64,000 bases of DNA from an uncultured Mycoplasmatota bacterium. Its GTDB lineage: Bacteria; Bacillota_I; Bacilli_A; RF39; UBA660. Shown here in pieces: positions 1-64,000 of the stretch. Position numbers and translations under genes: made by a program. Position 1 is the first letter of the stretch. Every line of letters starts with the position of its first letter. Below the pieces are notes generated by a model that did not search any database, was not told the origin of the DNA, and saw only the letters and a list, made by a program, of their open reading frames with translations. The DNA is taken from assembly GCA_947305065.1 (NCBI GenBank), contig CAMZCT010000001.1, positions 98,854 to 162,853 on the forward strand. The letters run 5' to 3'.

Positions 1-149
1 AAGTCCTTACTATACTCTTTAATAAGACTAGCATAAGCTCTAACATCAAACATTTGAATAACACCTAATACTAATCCTTTTAGAGCTGTTATTATCCCCC
101 CTAGTAATTGGTCTAAGAATTCATATAAAAATCTTACATATGTGCTCAT
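1..149 (-). CDS. partial hypothetical CDS (N-terminus MSTYVRFLYEFLDQLLGGIITALKGLVLG..., runs off the left edge)
   Basis: Open frame on minus strand from ATG at 149; ATGA overlap with the stop of the 146..1162 gene. Confidence 0.5.
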   Translation of the reverse strand, partial: MSTYVRFLYEFLDQLLGGIITALKGLVLGVIQMFDVRAYASLIKEYSKD

Positions 150-1162
150 TCATCCACCTCATCTACTATTATTATTCTTTTACCTAGTTTACCATTTTTT
201 AACATATCTTTGTAGTAGTATTTATCTTTTAACATAAAAATATTATTAAATATTTCTAGGTACTCAAGATCGTCGGAACAATAGTTAAATGTTTTATCTA
301 GGGAGACAGTAAATATAAACCCTCTATGCATTAATTCTATTATTTCATTTTTATATTTCTTGAATGCATCAAACGTAACAACTAAGTTAATATGTTCTAA
401 TACAAATTCATTATCTATAATACTTAACAATCTATTCTTTTTAGTTGATTTACCAAATATTGATGTTGGTAAAGGTATGTAATAAATATTACTAAAGTTA
501 TTATTCAAAAGATTGTTAACTATTTCTACTGTAACTAAAGTATAACTAATAGTTACTATATCTTCATTTATACTATCTTTTTTACGAGCTTTTTCGATAG
601 CCACTTCACTATATAGTTCAGGGAACCTAATATTATCTTTAGTACTAATTCTAAGAAGATTAGAACTCTTATTAAGTTTAGTTTTTACTAGTGAGAATGT
701 TTCACTAGAGAAACTATCTAAGAATTCTTTTCTTTTTCTGATATCTTCTCTTACCATCTTAAGTAATGTATTTGGAAAACCAGTATCTTCTAGTTTAAAA
801 GTATCTTCTCTTATGATATATATATTTTCAATTACTTTACTATGAGATTCTAGAAAGTAAGAAGAATCTAGACTGTAAACATATTTAAATATTCTTTCTA
901 TTGTCTTTAATATGTCTCTTTTATTTTCAGGTAGTGATGCTTCTAAAGAAGTTGTTGTATCACTTATACCTTTAGTTATTTTTTTATTAAGAGTATCTTT
1001 AATAGTATCATCATCTAAATAATTAGAATATCTTACATCAATATATTTATCGATATATCTATTAACAATACCTTTATCATAGTGTTTATCTAATATATAT
1101 TTCATATAATTATTTAAACACTTTTTAGTATAGGTAGTATACTCATTCATTATATTTATCAT
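146..1162 (-). CDS. hypothetical protein
   Basis: 338 aa ORF, operon-like spacing with neighbours. Confidence 0.6.
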   Translation of the reverse strand: MINIMNEYTTYTKKCLNNYMKYILDKHYDKGIVNRYIDKYIDVRYSNYLDDDTIKDTLNKKITKGISDTTTSLEASLPENKRDILKTIERIFKYVYSLDSSYFLESHSKVIENIYIIREDTFKLEDTGFPNTLLKMVREDIRKRKEFLDSFSSETFSLVKTKLNKSSNLLRISTKDNIRFPELYSEVAIEKARKKDSINEDIVTISYTLVTVEIVNNLLNNNFSNIYYIPLPTSIFGKSTKKNRLLSIIDNEFVLEHINLVVTFDAFKKYKNEIIELMHRGFIFTVSLDKTFNYCSDDLEYLEIFNNIFMLKDKYYYKDMLKNGKLGKRIIIVDEVDE

Positions 1163-1176
1163 CTTATTATCACCTT

Positions 1177-2130
1177 CTAACTCGCTTCTATATCAACGAT
1201 TGGTTGACTAGTGTTAAACGGATATGAATAATCATTTTCTACGTGCAGTTTGTAAAACTTTATAGCTATTGACGTTTGCGGCTTTATAACAAATGTAAAG
1301 CTATTAACATAATCAAATCCACCTATTGGTTCAATTGTTTCTGCTATTTTATTTTGATAGTAATAATTAGTCATATCAAGACGCAAATCATCAGGATCAA
1401 AAGATAATTTAATAATAGCACTCGCACATTTTGCTTTGTCAGTATCAGATAGTTCATTATACTTAGCTGAAGAAATTCTATCTCCTACACTATACGTGCC
1501 GAAAGCTGTTCTTACTACATAGTAATCATCTGTATTAGATATTACCGCTTCTAAGTAAGGCTGCTTTACAGCATCTTGAATTTTATAGGATAAGCCATAG
1601 TGTCCAACGATAAATTTGAATGTTCCTTTTAACTCTTTTTCGAATGGTTCTGAGGCTTTAGCTGTTACTGTTATAGAAGCACTATCACCATCTTCAAACG
1701 GTACTAAAGGAACAACCGTGGCAGTAAATGTATCCTTGTGTGTATTAGTACGAATTGTTCCACCTGATTTAGATAATTGACATTGTACGCCTGTTGAAGC
1801 TTGGCAACTTACTGTATAATCAATATTTATATCTGTACCTCTTAAAGCATTATCTAAACTATTTAAAGTAATACTTATTTCATAAGGAGCAGCTCCTGGC
1901 CAGTAATTTATTTCAAATAATTTATTGTCTACTGTTAATTTATCACTATTAAAGTAAAATCTTTCAGTTCTAGTTATATAATTCTCAATTATTTGTTTTA
2001 CATAACGTGAGAAGTTTACTAGAAAGAATAAAGATACAACACTTATGATTGCTATACTAAATATTCTAGCTTTTTTATGGGTTTTAATATATTGGAATGT
2101 TCTTCTAAGTTTCTTTTTCATAAGTGTCAC
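1177..2130 (-). CDS. membrane-anchored exported protein of unknown function
   Basis: N-terminal TM segment (ARIFSIAIISVVSLFFLVNF) followed by beta-rich extracellular sequence; in operon. Confidence 0.6.
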   Translation of the reverse strand: MTLMKKKLRRTFQYIKTHKKARIFSIAIISVVSLFFLVNFSRYVKQIIENYITRTERFYFNSDKLTVDNKLFEINYWPGAAPYEISITLNSLDNALRGTDINIDYTVSCQASTGVQCQLSKSGGTIRTNTHKDTFTATVVPLVPFEDGDSASITVTAKASEPFEKELKGTFKFIVGHYGLSYKIQDAVKQPYLEAVISNTDDYYVVRTAFGTYSVGDRISSAKYNELSDTDKAKCASAIIKLSFDPDDLRLDMTNYYYQNKIAETIEPIGGFDYVNSFTFVIKPQTSIAIKFYKLHVENDYSYPFNTSQPIVDIEAS

Positions 2131-2140
2131 CTCTTTTCCA

Positions 2141-2716
2141 TTAAACTGCTTGTTGTGAATCGATATTTATTTGAATACTTTCTATTAAATCTTGGTATTT
2201 ACTATCACTAAAACTTTCTGGGAAATATACAAGTAATGTATATTCATTTGTTTCGACTTGTTGATAACCAAAGTATTCTCTACTTGTCGTTAATGTTCTA
2301 AAGAACGTTCCATCAGCATCAGCTGCAACAATATCAAGATTGACAATACTAGTAGCTGATGGACTTAAGTAATTTTGATTTTTATATAATTTATAATTTA
2401 AGTGCATGTTTGTTGTTGCTATGATTTTTAAATCATAATATAATCTAACTTCTGATAAATTACCGTTTTTATCAGTGTTAGTAACTGTGAACCTATAAAC
2501 ATATGGATCTTCTCTTGGTACCATTTCATCCAAGGAGATTGTGTAGGTATCATCTTCTTCTAATGCATATAGAGCAATTTCTAGTTCTGTATTAGAAACA
2601 GCTGTTGACTCGTATCTAGCATTAGAAGTATTAATCATAATTAGTATAGCTAGTAAATCTATAAGAAGAAATACTATGATGAAAACATACATTCTATTCC
2701 TCTTTCTTCTTCTCAA
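2141..2716 (-). CDS. SipW/TasA-like exported protein
   Basis: N-terminal TM then NARYESTAVSNTELEIALYAL; adjacent to signal peptidases. Confidence 0.5.
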   Translation of the reverse strand: MRRRKRNRMYVFIIVFLLIDLLAILIMINTSNARYESTAVSNTELEIALYALEEDDTYTISLDEMVPREDPYVYRFTVTNTDKNGNLSEVRLYYDLKIIATTNMHLNYKLYKNQNYLSPSATSIVNLDIVAADADGTFFRTLTTSREYFGYQQVETNEYTLLVYFPESFSDSKYQDLIESIQINIDSQQAV

Positions 2717-3236
2717 TCTTACTCACTTCCTTATCCTCACCTAAAGCCATATCCATAAATATTATAGATATAAATAAGGTTATAAAAACTTGAGGAGTCT
2801 TGATTACTTTTAAATAAATACCATATTCTTTGCCGATATGTACTACTTTTCCTATTACTTCTTTTCTATTAATAGGGGCATCATTAACATTGTTATTATC
2901 ACCCCTAGTAGTAATAGTATCTTTATCAATTTCAACTATTCTATGGGTAATAATAGTTTTATTGGTTTTAAAAGTAATTATGTCTCCTTTTTTTATATTT
3001 TTATTATTTAATTTAACAAATACATAATCTTCTTTATATATAGTTGGTTCCATACTACCACTAGTAATATTAAAGGTAGTATAACCAAAGTAATTAGTAT
3101 AATCTTTCTTTAATACTTTAACATTGTAAAGATTATAAATAGCTATTAACAATAGTAAACCTATTAAAACTAATAGAATGTTTAATACTATTTGAAATAT
3201 TTTTCTACATATTTTTAACAGTTTACTATCTTTCAT
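2694..3236 (-). CDS. signal peptidase I, SipW type
   Basis: TSGSMEPTIYKEDYVFV (Ser motif), THRIVEI (His motif), RGDNN box; two TM segments. Confidence 0.9.
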   Translation of the reverse strand: MKDSKLLKICRKIFQIVLNILLVLIGLLLLIAIYNLYNVKVLKKDYTNYFGYTTFNITSGSMEPTIYKEDYVFVKLNNKNIKKGDIITFKTNKTIITHRIVEIDKDTITTRGDNNNVNDAPINRKEVIGKVVHIGKEYGIYLKVIKTPQVFITLFISIIFMDMALGEDKEVSKIEKKKEE

Positions 3237-3240
3237 ATTA

Positions 3241-3825
3241 TTATTCTCCTAAATATTGAATAAAATGCATTGTTACTGGTATTTCGACATCTGGGTTTTC
3301 TTTAGTTCCCATTGCGCTATCTTCAGCATTAGCTTCAGGGGTATTGTAATCTTTCCATTCTAGATATATTCTTAGAATCTGATTAACTCTAGTCCCTAAT
3401 GGTATAATCCCTCTAAATTCTGTAGAACTAATCTTAGTGAAGCTTGAACTACCTTGTACCAAGTCTATATCTTTAACTCTTAAGTTTTGTGATTCAAAAT
3501 CTTCAACGAAAATATCATATTGAATTGATACTTGAGAATCCTTAGATTCTATTTGAACATCATAGTAACCAGAAATACCTGGAGCAAACTTACCAGCTTT
3601 GATGTTTGTATTGGTTTTTGTATAATGTATTTGATCTATACTAAATGTTTCTGTTTGACCAGTAGATATTAAAGAATTATTAACTTTAATTACCCAGTCT
3701 GCTATTGTTGCTTCTGTCTCTCCTGAAATACTACTCTCAAATAATGAATAAGAATAAGAAGCAACAAAGGCAACTAGTAACAGTAAAGATAAGACTATTA
3801 AGGCACTTATTCTTTTTCTATTCAT
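3241..3825 (-). CDS. SipW-dependent-type exported protein
   Basis: N-terminal LSLLLLVAFVASYSYSLFESSISGETEATIADWVIKVN signal and mature N-terminus typical of TasA/camelysin-like proteins. Confidence 0.6.
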   Translation of the reverse strand: MNRKRISALIVLSLLLLVAFVASYSYSLFESSISGETEATIADWVIKVNNSLISTGQTETFSIDQIHYTKTNTNIKAGKFAPGISGYYDVQIESKDSQVSIQYDIFVEDFESQNLRVKDIDLVQGSSSFTKISSTEFRGIIPLGTRVNQILRIYLEWKDYNTPEANAEDSAMGTKENPDVEIPVTMHFIQYLGE

Positions 3826-4405
3826 TGTCGACCTCTTTCTTAAACTCTATTACTTCTACAATAATTACATAGAACTCATATATAACAGCGATCATTGTTG
3901 GTAATACAATTAGTAGTAAGAATCCCCATTTAGATTCTAATAAACGTATTGTTCCACCAAGACCTTTAAATACTTTAGTATCTTTACCAATATAATACTC
4001 TGTATATACATTATGAGTAGTTCCTATTTTATAAGTATAAGTATTATTACCATGAGGTGTAACAGTAGTTACTTCAGCGAAGTTAACAGTATAGTTTTGA
4101 CCTGGGTTATAAAAGAATATTGAATCTCCTTCTTTTACTTCACTACCATCACCTTTTGTAACTATTACTAAATCATTCTTTTTATATCTTTCATCTAGAT
4201 CTTCTGTTAATAATAATAACGATTTGTTACCAAATACTGTTATTCTGTAATCGTTATAATTTAGCAAACAAACTGCTAAAAATATTTCTATCATTAAGTA
4301 CAATACTATAAAGATTACTAATAGTATTTTCCCCATTCCTTTAAATACATTTGACATATAAACCACTCTTTCTATTTCTATATCATGGCAACTATTTTTT
4401 CCCAT
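3818..4405 (-). CDS. S26 signal-peptidase-fold protein lacking recognisable catalytic residues (probable pseudoenzyme)
   Basis: TM-beta domain-TM architecture with KKNDLVIV...KEGDSIFFY like SipW, but no SGSM or THR motif. Confidence 0.5.
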   Translation of the reverse strand: MGKNSCHDIEIERVVYMSNVFKGMGKILLVIFIVLYLMIEIFLAVCLLNYNDYRITVFGNKSLLLLTEDLDERYKKNDLVIVTKGDGSEVKEGDSIFFYNPGQNYTVNFAEVTTVTPHGNNTYTYKIGTTHNVYTEYYIGKDTKVFKGLGGTIRLLESKWGFLLLIVLPTMIAVIYEFYVIIVEVIEFKKEVDNE

Positions 4406-4514
4406 GATAAAAACTCCTTATTCTATACGTATAATTATACAATAATAAATGCTAGATTTCAATTTAAATAATTTATAATTATTTAAGAAGAAATAGTTCT
4501 TTTTCCATATAAAA

Positions 4515-4534
4515 AACCGTTTAATTAAACGGTT
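4515..4534 (-). terminator. rho-independent terminator
   Basis: AACCGTTTAATTAAACGGTT palindrome followed by a T-run on the minus strand. Confidence 0.7.
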
Positions 4535-4538
4535 AGTA

Positions 4539-5255
4539 TTATTCTTTATTTGCTGGTAGTCCAGGAAAGGGAATTATTTTACATAAAGATGTTCCTCGAG
4601 ATTCTTTACTTTCTTCCCTTTTATTCATAGTTTCATCATATGTTTCTGTTACTAATTTATAAAGAAACGAATACATATTAAGGCTTAATGTGCTATAATT
4701 TTTTTCATCATTTTCATCTGGAGTAAGAGGTGTGCCTGGTCTAAGATGTATTTCAAATGAATTAGAAACAAGATTTTCATCTTTAACTTCATTATTGATG
4801 CACATATCAGCTCTAGCCTTACTTGGTATTGTGCAGATTAATATTATGGCATCTTTTTCTCCAATCTTATCTAGAACATTAGCAACCAATTTAAGATGCT
4901 CCATTTTAGTTTTGAATTCTTCTTGAAAAGGAATTAATTCCTCTTCCTCATCTTTTTCTGAAAGCGAATCTGTTTTAGCAGCTCTAAGAATAATATCTTT
5001 GAGATAAGCAAAAGCCTCTTCATAAGCTAAACGTTTAAGTACTTGAAGACCTCGTTCTTTTTTCTCTTGGTAAGTAGAATAGTAAGGCATATCAGCTATA
5101 GCTACATTACCCACTTCGTTTATATATATACGTCTTTCTATAGGATTTTTGCCATATTCTTCATTTGTGTAATAATCTATTACACGTTCTTTTACTCTTT
5201 TAAATAATTCTTCTCTTAGAAGCAGTGGTGTTTTGCCATATTTATCAATACTCAT
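4539..5255 (-). CDS. hypothetical protein
   Basis: 238 aa ORF. Confidence 0.6.
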   Translation of the reverse strand: MSIDKYGKTPLLLREELFKRVKERVIDYYTNEEYGKNPIERRIYINEVGNVAIADMPYYSTYQEKKERGLQVLKRLAYEEAFAYLKDIILRAAKTDSLSEKDEEEELIPFQEEFKTKMEHLKLVANVLDKIGEKDAIILICTIPSKARADMCINNEVKDENLVSNSFEIHLRPGTPLTPDENDEKNYSTLSLNMYSFLYKLVTETYDETMNKREESKESRGTSLCKIIPFPGLPANKE

Positions 5256-5326
5256 ATGATATTTCTCCTTGCAGTAATTATTATATTATCTTGTATTGTT
5301 TTGTCAATTACCAAAACGTTTTATTA

Positions 5327-6667
5327 TTAAAAGCCTTTATTTTTTAGTTCACTTACTAAATCAACATAAAACTCTCTAACATCATATCCTTCAATATTCT
5401 CTCTATTTAAATCTATTACATCTCCATGGGATATACCTCTATTAGTTTTAGCTTCTAGTAATGTAAAATTATCATATATAGGAAATGATTCTATACCTAC
5501 TAAACCGTCATTTTTACCATCAAATAATTGGACAAATTTATTAGTAAGATTTAGAGGAAATCTACCTCCTGTAGCGCGTTTTAATACTGATCCATAAGCA
5601 TGATAATAAACTTTATCTGACTTAGTCATTTTTTTATTTAATTTTTCTACTTCTGTAGATGTTAAATCGGTAACTCCAGCAATAAAATCCGGTTCTTTAT
5701 CACCTAGTTTTTTTAAAGCAAAATTGTAACTTTTAGCTACTGTTTCTTTGAAACCTTCTGGAGCTTTATTAAGTAAATAATCAGCGAAAACACAACCATG
5801 ATTTGGTGTATTAATCATAGTTAAAGAAGCAACATATTTATCCATTCCTAAATTAGATATAGCATATCTAGTATCTAATCCACCTTTTGAATGAGCAATA
5901 ATATTTACTTTTTCACAATTTGTCTCTTTTATTATTTCTTTTATTCTATTAGCTAATTCTTCAGCAGAATCTTTAACAGCTAAAGAAGAAGAATGATTAC
6001 CATAATAGATAGTTGCTCCATTTTGTATTAATTCATCAGGAATTCTCCCCCAGTAGTTTAAATGTTCAAAATCTCTAAAGAAGATACCATGAACTAATAA
6101 TAAAGGATATTTAGTTTTACATACTTGTTTATCTTTTCTATCCATATTTAGTTTTATCTTATTATTTTCAAATTCCACTTCATCTTTACATATTTTTATT
6201 ATTTTAACTAACATATATAAATGTATAATTGGTACTAGTCCTACTAACAAACCTATAAATCGATATCTAATGCCAAGTTGTTTAGAAAATAAGTATACTC
6301 TTATAATACCATTCCAGAAGATAATATTTAGAACTAGTATTATTATTAATAGATTTATTAATAATATTTTTATATCAATATTATATTTAATAATACTTAT
6401 AATATATATACAAGTACTTAGTAATAGATTAATAAAAAATACTATTAATAATCTATAACCATTTCTTATTCTATAGAGATTCTTATCATATAATTTCTTA
6501 GTAAATAGTGATGGTAATATATTTATTAAAACAAATAATAATATTAAGAATATCATTAGTATAATAGGTATATTAGTATTATATCCTTTATTAAATAAAT
6601 AAGTATTAGATATAAAGAATACTAGTATTGTATTTATAACAATAGTTAAATAAGTCATATAAATCAT
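5327..6667 (-). CDS. membrane protein with C-terminal alpha/beta-hydrolase (lipase-like) domain
   Basis: LLLVHGIF, AHSKGGLDTRYA nucleophile elbow, GISHGDVIDL; four N-terminal TM helices. Confidence 0.8.
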   Translation of the reverse strand: MIYMTYLTIVINTILVFFISNTYLFNKGYNTNIPIILMIFLILLFVLINILPSLFTKKLYDKNLYRIRNGYRLLIVFFINLLLSTCIYIISIIKYNIDIKILLINLLIIILVLNIIFWNGIIRVYLFSKQLGIRYRFIGLLVGLVPIIHLYMLVKIIKICKDEVEFENNKIKLNMDRKDKQVCKTKYPLLLVHGIFFRDFEHLNYWGRIPDELIQNGATIYYGNHSSSLAVKDSAEELANRIKEIIKETNCEKVNIIAHSKGGLDTRYAISNLGMDKYVASLTMINTPNHGCVFADYLLNKAPEGFKETVAKSYNFALKKLGDKEPDFIAGVTDLTSTEVEKLNKKMTKSDKVYYHAYGSVLKRATGGRFPLNLTNKFVQLFDGKNDGLVGIESFPIYDNFTLLEAKTNRGISHGDVIDLNRENIEGYDVREFYVDLVSELKNKGF

Positions 6668-6675
6668 TCCTTTTA

Positions 6676-7791
6676 TTACATTTTTATTGTAGATTCATCT
6701 GGGGCATATTCATTCATTTTTTTAGTTAAAATTTCTACATACATTTCATTAGCCCTTTTTTCACTAAAATAAGTATATTTATGATTTCCTACTGCAATAT
6801 CTGTACCTATTTTATTAGCAAATTCACTAACAAAACTATTTAATTCCTCTTCATCTTTTAGTTCGCCGTGAACAAACATTTTTAGAGCTTTTACTACATT
6901 AAGTTTGAATAAGAATTCGTTTATTGTTACTAAACTTTGAGTAATTAAAGCATCTTTAGAAGGTGGTTTATCTTTTTCAAATAAGTGTTTCTCAATAAAA
7001 TCTGAGGCATTTAGAAATTCTAATATTTCATCTTCAGGCACATATTTTTTCAGTTCATTTATTAAGCCGGGCAGATCAGCTCGCAAATATAAACCAGTCA
7101 TTTTTTCTGCTCCCACAATTTCTTCTAATAAACCAGCTACTTTAACCAAATAAGGATATCTCCCCTTTACCCCCTCTATATGACCAAAATATCTTTCTGC
7201 TAGTAGTTGTGTATATCCTTCGTTAAGACCTTTGCCTATATAAAAAGAGCCATCAATTGCCATTTGCTCGAATCCGCCAAATATGATTCCGTTTGCGATT
7301 CTTGCACTAGCCATGTGAAATAATTCATGAAAAATTAAACATTCAAAAAAATCTTCATCAATTATTATAAAGTTCCCTATCGTAAAATATATAGCATCTG
7401 TGTCCGAGCTGCTATCTATAATTAATTCTTTATGTTTATGTTCATAAGAATAAATAAACAAATCATTAATATTATTATAAAAATTAACTAAGTACTCGGG
7501 AGGAAATTCTTTTTCCATGATTTTAGCAAATTCAATAACTTGTTTACCATACCATTTTGTACTTAGTTTTTCATAATCAACTTTATTTACTTTTTGAATT
7601 AGTTCTGGTGGTAATACTACTTTACTTATATCTTCCTTATGTTGATTATAAGTATCTCTACTTTCACGATTAAGAATGCTATTCAAGTATAACATAGTAA
7701 CAGGATTTAGCATTCTTGTTAGTTGGTCAAAATCTATTTTTTGAATTTCGGTTCTTATATTTGGTTTATTTAAATTATCATTTCCGTCCAT
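6676..7791 (-). CDS. hypothetical zincin-like protein (HExxH)
   Basis: FHELFHMASARI and downstream NEGYTQLLAERYFG. Confidence 0.55.
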   Translation of the reverse strand: MDGNDNLNKPNIRTEIQKIDFDQLTRMLNPVTMLYLNSILNRESRDTYNQHKEDISKVVLPPELIQKVNKVDYEKLSTKWYGKQVIEFAKIMEKEFPPEYLVNFYNNINDLFIYSYEHKHKELIIDSSSDTDAIYFTIGNFIIIDEDFFECLIFHELFHMASARIANGIIFGGFEQMAIDGSFYIGKGLNEGYTQLLAERYFGHIEGVKGRYPYLVKVAGLLEEIVGAEKMTGLYLRADLPGLINELKKYVPEDEILEFLNASDFIEKHLFEKDKPPSKDALITQSLVTINEFLFKLNVVKALKMFVHGELKDEEELNSFVSEFANKIGTDIAVGNHKYTYFSEKRANEMYVEILTKKMNEYAPDESTIKM

Positions 7792-7918
7792 TCTTATCGC
7801 TTCCTACACGATTTATGCTTTTTATTTTTTTCTTTCCATATAGATATAATAGCATATAAGTAATAACTCTAGACATAAAAAAATGTTAATACTTAAGATT
7901 AAGTATCAACACTTTATA

Positions 7919-10033
7919 TTATTTTTCTTTAATAACTAATTTATCATCATTAACATCAACTAATAGATGAGATTCATCTTTTATCTTATCATTTATTAAT
8001 TCCATAGCTAGTAGTGTTTCAAGATTATCTGAGACAAATCTCTTGATAGGACGCGCACCAAATGCTTCATCATAAGAATTATTTATAATATAATCTTTAG
8101 CTTCTTTAGTTAATTCAATAGTAATATTACGATCTTTTAGACGATATTCTATTTCTTTAATAATCTTATCTAATATTTGGTATACTACATCTTTATTAAG
8201 TGAATTAAAGTAAATTATTTCATCTATTCTATTTAAGAATTCTGGTTTAAATGTAGAATGTAATTCTTTATTAATTAGATCTTCTTTATTAGGTAGATTT
8301 TCTAATATATATTCACTACCGATATTACTAGTCATTATAATAATTGTATTTTTAAAATCTACTGTACGTCCTTGGGAATCGGTAATACGTCCGTCATCTA
8401 AGATCTGTAATAAGATGTTAAAGACATCACGATGAGCTTTTTCTATTTCATCAAATAAAACAATTGAATAAGGATTACGACGAACAGCTTCTGTTAGTTG
8501 TCCACCTTCTTCATATCCTACATAACCAGGTGCAGCCCCAATTAAACGTGAGACATTAAAACTTTCCATATATTCTGACATATCTATTCTTATCATATGT
8601 CTTTCATCATCAAATAGTTCATAAGCTAGAGTTTTAGCCACTTCTGTTTTACCTACTCCAGTAGGACCTAGAAATAAGAATGAACCAATTGGTCTGTTAG
8701 GATCTTTTATACCAGCTCTACTTCTAATGATAGCATTAGTTACTTTCTTTAAAGCATTATCTTGACCAATTACTCTTTTCTTCATATTTTCTTCTAGTTT
8801 AAGAAGTTTATCTTTTTCTCCTTCAACTAATTTAGAAACTGGAACATTAGTCCATTTAGAAATAACAGCGGCTATATCTTCTTCTTTAACAGTATCACTT
8901 AATAACGTATTCTTAGTGCTCTTTTGTAATTCTTCCAGTTCTTGTTCTAATTTTGGTATTTCTCCATGACTAAGACGAGCAGCTGTTTCTAAATCATAAT
9001 TATTTTCAGCTTCTTTTAAGTGACGACGAGCCATTTCTAAAGATTTCTTCTTTTCTAATATTAATTCATTAGCTTCTTTTTCTCTAGCAAAGTCTTCTTT
9101 TAATTTAGTTTCTTGTAATTTTAATTCATACAATTCATTATCTAATTCTTGTAATCTTTTCTTAGACGCTTCATCTTTTTCTTTCTTTAATGATTGTCTT
9201 TCTATTTCTAGTAACATTATCTTTCTAGTTAATCTATCTAATGGTACAGGAACAGAATCCATTTCTACTTTAATAGTAGCGCAAGCTTCATCAACTAAGT
9301 CGATAGCTTTATCTGGTAAAAATCGATCTGTTATATAACGGTCTGATAAAGTAGCAGCTGCTATTAAGGCTCTATCTTTGATAGTTACGCCATGATGGAC
9401 TTCAAAAGCATTTTTAAGTCCTCTTAAAATAGCTATGGTATCTTCTACTGAAGGAGCTTGGACAATTATCTTTTGAAAACGTCTTTCTAGAGCGCCATCT
9501 TTTTCTATGTACTTACGATATTCATTTAAAGTAGTAGCACCAATACATTTTATTTCACCACGAGCAAGCATTGGTTTTAACATATTACCAACATTCATGG
9601 TTCCTTCGGTACCATCACCTACAATCATGTGTATTTCATCAATAAACATGATAATAGAACCATCAGATTCTTTAATCTTATTTAAGACAGCTTTAAGTCT
9701 TTCTTCAAATTCTCCACGATATTTAGCCCCAGCTACTAAAGCTGCTAAGTCTAATTCCCAAATAGTTTTCTTTTTCAAACTTTCTGGAACATCACCACTA
9801 ACTATACGAAGTGCTAAACCTTCAACAATAGCTGTTTTACCAACACCCGGTTCACCAATTAGAACTGGGTTATTCTTAGTCTTACGAGAAAGAATTCTCG
9901 TAATTCCTCTTATTTCTTCGTCACGTCCTATTACCGGATCAATCTTATTATTTTTAGCTAACTCAGTAATATCACGACCATATTTTACTAATACATCCTC
10001 TTCTTCCTGAGGCTGTGGATACCCATAATTCAT
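7919..10033 (-). CDS. clpB: AAA+ disaggregase ClpB (no N-terminal Clp_N domain)
   Basis: Two Walker A motifs ([24 protein letters not shown]), ClpB-type coiled-coil M domain, CIRCE upstream. Confidence 0.93.
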
Positions 10034-10073
10034 ATGTATCCCTCCTTTTTACTAGGAACATTATAACACAAAA

Positions 10074-10100
10074 TTAGCACTTGTCAATAGAGAGTGCTAA
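10074..10100 (-). promoter_or_regulatory. CIRCE operator (HrcA-binding)
   Basis: TTAGCACTT-N9-GAGTGCTAA upstream of clpB. Confidence 0.9.
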
Positions 10101-10123
10101 TTTTGTAGTGAACAAAAAAAAGA

Positions 10124-10582
10124 CTAATTATTTCTTTTAATTAGTCTTTGAATAAATTCATATAGAATTAGCCCTATAGTAGAACCACCAGTATCAATAA
10201 TTACATCTTTTAATTCCCCTGATCTACCACTAATAAATAATTGATGTACTTCATCAGTCATAGCATAAAATATACAAATAATAAGAGCTATTAAATATAT
10301 TTTATTAACTTTTACATTACTATATTTTAAGGCCATGATAACTAATATACACAATATAGCATATTCTATAGCATGAGCTATTTTACGTATGGTAGGATTT
10401 ACTTCTTCTACTCTTTCTCTTTTCTCAGATTCTGATTTTTTATTCTCTACTATACTAACTATTTCATACGTTACTTTTTTACTTTTAGAAGCAGATTTTG
10501 GTCCATCATTAGCAGAAAATGAAAAAATAACTAGCATCCAAATAACTGTAATTATCCACATTATAATTGTTTTCTTTTTCAT
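10124..10582 (-). CDS. VanZ family protein
   Basis: VIWMLVIFSFSAND..., RKIAHAIEYAIL, DEVHQLFISGRSGELKDVIIDTGGSTIG. Confidence 0.88.
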   Translation of the reverse strand: MKKKTIIMWIITVIWMLVIFSFSANDGPKSASKSKKVTYEIVSIVENKKSESEKRERVEEVNPTIRKIAHAIEYAILCILVIMALKYSNVKVNKIYLIALIICIFYAMTDEVHQLFISGRSGELKDVIIDTGGSTIGLILYEFIQRLIKRNN

Positions 10583-10633
10583 GCTATCGACCTCTTTGTA
10601 ATTATACCATGTTTTTATATTTTTTATGCCACG

Positions 10634-11062
10634 AAAAAAGTTAGCGTGTCAAGGCTAACTTTGTCTTGAAAGTAGTAAACCATTAAAGGCCGGCCAGGTT
10701 TACTACACACACTCGAGGTGACAACTCTACTAATCCACTTTAAATAATCAAGAAATAAATAGGCTGGATTATTAGTTAAATGTATGCTCGCCACTAAACA
10801 AGTAATTACAATGCTATAGCTTAATTAAACAATAAAATCGTTTAAATAGTAATTTGTTTAGCAGATAAGCTTTTAAGCATATCATAACTAAGTGTGTACC
10901 ATTTAAATTTGTAAGATAGTAAACTATCTTACAGTTTAGTAAAAGTATTTTTATTATACTTTTACTAAATACATATTAATAAGACAAGTCTTACTAATAT
11001 GGATATTATAACGACTAAGTTATAATATCTCGTAATAAAATAATAATTATTTTATTACTGAA
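10634..11062 (-). ncRNA. large structured non-coding RNA of unassigned class
   Basis: No ORF; at least ten hairpins/long-range helices; promoter-like TTTACA-N17-TATCAT upstream on minus strand; terminator at the 3' end. Confidence 0.7.
10637..10662 (-). terminator. terminator of the 10.6-11.06 kb structured RNA
   Basis: AAAGTTAGC-N8-GCTAACTTT stem with U-tract on minus strand (aaaaaa at 10634-10639 on plus). Confidence 0.75.
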
Positions 11063-11163
11063 TTTATGATAATATATTTTTTTTGATTTGTAAATACCTT
11101 TTTTAAAGTTTTTTACACTTTTCTATTTTTTATAAGTTTGTAACATTTTCCTTTTTTATAAAA

Positions 11164-11194
11164 AAATAGTAACGGATTTGTTCCGTTACTATTT
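11164..11194 (-). terminator. terminator after ftsK remnant
   Basis: AAATAGTAACGGA/TCCGTTACTATTT hairpin. Confidence 0.7.
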
Positions 11195-12190
11195 TAATCG
11201 TTATCTTTTCTCATTACTTCTCTTGGACTAGATCCTTTTTGAGGACCGATTATTCCATTCTCTTCTAATATATCTATGAGTCTTGCTGCTCTATTATAAC
11301 CTAGTCTAAATTTTCTTTGAATTATTGAGACTGATATTTTACCTGTTTCATAAGCAAATTCTACGATTTGATCATATAATGGGTCAACAAATGTATCTTT
11401 ATTAACTTCTTCTTTTGGTTCTTCTGTTAATAAATTATCATTTCTAGCTTGTGATTGATCTTTAACAAAATTTACGACTCTATTTATTTCTTCATTACTA
11501 ATATTATAACTAAGGGCTTTTACGATTTCTTTGTTCTTTTCCTTTATTAAGAATTCACCAGGACCTTTTAATTTTTCGGCTCCAGCTTGACCTAGTATTA
11601 TTTTAGAATCATCAATACTAGCAGTAGCAAAAGCTATGTGAGTAAGAATACTATTCTTAATAATTCTACTTATTATTTCATTACTAGGTCTTTGCGTGCC
11701 AATAACTAAATATACTCCAGTTATTTTAGATAAATCTATTATTCTATTAAGTATACCTTCTATTTCTTTTAGCCATGATAAATCATTAAATTCATCAATA
11801 ATAATCATAATTCTAGACATTTTATTATCACTATTATTTTTATTATATTCATCAATATTTTTATAGTTATTTTCAATAATAGTATTGTTTCTATCATTAA
11901 CAAGATTTAATGCTCTTTCTAATATTGTTAATGCTCTTTTAGGATCATTAATGACGGGAAATAATAAATGAGCTATACCATTATAATTATTAAATTCTAA
12001 TTTCTTAGTATCTATTAATAGTAGTTGAAAATCATTGTAATGATATTTTAATAATATATTAATTATTATGTTATTTAATAATACTGATTTACCTGAACCA
12101 CTATATCCCCCAATAAGAACACTAGGATTATTATTTAGATCTAAATAATAAGGATTACCAAATTCATCTTTACCTAAACATAGTTTATAT
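11194..12190 (-). pseudogene. ftsK: 5'-truncated FtsK/SpoIIIE-type DNA translocase (motor plus gamma winged helix only)
   Basis: Same frame extends upstream of the listed ORF: YKLCLGKDEFGNPYYLDLNNNPSVLIGGYSGSGKSVLLNNI...; gamma domain YDQIVEFAYETGKISVSIIQRKFRLGYNRAARLID; reading frame breaks near 12190. Confidence 0.8.
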
Positions 12191-12377
12191 TTCTATACTA
12201 GGTATGAAAGATTAGTAGTACCGTTTTAAATACTGCGTATAATAGATTAGTTTTTTCATTCAGTTTTAAGTTTAGCTAGGTTGGTTGAGTAGATGAGTTT
12301 TTTCACCATGTTTTTTGACCATTTTTGGAGGTCTTTTTTTATGTATTTAACACTAAAAAAGATAGAAATTATTAATT

Positions 12378-14162
12378 CTATCTCTCAATTTCTACCCTTA
12401 CTCTTACCTTAGTAATGAGTTTTTTAATTCTTCTACCCTCTTCAGTATCAAATACGAAGAAGTGTTGATGACTTATAAAGTCTATAATTGGAATTAAAGC
12501 TAGATTATCTTTTCTTAAATCACTATTTTCTACTATAAAGTCATCTGTTAGATCATATCTTGTTTTGTAATTGTATTTACTTTTACATATAAACCTTATT
12601 ATATAGCTTTCATTTTCTCCATTTTCATTAATTGAACCGATGATGCCATAATCAACTAATGCTTCAAATAGTTCATCATCAAATTCAAGTGGACCATTTT
12701 TCGCATCTACTGCAACTAATTGTTCTTTAATCTTCTTTATGCCATTTTCAATTTTATCTTCTGAACTAATTACTGTTTCTACACTTCGTAGATTAACTTT
12801 TAATTTGTCTATCTTGTTTTGTAATTGTTCTTGTTTCTTATTAAATAACTCTGGTGTTACGTTTCCCGCTACATATAAATCAATTAACTTTGACATTTGA
12901 TTTTCAGCTTGTTCTATTTTTTCTTGAATCTTATCTTTCATTTCAAATGGTTCCGAAGTTCTTTGAGCTTCTGCTACATTCTTCATAAAAGTATCAAGAG
13001 CAGATCCTTCATCTTGTGTTAGCAAGTAATAAGCTTCCATGAAACACTTTTTAATAGTTTCATCATGCATCAGTTTACTATACTTACAATACATTCTTCC
13101 TTTACCAGCAACTGAATTACAATCCCATGCCTGATTTCTTTTATATAATGATTTCTTTATATAGGTATTACCACATAGACCACATCTAAATTTACCACTA
13201 AAAGTAAACTTCTTAACTATCTTTGTTCCTGGTGCTTTACCTCCAGATCTTGTTTTGATTATTTCTTGTACTTTATCAAATGTTTCTTTATCAATAATAG
13301 GTTCATGATGATCTTTGAAATGATACATATCCTCTTCTCCTTGATTTCGAATCTTCTTATGAGTGATTGAATCAAGAGTATATGATTTTCCAAGAATTAC
13401 ATCTCCTATATATTTCTCATTTTTGAGAATCCATAATATAGTATTCTCACACCAATGATTTTTACCAGTTGGAGATGGAACTTTCATATTAGTTAACATC
13501 TTATTAATTGTTGCAGCTCCATAACCTTCAAGATATGAATTAAAAATAAATCTTACTGTTTCAGCTTCCTTTTCATTTATTTCATATATTCCTTTTTTAA
13601 TATTGCAAATATATCCGTAACATCCTCCGTTACCTATAAGCTCCCCTCTCTTCATTTTCATCTTCAGTCCTAACTTAACATGAGAACCAATTGTTTCAGA
13701 TTCTTGTTGAGCTACTGAAGATAAAACTGTAAGAAGAAGTTCGCCTGACATGTCTAAAGTGTTTATGTTCTCCTCTTCGAAAAGAATCGCAACATTTGAA
13801 TCTTTTAGAGTTCGAACGTATTTCAAAGTATCGAGAGTATTTCTAGCAAACCTTGATATTGATTTTGTAAGTATTAAATCAATTCCACCTTCTTTGGCAT
13901 CTTTGATCATTCTTAAGAAATTATCTCTCTTAAATGCTTGAGTTCCGCTTATGCCCTCGTCAGCATATACCTCGACGAAGCTCCAATTTGGATTTGATAG
14001 TATCTTATCCATATAATATTTTTGTTGTGAGTAGAAGCTTGTTGATTGTTCATCTGAGTCTGTACTAACTCTTGCATATGCAGCTACTCTTAATTTCTTT
14101 TCTAGTATATTCCCTCTAGACATAATTGTGTTATTAGTTTTTTCAATTACTTTTACTTCCAT
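12378..14162 (-). CDS. large serine recombinase
   Basis: AAYARVSTDSDEQSTSFYSQQKYY, DEGISGT, SRFARNTLDTL, zinc ribbon CGLCGNTY. Confidence 0.95.
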   Translation of the reverse strand: MEVKVIEKTNNTIMSRGNILEKKLRVAAYARVSTDSDEQSTSFYSQQKYYMDKILSNPNWSFVEVYADEGISGTQAFKRDNFLRMIKDAKEGGIDLILTKSISRFARNTLDTLKYVRTLKDSNVAILFEEENINTLDMSGELLLTVLSSVAQQESETIGSHVKLGLKMKMKRGELIGNGGCYGYICNIKKGIYEINEKEAETVRFIFNSYLEGYGAATINKMLTNMKVPSPTGKNHWCENTILWILKNEKYIGDVILGKSYTLDSITHKKIRNQGEEDMYHFKDHHEPIIDKETFDKVQEIIKTRSGGKAPGTKIVKKFTFSGKFRCGLCGNTYIKKSLYKRNQAWDCNSVAGKGRMYCKYSKLMHDETIKKCFMEAYYLLTQDEGSALDTFMKNVAEAQRTSEPFEMKDKIQEKIEQAENQMSKLIDLYVAGNVTPELFNKKQEQLQNKIDKLKVNLRSVETVISSEDKIENGIKKIKEQLVAVDAKNGPLEFDDELFEALVDYGIIGSINENGENESYIIRFICKSKYNYKTRYDLTDDFIVENSDLRKDNLALIPIIDFISHQHFFVFDTEEGRRIKKLITKVRVRVEIER

Positions 14163-14165
14163 TTA

Positions 14166-15758
14166 TCACACCTCTATATCTTTCTTATCTATTACTATTT
14201 TTACTTTTATGTAATTATTTCTTTTTCTATAACTAAATGTTGAATGAAACTTCCAAAGTTCAATATAATTTTCATTTTTGCAGATTTCAGTTAAGTCTTT
14301 TTTAGCACTAAATTTAGATGCATTGTATTCATTAACTTTTAGAACAATTCGACAATTTAATTTATTTCTATAATTATGTTTTAATGTTTCTCCAAATTGA
14401 ATATATTTAACGAGTTTATCTACCAGTTCTTTACTAGGTTCATATGCTGGAAATGAGTCAATACTTAATAATCGATTTTTGAGGGCACTAAGTATCTTAT
14501 TAATACTTTCAGTTTTTATCTCATCAGTTTCAATCTCATTTTGTTTATTACCATACCTATAATTTGTGTCATCAATCAAATTATTAAATTCATATTTGTT
14601 CACTTTATTATTGAGCATTTGATCTAAATAATATAAGCTCTCATTGCTATAATTTGTATTTATTCTTCTAATTGCTCGATTATTATCTTTCTTAGCATAT
14701 TTAAATATTTGATCATAGTTAGATAACAATTCATTTTGAAATTCTAACAATATACGATTAACAACATCTTCTTTTATATTAATGCTATATTTACATCCGC
14801 CGTCTCTACAAACACGATTCACATAAAACCTAACACCAGAATCAAATCCATATGATCTACCACAAAAACCACATCTAACAATTCCTGAAAAAATATCTAC
14901 ACCTTCTTTTAATCTTCTTTGTGAGTAATTGAAATTCATTTTTTCAATTGTTTTATTAAATGTTTCATCAGATATTATTCTTAATTCTTCATGTTCATAA
15001 ATATAATCACCAAATTTAATTAATCCTGTGTATTTTTCTGTTCTTAAAATTATATATACATATGCTTCAGTCCATTTCTTATTGTATGGGGATTTGATGC
15101 ATTCATCATTTAATAAATCTGCTATTCTTCTTACTTTTGTTCCATTAAGATATAACTCAAATATCCTTTTTACAATATTTGCTTCTTTTTCATTTATTCT
15201 TATCTTTCCGTATTTAAATAAATAACCATAAGTTGCCAAATGTTTTCTTGTTTTTCCTCTTGAGAAAACCATTTTATTTCCAAGTTTAGTTCTATTTGAA
15301 TAATTATTAGATTCTTGCTCTGCTACTGAAGATAATATTGTGAGCAAAAGTTCACTTTGCATTCCAAGAGTATATATATTCTCTTCTTCAAATATTACTC
15401 CTACATTGTGTTCTTTGAGCAATCTAACATATTCAATTGAATCTATCGTATTTCTAGCAAACCTTGAAATCGATTTAGTAAGTATTAAATCAATTTTTCC
15501 ATCAAGTGCATCTCTTATCATATTATTGAATCCAGTTCTGTTTTTAACACTTCTTGCACTAATTCCATAATCTTCATAAATTCTAACCAATTTCCAGTTT
15601 GAATTGCGATATATTTTAGAATAGTAGTATTTTCTTTGTGATTCAAAGCTACTTATTTGAGCTTCAAGATCTGTACTTACTCTTACATAAGCAGCAACTC
15701 TTAATTTAAGGCTTTTATAATTCTTTCTATAATTGCCTTTAACAACTTCAACTTTCAT
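14166..15758 (-). CDS. large serine recombinase
   Basis: AAYVRVSTDLEAQISSFESQRKYY, SRFARNTIDSI, CGFCGRSYG. Confidence 0.95.
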   Translation of the reverse strand: MKVEVVKGNYRKNYKSLKLRVAAYVRVSTDLEAQISSFESQRKYYYSKIYRNSNWKLVRIYEDYGISARSVKNRTGFNNMIRDALDGKIDLILTKSISRFARNTIDSIEYVRLLKEHNVGVIFEEENIYTLGMQSELLLTILSSVAEQESNNYSNRTKLGNKMVFSRGKTRKHLATYGYLFKYGKIRINEKEANIVKRIFELYLNGTKVRRIADLLNDECIKSPYNKKWTEAYVYIILRTEKYTGLIKFGDYIYEHEELRIISDETFNKTIEKMNFNYSQRRLKEGVDIFSGIVRCGFCGRSYGFDSGVRFYVNRVCRDGGCKYSINIKEDVVNRILLEFQNELLSNYDQIFKYAKKDNNRAIRRINTNYSNESLYYLDQMLNNKVNKYEFNNLIDDTNYRYGNKQNEIETDEIKTESINKILSALKNRLLSIDSFPAYEPSKELVDKLVKYIQFGETLKHNYRNKLNCRIVLKVNEYNASKFSAKKDLTEICKNENYIELWKFHSTFSYRKRNNYIKVKIVIDKKDIEV

Positions 15759-17304
15759 TTTGATTTCCTATCTCAATTTGAATAGTAACAGGAACTTTAG
15801 TAACAATTACTTCTCTTTTGTTTTTACCATTCAAATCTTGTTCATAATATCTAAATGGAGTTGAATAATTAAACGATAATATTTCTTTAAATTTTTTCTT
15901 TTCAAAATATTCCAAAGGTTTACTGGTAATATCTTCTCTCCTATGTGTCCTTTTTAATACAATGTATAACTCAAATGGACTTTTTGTACTCCCAACAATA
16001 ACATAATCAATTATTGAATTAAAAACTTTATCACTAAATTTGTCATTTACTTCATCAGACAATTCAATAAATTTTTCGCTTGTATATTTAATTAATTTAT
16101 CATTATTTCTCATACAATACTTTTTTAGTAATTTAATAGAATGCGCAAATATATTTTTTAGTACTTCTTCTTTTTGCATTCTACTTTTTGGACAATTTTC
16201 TTTTCCCTCATCAATAACTGTTCTACAATTATAAACTTTATGATTGTATCCATTAGAGCGATGTAAAGAGTTGCCACAGTAAGCACACTTTAATCTTCCA
16301 GAAAGTGTATATCTAGTAATAAAACTATTAACCAGTTTTTCATCAGTATTGTATAATTTGTTGTATTCCTCAAATTTATTTAGAACTTTATCATACAAAT
16401 CTCTATCAATAATTGCTTCATGATGATCTTTAATATAATATTTATTTTTACCACCACGATTTTTTATTTGTTTTCCAACAGTAGCTGGTACTGTATAGTA
16501 TTTACCCATAAGTAAATCTCCAGCATATTTTTCGTTTCTAAGCATTTTAGAAATTGCATTGTGATGCCATTTCATATTACCTTTGCAAGTTGGTATTTTC
16601 ATTTCAGTAAGTCTCTTTGCTATATGTCTAATTGGAACTCCTTCTACATACCAATTAAAAATCATTTTGACTACTTTAGCTTGTTCCTTATTAACATATA
16701 ATTGTTTTGTTTTGGGATCATAATCATATCCATAGCAACCGCAAAAACCAACTATTTCTCCTCTTTCCATTTTCATTCTTAAACCTAGTTGAACATGTTC
16801 AGATAGATTAAGTGATTCTTGCTGAGCTATTGAAGATAATATTGTAAGTAATAATTCTCCTGCCATATTCTTTGTGTTGATATTTTCTTCTTCAAATAAA
16901 ACAGCGACATCATAATCTCTGAGAAGTCTGACGTATTTCAAAGTATCGAGAGTATTTCTAGCAAATCTAGAAATCGATTTAGTTAACAATAAATCAAATT
17001 TACCATTAACTGCATCCTCTACCATCTCATTGAATCCTTTTCTATGTTGTGTATTAGTTCCAGATATTCCCTCATCAGAATAAATTCTCACAAAATCCCA
17101 ATCAGGATTAGCAATAATCTTTTCGTGAAAATATTTCACTTGAGATTCAAAACTATCTAGTTGATCATCGTGTTTGCTGCTTACTCTTACATAAGCAGCA
17201 ACACGTAACTTATTATTTGAAGATTTATCTTCTTTTATTTGTCTTTTTTCAATTATTTCTAATTTCATATAAAAACTCCTTTCAAGACAAACAAAGAATA
17301 TCAA
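15748..17304 (-). CDS. large serine recombinase
   Basis: AAYVRVSSKHDDQLDSFESQVKYF, DEGISGTN, SRFARNTLDTL, CAYCGNSL. Confidence 0.95.
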   Translation of the reverse strand: MIFFVCLERSFYMKLEIIEKRQIKEDKSSNNKLRVAAYVRVSSKHDDQLDSFESQVKYFHEKIIANPDWDFVRIYSDEGISGTNTQHRKGFNEMVEDAVNGKFDLLLTKSISRFARNTLDTLKYVRLLRDYDVAVLFEEENINTKNMAGELLLTILSSIAQQESLNLSEHVQLGLRMKMERGEIVGFCGCYGYDYDPKTKQLYVNKEQAKVVKMIFNWYVEGVPIRHIAKRLTEMKIPTCKGNMKWHHNAISKMLRNEKYAGDLLMGKYYTVPATVGKQIKNRGGKNKYYIKDHHEAIIDRDLYDKVLNKFEEYNKLYNTDEKLVNSFITRYTLSGRLKCAYCGNSLHRSNGYNHKVYNCRTVIDEGKENCPKSRMQKEEVLKNIFAHSIKLLKKYCMRNNDKLIKYTSEKFIELSDEVNDKFSDKVFNSIIDYVIVGSTKSPFELYIVLKRTHRREDITSKPLEYFEKKKFKEILSFNYSTPFRYYEQDLNGKNKREVIVTKVPVTIQIEIGNQNES

Positions 17305-17579
17305 AAAGGAGTTTTAATTACCAATGTGCGATTTTTCTAGTTGCACCTTTGTGCTTTTATAAAGAGATTCATTATTCTCTTTCAGTACTTTTAAATACTT
17401 AAATAGTAATGTATATTTTAAAAAATCTTTATCTATAAGATAATCTTTACTTTTATTTAAATAAACTTTTGCAATCATTTCTTATTTTTGAGTATTGTTA
17501 TAAACATAATACTCATCCTTTCTATTTTTAAACTTTAATTAAAAGTTATTTTAAAATTATTTGTGTTTTTTATTTTTCC

Positions 17580-17705
17580 TCGAACCCTGTTACACCCAGG
17601 AAATCATCAAACGATTGATTTGCTAAATCAATTCCATGGGAATTTCACCCTCTTGTGGTTCTCACAAAACTGCACCCATTGCTTGAGTCTGTGGCTATGC
17701 AGAAG
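17580..17705 (-). ncRNA. candidate structured RNA within ICE
   Basis: GC-richer non-coding block with consecutive hairpins: CCTG/CAGG 17586-17600, ATTGATTT/AAATCAAT 17614-17632, GGG/CCC 17638-17650, TTGTG/CACAA 17653-17667. Confidence 0.4.
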
Positions 17706-17904
17706 TATCATTATTACTATTACTTGTTATCGCATATTATTTGCTAAATAATTTTATAATCAAGCATTAATCGCAAGCGTACTTATTAAAGTGCTAGAGT
17801 AATAGGAATGTATTTGATGAATGAAAACAAGTTTTCAAAGAACAAAGGTGAAAGAATAATAATATCCTTTCACCTTATTCCTCACTTAAATCAAATTATT
17901 CAAC

Positions 17905-18375
17905 CTACTTATTTAAAATTTTCTTCAAATTTTTAATAGCTTGTTTAATACTCTTACTTATCATCTGAAAAGAAGTATGTTCAATAGCTGCAATTGTCTT
18001 AAGATCTAATTCATCAAAATAATACATTTTAACTCTTCTTCTTTGAGTACTTGATAATTGATTAATTGCATTCATTAATTCATCATAAGTTGATGTTCTA
18101 ATAATATAATCATCAATACCTTCTTCATTAGTTGCTGTTCTATTATAGATACTTTCTTCAGATAGTTCTTTATGTTCAATATGTCGATCAAATTCATTCA
18201 ATTCTTTAAGATCATCCAATTCAAACTGATTGAAAACATCAAAAATATTCTTTGAAACTTCAATAGTTCTGGGAATATTTTCTCCATCCTTGAATAAAAT
18301 ATAATATCTATTATCAATAGTTCTTATAGTATATGGATTATCTTTATGTTTCCTTCTTTTAGGAAAGTCATCCAT
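17905..18375 (-). CDS. ICE-associated sigma-70 region 4-like regulator
   Basis: INQLSSTQRRRVKMYYFDELDLKTIAAIEHTSFQMISKSIKQAIKNLKKIL. Confidence 0.75.
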   Translation of the reverse strand: MDDFPKRRKHKDNPYTIRTIDNRYYILFKDGENIPRTIEVSKNIFDVFNQFELDDLKELNEFDRHIEHKELSEESIYNRTATNEEGIDDYIIRTSTYDELMNAINQLSSTQRRRVKMYYFDELDLKTIAAIEHTSFQMISKSIKQAIKNLKKILNK

Positions 18376-18457
18376 TTATTATCTCCTTTCAACTTTTTTT
18401 AGTTGAAAGGAGGTGGCCCTCTAATTCGACAAAAAACTACATATTTCGACAAACAAA

Positions 18458-18503
18458 AAACCTGGAGATGAAACTCTTGTTTTAGAGTCTCGTCTCCAGG
18501 TTT
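18458..18503. terminator. strong bidirectional terminator
   Basis: AAACCTGGAGA...TCTCCAGGTTT 11-bp stem with inner ACTCT/AGAGT. Confidence 0.75.
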
Positions 18504-18763
18504 AAATTTATCAATATTTTTTAGCGGGTGTTCTCCCTTGGAAAATATATCATATTTAAATCGGTAATAATACAATTTGGTGCAAACCAGTCTCATAAAG
18601 GATATTCCCCCTTATAAGAGCAGCCTTAAATTGTAAAATCATTCCCTTTTTATTCAAACATATACCACTGCTAATAACTAGTATCACTAATATATGGCTT
18701 TCTCTTGGTTGTTTATTATATTTTTTCAAGTAAATCAAATAAAAATAGTTCATTAACGAACTA

Positions 18764-19195
18764 TTAATTATTTGGTATTTGATTGATTCCATTAATAGGT
18801 TCTTGTAAACCTAATTCTTCTTTTATTTTAGTTGTTGATATTCCTTCTGTTCTGTCTAGATAGACAACTTCACAATAATCTTTTAAATAATCAAACTTTT
18901 CTGAACCTGCCCAATCAGATCCCATAACAACTATATCAACATGATATTCTTTAACATCATTAATCTTTTGCTCCCAATTTTCTTCTGGAATGACAAGGTC
19001 AACATATCTCACTGCTTCAAGCATTTTTTTTCTAGTTTCAAAATCATGATATGCTTTCTTTCCTTTTATTTCATTAAATTCATCAGTAGATACAGCTACA
19101 ATTAGGTAATCTCCTAAAGCTTTTGCCCTTTGTAAAAGTCTTATGTGACCATAATGTAATAAATCAAATGTACCATAAGTTAAAATTCTTTTCAT
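18764..19195 (-). CDS. tagD: glycerol-3-phosphate cytidylyltransferase
   Basis: LTYGTFDLLHYGHIRLLQRAKALGDYLIVAVSTDEFN, STTKIKEEL. Confidence 0.92.
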   Translation of the reverse strand: MKRILTYGTFDLLHYGHIRLLQRAKALGDYLIVAVSTDEFNEIKGKKAYHDFETRKKMLEAVRYVDLVIPEENWEQKINDVKEYHVDIVVMGSDWAGSEKFDYLKDYCEVVYLDRTEGISTTKIKEELGLQEPINGINQIPNN

Positions 19196-19196
19196 A

Positions 19197-20621
19197 TTAT
19201 CTCTCCTTTACAATTTTGCTTTTTAAAAAAAACAGCACACTTTTTATATTATTCTTATTTAATAAAACAATAACAATTAGACCAAACAATAGATTTATCA
19301 ATATTGAATAAAGAGTTCTTACATAATACAAAATTGAAACTATTAATAATGATATTAATGCTATTAATAAGGTCCTAAAATTTATTTTAAAAATTACAAA
19401 CTTTTTTATGTCTATAAATCTATAAATAAACAGAAAAACATAGGCTATCAAAGTAGAAATTGACGCTGCCCATAATCCAAATTTATTAATGAAAATTATA
19501 TTAATGATTATATTAACCAATGCACATAGCATAGTTGTTTTTGCAACTTTTTTTGTTATTTTTTTTGCAATATAAGCTCCACCCAATACATTCGATAAGG
19601 CATTAAAAATGTTTCCTAATAATAAAACCGGTATATAAAAATAAGCCACGCGATATTTTTCTCCCACCATTGCATTAAAAACCAAAGGCAAAAAAATCAA
19701 TATAATAATACTTATTGAAGAAAAAATTCTAAGAGAATTATCTAAAACTTGTGAAAAAAATGTATCTCTATCATCTTCGTTAATATGAACAGAAGCACTT
19801 TCTTGCCAAGTTATATTAAATACTCCAGAAAAACTTTGCATTATATTGGCAAATTTAGAAGATATTGCATATACACCATTCATAGAATCTCCAATTATAA
19901 ATGAGATAATAGTTCTATCTGAAACATTAACCATCCACCAAGACAATCCGTCAGGAATCATTGGCAATGAATATTTTAACATTTCTTTCAATTTATCTTT
20001 ATCTACATTATCTTTATTGAACAAATGAAATACATTATTTTTTATTGCCAAATATATGGATGCTAAAACATTTCCAATTGATGAAGCGATTAATATAGAG
20101 TAAGCATCCATATCAAAGAATATTATTAATACAGTGGTAAGAAGAACATTTAATAAACCACATATTATACTTGCTATTGCGTAATCATTATTCTTTCCTA
20201 AGCCTCTTGAGACTTGCAATAAAATAGTAAAAATAGCCATTGTAATTATATTGAGTATAATATAAGTGAAATATTTTATACTAATAAAATAATTTATGAT
20301 TAATGAAATAGTTATGCAAATAGATATTTCTATAAAGCACATATAAATAATGGTACTTATAATTTTGCTTTTATTTTTTTCATCACTTCTGGTATCTATT
20401 AAAAATCTGAAAACAGCAGAATCCATTCTTAATAATAAAATAGGAACCATCAATGCTACATATGATTGTACCAAATCGATATATCCATAATCTGATGTAT
20501 TTAAGAATTTTGTATAGACTGGTATTAAGAAAAATGAAATAAATTGTGTACAAAATTTGCTAAAAAAGATAACTATCGTATTTTTTACTAATTCAAATTG
20601 TTTCGATTTCTTACCCATCAT
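19197..20621 (-). CDS. polysaccharide flippase (Wzx-like, MOP superfamily)
   Basis: Multi-TM protein; NTIVIFFSKFCTQFISFFLIPVYTKFLNTSDYGYIDLVQS. Confidence 0.88.
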   Translation of the reverse strand: MMGKKSKQFELVKNTIVIFFSKFCTQFISFFLIPVYTKFLNTSDYGYIDLVQSYVALMVPILLLRMDSAVFRFLIDTRSDEKNKSKIISTIIYMCFIEISICITISLIINYFISIKYFTYIILNIITMAIFTILLQVSRGLGKNNDYAIASIICGLLNVLLTTVLIIFFDMDAYSILIASSIGNVLASIYLAIKNNVFHLFNKDNVDKDKLKEMLKYSLPMIPDGLSWWMVNVSDRTIISFIIGDSMNGVYAISSKFANIMQSFSGVFNITWQESASVHINEDDRDTFFSQVLDNSLRIFSSISIIILIFLPLVFNAMVGEKYRVAYFYIPVLLLGNIFNALSNVLGGAYIAKKITKKVAKTTMLCALVNIIINIIFINKFGLWAASISTLIAYVFLFIYRFIDIKKFVIFKINFRTLLIALISLLIVSILYYVRTLYSILINLLFGLIVIVLLNKNNIKSVLFFLKSKIVKER

Positions 20622-21781
20622 TTAATCCTTTCATCCATATATTCTTTAATACTTATTGATGACTTACCACTTTCTTTTAAACCTATGCTTTCTTTAAAGT
20701 TATCATATCCATTACAAATATCTTCCATTTTAGTATTTAATAGTAATTTATATAAATCTTTATTATTGTAACTGATAGGAAATGGTAAATCATTAATGTC
20801 AAAATATGAGCCTCTATCTTTGTTATATTTTTCAATATCATTGGCGTAAATAATAACTGGTTTATTCGCAATCATTGCTTCAAACATTGTAGATGAATAA
20901 TCAGTTATCAGCAAATCACAAGCAAGAATTAATTCTTGAATATCATCATAGTTGTTTGCATTAATGTAATTATTATAATTTGAAATTAAACTATCTGGAT
21001 TTTTTATTCCTGGATGCATACGTATTATAACACTATATGTATCATGATATTTCTTATTTAAAACCTTGATAACATCGTCAAAATTAATATCATAAGGATT
21101 TTTATCATAATGAGCCCTAAAAGTTGGGGCATAAAGAATAATTTTATTATTTTTTGATATATGTAAAACATTACACACTTTACTTCTAATTGATAAATCT
21201 GTTCTATTTACTAGTAAATCATTCCTAGGTGTCCCGTTACATATTATCTCACCAGAATATCTAAAAGCTCTTTTGTATAAATCATTACAAAATGAGCTAT
21301 TAGATACCATTAAATTTGTATAATTTGTATCCTTTACTGCATTTTTAACGTAATTGTTATCTAATTTATCTTCAACATCAAACTCAATTTTTTTAAAAGC
21401 TAAACAACCATGCCAAGTTTGAATATAAACCTGCTTTTTTCTCTTTACATAGTACACAGGTATTCGAGTATTAAAAATCCAAAATTTAGATGTAGCTATA
21501 TAATAAAAATATTTTAAACTGTATATCTTAACTGGCTTTACATAAGATGGAAATTTATCATTAATATTTTTGCATATCCATATTATTTCGTAATTATTAT
21601 CTTTGGCCAATTCTTCTGATATGTACTTAGGACTATCACCATATCCTTTTCCAACAAAATTGCTACATAATACTCTATAATTATTTATTCTAAATATTCT
21701 AAAGAAAAAAATAGGTATAGCAAGTATTTTAATAATAAAACTGTTTGCTATAATTAATTTAAACTTATTAAGTAGTGACAT
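20618..21781 (-). CDS. CDP-glycerol glycerophosphotransferase family protein (TagF/TagB-like)
   Basis: YIQTWHGCLAFKKIEFD, ILYAPTFRAHYDKNPY, LLITDYSSTMFEAMIANKPVI. Confidence 0.9.
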   Translation of the reverse strand: MSLLNKFKLIIANSFIIKILAIPIFFFRIFRINNYRVLCSNFVGKGYGDSPKYISEELAKDNNYEIIWICKNINDKFPSYVKPVKIYSLKYFYYIATSKFWIFNTRIPVYYVKRKKQVYIQTWHGCLAFKKIEFDVEDKLDNNYVKNAVKDTNYTNLMVSNSSFCNDLYKRAFRYSGEIICNGTPRNDLLVNRTDLSIRSKVCNVLHISKNNKIILYAPTFRAHYDKNPYDINFDDVIKVLNKKYHDTYSVIIRMHPGIKNPDSLISNYNNYINANNYDDIQELILACDLLITDYSSTMFEAMIANKPVIIYANDIEKYNKDRGSYFDINDLPFPISYNNKDLYKLLLNTKMEDICNGYDNFKESIGLKESGKSSISIKEYMDERIK

Positions 21782-21787
21782 ATTTTA

Positions 21788-22777
21788 TCAATTCCCCCTT
21801 ATAGATTGATATAAATTACAAAGAAAAACCAGCATTCCAGCACCTAAATATGATGAAATAGCAAATATCTTACTTCTTTTACCAGCCTTTTTATCTTTAA
21901 TAACCACACCTCTATATTTTTTCACAATCAAAAAAGCTTGCTTTTTAATTTTATCAAAATTTTTAGATTTACCTATCCCTAATATTGTAAAAATCCCTTC
22001 CATAAATTCTCTATTGTATGCAGCTAAAATTAAACTTGGTATATTATCCTGAATAAATTTTGTTTCATCTTTTGCAAATTTAAGTGAAACAGATCTTTTT
22101 TCATTATAATTAGAACCTGTTATACTTGTTTTTCTAAGCAAATAATAATACATCATGGCATCTGAAATAACTACCTTTTTAGATTTATAGAATAATTTAT
22201 ATGTAATAGGTAAATCCTCGTGAACCTGTCCGACCGGATACTCTATTCCATTAAATAAATCTCTTTTATATAATTTACCCCAGGCACTTGTAGTGCAATT
22301 ATCCTGATACAATAATTTTTCCAAAGCATCAACATTATCATATACACGCGTATTAATATTTGAAAAAGTTTCATCAACTAATGTTTCACCTTCATATATT
22401 TTTTTATATAATACAGTAGAAATATCTGCTTTATTGTCCTTTAGTTGATTGTATAAAAAATTAATTGTATCAGTATGCATAAAATCATCGCTATCAATAA
22501 AAAACAAGTAATTTCCTTTGCTCTCTTTAATCCCATAATTTCTTGCTTCAGATAGCCCACCATTAGATTTATTTATAAGTTTAATTCGTTTATCAATTTT
22601 TTTATATTTTTCACATATTTCCCTACTATTATCAGTAGAACCGTCATTCACAAGTATAATTTCAATGTTGTGAAATGTTTGAGAAATTAAGGAATTAATA
22701 CATCTATCTAAATATTGTTCCACATTGTAAACAGGAACAATAATAGAAATCAAATCATCCATTTTTTTAGTTTTCAT
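21788..22777 (-). CDS. family 2 glycosyltransferase
   Basis: ISIIVPVYNVEQYLDRCINSLISQTFHNIEIILVNDGSTDNS. Confidence 0.93.
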   Translation of the reverse strand: MKTKKMDDLISIIVPVYNVEQYLDRCINSLISQTFHNIEIILVNDGSTDNSREICEKYKKIDKRIKLINKSNGGLSEARNYGIKESKGNYLFFIDSDDFMHTDTINFLYNQLKDNKADISTVLYKKIYEGETLVDETFSNINTRVYDNVDALEKLLYQDNCTTSAWGKLYKRDLFNGIEYPVGQVHEDLPITYKLFYKSKKVVISDAMMYYYLLRKTSITGSNYNEKRSVSLKFAKDETKFIQDNIPSLILAAYNREFMEGIFTILGIGKSKNFDKIKKQAFLIVKKYRGVVIKDKKAGKRSKIFAISSYLGAGMLVFLCNLYQSIRGN

Positions 22778-24017
22778 AATTACTGGCTCCTTTTTTATCT
22801 GTTAAAAAAACACTACATAACGTAAAAAGCAAAAATACAAGATTTAAGTTATTAAATATTTCACCCTTCCAACAAGCAATAAATAGACAAACAATAAAAA
22901 CATATCTAAATGAAGTTATTCTCTTATCATTTTTTAATGAATTGTTAAAAAATTTTATAAAAGATCCAACGTAAAGTAGTAAATAAATAACACCACCCAA
23001 AAATATGTAATTTACATATCCAATATCACTTGATGTACCAATTGTATTTAATCCTAGCTCGCCATAAACTCTCATACCAGTACCAAAAACCAATTTCCAA
23101 CCAGAAGGAAATACTAATGCTGTTTTAGTTAAATAATTAAAAGTTCTAGTATTTGTAAAAGAAAATAACTGATTAATAAAACTATACATAGCAGGATTAA
23201 CGTTACGAATTACAAGAATAAAAAGATAAAATAATAATATTATAACCATTCCCCAAAAAACAGCTGTTATTTTTTTGTTAAATTTCGATAATAAAATCAT
23301 TATAAATACTGACAAGAGTCCAATTAGAATTCCAGTTCTCCCATTTAATATACTAACTAAAAAAATGAATGGTAAAAATATGAAATATTTTTTATTGTTA
23401 TTTGTTGCATGATAGAAGCATAAACCTGTTAATAAACCATTAACAATTGGAATTCCATAAGTGTAACTATCTCCTAAACCATATACTCTTGTTCTAAGAA
23501 TATAGTCATTTTCATTAAAAATTGTCGAATTAATAAAAGAGTTAATTGCAATTGTTCTTGTTGAAGGAAATAAAAGCATAATCAAACAAACTAATCCTTG
23601 TATAAAAGCAACGTTTAGTATGAATTCTATTATTTTATTTTTACTATAGCCATTTATTCTAAGGTTATTTACAATAAAAAGAGCTGCAAAAAGATACAAA
23701 ACTATCATTAAGTGTTGAACAATTCTTAAATCAACAATATTTATAGTACTACTAGTATTGATAGCAACAATTATCGAGCAATAAATAGTTGATAAGAAAA
23801 TGCCAAGCAAAAAAGAAAAAATATATTTATTTTTAATGGAACGAAGTATATACTTTCCACCATGAATAACATCATATATAAGCATTAATCCTACAATAAC
23901 AGCAACCGAAATATTTGAATCAATGTGGAATATAGCGAAAGGTCTATACAAAAAAATAAAAGTTAATACATAACATAACAAAATATTAATCTTTTTCATT
24001 ATAAAACCTTCTTTCAC
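22767..24017 (-). CDS. Wzy-type polysaccharide polymerase
   Basis: Hydrophobic multi-TM protein with large extracytoplasmic loop, in EPS cluster. Confidence 0.7.
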   Translation of the reverse strand: MKEGFIMKKINILLCYVLTFIFLYRPFAIFHIDSNISVAVIVGLMLIYDVIHGGKYILRSIKNKYIFSFLLGIFLSTIYCSIIVAINTSSTINIVDLRIVQHLMIVLYLFAALFIVNNLRINGYSKNKIIEFILNVAFIQGLVCLIMLLFPSTRTIAINSFINSTIFNENDYILRTRVYGLGDSYTYGIPIVNGLLTGLCFYHATNNNKKYFIFLPFIFLVSILNGRTGILIGLLSVFIMILLSKFNKKITAVFWGMVIILLFYLFILVIRNVNPAMYSFINQLFSFTNTRTFNYLTKTALVFPSGWKLVFGTGMRVYGELGLNTIGTSSDIGYVNYIFLGGVIYLLLYVGSFIKFFNNSLKNDKRITSFRYVFIVCLFIACWKGEIFNNLNLVFLLFTLCSVFLTDKKGASNYEN

Positions 24018-26122
24018 TCATAAATTTCATGTATTTTTTTTGTAAGCGTATTATCATCAATTATATCAAAACTTATCTCTATTTTTGAATTCAAAAGTAA
24101 TTCTTTTGCTTTACTTACATATTGATTCATATTACTACATATTAGATACTTATTTTTATTAAAGATAGTTTTTAATCCACCAACACCACTATTTAAGACT
24201 GGTTTATTAAGAATCATAGATTCAATAGCTGTTAAACCAAATCCCTCAAATTTAGACGGCATTATTCCAATTTTTGAGGCTTTAATATACGGAAATGGAT
24301 TTGATTTAAATCCAATTAATTCAATGTTATTATTTAGAGAATAGTTATTTATAAGTTCAAGGCATTTTTCCTTTAGAGGTCCATCTCCTATCATTACGCA
24401 TTTTATTCTATTATTATCTAATTTGTGAATTATTTTAATAAACTCTATTGGATTTTTTTCCTCTGATAATCTTCCAAAGAAAAAAATATCATATTTATCT
24501 TTTACTTGATATTCATCAGCCAACTTTTGAATTGCTTTTTTATCAACATAATTTGGCAAAGTAACATATTTACCTTTAATTCCATTTCTAAAAATATATT
24601 CATCAAGTATTGAATCTGATACTCCTATAATTTTCTTAAATTTTTTGGATTTAATTAGATAAAGGATACTCTTTACGGATATTTTTTTCATTTTAGGATC
24701 ATTTTTATGTAAGTGTGATATTATGATACATTTATTATAAAATATACTAGCATATAGTGATGCTTTAAAATCATGGGCATGAATAATATCAACTTGTTTA
24801 TCTTTTACTATTTTCTTTATTTCTTTTATATTTAATTTTTTTATTGGTACGAAATCTATATTTCTTTCTTTTAATGAAACTATTATATTTCCCTCAGGTG
24901 AACAATAAAATGAATTATAATCATTCATACTTGAATTAATAATTGTACAAGCAACATTTTCAGCACCAGAAAAAGAATTACTAGAAAGTAGATGCATAAT
25001 GGTTTTTCTTTTAAAATAAATACTTATCATCTTTTTCATAATATTATTTAATAAATATTTTGAAATTATTTTTTTACTTTCTATGCCAAATTTAATTGAT
25101 TCTTCATTTGATAAATATATTTTTTCTATAAATCTAGCAAATTTATCAACATCATTAACATCAACAAGATATCCATTGACGTTATCTTTTATTAAATCTC
25201 TTTGGCCTCTGCAATCTGTAGCTACTATTGGTAAGCCAACATACATCGCTTCCATAACATTTAGTGGGAGACCTTCCCTATGCGATGTAGCAAGAGCAAG
25301 ATTAGAAATTTTTAATAATTTTGGAATGTCTTTCCTATATCCTAAAAAAAGTATATTATTATTTAACCCTTTTTCTCTTACTATTTCTTGATAATGGTTC
25401 TTATATGAATCAATTCCAGGTAATAGAACTTTAAAATTAGAATATTTTTTTACTAATTTTTCCATTGCATTTATTATTAAAATCTGATTTTTGTTCCAAT
25501 TTAATTCTGCTGGATAAATCATTACAAAATCATCGTCTTCTAATCCCAAAGATTTTCTAATAGCAGTCTTTTCTTTATTAGACAGGTCAAAATCAAATTT
25601 TTCTTCGTCAATTCCTACTCCTGGAACATATTGAATATCTTTACATTTTTTAAATTTTTTCTTTGCAAAATTATAATCTTCATTATTAATTAGAATTAAA
25701 GTATCTGTATATTTTGATAACCATTTTTCTACTGGATAGAAAAGTAACCAATTTTTCAAAGGTGCTCCCTTAAAAAAATGAAGACCATGAGCAGTATAAA
25801 TAACCCTAGTATGAAACTTTTTTCTTGATTTTTTTGCTGCCAATCGTGTTATAACTGCACCCATAGGAGTATGAGTGTGTATGATATCAAACTTTTCAGT
25901 TTCACATATCTTTTTCAATTGCTTAATTGCTTTGAGATTATTAAATTTTATTGGATTTCTTTCAAAAGTAACCACATGTTTAACATCACAAAATGGTATT
26001 TTCTCATCACCACTTGTTGCTACGTGAACCTCATATCCATTTTCTTTAAACATTTTTAAAAAAGGCAAATGGAATTGTAAGATATGAGAATCAACAGTAG
26101 CGGAAAATAAAACCTTTTTCAT
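24014..26122 (-). CDS. two-domain fused GT4 glycosyltransferase
   Basis: Two complete GT4 modules: HTHTPMGAV...SHREGLPLNVMEAM and HAHDFKASL...SKFEGFGLTAIESM, joined at ~YFKRKTIMHLL. Confidence 0.88.
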   Translation of the reverse strand: MKKVLFSATVDSHILQFHLPFLKMFKENGYEVHVATSGDEKIPFCDVKHVVTFERNPIKFNNLKAIKQLKKICETEKFDIIHTHTPMGAVITRLAAKKSRKKFHTRVIYTAHGLHFFKGAPLKNWLLFYPVEKWLSKYTDTLILINNEDYNFAKKKFKKCKDIQYVPGVGIDEEKFDFDLSNKEKTAIRKSLGLEDDDFVMIYPAELNWNKNQILIINAMEKLVKKYSNFKVLLPGIDSYKNHYQEIVREKGLNNNILFLGYRKDIPKLLKISNLALATSHREGLPLNVMEAMYVGLPIVATDCRGQRDLIKDNVNGYLVDVNDVDKFARFIEKIYLSNEESIKFGIESKKIISKYLLNNIMKKMISIYFKRKTIMHLLSSNSFSGAENVACTIINSSMNDYNSFYCSPEGNIIVSLKERNIDFVPIKKLNIKEIKKIVKDKQVDIIHAHDFKASLYASIFYNKCIIISHLHKNDPKMKKISVKSILYLIKSKKFKKIIGVSDSILDEYIFRNGIKGKYVTLPNYVDKKAIQKLADEYQVKDKYDIFFFGRLSEEKNPIEFIKIIHKLDNNRIKCVMIGDGPLKEKCLELINNYSLNNNIELIGFKSNPFPYIKASKIGIMPSKFEGFGLTAIESMILNKPVLNSGVGGLKTIFNKNKYLICSNMNQYVSKAKELLLNSKIEISFDIIDDNTLTKKIHEIYE

Positions 26123-26127
26123 ACTCT

Positions 26128-26835
26128 CTACTCACTCTCCATTTGCTTATTATATTTTTTTAAATCATCTAGTTCTTTCTTTATCGTATTCTTACCAGCA
26201 TCTGCTCCATGACCAGTAAACACTGTCTTTATTGTTAGAAATATTATTTTAATATCTTGATATAAAGAATAATTCTTTATATATTCAATATCATATTCAA
26301 TTTTGTCAAATATGGTAATATCATTTCTTCCCATACATTGGGCTAAACCTGTTAGGCCTGGTCTAACATCATATCTATGTCTCTGATTTTCGTTCATATT
26401 TTCATAATAATCAGGAATCCATGGCCTAGGTCCTATAAAAGACATTTTCCCGGTTGCGATTGAAAACAATTGTGGTAGCTCGTCTAGACTCGTCTTGCGT
26501 AAAATTTTTCCAATTTTTGTATGTTCATCAGCTTTAGAAAAATCATGAACATCATTTTTTTCTACCATAGTTCTAAATTTATAAATATAAAAGTTTTTTC
26601 CACCTTTTCCTGTTCTCTCTTGCTTAAAAAGTACATGACCTTTTGAATCTAGTTTGATTGCAATGGCAATTAATAGCATTAATGGTGATGCAACTATTAG
26701 TCCAAATATAGCTAAAAGACGATCAAACATAAACTTAATTCCAGCAAATACAACTATTAATGCTTGTGAATAAAATTTTCTATGCGTAACATTTCCGTTC
26801 AAATCCACATACGTTTCAATAATATTTTCGTTCAT
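26128..26835 (-). CDS. priming undecaprenyl-phosphate sugar transferase
   Basis: KFRTMVEKNDVHDF, LRKTSLDELPQLFSIATGKMSFIGPRPW, RPGLTGLAQ. Confidence 0.92.
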   Translation of the reverse strand: MNENIIETYVDLNGNVTHRKFYSQALIVVFAGIKFMFDRLLAIFGLIVASPLMLLIAIAIKLDSKGHVLFKQERTGKGGKNFYIYKFRTMVEKNDVHDFSKADEHTKIGKILRKTSLDELPQLFSIATGKMSFIGPRPWIPDYYENMNENQRHRYDVRPGLTGLAQCMGRNDITIFDKIEYDIEYIKNYSLYQDIKIIFLTIKTVFTGHGADAGKNTIKKELDDLKKYNKQMESE

Positions 26836-26935
26836 AACTCTACTTCCATTTCTTATAACAAAACCAAATATTGTCTAATGTGTATATAACCTTTTCCCCT
26901 AATAAAAACCATCACCTTAGTGACTATCCTGTATT

Positions 26936-26964
26936 ATTATACATTAGTTTGACAAATTTCACAA
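26936..26964 (-). promoter_or_regulatory. candidate promoter of capsule operon
   Basis: TTGTGA-N17-TATAAT read on minus strand. Confidence 0.6.
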
Positions 26965-27156
26965 TGATTTGGAACCAATTTCTAATACAAATTTTAGTTT
27001 GAAGATAAGAAATGATTAACCCCCTTCTCAAAGCATGTAGTATTATACCAAAAATAAAGTTATTTTCAATAGTTTCGCCTAAATTTAGGCAAAAAATCAA
27101 TAATATTGGTATAAATTTGTGTTATAGCAACGTTTTTTGTAATAACTTTCATGGCT

Positions 27157-28575
27157 TTAATATGCCGGTAAACCAAATCCATAAATAACATTGCTGTTAA
27201 TAGAGTATTTCTTTGCTCTACATCCATCATCAGTTGAATTACCTTCTACTGTATATATGTATCCCCCTTCAGTTTTTTCTACTATTCCAACATGATTTGG
27301 TTTCCCATCTACTTCCCAATCAAAGAATATAATATCTCCCGGTCTTGGAGAATACCCCTTTCCTTGCCATTGTCCTCTTGATTTAAACCATTCTATTCCA
27401 GTAGCAACTCCAGCAAATTTAGGTATCTTGTCATTTAATACACCCGCCTGATTTGCAGCCCAACTTACGAATACGGCACACCACTCAATTCTATGATCAA
27501 ATCCATACCATCTCCAATAAGGCTCTCCTCCAACATTCCCTACTTGCTGTTTTGCAATTTCTACTATTTGTTTATTTCCATTTAAAGAACCATATATTAA
27601 GTTTCTCCATAACGAATTATATTCATCACTTAATAATTCATTAACACTCGCAATTTCCGCTTGACTAAATCCCAGATTCTTCATAATCTCTTCTTTGCTT
27701 TTACTTGTAATTTTTATTTTTAATATAGTTTTAAACTTACCATCACCAGTTGATACTTTTTCAGTCGAATACTTTATTGAATTGAACTGCCAAAACATCT
27801 CTTTTATAAATTTTTCATTTCGTTCATCTATGACTGAAATATTATATTTTCCATCATTGCTATATTCAACTGAATAAACAGCTATTATTTCATTCCAATT
27901 AGTATATGTTGATTCAATTTCTAATTCATCATATTCAGTTATGTCTTTAACATTTTCTATTTCTTTATATACTTCACTATTTGTTTCTCTTATTACCTCG
28001 GTCATTTGTTTAGAACCTGTTTCATTAGAAAAGAAAACTCCAAATATTGAAGCACATAATAAACCAATTACACAAATAAGAATAATAACTACTACAGCCA
28101 CCCAACCACCTGCAGCAATTGCAGCAACTAATGCCTTAATAGCTGCAGCCATAGCTTTTATTGCTGCAATAGTAGCTTTAACTGCAACTTTAACAGCTTT
28201 AGCAGTTGCTTTTACAGCATGTTTAGTAGCTTGAGCAGTTTTTTTTGCAACTTTTGCACTTGTCTCAGCAACTTTCTTTGCAGTTTTAATTCCTTTTTTA
28301 GTTGCTTTAGTAGTATTCTTTGCTGTCTTTCGTATTCTTTCTGGTGCTTTCTTTATCTCTTTTTTTGCAACCTTTGCACTTGTTCTAATAGTTTTATCTG
28401 TACCTCTTGCAATCTTATTACTAGCATATTGTATTTCAGAATCTTTATTATTTAGATTATTAACTTTTTCCTTTGTAATAACCAATGTATCTTTTGTTTT
28501 ATCTGCTACTATTAATGATTTATCTAAAGTCTTAATAGTCTTCTCTGCTACATTTCTTGTTTTTATATCTTTCAT
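27157..28575 (-). CDS. conjugation-associated CHAP/NlpC-type cell-wall hydrolase with Lys/Ala-rich N-terminus
   Basis: IVEIAKQQVGNVGGEPYWRWYGFDHRIEWCAVFVSWAANQAG...GDIIFFDW...NHVGIVEK; N-terminal AKKTAQATKHAVKATAKAVK repeats, TM. Confidence 0.85.
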   Translation of the reverse strand: MKDIKTRNVAEKTIKTLDKSLIVADKTKDTLVITKEKVNNLNNKDSEIQYASNKIARGTDKTIRTSAKVAKKEIKKAPERIRKTAKNTTKATKKGIKTAKKVAETSAKVAKKTAQATKHAVKATAKAVKVAVKATIAAIKAMAAAIKALVAAIAAGGWVAVVVIILICVIGLLCASIFGVFFSNETGSKQMTEVIRETNSEVYKEIENVKDITEYDELEIESTYTNWNEIIAVYSVEYSNDGKYNISVIDERNEKFIKEMFWQFNSIKYSTEKVSTGDGKFKTILKIKITSKSKEEIMKNLGFSQAEIASVNELLSDEYNSLWRNLIYGSLNGNKQIVEIAKQQVGNVGGEPYWRWYGFDHRIEWCAVFVSWAANQAGVLNDKIPKFAGVATGIEWFKSRGQWQGKGYSPRPGDIIFFDWEVDGKPNHVGIVEKTEGGYIYTVEGNSTDDGCRAKKYSINSNVIYGFGLPAY

Positions 28576-28680
28576 TTATATCACCTTCATATAATTTAAT
28601 TATTTTATTTACTACATATATAAAAAAAGAAAGGATAGCAACTACTGCTGCTATCCATATTAAAAGTTCTTTTTTCATTT

Positions 28681-30987
28681 TTATTCTCCTGGTTTAGTGG
28701 TCATTAGTTTATATAGCTTTGTATTCATAGGGAACTTATTTACAAAAGGTACCAAAGAAGAACCGTACCTTATCAATCCACATCCTGGATCACTATCTTT
28801 GATATATGATAATTGATCTTCTGAAATATTTAATAATTCAGCAAGTCTTAATCTATCATTTGTGGCTTGATTTAACATTATAATAAATTCACTATTTGAA
28901 AGCATTGTTGAAGCTTCTACTGATGATAATAAATATTGAACATTCTGAGTAATAGCTGTTGGATATGCATTTCTTTTTCTAAATTGTCTCCATGCACTAT
29001 TAAAGAAGTTGGCAGAATATTCATTTTGAAACATTACATGAAATTCATCAATAAAGATATGTGTTCTCTTGCCTATTTTATAATTTTGATTAACTCTATT
29101 CAATATGGCATCAGTTATAACTAAGAGTCCAAATGTTTTTAATGATTTACCAAGTTTATGAATATTATATGTAATAATTCTATTATTTGTATTAACATTA
29201 GTTTGATGAGCAAAAATGTCCAAACTTCCCTCTGAATATATTTCCAAACTTAGTGCTAAATTATGAGCTTGCTCTTCTGGTTGCTCATTTAAAACATTTT
29301 TTAAGTCTAGTAATGTTGGGCTTTCTTTTTTATCTCTAAATCTTTCGTAAACAATTGATGTACATCTATCAATTATTGATTTATCGATTGGCCCAAGTCC
29401 GCCATGTTTTTTTAATAATTGTTCAAACAAAGACAGTATAAACTCTGACTTTGCTGCAATTGGATTTCCTTCTCCATATCCATCTTCTAACATCATTGCA
29501 TTAATATGATTATTACTTGTTGCAGATATATCAATAACTTCTCCATGCAAAGCATCAATTAATGGAGAATATTCATTTTCAGGATCACATATTAAGATAT
29601 CATCATCAGTTGATAAAGCTAAAAAAGTTATTAATTCTTTTGCACTAAATGATTTACCAGATCCGGGTACACCAAGTAAAAAAGATGATTGATTCATAAG
29701 TTTAGATTTATCAACCATTATTAGATTATTACTAATAGCATTCTCACCATAATATATTCCTTTTTTATCCATAATCTCTTGTACCTTGAAAGGCATAAGT
29801 GCCGCAAGGGATTCAGTAGTTAATGTTCTTGCTGCTTTGATTCTCTTATGTCCTATTGGAAGAACTGTATTAAGTCCTAATAATTGTTGATATTTTAAAT
29901 TTGTTATCTGACACATATGTCTTTGAGCAGTTGATTTTAGATTATCACTTAATTCATCAAGTTTTTCTTTAGTTTCAGCAACAAGAAGAATAGTTAATGT
30001 TCCTTCCATTAACATTTGATCTCTGGCTGTTACATCATTTAAAGTTTCTCTTGCTTCTTTTCTACTTTGTTCCATATCATAAGGAATAACCGCACTAAAA
30101 TTATTATTTTGATTTTGTTTTCTTTGCCAATTAGTTATATTCGACTCAACACCAAGTAATATTCTTTCAAGTAGTTTAATAGCTTCATTAATTGGTATAG
30201 GTTTAATATCAATTGAAATCATCATGTTTTGATTAATATCAGTTAGATCTGAAACCATACTATCTCTTATGAAGTTTGCATAATCTTTTAAAAATAATAC
30301 TCTTCCAAATTTATCTCCCATTTCAAAATAATCATCTTTAAATGAAAATGAATTAGGACAAATATAATCTTTAAATGAATGTCCAAGTTTTCTTGCACCT
30401 ACAATATCAAAATTATATAAAGATTCTTCTCCTAAACGATATATGTCATGAAGAATTCTAAGTTTTTCATTTGCATCAATATTAGTACATTTACTACCAA
30501 GTTTAAGAAAATATGAATTTAGTTCTGTACCTATTCTTTTAAAATAGTTTTTTGCTTCCTCATAATCCTTTTTATATGCAGTAATTGTTAGATATAATTC
30601 TTTAACCATTCCATTAGAATTAAATGCTTTATCCAGTAACATATCATTATATTCTTTTCGGTAAATATCTAATCCATCTTCTTTGAATGGTAATAATATT
30701 TCCTTTTCAAATTCTTTTTTATTAATTTTTTTTAGATTTATTGTTATTTTAACTTCACTCGTAGCATCAAAAGAATTTAATAGTTCGGAATAACTCAAAA
30801 ACATTGCTTCCTTATCTTCTTTCGAAGCTACTGTATAGTTAATATCAGTAAACTTATAAGTAAAAGAATACTTATTCTTGCCAACTAAACAAATTCCATT
30901 ATCCCAAATTCTATCAATTGGGATACAGTCCTGAATTGACTTAGGAATCTTGTGACTTTCTTTGTCTTTTGAAAATAGTTTTATCAC
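28681..30987 (-). CDS. T4SS ATPase VirB4/TraE-like
   Basis: LLGVPGSGKSFSAKELI, DILICDPENEYSPLIDAL, IFIDEFHVMFQNEYSANFF. Confidence 0.93.
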   Translation of the reverse strand: MIKLFSKDKESHKIPKSIQDCIPIDRIWDNGICLVGKNKYSFTYKFTDINYTVASKEDKEAMFLSYSELLNSFDATSEVKITINLKKINKKEFEKEILLPFKEDGLDIYRKEYNDMLLDKAFNSNGMVKELYLTITAYKKDYEEAKNYFKRIGTELNSYFLKLGSKCTNIDANEKLRILHDIYRLGEESLYNFDIVGARKLGHSFKDYICPNSFSFKDDYFEMGDKFGRVLFLKDYANFIRDSMVSDLTDINQNMMISIDIKPIPINEAIKLLERILLGVESNITNWQRKQNQNNNFSAVIPYDMEQSRKEARETLNDVTARDQMLMEGTLTILLVAETKEKLDELSDNLKSTAQRHMCQITNLKYQQLLGLNTVLPIGHKRIKAARTLTTESLAALMPFKVQEIMDKKGIYYGENAISNNLIMVDKSKLMNQSSFLLGVPGSGKSFSAKELITFLALSTDDDILICDPENEYSPLIDALHGEVIDISATSNNHINAMMLEDGYGEGNPIAAKSEFILSLFEQLLKKHGGLGPIDKSIIDRCTSIVYERFRDKKESPTLLDLKNVLNEQPEEQAHNLALSLEIYSEGSLDIFAHQTNVNTNNRIITYNIHKLGKSLKTFGLLVITDAILNRVNQNYKIGKRTHIFIDEFHVMFQNEYSANFFNSAWRQFRKRNAYPTAITQNVQYLLSSVEASTMLSNSEFIIMLNQATNDRLRLAELLNISEDQLSYIKDSDPGCGLIRYGSSLVPFVNKFPMNTKLYKLMTTKPGE

Positions 30988-31357
30988 GTTTTAACTCCTT
31001 TCTAATTTCATTATTCACATATTCTTCAGTTAGTTGTAAATAAATGTTATTTGATTTAAATGGTAATTTTGATGGTACCAAAAATTTAGAGTAGATAAAT
31101 GATTTAACTACTTCCTCAAAATTCATACCATTATATTTAACAAAACCAACTAGTATAAATGGTAATGCGGCAATAATACATAACCACGATGTAATTTCTA
31201 ATCCTAACCTATTTCTAAACATGAAATACATCATTATAGCAAATCCACAACCTATGACTACACAAATGAATTGTCTTAATGACATTCCAAAAAATATACT
31301 TTCTTTATAGTTTCTTACTTCCCTATTAATTTTTATTTCCAAACTTTTCACCTCCAT
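30941..31357 (-). CDS. PrgI family T4SS membrane protein
   Basis: INREVRNYKESIFFGMSLRQFICVVIG; position upstream of VirB4. Confidence 0.85.
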   Translation of the reverse strand: MEVKSLEIKINREVRNYKESIFFGMSLRQFICVVIGCGFAIMMYFMFRNRLGLEITSWLCIIAALPFILVGFVKYNGMNFEEVVKSFIYSKFLVPSKLPFKSNNIYLQLTEEYVNNEIRKELKRDKTIFKRQRKSQDS

Positions 31358-31369
31358 AAAAAAGAGTTA

Positions 31370-31666
31370 TTACACTCTTTCAGGTTCTTTAATAAAACTA
31401 ATTACATTTGCTATTATTCTTTGTCCCCAATTACACTCAATATGTCCATTAATAGCAATAGCTTGATTTACTCTTAATTGATTAATTATTTCACCATCAT
31501 CATAGATATAAACATATGCAATATTTGGATTTAATTCATAGTCATCGTCATTTGGTAATGCTAATTTAACTCTAATTGCCTTTTTATTATTACATCTAAG
31601 ATTACTTTGTCTGCTCATAATTCTTCCAACTAACATAACTTCATTATGTATTTTTACTTGATTCAT
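31370..31666 (-). CDS. SSB-like OB-fold protein
   Basis: NEVMLVGRIMSRQSNLRCNNKKAIRVKLALPN...AINGHIECNWGQRIIANVI. Confidence 0.6.
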   Translation of the reverse strand: MNQVKIHNEVMLVGRIMSRQSNLRCNNKKAIRVKLALPNDDDYELNPNIAYVYIYDDGEIINQLRVNQAIAINGHIECNWGQRIIANVISFIKEPERV

Positions 31667-31845
31667 AAAGTATCACTCCTTTCTTGTTTTGGAATAATAC
31701 ACTTATTGAAAATTAAATGCAAATCACCATTTTTGAATTTTGAAGTATTTTTTTAATCAAAAAATTATTTTTCTCTAGAAGAAAATTACAATATATTAAT
31801 ACAAATTGATACTAAAAACTCAATTTTTCACATTTTTAACTTTTT

Positions 31846-32316
31846 TTATCTTTCTCGTTCTTTATTTTTAAACAAATACATAATATCTGGTGTGTCTAGA
31901 TTAGTTTTTCTATCAATATACTCTTTATTTATATGATTATTCTTACAATATTTAATATAGTTTTTCACTCCATTTTTAAACTCAATATCATTAGGATATA
32001 ATTCATGAATAGAATTCCATAATGAATAATGCAAATCATCACTCATATAACCAATCTTATATCCATCTTCTAAAAGATTATAAATATAGTAATCAAAGTT
32101 ATAATCCCATTCCGGTACATAATTATTTTTCATAATACCATCTTTATAATGAAGTTCTATAGCTGTATCAACGCCATCGCTACACATTACCCAAAACTCA
32201 TTATTACTAGGATTAATTAATATATAATCAATTTGTTTGTTTTTATGTTCAAAACTTTCATTTAAAAATTCTGAAGCATCATTATATATTTCTTGTACCC
32301 TATCTTTCATAATCAT
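31846..32316 (-). CDS. hypothetical ICE protein
   Basis: 156 aa ORF overlapping the next gene. Confidence 0.55.
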   Translation of the reverse strand: MIMKDRVQEIYNDASEFLNESFEHKNKQIDYILINPSNNEFWVMCSDGVDTAIELHYKDGIMKNNYVPEWDYNFDYYIYNLLEDGYKIGYMSDDLHYSLWNSIHELYPNDIEFKNGVKNYIKYCKNNHINKEYIDRKTNLDTPDIMYLFKNKERER

Positions 32317-32680
32317 GACTCCTAAAGTTACTCATTCTTAATGCAGTTATTTTATTTTCAGTTTCTATAATGCTATTTTTATCAAATCTCATTTTATATT
32401 TAAGTATTTGATTTTCAGTTAATGATTTGAAATCACCATTATCATAATCATCTCCCAATATTAAAAATGGTCCATATATAACATCATATCCAATATCTCT
32501 ATTATGCTTCATACCATTTATCTTACCTTCTTCATTACAAATAAAAACAACACTTGAGTCTTTTTCAGGATATACACATTCTATATATCCACCAACCAAG
32601 TGTTGTTTTGCTTCTAATGTATTTTCAAATTCTATTTCTTTTGGTAATTCATATGGCTTTACCAACAATCCTTTAATCAC
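32300..32680 (-). CDS. DUF3846-like protein
   Basis: MIKGLLVKPYELPKEIEFENTLEAKQHLVGGYIECVYP...VFICNEEGKINGM. Confidence 0.7.
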   Translation of the reverse strand: MIKGLLVKPYELPKEIEFENTLEAKQHLVGGYIECVYPEKDSSVVFICNEEGKINGMKHNRDIGYDVIYGPFLILGDDYDNGDFKSLTENQILKYKMRFDKNSIIETENKITALRMSNFRSHDYER

Positions 32681-32721
32681 TTTTCACCTCCATAAAAAAA
32701 ATTAGATATTTCTATCTAATC

Positions 32722-33006
32722 CTAGTTTTTATTTCTTTTTTTATTATAATCCATTATTCTTTTACAAGTTCCACAAAGCGTTGCTTCTTTTCCAAAACGT
32801 TGAAAAAACTTTCTTGCATCTTCCTCTGTATCAAAATCGATGTATTTAAAAGCATGTCCTGAATTTGGACAACCTTTTAGTCCAGTTTTATGTATTTTAT
32901 GACTATAACTCACCATATTTACAAAATAATCTTTAGTATTTTCCAAAAAATTATCTCTACCATTGCCTGTTTTTATGTATTCTTCAATTCTTTTAGCTTC
33001 TTCCAT
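32722..33006 (-). CDS. hypothetical ICE protein
   Basis: 94 aa ORF, AAT LCGTCKRIM cysteine motif. Confidence 0.5.
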   Translation of the reverse strand: MEEAKRIEEYIKTGNGRDNFLENTKDYFVNMVSYSHKIHKTGLKGCPNSGHAFKYIDFDTEEDARKFFQRFGKEATLCGTCKRIMDYNKKRNKN

Positions 33007-33028
33007 TTATATCACCAATATTATTATA

Positions 33029-33868
33029 CTATAAACCCATCATTTCTTTAATAACTCGATCAGATATTTTTATTGTGCCAACTAAAACTAACATATTAAA
33101 TATTAACTCTCCTATATATTTCCAAACTTGTGTTACTGCAGCTGCTGAGGTATCTACTACTGGTGGTGAACTAGCAAATAGTGAGAATATTATGCAAGCG
33201 AGTACTATTATTGCTCCCTCTAAACAAACTCCAGTATATGACTTTAAGAAAGTTACTCCAATTCCTTGTGTTGGTTCACCGGCAAAAGCTGCAAATGGAA
33301 CTGGAGATATGGCAGTATATAAATATAGTTTAAAGAATCTTCCATAAACAGTAAGAATCATTATGAATGATAAGACTGTTACAAATAAACCTCCTATCAA
33401 GGTAACAGCCCATAATGGAATTGATTCAAAAAATCCACACGATTCAACTGCATTTATTATTTCAGTTGGTAATACTGTTTTAGTTGCTCCTCCAAGCCCA
33501 CTAGCACTAATTATTGTAGTAATAACACCCTGACATATTTTGAATATAGCTAACATAAGATCAAGTCCATAGGTAACTAGTCCTTTTGCAATTGCAAATC
33601 TAACAAATAATTTCAAAGCTTGTTCTGGTCTTTTTATTTCATTAAAGTTAGTACAAGTTCTAACAACTCCAACAACAAAAAACAATACAAGTAAGGCCAG
33701 TCCAATTGCTTGAACTGAGCCATGTATTGTTTTAATTACACTCCAAATTGTCCCACCTTTAAATGTTTCAGGAGTTTGTGTTATTAGAGTCCATATCTCA
33801 CCTAGTTTACTATTCCAAGTATCTAGTGCATTAATTAGGTTTTGTACTACCCAGTTATCACTATCCAA
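33029..33868 (-). CDS. TrbL/VirB6-like conjugal transfer membrane protein
   Basis: Multi-TM; position between VirD4 and VirB4 modules. Confidence 0.8.
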   Translation of the reverse strand: MDSDNWVVQNLINALDTWNSKLGEIWTLITQTPETFKGGTIWSVIKTIHGSVQAIGLALLVLFFVVGVVRTCTNFNEIKRPEQALKLFVRFAIAKGLVTYGLDLMLAIFKICQGVITTIISASGLGGATKTVLPTEIINAVESCGFFESIPLWAVTLIGGLFVTVLSFIMILTVYGRFFKLYLYTAISPVPFAAFAGEPTQGIGVTFLKSYTGVCLEGAIIVLACIIFSLFASSPPVVDTSAAAVTQVWKYIGELIFNMLVLVGTIKISDRVIKEMMGL

Positions 33869-33881
33869 GATAGCTCACCTC

Positions 33882-34199
33882 CTATCCAGTAATTAAACCG
33901 ATTATTTCTTTTGCAAAAGTAATTATTACTCCTCCAACAAGAGTGAAAACTCCATTTGTTCTTTGTGATGGATCATGGCTTTGATATGACATACCAATTT
34001 GAACCACTCCAAATATTAAAATGATTGTTCCTATTGCTCTTGTTAAAGTAAATATAAAATTGGATAAGTTGTTAATTACACCTATTGGATCATCAGCTGC
34101 ATACACAGGCATTATCGTATTTAACGTGAATGACAATACGGTTGTAATCATCATTATCTTTTTTACTTTCTTTAAAGTTTTTTCATCAATTTTTTTCAC
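33882..34199 (-). CDS. small conjugative membrane protein (Maff2/VirB2-like)
   Basis: Signal peptide plus two TM helices, IGMSYQSHDPSQRTNGVFTLVGGVII. Confidence 0.75.
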   Translation of the reverse strand: MKKIDEKTLKKVKKIMMITTVLSFTLNTIMPVYAADDPIGVINNLSNFIFTLTRAIGTIILIFGVVQIGMSYQSHDPSQRTNGVFTLVGGVIITFAKEIIGLITG

Positions 34200-35994
34200 T
34201 TTTCTTTTCCTCCTCTAATTTCTTTAAATATTCATCAATGTTGTCTGATGATATAATTTCATAATTATCTTTTTCTTTAATCTTATTGAATTTGTACTTA
34301 TTAGTATTTAAATCAACATCTATTGTTGCTATTGCATTATTAGTTTCACCATGAAAGTAAGGCTTTCCTTTTCCATCAGTTGTATATTTGATATTAGGAT
34401 GTTTTAATATGTTATATTTTTTATCTTTAATAGGTCTATCACCTCTTATAAAAAGGATTGCATAGTTGTTATCTAACATTCTTACTTCGTCTGGAGTTAA
34501 TAACTCTCTTCCTCCAATTTGATAGTTAGTTGAATAATTTCCATTTCTTCCACTACTCCTACCATGAGTATCTAAATCAATTGTTGCTTTACCTAAAAGT
34601 TCAGAAACATACTTATGTGTTGATTGTTCATTTCCTCCAAGATATAGAAGTTCATCACAGTTACCAACTATTGATTCCCATTGCTTTTCAAATAGCGCTT
34701 TTAATTGAGCAAGATTTTGAATAATAATTGAAACAAATACACCTCTAGATCTCATAACAGAAAGTATCTTTTCAAAATCATCTGGTAATGACACGTTTGC
34801 AAATTCATCCATAACAAAATGAACTGGTACTGGAAGATTGCCATTATATTTTCTATCTGCAATAAAAAACAATTGTTGAAACAATTGAGTATATAAAATG
34901 CTTACTAGAAAATTAAATGATGTATCATTATCAGGTATAAGAGCAAATAAAGCAGTTTTCTTTTCCCCTATGCTAGGTAAATCTAATTCGTCAGTTAATG
35001 TTAACTTAGATAAACTATCTAAGTTAAATTTTTCTAGTCTTGCAGCAAGTGTAATTTGAATTGATTGCATTGTCTTAGCAGGAGAACCTCTATATTTTCT
35101 ATAGTATTTAAGCGCCACATGATAAGGATCTCGTTCTTCTAACCTATTAAACAAAATATCAAGTGGGCTTAAATAATTGGGTTCGTCTTCTTTAACATCA
35201 CCAGCAGATAATAATTCAAGAACCATATCAAAGTTTTGTTCATCTTCTGGAGCTTCATGCCACAAATAATATATAAGCGCAGACAAAAGCATAGAAGCAG
35301 CATTATCCCAAAAAGGATCCTGTGATGTGGATCCTTTTGGTGTTGTAGACTTAAATAGATTTGTTACTAACTTTTGAATATCATTATCATTAGTTATATA
35401 TACAAATGGATTATAGCAATGACTCCTTTCCATATTAATTAAATCTAATACTTTTACATCATATCCTTCTTTAATAAGAAGATTACCAACATCTCTAATA
35501 ATTTCTCCTTTTGGATCTAATACAACATATGAAGTATTACATTGCATAATATTGGGTTTTGCATAGAATCTAGTTTTACCTGCACCAGATCCACCAATTA
35601 TTAGAGTATTAAGATTTCTTCTATGAATCTTACCATTTAATCCTATTGATACTTTTTGAGTTAATAACTTATTATTCTCTGCTGGTTCTTGTTTATATCT
35701 TTTATTAATCTCTCTTTTATTACCCCATTTAGCACTACCATGTTCCTCTCTTCTTCTATAATTCTTTCTAGTAGTCAAATAAACTACTACTACAAAAATA
35801 TAAATTATAGAAAATAAAAAAATAGTTTTAAAACTATTCTCAGTCCATGTTATTTTGAAAAAATTAATATTATTAAATTCTTTAACTATATCAAATAAAC
35901 TTTTACTTTTTATAGGTGCTATTACAAGAGCTAACCAAATTGTAGGAATGAGTCCTAACGAATATACCCAATAAGGTATCTTTTCATCTTGCAT
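34186..35994 (-). CDS. type IV coupling protein VirD4/TraG
   Basis: NTLIIGGSGAGKTRFYAKPNIMQ, VLDPKGEIIRDVGN, HFVMDEFANV. Confidence 0.95.
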   Translation of the reverse strand: MQDEKIPYWVYSLGLIPTIWLALVIAPIKSKSLFDIVKEFNNINFFKITWTENSFKTIFLFSIIYIFVVVVYLTTRKNYRRREEHGSAKWGNKREINKRYKQEPAENNKLLTQKVSIGLNGKIHRRNLNTLIIGGSGAGKTRFYAKPNIMQCNTSYVVLDPKGEIIRDVGNLLIKEGYDVKVLDLINMERSHCYNPFVYITNDNDIQKLVTNLFKSTTPKGSTSQDPFWDNAASMLLSALIYYLWHEAPEDEQNFDMVLELLSAGDVKEDEPNYLSPLDILFNRLEERDPYHVALKYYRKYRGSPAKTMQSIQITLAARLEKFNLDSLSKLTLTDELDLPSIGEKKTALFALIPDNDTSFNFLVSILYTQLFQQLFFIADRKYNGNLPVPVHFVMDEFANVSLPDDFEKILSVMRSRGVFVSIIIQNLAQLKALFEKQWESIVGNCDELLYLGGNEQSTHKYVSELLGKATIDLDTHGRSSGRNGNYSTNYQIGGRELLTPDEVRMLDNNYAILFIRGDRPIKDKKYNILKHPNIKYTTDGKGKPYFHGETNNAIATIDVDLNTNKYKFNKIKEKDNYEIISSDNIDEYLKKLEEEKKSEKN

Positions 35995-36181
35995 ATTCTT
36001 TTTTCATTGATTTAATTAAAGGACAAACTCTTTCATATATTTTATGAAACTTAATCATCAAATCATCTATGGCATCTGTACTTATTTCTTGTTCAATAGA
36101 TTTATTTCTATATTCCATTAAAGCATTAAGAACGATACCAACTTCATATTTATCTAATTCAATTTTTATTTTGTCATTCAT
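35984..36181 (-). CDS. small hypothetical ICE protein
   Basis: 65 aa ORF overlapping neighbours. Confidence 0.5.
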   Translation of the reverse strand: MNDKIKIELDKYEVGIVLNALMEYRNKSIEQEISTDAIDDLMIKFHKIYERVCPLIKSMKKEYAR

Positions 36182-36894
36182 CTACTAGTACCTCTTTCTT
36201 TACTTTTAACATGCTTATGTTCAGTAACTTTATTATTCATTTCTTTCTTGATTTCTTTAATTTCTTCTCTAACAGATTTTCTAGTAGAGGCTTCTAAACT
36301 CTTTTTGCTCTTTGAGGAAGGCTCTAACTGACTCTCGTTTACCTTCCCTAAAGTCGGGTTTATATTTTGTTGTTCCTCCTTCTTTAGAGGTTTTTGTTTT
36401 TCTTCCTTTTTCTTTTTTTGATTTTCATTTACTGGTTCGTGACCTTTAGCTTTTTCTTCTTTAATCTTTTGAATTTCACTTTCAATAGTAGCCATATCAA
36501 CAGTAGCAAGTTTAAATCTTTCAACTATTCTATTAATCTTAGAAGCATCTTCTTCTTTTGTCATAATATCAACCATACCATCTTTATGTTTCTTTTCTAC
36601 AATTGCAGCAAATAAAACACCATATCTTTTAGCTTCTTCACTAAATTTCTGTAAGTCTTCTGTTTTGATAGAAAATACTTTAAGTGGTCTTCCAGATTTA
36701 AGCATATTAGTAAGAGTTGTCTTACCTCTTACTTTTTGTTGATCTTTGGCTATTGCTACTAAAGCAGCAGCAACATTCTTTGCTCCACTACCAGATAACC
36801 TTGCAGCAACTTCAAATCCCTCAAGAGATATTCTTACGATTTGTTCTGCTGCGTCACTTGACGTGTTCACTTCTTTCACTTTCCTTTCTTTCAT
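36178..36894 (-). CDS. PcfB family (DUF3801) protein
   Basis: VRISLEGFEVAARLSGSGAKNVAAALVAIAKDQQKVRGKTTLTNMLKSGRPLKVFSI. Confidence 0.85.
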   Translation of the reverse strand: MKERKVKEVNTSSDAAEQIVRISLEGFEVAARLSGSGAKNVAAALVAIAKDQQKVRGKTTLTNMLKSGRPLKVFSIKTEDLQKFSEEAKRYGVLFAAIVEKKHKDGMVDIMTKEEDASKINRIVERFKLATVDMATIESEIQKIKEEKAKGHEPVNENQKKKKEEKQKPLKKEEQQNINPTLGKVNESQLEPSSKSKKSLEASTRKSVREEIKEIKKEMNNKVTEHKHVKSKERGTSR

Positions 36895-38173
36895 ATTCTA
36901 TAAATTCGTTTATATTCCTCTCAATTTTGGGAATACGTTCTTCAATTCCGTCGCATAATTTTATCACTCTCCTTATTTCTGCTACCTCAGGTCTAATTGT
37001 TTTTAATCTGTTTTCTATTTCTTCTTTATTAGATGACTTAGAGGATTCATAATATAATCTTTCTCTTTCTTCTAATAATGAATTTAATTCTTTTATCTTT
37101 TTTTCTTTAAATAAAAAAAATTGCTCATCAGTTAATAAGTTTTCACTAACAAGCAGTTTTGTTTCATTTGATATTCGATCTAGTTTTCTTGAATCTTCTC
37201 TTATAGAAGCTGGCAACTTTTTATATGGTTTTGTTTTAGGTATTACATTAAGCAAATAACAATAATGTAAGTATAAAGCATACATTCCCTTTGGCTTTTC
37301 TCTCTTATAGTCATATCTTCTATAGAATTTGCTATTATTAAATACTTCAAGGAATGGAACTCTAGGTGCTTTTTCGATTTTAATTCTTTCTGCAATTCTT
37401 TCATCAGTATAATCATCACCATAATTAGGAACTCTTATATTCTTTTTATATGGTGGTCTTTTAATAGTTAATACATTATTTCTATGTTTAACTTCATAGT
37501 TCATTGCTTTAAGTAGATTTTCAAAATCATTATAAGAAAAAGCCATAGCAATTGCTCTATCAATATCTTTCTTTGTAGTTGCGTAATAGTTATTTTCATT
37601 GAAATATTTGTTTTGAAAGTTTTGATAATTAATCTTATATTTTTTTCTTTCCTTTTCTACTACTACACTAAGACCATACTCTTTACATAATGAATCAGAT
37701 ATATTTCTAAGTTCACCATAAGTATCTCTCTTATCGTAATATCTTTTACCATCTTTGAATGATACAGAGTTAATTACAAAATGATTATGAAGATGCTTTT
37801 TATCCATGTGGGTTGATACAATCACTTCAAATCTATCTCCCCACATTTCTTCAGCAAGTTTCATTCCAATCTCATGACAAGTATCAGGAGTTACTTCTCC
37901 ATGTGCAAATGATTGAATAGCATGAAAAGCAATTATCCCTTTTTCTTTTCCATAATGCTTTTTGGTAATAATCATTTCATCGTAAGCTGTTTCTGGAGAG
38001 CAATTAATACCTGATACATAGAATTGTTTCTCGGTTTTAAAATCAGCTTTAGTATAATCCAAAACATTATGAAGTTCCTTGTATACGTTTTCATCAACCT
38101 TATCCACATCAGTAGCATAAGCAAGTACATGATCGAGTCTATTTTTAACAGGCCATATTTTTGTTACTGCCAT
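36854..38173 (-). CDS. relaxase (MobA/MobL-type)
   Basis: MAVTKIWPVKNRLDHVLAYATD, HLHNHFVINSVSFKDGKRYYD histidine triad. Confidence 0.93.
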   Translation of the reverse strand: MAVTKIWPVKNRLDHVLAYATDVDKVDENVYKELHNVLDYTKADFKTEKQFYVSGINCSPETAYDEMIITKKHYGKEKGIIAFHAIQSFAHGEVTPDTCHEIGMKLAEEMWGDRFEVIVSTHMDKKHLHNHFVINSVSFKDGKRYYDKRDTYGELRNISDSLCKEYGLSVVVEKERKKYKINYQNFQNKYFNENNYYATTKKDIDRAIAMAFSYNDFENLLKAMNYEVKHRNNVLTIKRPPYKKNIRVPNYGDDYTDERIAERIKIEKAPRVPFLEVFNNSKFYRRYDYKREKPKGMYALYLHYCYLLNVIPKTKPYKKLPASIREDSRKLDRISNETKLLVSENLLTDEQFFLFKEKKIKELNSLLEERERLYYESSKSSNKEEIENRLKTIRPEVAEIRRVIKLCDGIEERIPKIERNINEFIEYERKESERSEHVK

Positions 38174-38491
38174 TTATTTAAGTAAAAACTCTTTCTTTAC
38201 TTCTAACATAAACTCATTCCATTCCTTTGCTTCTTTTTCATACGTTGCATGATTAATATTTCCAGTTGAATTAGCAACTCTAGCTATCTGATTTAGATTT
38301 ATTCCTATAGGTCTCATATCTTTCATAACATCATAAAATCTATCTCCAGGTGGTTCTTTAAAAGTCGTATCATAAATTAGCTTTCTAAAATAATCTGTAC
38401 CATTAAGTCCAGCTCTAGCAGCGTTTTTTAAAAACAATTCATTATCCTCATAACTAATCCAAAATTGTTTTTTTACATTTCTACTTCTCAT
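38174..38491 (-). CDS. MobC-like relaxosome accessory protein
   Basis: RSRNVKKQFWISYEDNELFLKNAARAGLNGTDYFRKLIYD, GINLNQIARVAN. Confidence 0.88.
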   Translation of the reverse strand: MRSRNVKKQFWISYEDNELFLKNAARAGLNGTDYFRKLIYDTTFKEPPGDRFYDVMKDMRPIGINLNQIARVANSTGNINHATYEKEAKEWNEFMLEVKKEFLLK

Positions 38492-38624
38492 TTTTTAATT
38501 CGTTCAATTTATTTATTTGTAAGCAACACATAACTGTCACTCCAGACAGTCCTCCAATAACTAGACCTAATATAAAAAATAGTAATTCTTTCACTATAAT
38601 TCTCCTTTCAAAATAATAAGGGTT

Positions 38625-38680
38625 TGGGATTATCCCACATTTTGAATTTTACCCACTTGGGAGTACAAATTCAGTGCTTG
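38625..38680. other. candidate oriT
   Basis: TGGGAT-t-ATCCCA (38625-38637) and TGAATTT...AAATTCA (38643-38673) inverted repeats followed by GTGCTTG, directly upstream of mobC/relaxase. Confidence 0.55.
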
Positions 38681-38694
38681 CTAATACAAGAAGA

Positions 38695-39171
38695 CTAATT
38701 TAGTTCTGCATTACAGTATGGGCAATAATAACAGTCTTCTTGTTCATCTTCTGAAAGAATACTTTTAATATTTAGTTTAATTTCTTCTCCAATTTTTAAA
38801 TCAATTGCATCAGAATCATATGAAATATCTTTCAAAAAATCTAATAGTAATTCTTTATTATCTGATTCAAACTCCAAACAGTTTTCATCAATTCTTCTAA
38901 TAGTCACTATATAATTATTATCTTCTTTTTCTTCATTATTATTTATTCCATCTGCTAAATAATTAAGATTAAGATCTAATACTTTTGCAATTTTTGCAAT
39001 TGTATTAAATGTATTTTTTGTTCCTCTATCTTTTTCAATTTCACAAATTGTTGTAGGAGAAACACCTGCAAGTTTTGCTAAATTTCTAATTGAAATTCCA
39101 GCTCTTATTCTTTCTTCTTTTAAAATTTTATTTATATTTTTTTCATCTTTCATGTTCTTTACCTCTTTCAT
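38695..39171 (-). CDS. XRE-family HTH regulator
   Basis: GISIRNLAKLAGVSPTTICEIEKDRGTKNTFNTIAKIAKVL; C-terminal CYYCPYCN. Confidence 0.88.
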   Translation of the reverse strand: MKEVKNMKDEKNINKILKEERIRAGISIRNLAKLAGVSPTTICEIEKDRGTKNTFNTIAKIAKVLDLNLNYLADGINNNEEKEDNNYIVTIRRIDENCLEFESDNKELLLDFLKDISYDSDAIDLKIGEEIKLNIKSILSEDEQEDCYYCPYCNAELN

Positions 39172-40111
39172 AATTTATAAATTTAATTCCTTTTAAATGA
39201 CATAAATAGTCATTAAAATCTTTTCCAAATTGTGGTGGTTCATCTATAACTTCATATATATTTTTTATTGAATTTTTTAATCCTTCAGTTGCTAATCTTC
39301 CAGCTTGATCATTATCTAAGTGCAAATATATTTTATTTATATTCTTATTGTTGTATAAAAACAATGCTAAGGATATTGGAAGTTTACTATCTAAAATATT
39401 CTTAGATGGTTGATAAACTCCAGCTAAAGATAATAAATTTTCATCATGATAATTTTTATTATTCATGTTTATTATTGTTGCATAAGATAATAAATCAATT
39501 GCACTTTCAAATAAATGTACAGAATCATTTTCTTTATTTGAAGATTCTAATTTAAAGGAAAATGCTTTATTAGATCCATAACAATCATGCATATATCTTG
39601 TTTTATTTGTTCCTCTTATACATCCAAATTTAGGATTATAATTCATATCATATCCAACAAATACAGCATTATGATTTTCTTTAGATTCATAAATAAGATC
39701 TTTATCTATACATTCTTTTATAATATCTTCATCAATTCCTCTAGAAATTAAATAAGAAATAACTCTATTGTTATTCTCATTTTTTATAGGTAAAACCAAT
39801 TCAATATATTCTTTTTTCTTTTCAGTATAGTTATTTTTTATTGGTTCATTTGAATAACCAAGAACCTCAGCCATTGCTTCAGTAAAAGAATAATCTTTAA
39901 CTTGAATCAAATAATCAAGTGCTGATTTTCCTCCTATCCCTTTTGAAAACCAATACCACATTCCATTAGATATTTTTAAACTATCATGCTCTTTTGTTGT
40001 ATAAGTATCCCTGCTAAAATATACAAGTTCATCAGGATTTTTATTCTTTAAATAAGTATATAGATCAATTTGTTTTGCTTTAGCTATTTCATCTTTCGAA
40101 TAAAATGCCAT
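39143..40111 (-). CDS. TOPRIM/DUF3991 primase-like protein
   Basis: DNDQAGRLATEGLKN toprim motif, WYWFSKGIGGKSALDYLI. Confidence 0.85.
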   Translation of the reverse strand: MAFYSKDEIAKAKQIDLYTYLKNKNPDELVYFSRDTYTTKEHDSLKISNGMWYWFSKGIGGKSALDYLIQVKDYSFTEAMAEVLGYSNEPIKNNYTEKKKEYIELVLPIKNENNNRVISYLISRGIDEDIIKECIDKDLIYESKENHNAVFVGYDMNYNPKFGCIRGTNKTRYMHDCYGSNKAFSFKLESSNKENDSVHLFESAIDLLSYATIINMNNKNYHDENLLSLAGVYQPSKNILDSKLPISLALFLYNNKNINKIYLHLDNDQAGRLATEGLKNSIKNIYEVIDEPPQFGKDFNDYLCHLKGIKFINYERGKEHER

Positions 40112-40157
40112 AATTAATCCTTTCTAAAGACATAAAAAAAGAAGTGATATTTTTCAA

Positions 40158-40490
40158 TCACTTCTCTGTGTCTAATAAGTGCAGTTCTTTAAAATAATAA
40201 TATAAATTATTTCCACCTAAGAAGAATGCATTTCTCATATCTATATCTCTTTTTTCTAAATATAGTGTTTGAAGATTATATAAAGCTTCAGCATCATCTT
40301 TAGATAATTCTTTAAAATTTTCATTTTCTAATACTTCTCTTAGGTCTGGATGTTTATCAAGAAGTTCTTCAATATCTTTTAGAATTTTTTCATATTCCTC
40401 ATTACCTCTTCCCATATGATAAGTTGTTTCTTCTATATAAGACCACAAACTTCCATCTTGTATATCAAAGAAAGATTCAAGATTCTCCAT
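40158..40490 (-). CDS. hypothetical ICE protein
   Basis: 110 aa ORF. Confidence 0.5.
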   Translation of the reverse strand: MENLESFFDIQDGSLWSYIEETTYHMGRGNEEYEKILKDIEELLDKHPDLREVLENENFKELSKDDAEALYNLQTLYLEKRDIDMRNAFFLGGNNLYYYFKELHLLDTEK

Positions 40491-40551
40491 AAAATCACCA
40501 CCTTCGAAATAATCATATATTAATTATTTTCCTATAACAAATGTGCGATTA

Positions 40552-40905
40552 TTATCTTTCCATGTCTTGTTCTTTTGTTTCATTACTTCTAGAAGATAGG
40601 AATGTAACTTTTTCTGCAATTACATTAAGTTTATATACTTTAGATCCATCTTCTTTTTCATAATTATCAGTTTGAAGTCTTCCTTTTACTCCAAGGATAT
40701 CGCCTTTTTTACAATATTCAGAAGTAGTTTCTGCTATTTGATTCCATAGAGTACAATCTACAAAATCTGTTTCATAAACTCCATCTGCATTCTTATAAGA
40801 TCTTGGAATAGCTAAAGTCATATTTAATACTTTCTTTCCATCTTCTAATTCCTTTGTTTCTAAATCCTTTGTTAATCTTCCAACTAAAACTACTTGATTC
40901 AACAT
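40552..40905 (-). CDS. ssb: single-stranded DNA-binding protein
   Basis: MLNQVVLVGRLTKDLETKELEDGKKVLNMTLAIPRSYKN...VDCTLWNQIAE. Confidence 0.95.
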   Translation of the reverse strand: MLNQVVLVGRLTKDLETKELEDGKKVLNMTLAIPRSYKNADGVYETDFVDCTLWNQIAETTSEYCKKGDILGVKGRLQTDNYEKEDGSKVYKLNVIAEKVTFLSSRSNETKEQDMER

Positions 40906-41150
40906 AATTCATCTCCCTTTCTTTGTTTATCATTTTTAGTTTTTGTTCCACTTAAAAAAGCAATCAAATCTTTTTCTTTAATTGCTTTCTTTAGTTCAAT
41001 AATTATTAATGTTTCATTAGATTGAAGATTGTTAATTCTACTTAGATCTTCCATCTTCATCATTAATATTTTCTTTTCGGTATTAAAACCGGCTTCAAAT
41101 AATTTTTCTAATAGTTTTGTTATTTGGCTTAAATTATATTTTGAATTCAT
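40899..41150 (-). CDS. hypothetical ICE protein
   Basis: 83 aa ORF overlapping ssb and sortase. Confidence 0.5.
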   Translation of the reverse strand: MNSKYNLSQITKLLEKLFEAGFNTEKKILMMKMEDLSRINNLQSNETLIIIELKKAIKEKDLIAFLSGTKTKNDKQRKGDELC

Positions 41151-41785
41151 CTATTTTCTTCCTCCAGACGTTCAAAAATATAAACCAATTGTTTTTCAGT
41201 TCCATGCTTACATGTTATTAATGTCATTACAGTTTTTTCACCATTTCTAATAATATTGGCTTTACCATTCTTATTAATTTCATAACTGTTTACTAATCTA
41301 TATTCATACCTAGCTCCTCCATAATAAACATAAGCATTATCTCCGATAGACAATTTAGGTAACTTTTTAAAATAAGAAAAATATGCAGTTCCCGAATGAC
41401 CAGCTAAAATAAAATTTCCTTTTTCTTCATCTGGCATATCTGATTCTTTTAATAAATAAACATTTTTATTTACATTATTTAATTTTGAAATCTTTGCATA
41501 TATTCCTCTTTTTAAATCAATTTTAGGTATTTCTAATACAGCAATATACTTTTCAGTATTAACTGGTGTTGATTGTTTTTCCTCTTTAACACCATCATCA
41601 ACAATAATTACTTCTTCTGTTTCCACTATTGGATCATCAAAATATTCCTCTATCTTTATATCATTTTCTAATTTACTAATATATTGATATAAATATTTTC
41701 CTCCAATAATAGCCATACCAAATAAGAACAAAACTATAGAAAGGAATATTAATATCCAATTTCTATTTTTTCCTTTTTTCTTCAT
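41147..41785 (-). CDS. sortase
   Basis: LAGHSG (His), VMTLITCKHG (TLxTC Cys), VYIFERL (Arg). Confidence 0.92.
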   Translation of the reverse strand: MKKKGKNRNWILIFLSIVLFLFGMAIIGGKYLYQYISKLENDIKIEEYFDDPIVETEEVIIVDDGVKEEKQSTPVNTEKYIAVLEIPKIDLKRGIYAKISKLNNVNKNVYLLKESDMPDEEKGNFILAGHSGTAYFSYFKKLPKLSIGDNAYVYYGGARYEYRLVNSYEINKNGKANIIRNGEKTVMTLITCKHGTEKQLVYIFERLEEENR

Positions 41786-44531
41786 ATATTAATACTCCTA
41801 TTCCTAGTAACATTAATGCTATTCCTATTATTTCAGGAATATGATAATCTTCTAAAACTGTGTTAGGTACTTCAACAATTACTTGTTCATTTGTCATAGT
41901 ACATTTAACGATTTCACCGTCTTCTAATATTTCAAAATACATCTTTTCTGTATTTAATACATATCCGTCTGGTGCTTCTTTCTCTAAGATATAATATCTA
42001 CCATATCTTAATTCTTCTATAACCATTTTACCTTCTTCATCAGTAATACCTTCAAAGATTAGTTCATCTTTATCATTATAGATTTCAATCTTTGTATTAG
42101 GTAATGGTTCGCTTGTAGATAGATCTGTCTTAGTAAATTCTAAAGAGCCAATTATAGGTCTGTTAGTCATTTCTGCTTTTACTATTTCTCCATTTTCTTT
42201 AATTTCAAATAGTACTTTTTCTTCTGTAATGACATAACCTGTAGCAGCTTCACTTTCAATAATGTAATATTTACCAATTGGAAGTTCATCTACTTTTACG
42301 ATTCCATTCTCATCAGTTATTCCCTTGAAAATTAATTCATTATTATTAGTATAGATTTCAATTTTTGTATTTGGAATAACTTCTCCATTTACTAAATCAG
42401 TCTTAGTAAATTCTAAGAATCCTTTCTTTAAATAATTGAATAATTTAATATTACTAGTAATTATTTCAGTATGATTATCTTTAAATGTTAATTCAACATC
42501 ATATGTCTTTATATCCAATAAGTAATTATCTAAAGTCTTAGTTTCCTTTATATAATATTTACCTAAATATAAATCATCAAAGATTATTTTTCCTTCACTA
42601 TTTGTAGATAATTCTTCTACAAGTTGATCTTTGCTATAGTGTACCACTCCATCTAAAGTCTTTATTTCTTCAGCAGCATAAAGTGCTACTTTAACATCTT
42701 TAAGAGGAATCTTTTCATAGCTAAACTTGTTATCATTAATTACAAATTGATCTCCTTCTTTTAGAATTTCAATTTGTCCTTTTACCTGTTTATCTTCATA
42801 ATTGATTTCAAAATAATCTCCATATTCATTATCATTTATTAAAGGTGTTTCATCATCTAATCTAAATGACAACTTAGAATCATTTATTAGATATCCATTT
42901 GGAGAACTTATTTCTTCAATACTATAGTTCCCAGTAATGATTTCGTATGGTGTAATAAAAACTCCATTCTCATCAGTTTTATATTCACAGATTTCTTCTT
43001 TCTTTGGATAAGTAATTGTTTGACAAACATATTCTTGTTTATCTTCATCATATATTTTGAAAGTTATATTAGAAGCAAGTATTGGTAATTTACTTTCACT
43101 ATCTATTTTAGTTAATTTAAGTTTTGCTGTTACCGGCGCATTAGTAAATGATAGTTTTATTACTTCTTCACTATTTTCATTAATAGTAATTTGAAAATCA
43201 TCTACTTTAATATAACCACTTAAAGTTGTTATTTGTTTTCCAGTATAAGTTCCATAAGGTAAAGTAAATTCAGCAAATCCATTTTTATCTGTATCTACTT
43301 CTGCTACCATCTCATTCTTATTATTAAAGAATTGAAATTTAATATTTTCTTCAGGAGTTAATACTCCAGTATCAGCTTTTGCATAATACTTATGTAATTT
43401 TACTGGTCTTTTAATTATTTGTTCATAAACAGTTATTTCAGGATTTAATTCATCCTCAGTTATTTCAAAAGTATAAGTATTAGGATCTAACTCATATCCC
43501 TTTGATGGAGATAATTCTTTTAAGGAATAATTTCCTAAATATGGTAGATAATCACTAGTAACATTTCCTTCTTCATCAGTAGTGATTGTTGTAAGTAAAT
43601 TATCTGCTTCATCATATACTCCATAGCTAGCTCCGGATAATACAGCTTCAGATGATGTAGGTTCTCCTCCGCTATCTCTATCAAGTTTATGAAGTGTTAT
43701 TTTACCTCCGATTATTTTTACATTCAATTTAACAGTAATTGGATCAAAGTTTCCAACTCTCATTACATTCTGTGAACCAGATACATAATATAGAACTGGA
43801 TATGAATCATATTTAGTAGTACTTTTCTTAAAAGTAATTGTTCCGTCTCCAACTGCTTTAGGAGTAATAGTTAAACTATTTCCATTTTTTGTAACAGTAA
43901 GGTTACTTGAGCTACTAACTGAATAAGAAGATAACACACCATTCGCATCATTAACGGTAATTGGATTACCTAAATTGACTGTGTTATTTTCGATTGTAAT
44001 ACTTGGAGTAACCAAATGTTGATCAACTAATCTATTTATTTCAGCGATTTCATCATCATAAGAGTTAATTCTACTTCCATTTAATGTATCGGTAAAATAA
44101 ATATCTGATTCAGGATTAGTAATTCTCCAAATCATTACTTGTGTTATTGGATACCACTTTTTAGCGGTATGTCCAGAATAATCATAACCATAGTAAGCAA
44201 TTAATGCTATTCTTCTCCATTGTGCCTCTGTTAAGTTAGCAGCAGTCCACCAATCAGATCTTGCTATGTTATAAGTATGATTATTATTGATATCTGTGTA
44301 AGGTTGAAGACAGTAAACAAATTTATTATCTTCACTTCTTCTTAAAAATCTGGCTTGTTGATATTTAACATAACCATCAGGTTTTACTTTTTTAATATAA
44401 ATATCACTTATCCATTCACTTGGCCATATAGCTTCGCCAGAATAAGTTTCAGCATGTACTTTCATATTGCCGAACATAAAAAAAGCACTTAGAAATATAA
44501 GTGCAGTTAAAACAATATTTTTAATTTTCAT
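41763..44531 (-). CDS. cell-wall anchored thioester (TQXA)-domain adhesin with multiple CnaB/SpaA domains
   Basis: FVYCLQPY (Cys) and YPITQVMIWRI (TQ); repeated CnaB modules; C-terminal VPNTVLED-TM-YEEKRKK sorting signal. Confidence 0.9.
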   Translation of the reverse strand: MKIKNIVLTALIFLSAFFMFGNMKVHAETYSGEAIWPSEWISDIYIKKVKPDGYVKYQQARFLRRSEDNKFVYCLQPYTDINNNHTYNIARSDWWTAANLTEAQWRRIALIAYYGYDYSGHTAKKWYPITQVMIWRITNPESDIYFTDTLNGSRINSYDDEIAEINRLVDQHLVTPSITIENNTVNLGNPITVNDANGVLSSYSVSSSSNLTVTKNGNSLTITPKAVGDGTITFKKSTTKYDSYPVLYYVSGSQNVMRVGNFDPITVKLNVKIIGGKITLHKLDRDSGGEPTSSEAVLSGASYGVYDEADNLLTTITTDEEGNVTSDYLPYLGNYSLKELSPSKGYELDPNTYTFEITEDELNPEITVYEQIIKRPVKLHKYYAKADTGVLTPEENIKFQFFNNKNEMVAEVDTDKNGFAEFTLPYGTYTGKQITTLSGYIKVDDFQITINENSEEVIKLSFTNAPVTAKLKLTKIDSESKLPILASNITFKIYDEDKQEYVCQTITYPKKEEICEYKTDENGVFITPYEIITGNYSIEEISSPNGYLINDSKLSFRLDDETPLINDNEYGDYFEINYEDKQVKGQIEILKEGDQFVINDNKFSYEKIPLKDVKVALYAAEEIKTLDGVVHYSKDQLVEELSTNSEGKIIFDDLYLGKYYIKETKTLDNYLLDIKTYDVELTFKDNHTEIITSNIKLFNYLKKGFLEFTKTDLVNGEVIPNTKIEIYTNNNELIFKGITDENGIVKVDELPIGKYYIIESEAATGYVITEEKVLFEIKENGEIVKAEMTNRPIIGSLEFTKTDLSTSEPLPNTKIEIYNDKDELIFEGITDEEGKMVIEELRYGRYYILEKEAPDGYVLNTEKMYFEILEDGEIVKCTMTNEQVIVEVPNTVLEDYHIPEIIGIALMLLGIGVLIYEEKRKK

Positions 44532-44547
44532 TTTATTTCCTTTCCAT

Positions 44548-45093
44548 CTAGGAAAGACTTAACATCGCTCCTAGAAATCTTCCAGAAGGACTATAAACTT
44601 CATAACACCAAAAATTAGAATATTCACTATTCTCATCATCTATTGTTTCTTGTCCTTCTTTCTTACAAGCATCCATATTTGCATGGGTTACTTTTTGCCA
44701 TTTCATAATAGGCTTATTGTAATATTCATCTTCAGATATTCCAAGTTCTTCCCATGGTTTTTTTGCTACAGGTTTAGACTCTTCTTTTTTACTATCTGAA
44801 GAAATAGTTTTTGTTTCTTGTTTAGGTGTAGTTGTTTGTTTTTTCTTTGCTTCCTCTTTGCTTGAAGTAGTTGTAGTTTCTTTCTTCACTTCTACTTTTT
44901 CTTCAATCTTAGGTTCTTCAATAACAACATTTTCTTCTACTGGTTCTTCTACTTCTTCAACAACCTCAGTACTTTTATTATCTTTAAGAACATCATCAAT
45001 ATTGAATTCTTCAATTGGAGTGTTAAAAGCTGATCCTACTCCAATAATTAAGCTAATTAAAACAAACAAAATGTATAATTTTAAGATTTTCAT
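44548..45093 (-). CDS. secreted/membrane-anchored protein with Glu/Lys/Thr-rich linker
   Basis: N-terminal TM then EEPVEENVVIEEPKIEEKVEVKKETTTTSS. Confidence 0.65.
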   Translation of the reverse strand: MKILKLYILFVLISLIIGVGSAFNTPIEEFNIDDVLKDNKSTEVVEEVEEPVEENVVIEEPKIEEKVEVKKETTTTSSKEEAKKKQTTTPKQETKTISSDSKKEESKPVAKKPWEELGISEDEYYNKPIMKWQKVTHANMDACKKEGQETIDDENSEYSNFWCYEVYSPSGRFLGAMLSLS

Positions 45094-45243
45094 AATACAT
45101 CTCTCCTTTGATTGTATCCTAGCAAATTAAAACAATACTGTCATTTGTACGATTTATACATTTTCTTTCAGTAAGTAATTAATAGCTAGTATATATATCT
45201 AGGGTAGATTGTAAGAAGGGACTTTTTGGAATTCATACTCCCA

Positions 45244-46179
45244 CTATCTTTCCCTGTCTCGATTTCTTAAATGATTTGAATAAAATTCAATTGCCTTAAC
45301 AACAAAATTTTCTATTTGATCATTTCCAATACTCTTTGGGAGTACACTTCTGATTCTACTTTCATTCAATCTTATTTTTGGAATCTGATTAGGTTTTTCT
45401 TGAGAAAGTATCTCATCAATTTTATCAGTATCCAATTTACCTTCTTGACTTAATCTCTTCATAATAATTGTTTGAGCATGTGAAGGAGTACAATCATTAT
45501 ATTCAATACAATCTAATAATGAATATTGTTCTTCTTCTTTTAAATAAGATATTTCTACTCCTGGGTTGAACGCAATTTCTTTATTATCAACTTTTTCTAA
45601 TAACTCTGGAATCAAATAAGTTAATCTTATGTATCTTTTAATTTGAGTTTCACTATCTCCTACTTCATTTGATAATAAAGTATTTGATCTCAACTTAGGT
45701 CCAACTTGGTCCGAAGTTAAATCTGTTCTTTTTCCTTGATGAGCCATTGCTTCTAATTTCATCTTATATGCGAATGCTCTCTCACTAGGTAGAATTTCCT
45801 CCCTCTGCATATTACTATCTACCATAGCAATTATTGCTTCATCATCTGATAAATCTCTAACTATACATGGTATTTTATCTAGTCCTGCTAATTCACTTGC
45901 TCTTTTTCTTCTATGACCAGAGATCATTTCATATCTTCCGTCTTCTTTTGGTCTAACAAGTGCAGGAACTATTACTCCCTTATCTTTTATACTCTCACTC
46001 ATTTGAAGTAATTCTTCATTATCAATTACTTTGAATGGATGATTAGGAAAGTTATCAATATCAGAAAGATTTATTTCAGTAATTAATTCTGAGTTATCTC
46101 TAACTCTTTCTTCCTCAGTAGTGAATAAATCATCTAACTTGGGAAGGTGCATCTTTTGTTTTAATTCTGCCACAATCAA
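45244..46179 (-). CDS. parB: ParB/Spo0J partition protein
   Basis: ISGHRRKRASELAGLDKIPCIVRDLSDDEA. Confidence 0.93.
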   Translation of the reverse strand: MIVAELKQKMHLPKLDDLFTTEEERVRDNSELITEINLSDIDNFPNHPFKVIDNEELLQMSESIKDKGVIVPALVRPKEDGRYEMISGHRRKRASELAGLDKIPCIVRDLSDDEAIIAMVDSNMQREEILPSERAFAYKMKLEAMAHQGKRTDLTSDQVGPKLRSNTLLSNEVGDSETQIKRYIRLTYLIPELLEKVDNKEIAFNPGVEISYLKEEEQYSLLDCIEYNDCTPSHAQTIIMKRLSQEGKLDTDKIDEILSQEKPNQIPKIRLNESRIRSVLPKSIGNDQIENFVVKAIEFYSNHLRNRDRER

Positions 46180-46954
46180 TTACCTCCTTTGCAAATAATA
46201 AATAGCTTTCTGCTACTTTACTGTTTTTATCGTATTCAAAAATACTTTTACCAAGTGCAGAGGATTCTGCTGTTTTAACAGCTATTGGAATTTGATTCTC
46301 AAAAATTTTAATTTTACTCCCATAGTTATTTTCAAGTTGTTCTTTAATTTCCTTAGATAGATTTGTTCTTCTATCAACTAATGTTAATAGTATTCCATCT
46401 ACTTTTAAATCTGGATTAATCAATCTTCTTACTTTATTAATTGATTGTATTAAAGATGTCATTCCTTTTGCAGCCAAATATTGACTTTGAACAGGAATAA
46501 TAACACTATCTGCTGCTGCTAATGCATTAATAGTAAGCATAGCAAGACTTGGCATACAATCAATTATTATATAATCGTATTTTTTCTTCAAATCTGCGAT
46601 TGCAATTTTTATAGTATTTTCACGACTCATTGCTGTTGCAAGAGACATTTCAGTAGCAGATAAATCCAAATTAGAAGGAATCAAGTCAACATGTTCATTA
46701 TGATGAAGTATAGCTTCTTCTACATTGATAGGTTTATCGTTAATGATTCCATCCATAACATTTGCGATTGAATACTTATAATCGTTCTGGTTATACCATC
46801 CCATATAAGTGGTTAAATCACCTTGTGGATCAGTATCAATCAGAAGAACTCTCTTTCCCATTTTCGCAAGTGCTACACCTAAACTAAAAGTGGTAGTAGT
46901 TTTACCAACTCCACCTTTTTGATTAGCTACTGCAATGACTTTACTTTGAGGCAT
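46130..46954 (-). CDS. parA: ParA/Soj partition ATPase
   Basis: VIAVANQKGGVGKTTTTFSLGVALAKMGKRVLLIDTDPQGDLT. Confidence 0.96.
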   Translation of the reverse strand: MPQSKVIAVANQKGGVGKTTTTFSLGVALAKMGKRVLLIDTDPQGDLTTYMGWYNQNDYKYSIANVMDGIINDKPINVEEAILHHNEHVDLIPSNLDLSATEMSLATAMSRENTIKIAIADLKKKYDYIIIDCMPSLAMLTINALAAADSVIIPVQSQYLAAKGMTSLIQSINKVRRLINPDLKVDGILLTLVDRRTNLSKEIKEQLENNYGSKIKIFENQIPIAVKTAESSALGKSIFEYDKNSKVAESYLLFAKEVIDCGRIKTKDAPSQVR

Positions 46955-47402
46955 TTTTATTCACCTCAACTTCATCATACATATACATTCTTTTTGCAGT
47001 TTCATATATAAATGATTTAATCTTAACATCTAAGAATTTAATTTCTTCTGAAGTAAGATCTAACGCTATGTTTATCTGTTCATCATTTTTGTTTTCTAAA
47101 TATTTTAGTTTAACAAATGAAGAAAGAACATAATCATCATCTACATACAAATGAAAAAAGAAGTCATCCAGTAACTTTTTCCATGAAAGCAGTCTTGATA
47201 TTCTATCGTCTTCATCAATTCTTATGATAATATCTTCTATGGTATGACCATATATTTGTGTTTTAGATTTCATCCAAGAATCTTTTCCGTCATTTAGAGT
47301 ACCAAGAATTTCTTCTCGTCTTTTTTCTATCAATTTATCTATACTTTTATAATTGTGTAAGACAAATGATATTTCTTTTCCAACTTCTGCTGGATAATTC
47401 AT
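46941..47402 (-). CDS. hypothetical ICE protein
   Basis: 153 aa ORF overlapping parA. Confidence 0.55.
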   Translation of the reverse strand: MNYPAEVGKEISFVLHNYKSIDKLIEKRREEILGTLNDGKDSWMKSKTQIYGHTIEDIIIRIDEDDRISRLLSWKKLLDDFFFHLYVDDDYVLSSFVKLKYLENKNDEQINIALDLTSEEIKFLDVKIKSFIYETAKRMYMYDEVEVNKNASK

Positions 47403-47776
47403 TTTAATCTCCTTTCATTAATAACTTTTAATATGTATTAGAAAGGATGAGTATTATATTTATAACTCGTTTGAGGTTTAAGAAATGTATATTTTTTTAT
47501 TGTTACTAATCAATAGTCCCTAATATCAAAATGCTTAATAATAGATTGGGGATTACTGCATAGAGCAAAGTCTTATTTTATAATGAAAGAAGAAAAATAA
47601 TATCATTCAGTTGCACACAGACTATATATTTGAGGCGCCTTGTCTTTCCCTAGTATCAATCATTTTCAAAATTTTTGCAAAATAAAAAAATGACCAATTT
47701 TTGCCATTTTTGAAATTTTGTTATTTTTCAATTTTTCTCGATTTTATCGGGGTTTGTGAAGATTTTTTTGAGTCAT

Positions 47777-48217
47777 CTAGAAGACATAACCAAGGTTAAT
47801 AAACTGTGGTAATTCATCTAAACTAGTTTTTCTTAATACTTTACCTATCTTGGTAATTCTTGGATCATTATCTAATTTCTGATTTTTTTTCCATTGAGTT
47901 TTATAAGGTTCTATTTTTATTAACTCTTTTAATTTTTCTTCAGCATCAGGAACCATTGTTCTAAATTTATATAATTTAAATTCTTTTCCGTTTTTACCTA
48001 TTCTTTTTTGAGTAAAGAATATACTATGAAAATCCCCTGCTAACATATATGATATTTTTAATATAATAGCTACGATTACCATAACTACTATACCAAAGAA
48101 AGAAAATAATATATCGAAGACATCTTTTATTACTTGATATATTTTAAGTCTTATTGTGTTATTTTCATTGGTTTTACTAGTTGCTTTCATGTTTATGACC
48201 TCAATACTTTCATTCAT
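47777..48217 (-). pseudogene. 3'-truncated priming sugar transferase
   Basis: KFRTMVPDAEEKL, LRKTSLDELPQFIN then NLGYVF-stop; conserved GPRP/PGLTG half absent. Confidence 0.85.
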
Positions 48218-48339
48218 ATATTCATCCCTTAATAATCTTTCTTTATCAAATATAATGTTATCATATTTTAGGATTTAGTCAAGGAGATGAGTTGTTTATT
48301 TCTTTATATATAATTGTCCTTTTTCTTTTTTTCTATGCT

Positions 48340-48700
48340 GCAATTTTTAACTTTTTCGGATCATTTCTAGCCCAATCCAGGATGCAGTATGATTATTATA
48401 ATGTTTTCGATAAAACAATAGTACTTTTCTTTCAATCTCAGTACTTGGTTTTACTTTAGTTAGTAATTCTTTTAAGAAGGATCTGTTTTCTATTTCTGGA
48501 TATAAGGCATTCATATATTTTATTGATCAGATTCTTAGATAAAAATAATATAAAGTGAAACGATTATTATCAAAAGCATCTACTTTTTTCGCTTCTAGGT
48601 AACGAGCAGTTAAAACGTGATCGGAAGAAGCTAATACTGATAATACTTCTTTACCCATAGAAGTCAACATCGATATAAGGAATTATTAAGTCTTCGTTTG
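48340..48700 (-). pseudogene. frameshifted remnant of unidentified protein
   Basis: Minus-strand fragments NEDLIIPYIDVDFYG / LTSMGKEVLSVLASSDHVLTARYLEAKKVDAFDNNRFTLYYFYLRI / MNALYPEIENRSFLKELLTKVKPSTEIERKVLLFYRKHYNNHTASWIGLEMIRK in different frames with stops. Confidence 0.55.
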
Positions 48701-48752
48701 TTTGCCATAAAAAAAATCCCCCTTTTTAATCAAAGGGAGATTTTTGTCAAAG

Positions 48753-51700
48753 TTACATATTCATATTACTACTGGATTCTAGTTCAGAAGCTTCTGTATC
48801 TTTTAATCCTTCTGGGTATGGTATTAAATCAGGATTGAACTCTAAGTAACTTTTAAACATTCTTGCAAATTTATCTTTAGCAAAGTCTAGGCAATCACCA
48901 ATTATTTTACCATCTTCAGTAATGATAATATACCAACCTCTACCACAGATACTTCTTTTTATATTCTCTGGCATGATAGTCTTTTTTTCTTTACATATTT
49001 CAGAAATAATACTTTTATTTCTTCTGTAATCTTCAAATAGGTCTTGACCTTTTTTGGTACTTAAAACTTCTTTATATAATTTTAAATATTCTTGTTTAAT
49101 TTCTTTTATTTCTTTTTCTAATTCATAAATAGTATCATATTGTTTATTTACTCGAGCTATTTCTTTTTTATTAGATAATAATATTATCTTATCTTTTAGT
49201 AGTTCAAGTTTCTTTATTTCAATAGTCATTTCTGGAGTTAAATCAAGTGTATAATAGACATTACTTACTGGATAACTATAGTTTGCTGTTACTGGACCAT
49301 AATGAATGTCTCTAGTAGTAACGCCTTTTTTACTTGCTACTATCATATGATTAGTACTATCTAAATTATTATACATTCCTTTAAATTTTTCTTTTTCATC
49401 GAATACTGTAAACTTTTGCTCTTCTGGTAACGGTCCTTTTAACTGATCGTAATCAAGATATTCATTATGAAGGTCGGAAACTGTTACAAAAGAAATGTCA
49501 TCATCATTTTCTTTTGCTTGACGAATAATTTCTTCAGCAAATAGGACTAATAGTTTATTTAATTCTTCTTTATCTTCTTTTGCTCTTTCGTCTTCACTTT
49601 CATAGCTGTGAATCATTAGAACGTTTCCATTTCTTAATAAAGGAGAAAACATTACTATTTTGCCAGTTTCATCCTTTATAAACATTCCACCGCCATAATA
49701 AGTACTTGTACAATATTTTAGTAAAGAAGTATCTTTACCATTATCGTCAGCATTACCACTTGGTCTAAAGCAGCAATTACTTTTATATCCAGCGGATAGT
49801 ATGTGACGATCTTGAGGATTATACACTCCGATAGTGTATTGGCCTCTTTTAATTTCTACATTAGGGAATTTCTTTGAAGTGATGTTTTCCATTCCACGTG
49901 ATAACTCAACTGTTCTTGGAATTGCTTTATCAGGTTCTGAGCCAAACTTACTAGAGCGTCCTACGTAATCAAATACATCTGTATCAAGAAGGTCTTGATC
50001 TCTACTCCCTAATTCTGGAGATCTTCTTTTTACGTCTAAGTACTTACATATCTTATTAATACGAGAAATATTTAATTTCAAGGATAAACTTTCTTTATTC
50101 TGGGTTTTTAAGAATTCTTCTTGTAAAATATCCCAATCATTAAATATATTACCTAAATTATTCATGAGTTCTTCATTGTTTTGGATGTAATCTTGTTGTA
50201 TAGCAGGTATCTTTTCAAGTGCTTCTGTTGCGTCTTTAACATTTCGTAGTTTAAGTATTATTTTACCTTTTTCATTTTCCATTTCAGCTTTTTTTTCGCT
50301 ATTATCGTTTAGATAATTTCTTATAGGGGTATTCTTAACATTTTTATTAGCTCCAAATATTAGATTAATAAGTGTAGTATTTAAAACTGGAACAAAACCA
50401 TTTCCTTCTTTTTTGAAGGGCACATCAAACAGACTAACTGTATCGAACATTTTACCTAATTTTTCTTCATCTATTTTTCCATACACACCCGTAAGTAATT
50501 CTTTAGACTTTTCAAAACCTAATACACAATATATTTTTATACCTAGTATTGCATGTCTATAATTAAATTCCGAAGGGCGAGATAAGCGAGTTATAAGTCC
50601 TTGTATGGTTTTTACATGTTTAGTATTAAGTTTTCTTAAAATTTCATCCGGAATAGTATTTATATAATCTCTTAGATAATCTTGAGTAATATTACCAATT
50701 CTACTCAAGTAAATTATGGCTTTTTCTGAATTAATACAATATAGATTACTTAGTGCTCTTTCGCCATTAATCATTTTATCTATTGCAATTTGATGGTCAG
50801 GCAACTTATCTTCTTTGAATTTGTTTAATTTTTCAAATATTTCTTCTGCAGATGGTGAAGAAATATTATTATTTTTTGCAACTTTGGTAAGTAATATTAA
50901 AACCGTTTGATGATTACAATCTTTATTGATAGCAGCAATTTTATCAAAATCTTGACTATTATTTACTTTAATGTTGCTATATATTATATCTAAATTAGAC
51001 TTTTTTATTATTTCATTTAAAGGAAGTATATAAACTAATTTTTGGATAACAGTATCTTTATATGCAACATTTGTAAAGCAATCATAATACTCTGTTTTAT
51101 TATTATCTATTAAATATTCAAAGAATTCTGAATTAGTATTATAAGTAACCCTAATAAATCCTTCTATATTATATTTATTAGGATCTTTTTCTAATAATCT
51201 CAATATTTTAGGGAATATTTTTTTATCTTGTAATGCCTGATTTTTATTAACGAAATCACTAGAAGCTATTTTGTTAAATAACATATAGTTTTCAAAGCAT
51301 TCGTCTATCGCTAAATTAAACATTGTTTTATTTTTTGAATATTCAGTTAGGATAGAAGCAATATCTATACTATTCGGATTCTTTCTATATAGTTTTAATA
51401 CTCTAGGAAAGTATTTTTCATTAATACTTTCACTAAATAAGTATAAATATTTACCCTCAAATTTATTTAATAAGTGTAAATATAAATCTTCTTCATTTGC
51501 AAACAAACCTTTTCTGTAATCATATTTTGAATTAGGGTCTCGATAAGAAGTATATATTCTAAATAATTGGGCCTTATCTAAAACATCAAAATTGTGAAAA
51601 TCAAACATATTTGATGTTAAGAAGTCTAGAACAATCTTTTCATTACTTTCTCCCTTGACAAGAGCAATTTTATGTAAGATCTCTTTAGCCTCATCTTTAG

Positions 51701-52499
51701 TAAAGTGGATATGATTAACATCGTCTCTATCTATAAATTCAACGAGATGACCAATTGGAACAAAATCATTTTTAATATATTCTATTATTTTTTTTCTAGC
51801 ATAATCCTGTTTTTCTAAAGGTACATCTAATAGTGTTTTAATATTTTTTAAAAGAGCATTGTCTATTATTAGTTTATTAGATTTTAAAGTATCATTTAAA
51901 TTTTGATATTGATTATCAAGTGAATACCCTACTTTTTTTGCTTCTTCAAGAATTCTATAAACAGCACTTTCATTATATGAAAACTGATTAAGAACATTTG
52001 TTATGGTTGGATCACCATTATCGATTTCTCTAATTTCTGATAATACTATATTAATAAACACTTCGGATTTTGTTAATAGTTTAGGTATTTGCAAACCAGA
52101 TAGAGTATTTATAACACAAAACTTATAGGCTCTTTTACATTCTAATATATATTCTTCATATTTTTGAACATATTCGGGTTTCATCATATGATTAGGTATA
52201 TTAATAATACATTCGGGATTATTATTTGCTATCCAATCTATAAATTGGGGATCATTCTTTAAAGCCGGTATAGTACTAGGTTCTAATCTAACAACTACAT
52301 GAAAATGGTTTTTTAAGTAATCAGCAAATTCTTTTGTAAAACTACTAGCTAATAGTTCTTCCAATTCTAAGGCAGCCGTATGTTCGGCCCATGGCATATC
52401 ACTAATTTCTTCTCTATACTTATTAATGATGTCCTTTAGATTACGATGAAATAAACGTGGGAGAAATCTAGTAAACTTTATTTTTATGTTTTTATTCAT
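48753..52499 (-). CDS. very large hypothetical protein (1248 aa)
   Basis: Single long ORF; helical-repeat-like N-terminal half, Cys-containing conserved-looking segment GYKSNCCFRPSG...YCTSTYYGGGMFIKDETGKIVMFSPLLRNG. Confidence 0.75.
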   Translation of the reverse strand: MNKNIKIKFTRFLPRLFHRNLKDIINKYREEISDMPWAEHTAALELEELLASSFTKEFADYLKNHFHVVVRLEPSTIPALKNDPQFIDWIANNNPECIINIPNHMMKPEYVQKYEEYILECKRAYKFCVINTLSGLQIPKLLTKSEVFINIVLSEIREIDNGDPTITNVLNQFSYNESAVYRILEEAKKVGYSLDNQYQNLNDTLKSNKLIIDNALLKNIKTLLDVPLEKQDYARKKIIEYIKNDFVPIGHLVEFIDRDDVNHIHFTKDEAKEILHKIALVKGESNEKIVLDFLTSNMFDFHNFDVLDKAQLFRIYTSYRDPNSKYDYRKGLFANEEDLYLHLLNKFEGKYLYLFSESINEKYFPRVLKLYRKNPNSIDIASILTEYSKNKTMFNLAIDECFENYMLFNKIASSDFVNKNQALQDKKIFPKILRLLEKDPNKYNIEGFIRVTYNTNSEFFEYLIDNNKTEYYDCFTNVAYKDTVIQKLVYILPLNEIIKKSNLDIIYSNIKVNNSQDFDKIAAINKDCNHQTVLILLTKVAKNNNISSPSAEEIFEKLNKFKEDKLPDHQIAIDKMINGERALSNLYCINSEKAIIYLSRIGNITQDYLRDYINTIPDEILRKLNTKHVKTIQGLITRLSRPSEFNYRHAILGIKIYCVLGFEKSKELLTGVYGKIDEEKLGKMFDTVSLFDVPFKKEGNGFVPVLNTTLINLIFGANKNVKNTPIRNYLNDNSEKKAEMENEKGKIILKLRNVKDATEALEKIPAIQQDYIQNNEELMNNLGNIFNDWDILQEEFLKTQNKESLSLKLNISRINKICKYLDVKRRSPELGSRDQDLLDTDVFDYVGRSSKFGSEPDKAIPRTVELSRGMENITSKKFPNVEIKRGQYTIGVYNPQDRHILSAGYKSNCCFRPSGNADDNGKDTSLLKYCTSTYYGGGMFIKDETGKIVMFSPLLRNGNVLMIHSYESEDERAKEDKEELNKLLVLFAEEIIRQAKENDDDISFVTVSDLHNEYLDYDQLKGPLPEEQKFTVFDEKEKFKGMYNNLDSTNHMIVASKKGVTTRDIHYGPVTANYSYPVSNVYYTLDLTPEMTIEIKKLELLKDKIILLSNKKEIARVNKQYDTIYELEKEIKEIKQEYLKLYKEVLSTKKGQDLFEDYRRNKSIISEICKEKKTIMPENIKRSICGRGWYIIITEDGKIIGDCLDFAKDKFARMFKSYLEFNPDLIPYPEGLKDTEASELESSSNMNM

Positions 52500-52725
52500 T
52501 TACTTGCGCCACCTTTTCAACAGATGAAGCATAAGTAAACTCTCCAAAGTTAGGAATAAATAATACTTTGTCCCCTTCTTCAAATGTTTCTTCTAAATTT
52601 ACACAATCTATTATTTCAAAAAAGTATGTATCATCGTCAGAACCGATAATATATCCATAACCCTTTTTGTTTTTAAACCATTTTATAATACCTTGCATTT
52701 TCATATAATCACCTATTGTTATCAT
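52492..52725 (-). CDS. cold-shock-domain protein
   Basis: MQGIIKWFKNKKGYGYIIGSDDDTYFFEI. Confidence 0.88.
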   Translation of the reverse strand: MITIGDYMKMQGIIKWFKNKKGYGYIIGSDDDTYFFEIIDCVNLEETFEEGDKVLFIPNFGEFTYASSVEKVAQVNE

Positions 52726-52759
52726 TATATCATAAAAAAAGGAAATATTATTGTTTCCT

Positions 52760-53869
52760 TTAAAACTTAATTATTTTTTCCCAAGGTAAATTCTTTTTAC
52801 TAAAATGACCATAATTGGTTGTTTGGGTATAAATTGGTTCTCGTAAATTTAAGTAATTAATTATTCCTTTTGGTGTTAAATCAAAAGTATTTAATACTTT
52901 ATTTAGTATTTCTTCTTCACTTATTTTATTTGTATTATAAGTATTAATATATATTGATACTGGTTTTGCTATACCTATAGCATAGGAGATTTGAATCTCA
53001 CATTTATCAGCATATTTATTAGCAACTATATTCTTAGCTATATGACGAGCCATATAAGAAGCCGATCTATCTACTTTAGTTGGGTCTTTACCAGAAAAAG
53101 CTCCACCACCATGACGAGCATGACCTCCATAAGTATCAACAATAATTTTACGACCAGTTAAACCACTATCTCCAAGCGGTCCACCAATTACAAAACGACC
53201 AGTTGGATTAATAAATATATTTGTCTTTTTATCTATTAGGTTAGATGGTACTACTTTATTTATTACTTCTTTTATTATTTCTTCTTTTAATACTTCCAAT
53301 TTTTTAGTACTTTTATGTTCTGTTGAGATAACAATAGTATCTATTCTTTTTATCTTTTCATCATCGTATTCTACTGTTACTTGGGATTTTCCATCTGGTC
53401 CTAAACCGTTAATAATGTTTTCTTTTCTAACTGTGGCTAATCTACTAGTTAAAGCATGAGCTAGAGATATAGATAAAGGCATTAGTTCTTCTGTTTCATT
53501 ACAAGCATAACCGAACATCATACCTTGATCACCAGCTCCACCAATATCATCATTGGTACCTAAAGCAATATCTTCTGATTGCTTAGAAACATTGATTATA
53601 ATATTACAAGTTTTATAATCAATATCTTGTTTACCTAAATATCCAATACTTTTAATAGTATTTCTTACTATTTTCTCAATGTCTATTTGAGTTTTAGATG
53701 TTACTTCACCAGTAATAAATATGGTATTTTTACCAGCCACTGTTTCTATACCTGCCCTAACATTTTTATCTTTTTTTAAGTAGGCATCTAAGATACTATC
53801 TGATATTAAATCACATAGTTTATCTGGATGCCCTTCTGTTACACTCTCTGATGTAAATAGTTTTTTCAT
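52760..53869 (-). CDS. metK: S-adenosylmethionine synthetase
   Basis: [54 protein letters not shown]. Confidence 0.98.
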
Positions 53870-53900
53870 ATAAATTCCTTCTTTCTATTTATATGTTCTC

Positions 53901-54060
53901 AAGAAAAAAATCTTTCAGGCTTTGAAAGATTTTTATTTTATTTTATTTAATTATAACAATCATCATCCAAAGCTATTAACTTTGTCGGTATTAGCACCTA
54001 ACTTAATAGGTTGCTGCGGAGTCATTGAGCCGATTCTCTCGTCCGCTCTTGATAACATAT
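53901..54060 (-). promoter_or_regulatory. SAM-I (S-box) riboswitch with intrinsic terminator
   Basis: Minus strand TTATCAAGAGCGGACGAGAGAATCGGCTCAATGACTCCGCAGCAACC...AGGTGCTAATACCGACAAAG, then AAATCTTTCA/TGAAAGATTT hairpin plus T-run, upstream of metK. Confidence 0.92.
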
Positions 54061-54095
54061 ATTTACATTATATTTTTATACTATTCTTTTGTCAA

Positions 54096-55517
54096 TTAAT
54101 ATTCTCTTTTTTCTTGCTTTAATATCTCTTTAAAATCTTTATTATAATAACTTAGTGTTCCTCCTGATGATAAAACATAATAGTTAGGATATAATTCTAC
54201 TTTATCTCCATTATGATTAGGTGTTTTACTTCCATCAATAATATTATATATATAGATATTATCATCTTGGTATAGAGTAACAAATGGACTATTATAATCA
54301 TAATCATCAATATTATACATAATTACTTTTTTATTATAGACATCGTATAATTCAAATCCATAACCGTCTTTAGAAATAATTAGTAATAGTTTATTAGAAG
54401 ATATTAATGATGTTGTAATATCAGAATTAAAGTAGTTAATTACTTCGTATTCACAGTTTAATAATTGTTCTCCTTTGTATTTTAAACCATAACCTGTACG
54501 ACATTGGGTTAATTCTAAACCAGTAAGTTTTTCTACTTCAATATCTTTTTCATCTGGTATAAAAGTATTAGTATCTACTTCATTAAGATTATTAGCATCA
54601 TATACGTGATTACCTATTGCTACATATCTAGTAGATGCTTCCGTTTTATAATCAGTACCTTCTACTTTTAAAGCTAAGTGATCACTTTTAACAAAGTATG
54701 TACTACCTTCTATAGCAAATAAATTATTCTTTAAATATTCAATATTTTTAATTTTATTCTTACTTACTTCTTTACCATTTCTAGTATCTACTATAAATCC
54801 ATAATTATCAGTAGTTAAGAAGGCATAAGGTTCATCATAAATAGTTGATAATTCTCCACCTCTAACGGAATCATCTTTTTCTAGTTTTGATGAATAAATA
54901 GTTTTTAATTTATTATTTTCAAGAACTAGTTCACCATTCTTTTCAGTAACAATGTAATTACCAGCTTCATCAATTATTGTAGCATTCTTTTCTACTAAAC
55001 CATTTATATCATAGATACTACCATCATATTCCCATAATTTAGTATTAGGATAGAAAGTAAGAGATTCATCTGTTTTAAATAATGTGTCCCCATAATTATC
55101 AATTATTTCAGTGTCTTTACTAGATAGGATTCCAAAGTTACCATACCAAGTTATATAACCATCTTCAAAAGTTGTTATTTTATCTCCAGTACTTACATTA
55201 TAAACATCAGTACCATTTGTTTTTTCATCAAGTAACACATTATATTTATAAATATCTTTAGCTTCGATATATTTTAATTCTTCAATTACTTTTAAGAACG
55301 TATCTAGTTTTTTTAATTTCTCTTGTTTTTCTTTTTCTTCTTGTTCATTTCGTTCTGTTTCATTAATAGTTTGTTCTTCAATAGGATTGTTATCATCAGT
55401 CGTAGCAACAATTACTACTATAGCTATTAATATTACTATTATAACTGCTATGATACCTATTAATAATGATTTACTAGTTTTATCTACTTCTTCATTCATA
55501 TAAATACCTACTTCCAT
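54096..55517 (-). CDS. membrane-anchored hypothetical protein
   Basis: N-terminal TM (LLIGIIAVIIVILIAIVVIVATT) and beta-rich ectodomain. Confidence 0.65.
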   Translation of the reverse strand: MEVGIYMNEEVDKTSKSLLIGIIAVIIVILIAIVVIVATTDDNNPIEEQTINETERNEQEEKEKQEKLKKLDTFLKVIEELKYIEAKDIYKYNVLLDEKTNGTDVYNVSTGDKITTFEDGYITWYGNFGILSSKDTEIIDNYGDTLFKTDESLTFYPNTKLWEYDGSIYDINGLVEKNATIIDEAGNYIVTEKNGELVLENNKLKTIYSSKLEKDDSVRGGELSTIYDEPYAFLTTDNYGFIVDTRNGKEVSKNKIKNIEYLKNNLFAIEGSTYFVKSDHLALKVEGTDYKTEASTRYVAIGNHVYDANNLNEVDTNTFIPDEKDIEVEKLTGLELTQCRTGYGLKYKGEQLLNCEYEVINYFNSDITTSLISSNKLLLIISKDGYGFELYDVYNKKVIMYNIDDYDYNSPFVTLYQDDNIYIYNIIDGSKTPNHNGDKVELYPNYYVLSSGGTLSYYNKDFKEILKQEKREY

Positions 55518-55579
55518 AAATATTTTATCATAATCTAGTAAATATTTACAGGCAAAAAAAAGGGTTCTTAACAGAACCT

Positions 55580-56224
55580 TTAATCATTTCTTTTACCAAA
55601 TAATCTCAGTAATTTAATAAAGATATTTACGAAATCTAAGAATAATTGAAATGCAAAGAATATACCTTTATTAGGGAAGTCATAATCACTATGAACTAAT
55701 CTATTAATATCATATGCTGTATAAGCAGCAAAGAGGATTATAACGACTATACATAGTATGATGTCTAAAGTATTATTCATTAAGAATATATTTATTACTT
55801 CTAGAACAATTATAGCTAGTAAAGCTATAAACAAGTAGACACTCCATTTACTTAAATCTATATTGGTTGTTTTACCTATAAAAGCAAATATACCAAATAT
55901 TACAGCTGTTGCTAAGAAGACCATTGCTATAGAGGAACTAGTGTAAACTAGGAATATTCCTGATAATGATAAACCAGTTAAAGCTGTATATAAGATATAA
56001 AGGGTTGTGGCCATTATCGGTTTTAATTTAGTAATACATAAACTTAAGACGATACATAATACTATTTCTAATATTAAGTATACATAGATAGCTTTTCCTC
56101 CAAAAGCTCCGTATACCATTATCATAGTTCTTTGATCAATACTAGTAAAATATGATATACCAAAACATATTAGTAAGCCGATAAATAACCATCTAAATGT
56201 ATCAGCTATTATTTTATTATTCAT
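55580..56224 (-). CDS. Bax inhibitor-1/YbhL family protein
   Basis: Seven TM helices; FAAYTAYDINRLV...FFAFQLFLDFVNIFIKLLRLFGKRND. Confidence 0.88.
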   Translation of the reverse strand: MNNKIIADTFRWLFIGLLICFGISYFTSIDQRTMIMVYGAFGGKAIYVYLILEIVLCIVLSLCITKLKPIMATTLYILYTALTGLSLSGIFLVYTSSSIAMVFLATAVIFGIFAFIGKTTNIDLSKWSVYLFIALLAIIVLEVINIFLMNNTLDIILCIVVIILFAAYTAYDINRLVHSDYDFPNKGIFFAFQLFLDFVNIFIKLLRLFGKRND

Positions 56225-56226
56225 AA

Positions 56227-56640
56227 TTATTCCTTTCTAAGAGCTTTTTTTATAATAGTAAAGTTTTCTGGATAAATATTTATATTATCCAAATCTTCAA
56301 TACTTATTCTTTGAATTTCATAGTAGTTATTAGGATTATTTTGCTCTTTTTCTTCTCCTCCTAATAATAAATCTCCACTAAGCCATTCACATTTATAAAT
56401 ATAATCTATTTTATTTTTCTTTTCAACAATTCCTAGAAAATCTTTAATATCTATATTAATATTTAATTCTTCTTTTATTTCTCTTATTACACATTCTTCT
56501 TTTGTTTCATCTTTTTCTAAATGTCCACCTGGTAAAGCATAGTATTCTAATAGTTTACCTCTTTTTAGTTTACGACGTAGTAATAAGACTATTTCATTAT
56601 TATTAATAATAACTGCTCGAACTGTTATTTTCTTCGACAT
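56227..56640 (-). CDS. NUDIX hydrolase
   Basis: GGHLEKDETKEECVIREIKEELNINID Nudix box. Confidence 0.94.
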   Translation of the reverse strand: MSKKITVRAVIINNNEIVLLLRRKLKRGKLLEYYALPGGHLEKDETKEECVIREIKEELNINIDIKDFLGIVEKKNKIDYIYKCEWLSGDLLLGGEEKEQNNPNNYYEIQRISIEDLDNINIYPENFTIIKKALRKE

Positions 56641-57392
56641 ATTAATTTCCTCATAGCAAGGATTGCGACATCCATTGCTTTAGTTGTATCAAACTCGTTT
56701 TTATTATCTAAGCCAGCATTTTCTCTTTCTTGGTTCCATACTACTAATAAGACTGCTCCGGCGTGTAATCTTAATACTGAAGAAACAGTATATAAGGCCG
56801 ATGTTTCCATTTCTGAACATAGACATCCACCTTTTAACCAAGCTTGCCATTTGTTTTCTAATTCGTAAGAAACTGGCATTTTTTCTGGATTATGTTGACC
56901 ATAGAAAGAATCTTTACATTGAACTATTCCGACATGAGTAGTAAGTTTTAATTCTTTAGCAGCTTCTACTAAAGCATTAGTAACTTCTAAATCTGCTACA
57001 GCAGGGAATTCAACTGGAAGGTATTCTTTGGATGTTCCTTCTTGTCTAATAGCTGCTTGAGCAACAACTATATCTCCTGCTTCAACATCTAATTGCATTC
57101 CTCCACTTGTACCTACTCTAATTAAAAATTCTATACCTAACATTGCAAGTTCTTCTACACAAATAGCAGTTGATGGTCCTCCCATACCAGTAGAAATAAC
57201 AAGAACTTTTTCTCCTTCTATATCTATTAGATAGGAAGTGTATTCTCTTTTAACAGTTATTCTTTTATAATTTTCAACTCTTTTAGCAATATCATCTACA
57301 CGTCCTGGATCTCCAGTTAATATGGCATATTTAGCTCCCTCTAAGTTGCTTTTAGTTAAACCAATATGGTACATTTCCTCATTCTTTTGCAT
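56625..57392 (-). CDS. uridine phosphorylase-type nucleoside phosphorylase
   Basis: YAILTGDPGRVDDIAKRV, IRVGTSGGMQ, CSEMETSALYTVSSV. Confidence 0.93.
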   Translation of the reverse strand: MQKNEEMYHIGLTKSNLEGAKYAILTGDPGRVDDIAKRVENYKRITVKREYTSYLIDIEGEKVLVISTGMGGPSTAICVEELAMLGIEFLIRVGTSGGMQLDVEAGDIVVAQAAIRQEGTSKEYLPVEFPAVADLEVTNALVEAAKELKLTTHVGIVQCKDSFYGQHNPEKMPVSYELENKWQAWLKGGCLCSEMETSALYTVSSVLRLHAGAVLLVVWNQERENAGLDNKNEFDTTKAMDVAILAMRKLICRRK

Positions 57393-60300
57393 TTTTAATC
57401 ACCCTTTGAAATTTATTTTCTTTCTCTTCTTTAGAATTTACTTTAGATACAAAGAAAGCTCTATTTATTCCGTTTACTACTTCAGGTCTAAATAATACTA
57501 CATCTCCTTCTTTGACATTTCCATTTTCTAAATCATTACTATTAAAGATATATTCTTCTGAACTTAATAAAGCAGCGGCAACAGTTAGCTCAACTGGTAC
57601 ATTACCTAGTAATTCATCTTCTAGTTGTTTCTTCTTTTTTTGTAATTTACTAGCTTTACTTTCTTTTCCACTAGCTATTAAGTTATTTATTTCATTAGTA
57701 ACTTCTACTAATAATTTTTTCTTACGATTAGCTATTTTTTTCTGTTCATATGTATATAATTGAGGATAATAATTTAGTATAGCAGCTATATTATCTTCAG
57801 TATAATTTATATTTACTTTATCTGTATGTAAAATATTTAAGATGCTAGATGGTAATAAATGTATTTTCTTTTTACAAAATAATTCTTTTAAAGATTCGTA
57901 CATTTCATTATCACCATTAATTATATTGACAAGATTTTTAACATTTACATTACTAAGTATTTTAAAAACATTTAAAGTACTAGCTTTATCAAGAGAATAA
58001 ACTTTATTAATTGTTATATCTGATTTCTTTTCAATTAAGTGTGTATATCCTGGAACATAACCATTTTCTTCTACATAATTATAAATTGTTTCTCTTAATA
58101 GTTTTAAATATTTTAAACTTTCTTTAGGAGTATCTTCCTCTTTTTTAGTTCCTCTTATCAACTTAAATAAATCCATTATTGTCTCTTGAGTTAATCCAGT
58201 GTCCAAAAGAACTTCTAGAATATCTTGCATTCTTCTTTTATTGCTTTCATGTCTAATAATGTATTTAGTTATTTTTTCAGCTAAACCTTTTTGATCTAAT
58301 TCATATGGTAATTTTAATACTTCTCCCATTTTATCAACGTCAGCATATTCTTTTCTTTTACTAGCTACATAGTAATCGCATATAATATGTAATATATTTA
58401 AATATTTGTTTTTATCATGAGATACTTTGATTTTAGATGCAATAAATAATAATAAATCAAAGGAATTTTCACGATTAAATCCACTTTCAACTAGTTTATA
58501 TTTATCATTTAATTGTTCAAATAATTTGTCATCAAAATAATCATTTAATTGTTTAACTAGTTCAATTGTCTTTTCTTCATTTTTTTCATTTATAGCTTGA
58601 ACTAATAAATTAAATATTTCAGCTTGTTCTGGATTATCTTTAGAGAAGGTATATTCCCTAATAGAAAGATAAGCACTGGTTAAGTCATTCATAGTAAGTT
58701 TATCTTTAGGGAATATATCTACTATTCTTTTTAAATCTTTTACATCTAAATTAGTTAGTTCCCTAATTGTCTCGTTATCTAAATAACCTATTATTTCTGG
58801 TCCAAATCTTTTATATAAAACATCTAAGCCTTCTTCACTAATGTAATATAGTTTAATAATATTACTATAGAATTTTTTATATATTTGAGGAGTAAAATAA
58901 TTACTATTGTTATGGGTATATCCTCTATCTCTTAATTTTCTAATTCTATCAAGTAGTATTTCTGTTAGATAAATATCATTATTGGCATAGAAATCTAGCA
59001 ACTTATTATTATCAAGAATAAATAAAACAAATTTATTAGTAAACTCATGCAAAGAGACAACATTTTGATCTATATAATTAATTATTTCATCAAGATGTTC
59101 TTTTATTAATTTAATATCCTTTTGATTATCATTAGCTAGTTTAATGAAGTCTTCATAGTATCCTCTTTCAATCAGTAGTTTTAATAACCCATGATTTTTA
59201 TAACTGTTATAATTATGAGTTGTTAACTCTAATTTTAGACTATATTTATCTAGTAATTTCTTTAATAAACTAATGTCTTCAGTAGATATTCCGGAATCAT
59301 TAGAATTATGTTTAATGGTAGTAAGGAATTCACGTTTAGCCATTTCAAGAGTTAAATCCGGATTATTACACATTTCATTAAATGTACACTCACTTAATAG
59401 AGTTTTAATATTTTTATTATTTGCTAATTCTTCTATTATTTCCTTCTTATTCTTTTTGTACTCATCTAAAAGAGAAGACGCAAATAAGATTTTTATTTGG
59501 TTTGATCTAGCAATACTTAATAAAACATCTTTATCAGTTAAATACTTAAGATTTCTTTTTAGTACTCTATCATCTAACTCTTCTTTTGTTAAACAGTACT
59601 CTCTTATTTTTTCTTTTAAATCTTGTTCACTTATTATTTTATTTTGTACTAAACTTGCAGAATATACATAATAACCTTTTTTATATAAAGCTTCATATAT
59701 TTTATTAGCTCTATCAGGTGGTATTTGGTAGGCTATACCTTCTATTCTCACGTTTATTTTTATATCTTCTTTAGAACTATTAATTTTATTAATTAACGTA
59801 TTATATACTTGTAATTTAACCTCTTCTGGCGACTCAGTATTTGTCATTACTAATAATTTTAATAAATTATCTATAGAATAATAATCAAGATATTTTAAAG
59901 ATATTTTTGCCCTAAAGTTATTGGTATCAATAATTGGTTCTATTTTATTTTTAATACAATATGAATAGTAGTTCTCTAACATTTTTTCAGAAATACTAAC
60001 GTCAAATGATTTAAGATTAGCTATTATATCTTTTTTATCATTTTTTAATAAAACTGCCATAGCATAGGTATCACATTCTTCACATAAATCATACTCTTCG
60101 CTAAGAATTAAATCTGTGAATTTTCTTGCTAATACATTTCTTGTATTAGCTGGGCAGTTAAATGCTCTTACCAATTCATCAATTTTAGAAAAAGATAAAA
60201 CATGATTTCTTTTACAGTAGCTAAAAAGAATGTTTATCATAACATTCGTTAATTCTTTATCATCTAAGTAATCTACAGAAATAGTATTATCAACTAAAAT

Positions 60301-60462
60301 TTCGTGAGTTTTCCATATATTAGGATTTTTAGATAGTTCTATTACATATTCTTTTAGTAGTTTCTCGTTGTTTAATATAAGAAATCTTTCTTCACTATTA
60401 AAATCTCCACTAAAAGATACTATTTTCTTTTCAACGTTTTTTAGCTTCTTTTTAATATCCAT
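57379..60462 (-). CDS. very large hypothetical protein (1027 aa)
   Basis: Single long helical ORF; operon with nucleoside phosphorylase and cdd. Confidence 0.7.
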   Translation of the reverse strand: MDIKKKLKNVEKKIVSFSGDFNSEERFLILNNEKLLKEYVIELSKNPNIWKTHEILVDNTISVDYLDDKELTNVMINILFSYCKRNHVLSFSKIDELVRAFNCPANTRNVLARKFTDLILSEEYDLCEECDTYAMAVLLKNDKKDIIANLKSFDVSISEKMLENYYSYCIKNKIEPIIDTNNFRAKISLKYLDYYSIDNLLKLLVMTNTESPEEVKLQVYNTLINKINSSKEDIKINVRIEGIAYQIPPDRANKIYEALYKKGYYVYSASLVQNKIISEQDLKEKIREYCLTKEELDDRVLKRNLKYLTDKDVLLSIARSNQIKILFASSLLDEYKKNKKEIIEELANNKNIKTLLSECTFNEMCNNPDLTLEMAKREFLTTIKHNSNDSGISTEDISLLKKLLDKYSLKLELTTHNYNSYKNHGLLKLLIERGYYEDFIKLANDNQKDIKLIKEHLDEIINYIDQNVVSLHEFTNKFVLFILDNNKLLDFYANNDIYLTEILLDRIRKLRDRGYTHNNSNYFTPQIYKKFYSNIIKLYYISEEGLDVLYKRFGPEIIGYLDNETIRELTNLDVKDLKRIVDIFPKDKLTMNDLTSAYLSIREYTFSKDNPEQAEIFNLLVQAINEKNEEKTIELVKQLNDYFDDKLFEQLNDKYKLVESGFNRENSFDLLLFIASKIKVSHDKNKYLNILHIICDYYVASKRKEYADVDKMGEVLKLPYELDQKGLAEKITKYIIRHESNKRRMQDILEVLLDTGLTQETIMDLFKLIRGTKKEEDTPKESLKYLKLLRETIYNYVEENGYVPGYTHLIEKKSDITINKVYSLDKASTLNVFKILSNVNVKNLVNIINGDNEMYESLKELFCKKKIHLLPSSILNILHTDKVNINYTEDNIAAILNYYPQLYTYEQKKIANRKKKLLVEVTNEINNLIASGKESKASKLQKKKKQLEDELLGNVPVELTVAAALLSSEEYIFNSNDLENGNVKEGDVVLFRPEVVNGINRAFFVSKVNSKEEKENKFQRVIKNAKE

Positions 60463-60466
60463 GAAT

Positions 60467-60889
60467 TTATTCCTTTCTAAAACTCTCTGGTAATAGCTCC
60501 TCTATTTTATAAGTTTTTATTATATCATTTTCTTCATCATAAGAAATAATTGTAAAACCGTCTTTTGTATACTCTCTGATAAATTGACGACAGTAACCAC
60601 AAGGGATTGTACGTCTAAAGAAGATATCTTCAATGTCTTTGCCTACTACTGCTATAGCACGAAAATCTCTATTTCCTTCAGTAAGCGCTTTAGTAAAAGC
60701 TGTTCGCTCTGCACAAATAGACTGAATGGCATCATTTTCAACGTTAAAGCCCTTATATATTTTTCCATCACTAGTTAGTAAAGCTGCTCCAACTGTAAAA
60801 TTGCTATAAGGACAGCAAAAATTTTTCTTAGCGATGTCGGTTGCTTCTTGTATTAATCTTCTTACTATTTCATTTTTCATAGCATACAC
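60467..60889 (-). CDS. cdd: cytidine deaminase
   Basis: NVENDAIQSICAERTAFTKAL, PCGYCRQFIREY. Confidence 0.95.
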   Translation of the reverse strand: MYAMKNEIVRRLIQEATDIAKKNFCCPYSNFTVGAALLTSDGKIYKGFNVENDAIQSICAERTAFTKALTEGNRDFRAIAVVGKDIEDIFFRRTIPCGYCRQFIREYTKDGFTIISYDEENDIIKTYKIEELLPESFRKE

Positions 60890-60988
60890 ATCCTATTATA
60901 TATATATATATTTTATCACATATACCTTTAGATAGTTAGTTTTTATGTATATTTTTTAATATTTTATGTTATAATACATATTGTGAAT

Positions 60989-61075
60989 GCCTCAGTGGCG
61001 GAATTGGTAGACGCGCTGGACTCAAAATCCAGTGTTAGCAATAACGTGCCGGTTCGAGTCCGGCCTGAGGCACCA
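60989..61075 (+). tRNA. tRNA-Leu (anticodon CAA)
   Basis: GCCTCAG/CTGAGGC acceptor, CTGGA-ctCAAaa-TCCAG anticodon arm, long variable arm, GGTTCGAGTCC T arm, encoded CCA. Confidence 0.95.
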
Positions 61076-61113
61076 TAAAAAAATAAACCTATTACTTTTG
61101 TAATAGGTTTTTA
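61037..61113 (+). repeat. direct repeat copy 1 (tRNA-Leu 3' end plus terminator; attL-like)
   Basis: agcaataacgtgccggttcgagtccggcctgaggcacca followed by aaacctattacttttgtaataggttttt; matched at 63853-63928. Confidence 0.85.
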
Positions 61114-61235
61114 TATTCTTATACGCTCATATCATAGCCACTTTAACTTAAACTTAATTTATTAAAATTATTGTTTTTATATATGTATATTTGTATAATT
61201 AATACATATATAGTTAAAGAATCGAGTGTGTAAGT

Positions 61236-62630
61236 ATGAAGAAAATTATATTATCTCTTTTACTTTTCATAATTTTCATCCCTTTTATTGTTAATGCTGA
61301 AACATGCGACAATAAAAATGTTACTATTGAATCAATCGTATTAGATAATAAGAGTGATACTGTTGAAGAGTTAGATGAGGCAACAGTTAAAGGTCGAAGT
61401 ATCAATTTAAACTTAAGTATGTCTGATGTCGGAGATAATATTGAATATAAAATAACAATTAAAAATGATTCTGATGATGATTATGATATAGATGAAACAA
61501 GTTTAGGTTTAAGCAATGATTTTATCAATTACACAATTGAAACAGAAGATAATTCAAATATAATTAAAGCTAAAACTTCAAAAAATATAACTTTAAGAAT
61601 TCAATATAAAAATGAAATTCCTGAAGATCAATTCGAAAATGGTTCGTATTCTAATAATAATACTTTAACTGTTAATTTATCATCAGATGATAAACCAACT
61701 AATACAATTATTCCAGAAGTAATCAATAATCCCAATACTGGAACTCAAGAAGGAATAATTGTAGCTATAATTATAGTAATATTAATAATATCTCTATTTA
61801 TAGCGTTAAAGAAATGTAAAAAGATAAAGATAATGATATTAATAATTGTAGCAGCAATTATTATTCCAATGAGTATTAATGCTTTATGTAAGTTTGAGTT
61901 TATAATAGAATCAAGTATTATAATTAATGAGAAAATAAAATGTGTATCTTTTGAGGAAGACAGTTGGGAGACCATATCTAAAAATGTAAAAAATGGTGAT
62001 ACAAGTTGTTACCATGTTGGGGACACTAGAACAGTCAATGTTGGTGAATTTGGTGATCATACTGTAAGAATAGCTAATATGTCCACTCCAGAAGTATGTA
62101 GCCAAGAAGGATTTAGTCAAACAGCTTGTGGTTTCGTTGTTGAATTTACAGATAATATTACTAGACATAAATTTAATACAGAAAATAGCAATGCTGGTGG
62201 TTGGGAATTTAGTGAAATGAGAACTTTTGTTAATAATGATATTTATAATAATTTAGAAGAAGAATTAAGAAATGTTATTATTGATACATATGTTGTATCT
62301 GGACACGAAAAAAATGCTACAAATAATTATATTACAACAGATAAGTTATATTTATTAGCAACAGCTGAATTATGGCAAAAAGTTGGAACAAGTGATATAG
62401 GTTATGACTCAGCAGATCATTTAACAAGACAATTTGATTATTACGCTTCTATTCCAGTCACATCAACCAATTATTCTGGTGCTAAAAAAGGAACAGGTTG
62501 GTGGCTTAGATCAGCTCACAAATCATCTACTAACTATGTTGGTAATGTTCCTAGTGATGGAGCTACAAATTATTATTATGGACATGTTGGTATGAATTTA
62601 GGAGTATCTCCTGCTTTTAAAGTAGGATAA
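61236..62630 (+). CDS. surface protein with signal peptide, two TM regions and C-terminal DUF6273-like domain
   Basis: NPNTGTQEGIIVAIIIVILIISLF; C-terminal GTGWWLRSAHKSSTNYVGNV...GVSPAFKVG. Confidence 0.7.
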   Translation: MKKIILSLLLFIIFIPFIVNAETCDNKNVTIESIVLDNKSDTVEELDEATVKGRSINLNLSMSDVGDNIEYKITIKNDSDDDYDIDETSLGLSNDFINYTIETEDNSNIIKAKTSKNITLRIQYKNEIPEDQFENGSYSNNNTLTVNLSSDDKPTNTIIPEVINNPNTGTQEGIIVAIIIVILIISLFIALKKCKKIKIMILIIVAAIIIPMSINALCKFEFIIESSIIINEKIKCVSFEEDSWETISKNVKNGDTSCYHVGDTRTVNVGEFGDHTVRIANMSTPEVCSQEGFSQTACGFVVEFTDNITRHKFNTENSNAGGWEFSEMRTFVNNDIYNNLEEELRNVIIDTYVVSGHEKNATNNYITTDKLYLLATAELWQKVGTSDIGYDSADHLTRQFDYYASIPVTSTNYSGAKKGTGWWLRSAHKSSTNYVGNVPSDGATNYYYGHVGMNLGVSPAFKVG

Positions 62631-62647
62631 CTGAAATACCATAAAAA

Positions 62648-62673
62648 AAACCTATTACTTCGGCAATAGGTTT
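62648..62673 (+). terminator. terminator (third copy of the AAACCTATT/AATAGGTTT hairpin)
   Basis: AAACCTATT-actTCGGc-AATAGGTTTTTT. Confidence 0.8.
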
Positions 62674-62738
62674 TTTATTTATTTATTATTTACTAAAAAA
62701 GTTTAAAATTAATAATAATTGAAGTATAATATATTTCA

Positions 62739-62885
62739 AGCAATGGTGTCTGGATTTTATCCTACTTTAACGAGTCGTTAAGGGACAATTATATCTAAAC
62801 ATATTATTATATAATTTTCACGTAACTATAACTAAACTTCATTTAGTGATGTACGTTCAAATTCTATAATATCTTTAGCATTGCT
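62739..62885 (+). ncRNA. retron msr-msd ncRNA
   Basis: a1 AGCAATG (62739-62745) complementary to a2 CATTGCT (62879-62885); msr hairpins GGAT-ttt-ATCC and TTAAC-gagtc-GTTAA; long msd hairpin CTAAAcATATTAT...ACGTA / TACGT...ATAATATCTTTAG (62795-62878); directly upstream of RT. Confidence 0.85.
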
Positions 62886-62902
62886 AGTAAGGAGGTAATA
62901 AA

Positions 62903-63847
62903 ATGAATTATAATGAAAAAAGTTTTTTATTATCTCTTTACACATTTAATGAACATTTAACTGATAATCAAAAAATCAAAAAATTATATATAATGAGTAA
63001 TAATATTACTAACTATTACAGTGAGTTTACTATAAAGAAAAGAAATGGGAAAGATAGACATATATTAAGTCCATATACAGATTTAAAAAAAATACAATTA
63101 AATATATTAAATGATTTATTATATGATAAGCGTCAGTCTCCATATGCAAAAGCATATATAAAGGAAGTTGGTTTAGTCGACAATGCAAAAACTCACATCG
63201 GATATAAATATATTGTTAAATTAGATATAAGTAATTTTTTTGAAAATGTTTCATATGTTGATGTTTATAATATATTTAAAGAATATGGTTTTTCTAACAG
63301 GATATGTGGGCTATTAGCACATTTAACTACATATGATGATTATTTACCACAAGGTGCACCAACATCACCATGTCTATCAAATTTAGTTTTAAGAGATTTT
63401 GATTATAAAGTTGGTAGATGGTGTAAGGATAAGAATATTAACTATACACGATATTCAGATGATATGACATTTTCTATGAATGAATACAATAAGGATTTAA
63501 TAAGATTTATTAGAATCAGCTTGTATAAATGTGGATTAGAATTAAACAATGATAAAATATGCTTGATTGGTAATTCCAAACAACAAAAAGTAACTGGTAT
63601 TGTTGTTAATAATAAGATTCAAGTTGATTCTAATTATAGAAAAAGGATAAGACAAGAATTATATTATATTAATAAATTTGGTATTGATAATCATATCAAA
63701 AGAATTAAAATTACTGATAAAGAAAAATATCTAAAATCTTTATATGGAAGAATATTATTTGTATTGTCTATAGATCCTAACAATAAAGAATTTATAAAAT
63801 ATAAGAAAACAATTCGAAGAATAAATAATCCAAATTATTCAGATTAA
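62903..63847 (+). CDS. retron reverse transcriptase
   Basis: VDNAKTHIGYKYIVKLDISNFF (NAxxH), LPQGAPTSPCLSN, TRYSDDMTFS (YxDD), QQKVTGIVVNN (VTG); SD ggaggt at 62891. Confidence 0.95.
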   Translation: MNYNEKSFLLSLYTFNEHLTDNQKIKKLYIMSNNITNYYSEFTIKKRNGKDRHILSPYTDLKKIQLNILNDLLYDKRQSPYAKAYIKEVGLVDNAKTHIGYKYIVKLDISNFFENVSYVDVYNIFKEYGFSNRICGLLAHLTTYDDYLPQGAPTSPCLSNLVLRDFDYKVGRWCKDKNINYTRYSDDMTFSMNEYNKDLIRFIRISLYKCGLELNNDKICLIGNSKQQKVTGIVVNNKIQVDSNYRKRIRQELYYINKFGIDNHIKRIKITDKEKYLKSLYGRILFVLSIDPNNKEFIKYKKTIRRINNPNYSD

Positions 63848-63852
63848 ATCAA

Positions 63853-63928
63853 AGCAATATCGTGTGGTTTCGAGTCCCACCTGAGGCACCAAAAAAAACA
63901 AACCTATTACTTTTGTAATAGGTTTTTT
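63853..63928 (+). repeat. direct repeat copy 2 (orphan tRNA-Leu 3' half plus terminator; attR-like)
   Basis: agcaatatcgtgtggtttcgagtcccacctgaggcacca, 33/39 identical to tRNA-Leu 3' end, followed by the same terminator; no 5' tRNA half precedes it. Confidence 0.85.
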
Positions 63929-64000
63929 ATATTTATTCCTTTCAAAATATCTTAATATGGTACTATGAAAGTGTAATTAGTAAATCCATTGATCAGGATT

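Follow-up and report, generated by a model that had tools for sequence, protein, structure and literature searches.

The window analysed here is a stretch of 64,000 nucleotides of an uncultured Mycoplasmatota bacterium. On its minus strand, a VanZ-family gene is preceded by about 427 nt predicted to form a structured non-coding RNA, with a promoter-like site at one end and an intrinsic terminator at the other (Table 1). The TTTACA-N17-TATCAT motif that the first-pass annotation had described on this strand is indeed present, and its N17 spacing is identical in the window and in the homologous loci of three other species, G012, G007 and G010 (-10 elements TATCAT, TATCAT, TATTAT and TATACT). A promoter scan yielded 21 such sites vs 17.3 ± 4.0 in shuffled sequences, i.e. 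no excess, so that the weight of the site derives from its conservation with N17 in all four species, not from the scan. The terminator also proposed for this unit was recovered as a hairpin (10662-10637) and a U6 tract (10639-10634) that are nearly invariant across species, a hairpin absent from the list produced by a simple terminator scan. The start of the RNA was inferred about 7 nt after the -10 element, and its end was placed at the terminator U-tract. In the aligned homologs, stops break all reading frames of the region and indels do not occur in multiples of three, which indicates that the product of the locus is an RNA.

Table 1. Coordinates of the predicted RNA, its elements and the adjacent gene in the window
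Feature	Position	Strand	Basis or remark
Structured non-coding RNA, ~427 nt (predicted)	10634..11060	-	fold z, homologs, covariation
Promoter: -35 TTTACA 11094-11089, 17-nt spacer, -10 TATCAT 11071-11066	11066..11094	-	scan, conservation
5' domain, five hairpins H1-H5	10911..11058	-	two-sided changes in each
H1	11032-11058	-	6 pairs with two-sided changes
H2	11002-11029	-	5 pairs with two-sided changes
H3	10973-11000	-	2 pairs with two-sided changes
H4	10935-10969	-	7 pairs with two-sided changes
H5	10911-10932	-	3 pairs with two-sided changes
Core closing stem P1, 10897-10892 with 10712-10707	10707..10897	-	perfect, invariant in four species
Long arm P2-P3-P4-P4a-P4b	10772..10891	-	folds, alignment, covariation
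P2	10891-10885/10778-10772	-	part of long arm
P3	10881-10876/10788-10783	-	pairs in G007 and G010 despite different sequence
P4	10864-10854/10801-10791	-	part of long arm
P4a	10853-10849/10809-10805	-	pairs in G007 and G010 despite different sequence
P4b	10845-10838/10832-10825	-	part of long arm
Unpaired palindrome GCUAUAGC between P4b and P4a; GUUGCAAC in G010	10813..10820	-	compensatory changes
Stem P5, 10771-10765/10737-10731	10731..10771	-	alignment, covariation table
Hairpin P6, loop UGUCA at 10723-10719	10715..10727	-	loop kept in four species
Stem P7 with 17-nt loop	10672..10706	-	covariation table; loop holds palindrome
Palindrome GGCCGGCC in P7 loop; GACCGGUC in G010	10695-10688	-	compensatory changes
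Intrinsic terminator AAAGUUAGC-CUUGACAC-GCUAACUUU, then UUU	10634..10662	-	stem 100% paired in four species, alignment
VanZ-family gene, downstream of the RNA	10124..10582	-	PF04892, NF037970; linked in four species

Secondary structure, strand and sequence constraint

The minus strand of a 442-nt stretch covering the locus has a predicted folding energy of -122 kcal/mol, vs -78.1 ± 5.1 kcal/mol in shuffled sequences (z -8.6; 0/100 shuffles). Since the plus strand is also stable by energy (z -10.1), a single sequence cannot fix the strand and comparison between species is needed. Counted across the four species, G-U cells amount to 29 vs 4 A-C cells in favour of the minus strand, a count mildly biased by the derivation of the core structure on that strand; with the conserved minus-strand promoter and terminator, it agrees with the orientation originally assigned to the RNA.

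Covariation was computed from an alignment of just four distinct sequences, for which RNAalifold predicted 124 pairs, 26 of them with compensatory two-sided changes. The structure adopted here comprises 120 pairs, distributed over the five hairpins, P1, P2, P4, P4a, P4b, P5, P6, P7 and the terminator, and forms standard pairs in 95.6% of the cells of the four sequences. Across these homologous intergenic regions, two-sided changes affect 27 pairs vs 10.8 ± 2.2 in shuffles (0/500 reach 27) and 2-6 in slid controls, the kind of signal that the first-pass annotation had expected of a genuine RNA. Most of it falls in the five 5' hairpins, where the sequence drifts and the shape is retained; all five had been described beforehand and occur in the four species. 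P1, P4b, P6 and P7 are invariant, and hence outside covariation testing. The region thus almost certainly encodes a real conserved structured RNA. That this RNA is under purifying selection is shown by computation; among the window's genome (G000), G012 and G007, identity reaches 92-93% in the core and 95-97% in the terminator, vs 69-75% in vanZ and 84-90% in a Clp ATPase gene.

Every pairing arm quoted in the earlier description was located where it had been placed, and its core stems P2, P3, P4 and P5 were confirmed, the minimum-energy folds of G007 and G010 repeating the P1-P7 layout. MAFFT partly misaligned P2-P3 and P4a. When G007 and G010 are folded independently, P2 and P3 form one uninterrupted helix, in a different sequence, which favours the nested P2-P3-P4 arm over the alternative P2/P3 pairing of RNAalifold, and the latter was dropped. 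The closing stem P1 was retained, but not the register claimed for it (10704-10710), which clashes with P7 by 3 nt and was replaced by the P7-compatible register of Table 1. P4a, P4b and the P6 hairpin were absent from the earlier description. Near-invariant single-stranded stretches include AAUUUAAAUGGU, the conserved AAAAGCUUA bulge in the 5' strand of the long arm, and the P5 loop AGCC. The P6 loop UGUCA could base-pair with the terminator loop UGACA (10651-10647), this being the sole all-Watson-Crick 5-bp loop-loop match common to all four species, and it is invariant.

Distribution and gene neighbourhood

Among 59 relatives searched with blastn, three species of the same genus carry a full-length homolog (88% identity in G012, 83% in G007 and 74% in G010). 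Each lies at the vanZ locus and retains the promoter, the five 5' hairpins, the branched core and the terminator, and every carrying genome has one copy of the RNA. The core model R1, run on 59 family genomes, 289 order genomes and the 59 relatives, recognised only the four species, plus two fragmentary matches (E 0.4-0.7). A GTDB-wide pattern scan returned the three other known loci, a near-identical one (L044, 99.7% identical to that of G007 over 4.6 kb) and four records that R1 did not recognise; the homologs are named there as uncultured Erysipelotrichaceae RUG14620, uncultured Firmicutes and uncultured Tenericutes MAGs. The other 11 members of the genus gave no blastn match and no credible R1 match. 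Their vanZ genes are 33-40% identical to that of the window and the DNA upstream consists of 5S rRNA or coding genes, grounds on which a diverged copy hidden at this locus was rejected. The occurrence of homologs in four species, and not in the other genomes searched within the genus, family and order, suggests that the RNA is characteristic of a single subclade within an uncultured genus, with the proviso that very diverged copies could escape the strict filters applied when over 40 genomes are searched. A mobile origin was also rejected, as searches of plasmids, phages and IMG/VR (three viral-contig patterns) gave just short AT-rich or chance matches.

In five RNA-less members of the genus (L066, L067, L068, L070 and L075), the contig stops some 500-600 nt on the upstream side of vanZ, in a 5S rRNA-like tail, and a small cold-shock-like gene comes next. 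In these five, vanZ adjoins an rRNA operon, and in the RNA-bearing subclade the RNA stands there instead.

In all four species, vanZ lies downstream of the RNA in the same orientation. A gene of ~317 aa separates the two in three species, and vanZ directly follows the RNA in the window, so that the ~317-aa protein was discarded as an obligate linked partner. This intervening gene (L045, 1966-2883; L039, 2451-3392; L044, 3060-4001, minus strand; L038, 4868-5821; ~305-317 aa) encodes a product matching no Pfam or NCBIfam family, with invariant Cys131, His171 and Asp186 in the order typical of transglutaminase and arylamine N-acetyltransferase folds; its weak structural model (pLDDT 49) resembles the same folds, without significance. 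In each of the four species, a TATAAT-like element lies between the RNA terminator and the following gene, suggesting that the RNA is probably transcribed as a unit of its own.

The genes upstream of the RNA differ among all four species. The first-pass annotation had placed the RNA between VanZ and ftsK; the VanZ side is the one kept in the four species, and the FtsK side is an N-truncated fragment outside the conserved context. This C-terminal fragment (11194-12192, minus strand; Walker A and gamma domain, 332 open codons) lacks its N-terminal part beside recombinases of an integrative conjugative element (ICE), and the matching part was not recognised among the window's listed ORFs. The FtsK fragment beside the ICE is incidental to the RNA. 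At the edge of the element stand three consecutive large serine recombinase genes (12378-17304, minus strand) with a pemK RNA motif beside them (17634-17714, minus strand; RF02913, 63.1 bits). The element carries a polysaccharide-synthesis cluster (18764-26835) and genes for VirB4 of the CD1110 family (28681-30987), a VirD4-like protein (34186-35994), a relaxase-like protein (36854-38173) and ParA/ParB-like proteins (45244-46954). Elsewhere in the window, a SAM riboswitch (53957-54058, minus strand; RF00162, 76.6 bits) lies directly upstream of an S-adenosylmethionine synthetase-like gene (52760-53869), and a retron-type reverse transcriptase is encoded at 62903-63847 on the plus strand (best model retron St85 RT, at 209.6 bits against a curated cut-off of 235).

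Palindromes and rival explanations

Three 8-nt palindromes are retained in all four species, namely AUUUAAAU, which is invariant, GCUAUAGC and GGCCGGCC; in sequences this AT-rich, about three per sequence are expected by chance. The latter two have changed in G010, where they accumulated six substitutions, all within three complementary pairs. Given six substitutions in 16 sites, the conditional probability of such a placement is ~2.6e-4, for a test devised after the pattern was noticed. Palindromic loops kept by covariation, the hallmark sought of a self-associating RNA, are thus found here, with all compensatory changes in the single lineage G010. The predicted self-duplex energies of the two compensated palindromes are -20.7 and -13.6 kcal/mol. 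In the change from GCUAUAGC to GUUGCAAC, the middle AU became GC; as two adjacent nucleotides of a chain cannot pair with each other, this change points to pairing between two molecules. The same adjacent-nucleotide argument was applied by Kretsch et al. 2025 to the symmetric kissing loops of OLE and GOLLD (PMC12286853). GCUAUAGC could alternatively form a 2-bp hairpin, accounting for one of its two compensated pairs. Based on these palindromes, we see about an even chance that copies of the RNA associate with each other through them.

The explanation that we favour, which as a whole might equally well prove right or wrong, is that of a chromosomal, stand-alone RNA of ~427 nt with its own promoter and terminator, which would act as a folded molecule and not as a message or leader. 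Its five-hairpin array would precede a branched P1-P7 core with almost invariant single-stranded elements; copies would most likely pair via the P7-loop palindrome GGCCGGCC and the palindrome GCUAUAGC next to P4, with a possible intramolecular contact between the P6 and terminator loops, and the paired RNA would act as a scaffold or as the core of an RNP. The locus, its strand and secondary structure, its purifying selection and narrow distribution, and the persistence of the two palindromes are shown by computation, and transcription, dimerisation and the scaffold role are inferred. The same stand-alone RNA might instead work as a monomer, either an RNP scaffold or a catalytic RNA whose loops bind protein or ligand, the palindromes being protein sites or a coincidence. 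The large near-invariant single-stranded stretches would suit such a molecule, and raiA, another large and ornate RNA, proved purely monomeric when its structure was resolved (PMC12286853); however, the compensated palindromes, above all the adjacent-nucleotide change, would be left unexplained, and we regard a monomer as unlikely.

The constant position of the RNA upstream of vanZ in the four species, and the 51 nt that separate the end of its terminator from the vanZ start in the window, would also be compatible with a riboswitch-like cis leader or attenuator of the vanZ operon, in which the core senses and the terminator controls read-through. Against this stand the variable identity of the next gene, the TATAAT-like element past the terminator, and the near invariance of the terminator itself, for which no antiterminator alternative was spotted by eye; to our knowledge, the five-hairpin array is also unlike known attenuators. 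A leader is therefore improbable, and the locus quite probably specifies an independent transcript. Only a slender chance is given to a trans-acting antisense sRNA or protein sponge with merely stabilising hairpins: an independent promoter and terminator and conserved unpaired segments that could be seed regions would fit, but the RNA is more elaborate than typical sRNAs and its most conserved segments include helices. Finally, the AT-richness of the region and the equally good folding energy of the plus strand might reflect DNA hairpins or multiple terminators made of AT-rich inverted repeats, or a plus-strand structure, with no RNA involved; this is scarcely credible in view of the G-U excess, the conserved minus-strand promoter and terminator, and the covariation of the nested core.

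Comparison with known RNA families

In keeping with the orphan status first given to this RNA, Rfam 15 (gathering and E-value thresholds) returned no family match for the window RNA or its G007 and G010 homologs, and sub-gathering matches of the three consisted of microRNA, CRISPR, sRNA and cis-regulatory families only. The RNA is thus uncatalogued as far as Rfam 15 is concerned, and it may be listed under another name among published candidates, e.g. those from the human microbiome (PMC8040213). It is not RNase P, 6S or SRP RNA (no match to E = 10), none of which the first-pass annotation could match it to. Nor is it tmRNA, which has a similar length, a tRNA-like domain and a tag ORF, and occurs once per genome: ARAGORN finds none here, and the tmRNA of this genome lies elsewhere (G000:C34:3786-4154, 110.5 bits). 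Membership in OLE, ROOL, GOLLD or raiA was rejected for want of a covariance-model match. The resemblance to ROOL, GOLLD and OLE noted at the outset holds in kind, with the compensated palindromic loops as one added point in its favour, but not as family membership by Rfam.

Few large bacterial RNAs combine an elaborate, conserved fold with the lack of a known function, and several of those recently solved proved to be RNA-only assemblies of open cellular purpose. The present locus adds a compact, uncatalogued RNA with two palindromes predicted to mediate self-association, and suggests that RNAs of this kind can be limited to a single subclade within an uncultured genus, and as a result escape family-level surveys. 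More tentatively, and with somewhat less than an even chance in our view, it could represent a natural homo-oligomeric RNA of a new class, in which ~430-nt chains restricted to one lineage form an RNA-only dimer, or a larger assembly, with two palindromic contacts per chain and no sequence relationship to OLE, ROOL or GOLLD. If this is true, RNA-only complexes arose more often than the few known times.

The raiA motif RNA is an orphan structured RNA of Firmicutes, and the present RNA has no raiA match in Rfam. GOLLD is much larger than the ~430-nt RNA described here. It is likewise ornate, with symmetric kissing loops backed by adjacent-nucleotide covariation (PMC12286853), and the present RNA has no GOLLD match in Rfam. 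ROOL RNA (Rumen-Originating, Ornate, Large; ~580-660 nt) is also a large orphan with many hairpins, first found in rumen material; it assembles through kissing loops, and its genes lie in phages and prophages, often close to tRNA islands (PMC12286853). Unlike ROOL, the present RNA is chromosomal, next to vanZ, and was not found in the phage, plasmid and viral searches; a single tRNA lies 50 kb away, at 60989, and not a tRNA island of the ROOL type. OLE RNA (Ornate, Large, Extremophilic; ~600 nt vs ~430 nt here) is also large, ornate and chromosomal in Gram-positive-type bacteria, and OLE variants were found in RF39 gut bacteria (PMC11332333). Neither the window RNA nor its G010 and G007 homologs matched the OLE covariance model up to E = 10. 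OLE occurs together with the membrane protein OapA, whose gene is often its neighbour, and no gene of the OapA type was recognised among the listed ORFs adjoining the RNA. OLE is an RNA dimer with a symmetric kissing loop, in which an inner GGCC palindrome is replaced by GAUC or AGCU (PMC12286853), the same kind of signal as the change from GGCCGGCC to GACCGGUC. By analogy, the present RNA would work most like the large ornate RNAs, and OLE especially, with which it shares a hairpin-rich fold and palindromic loops.
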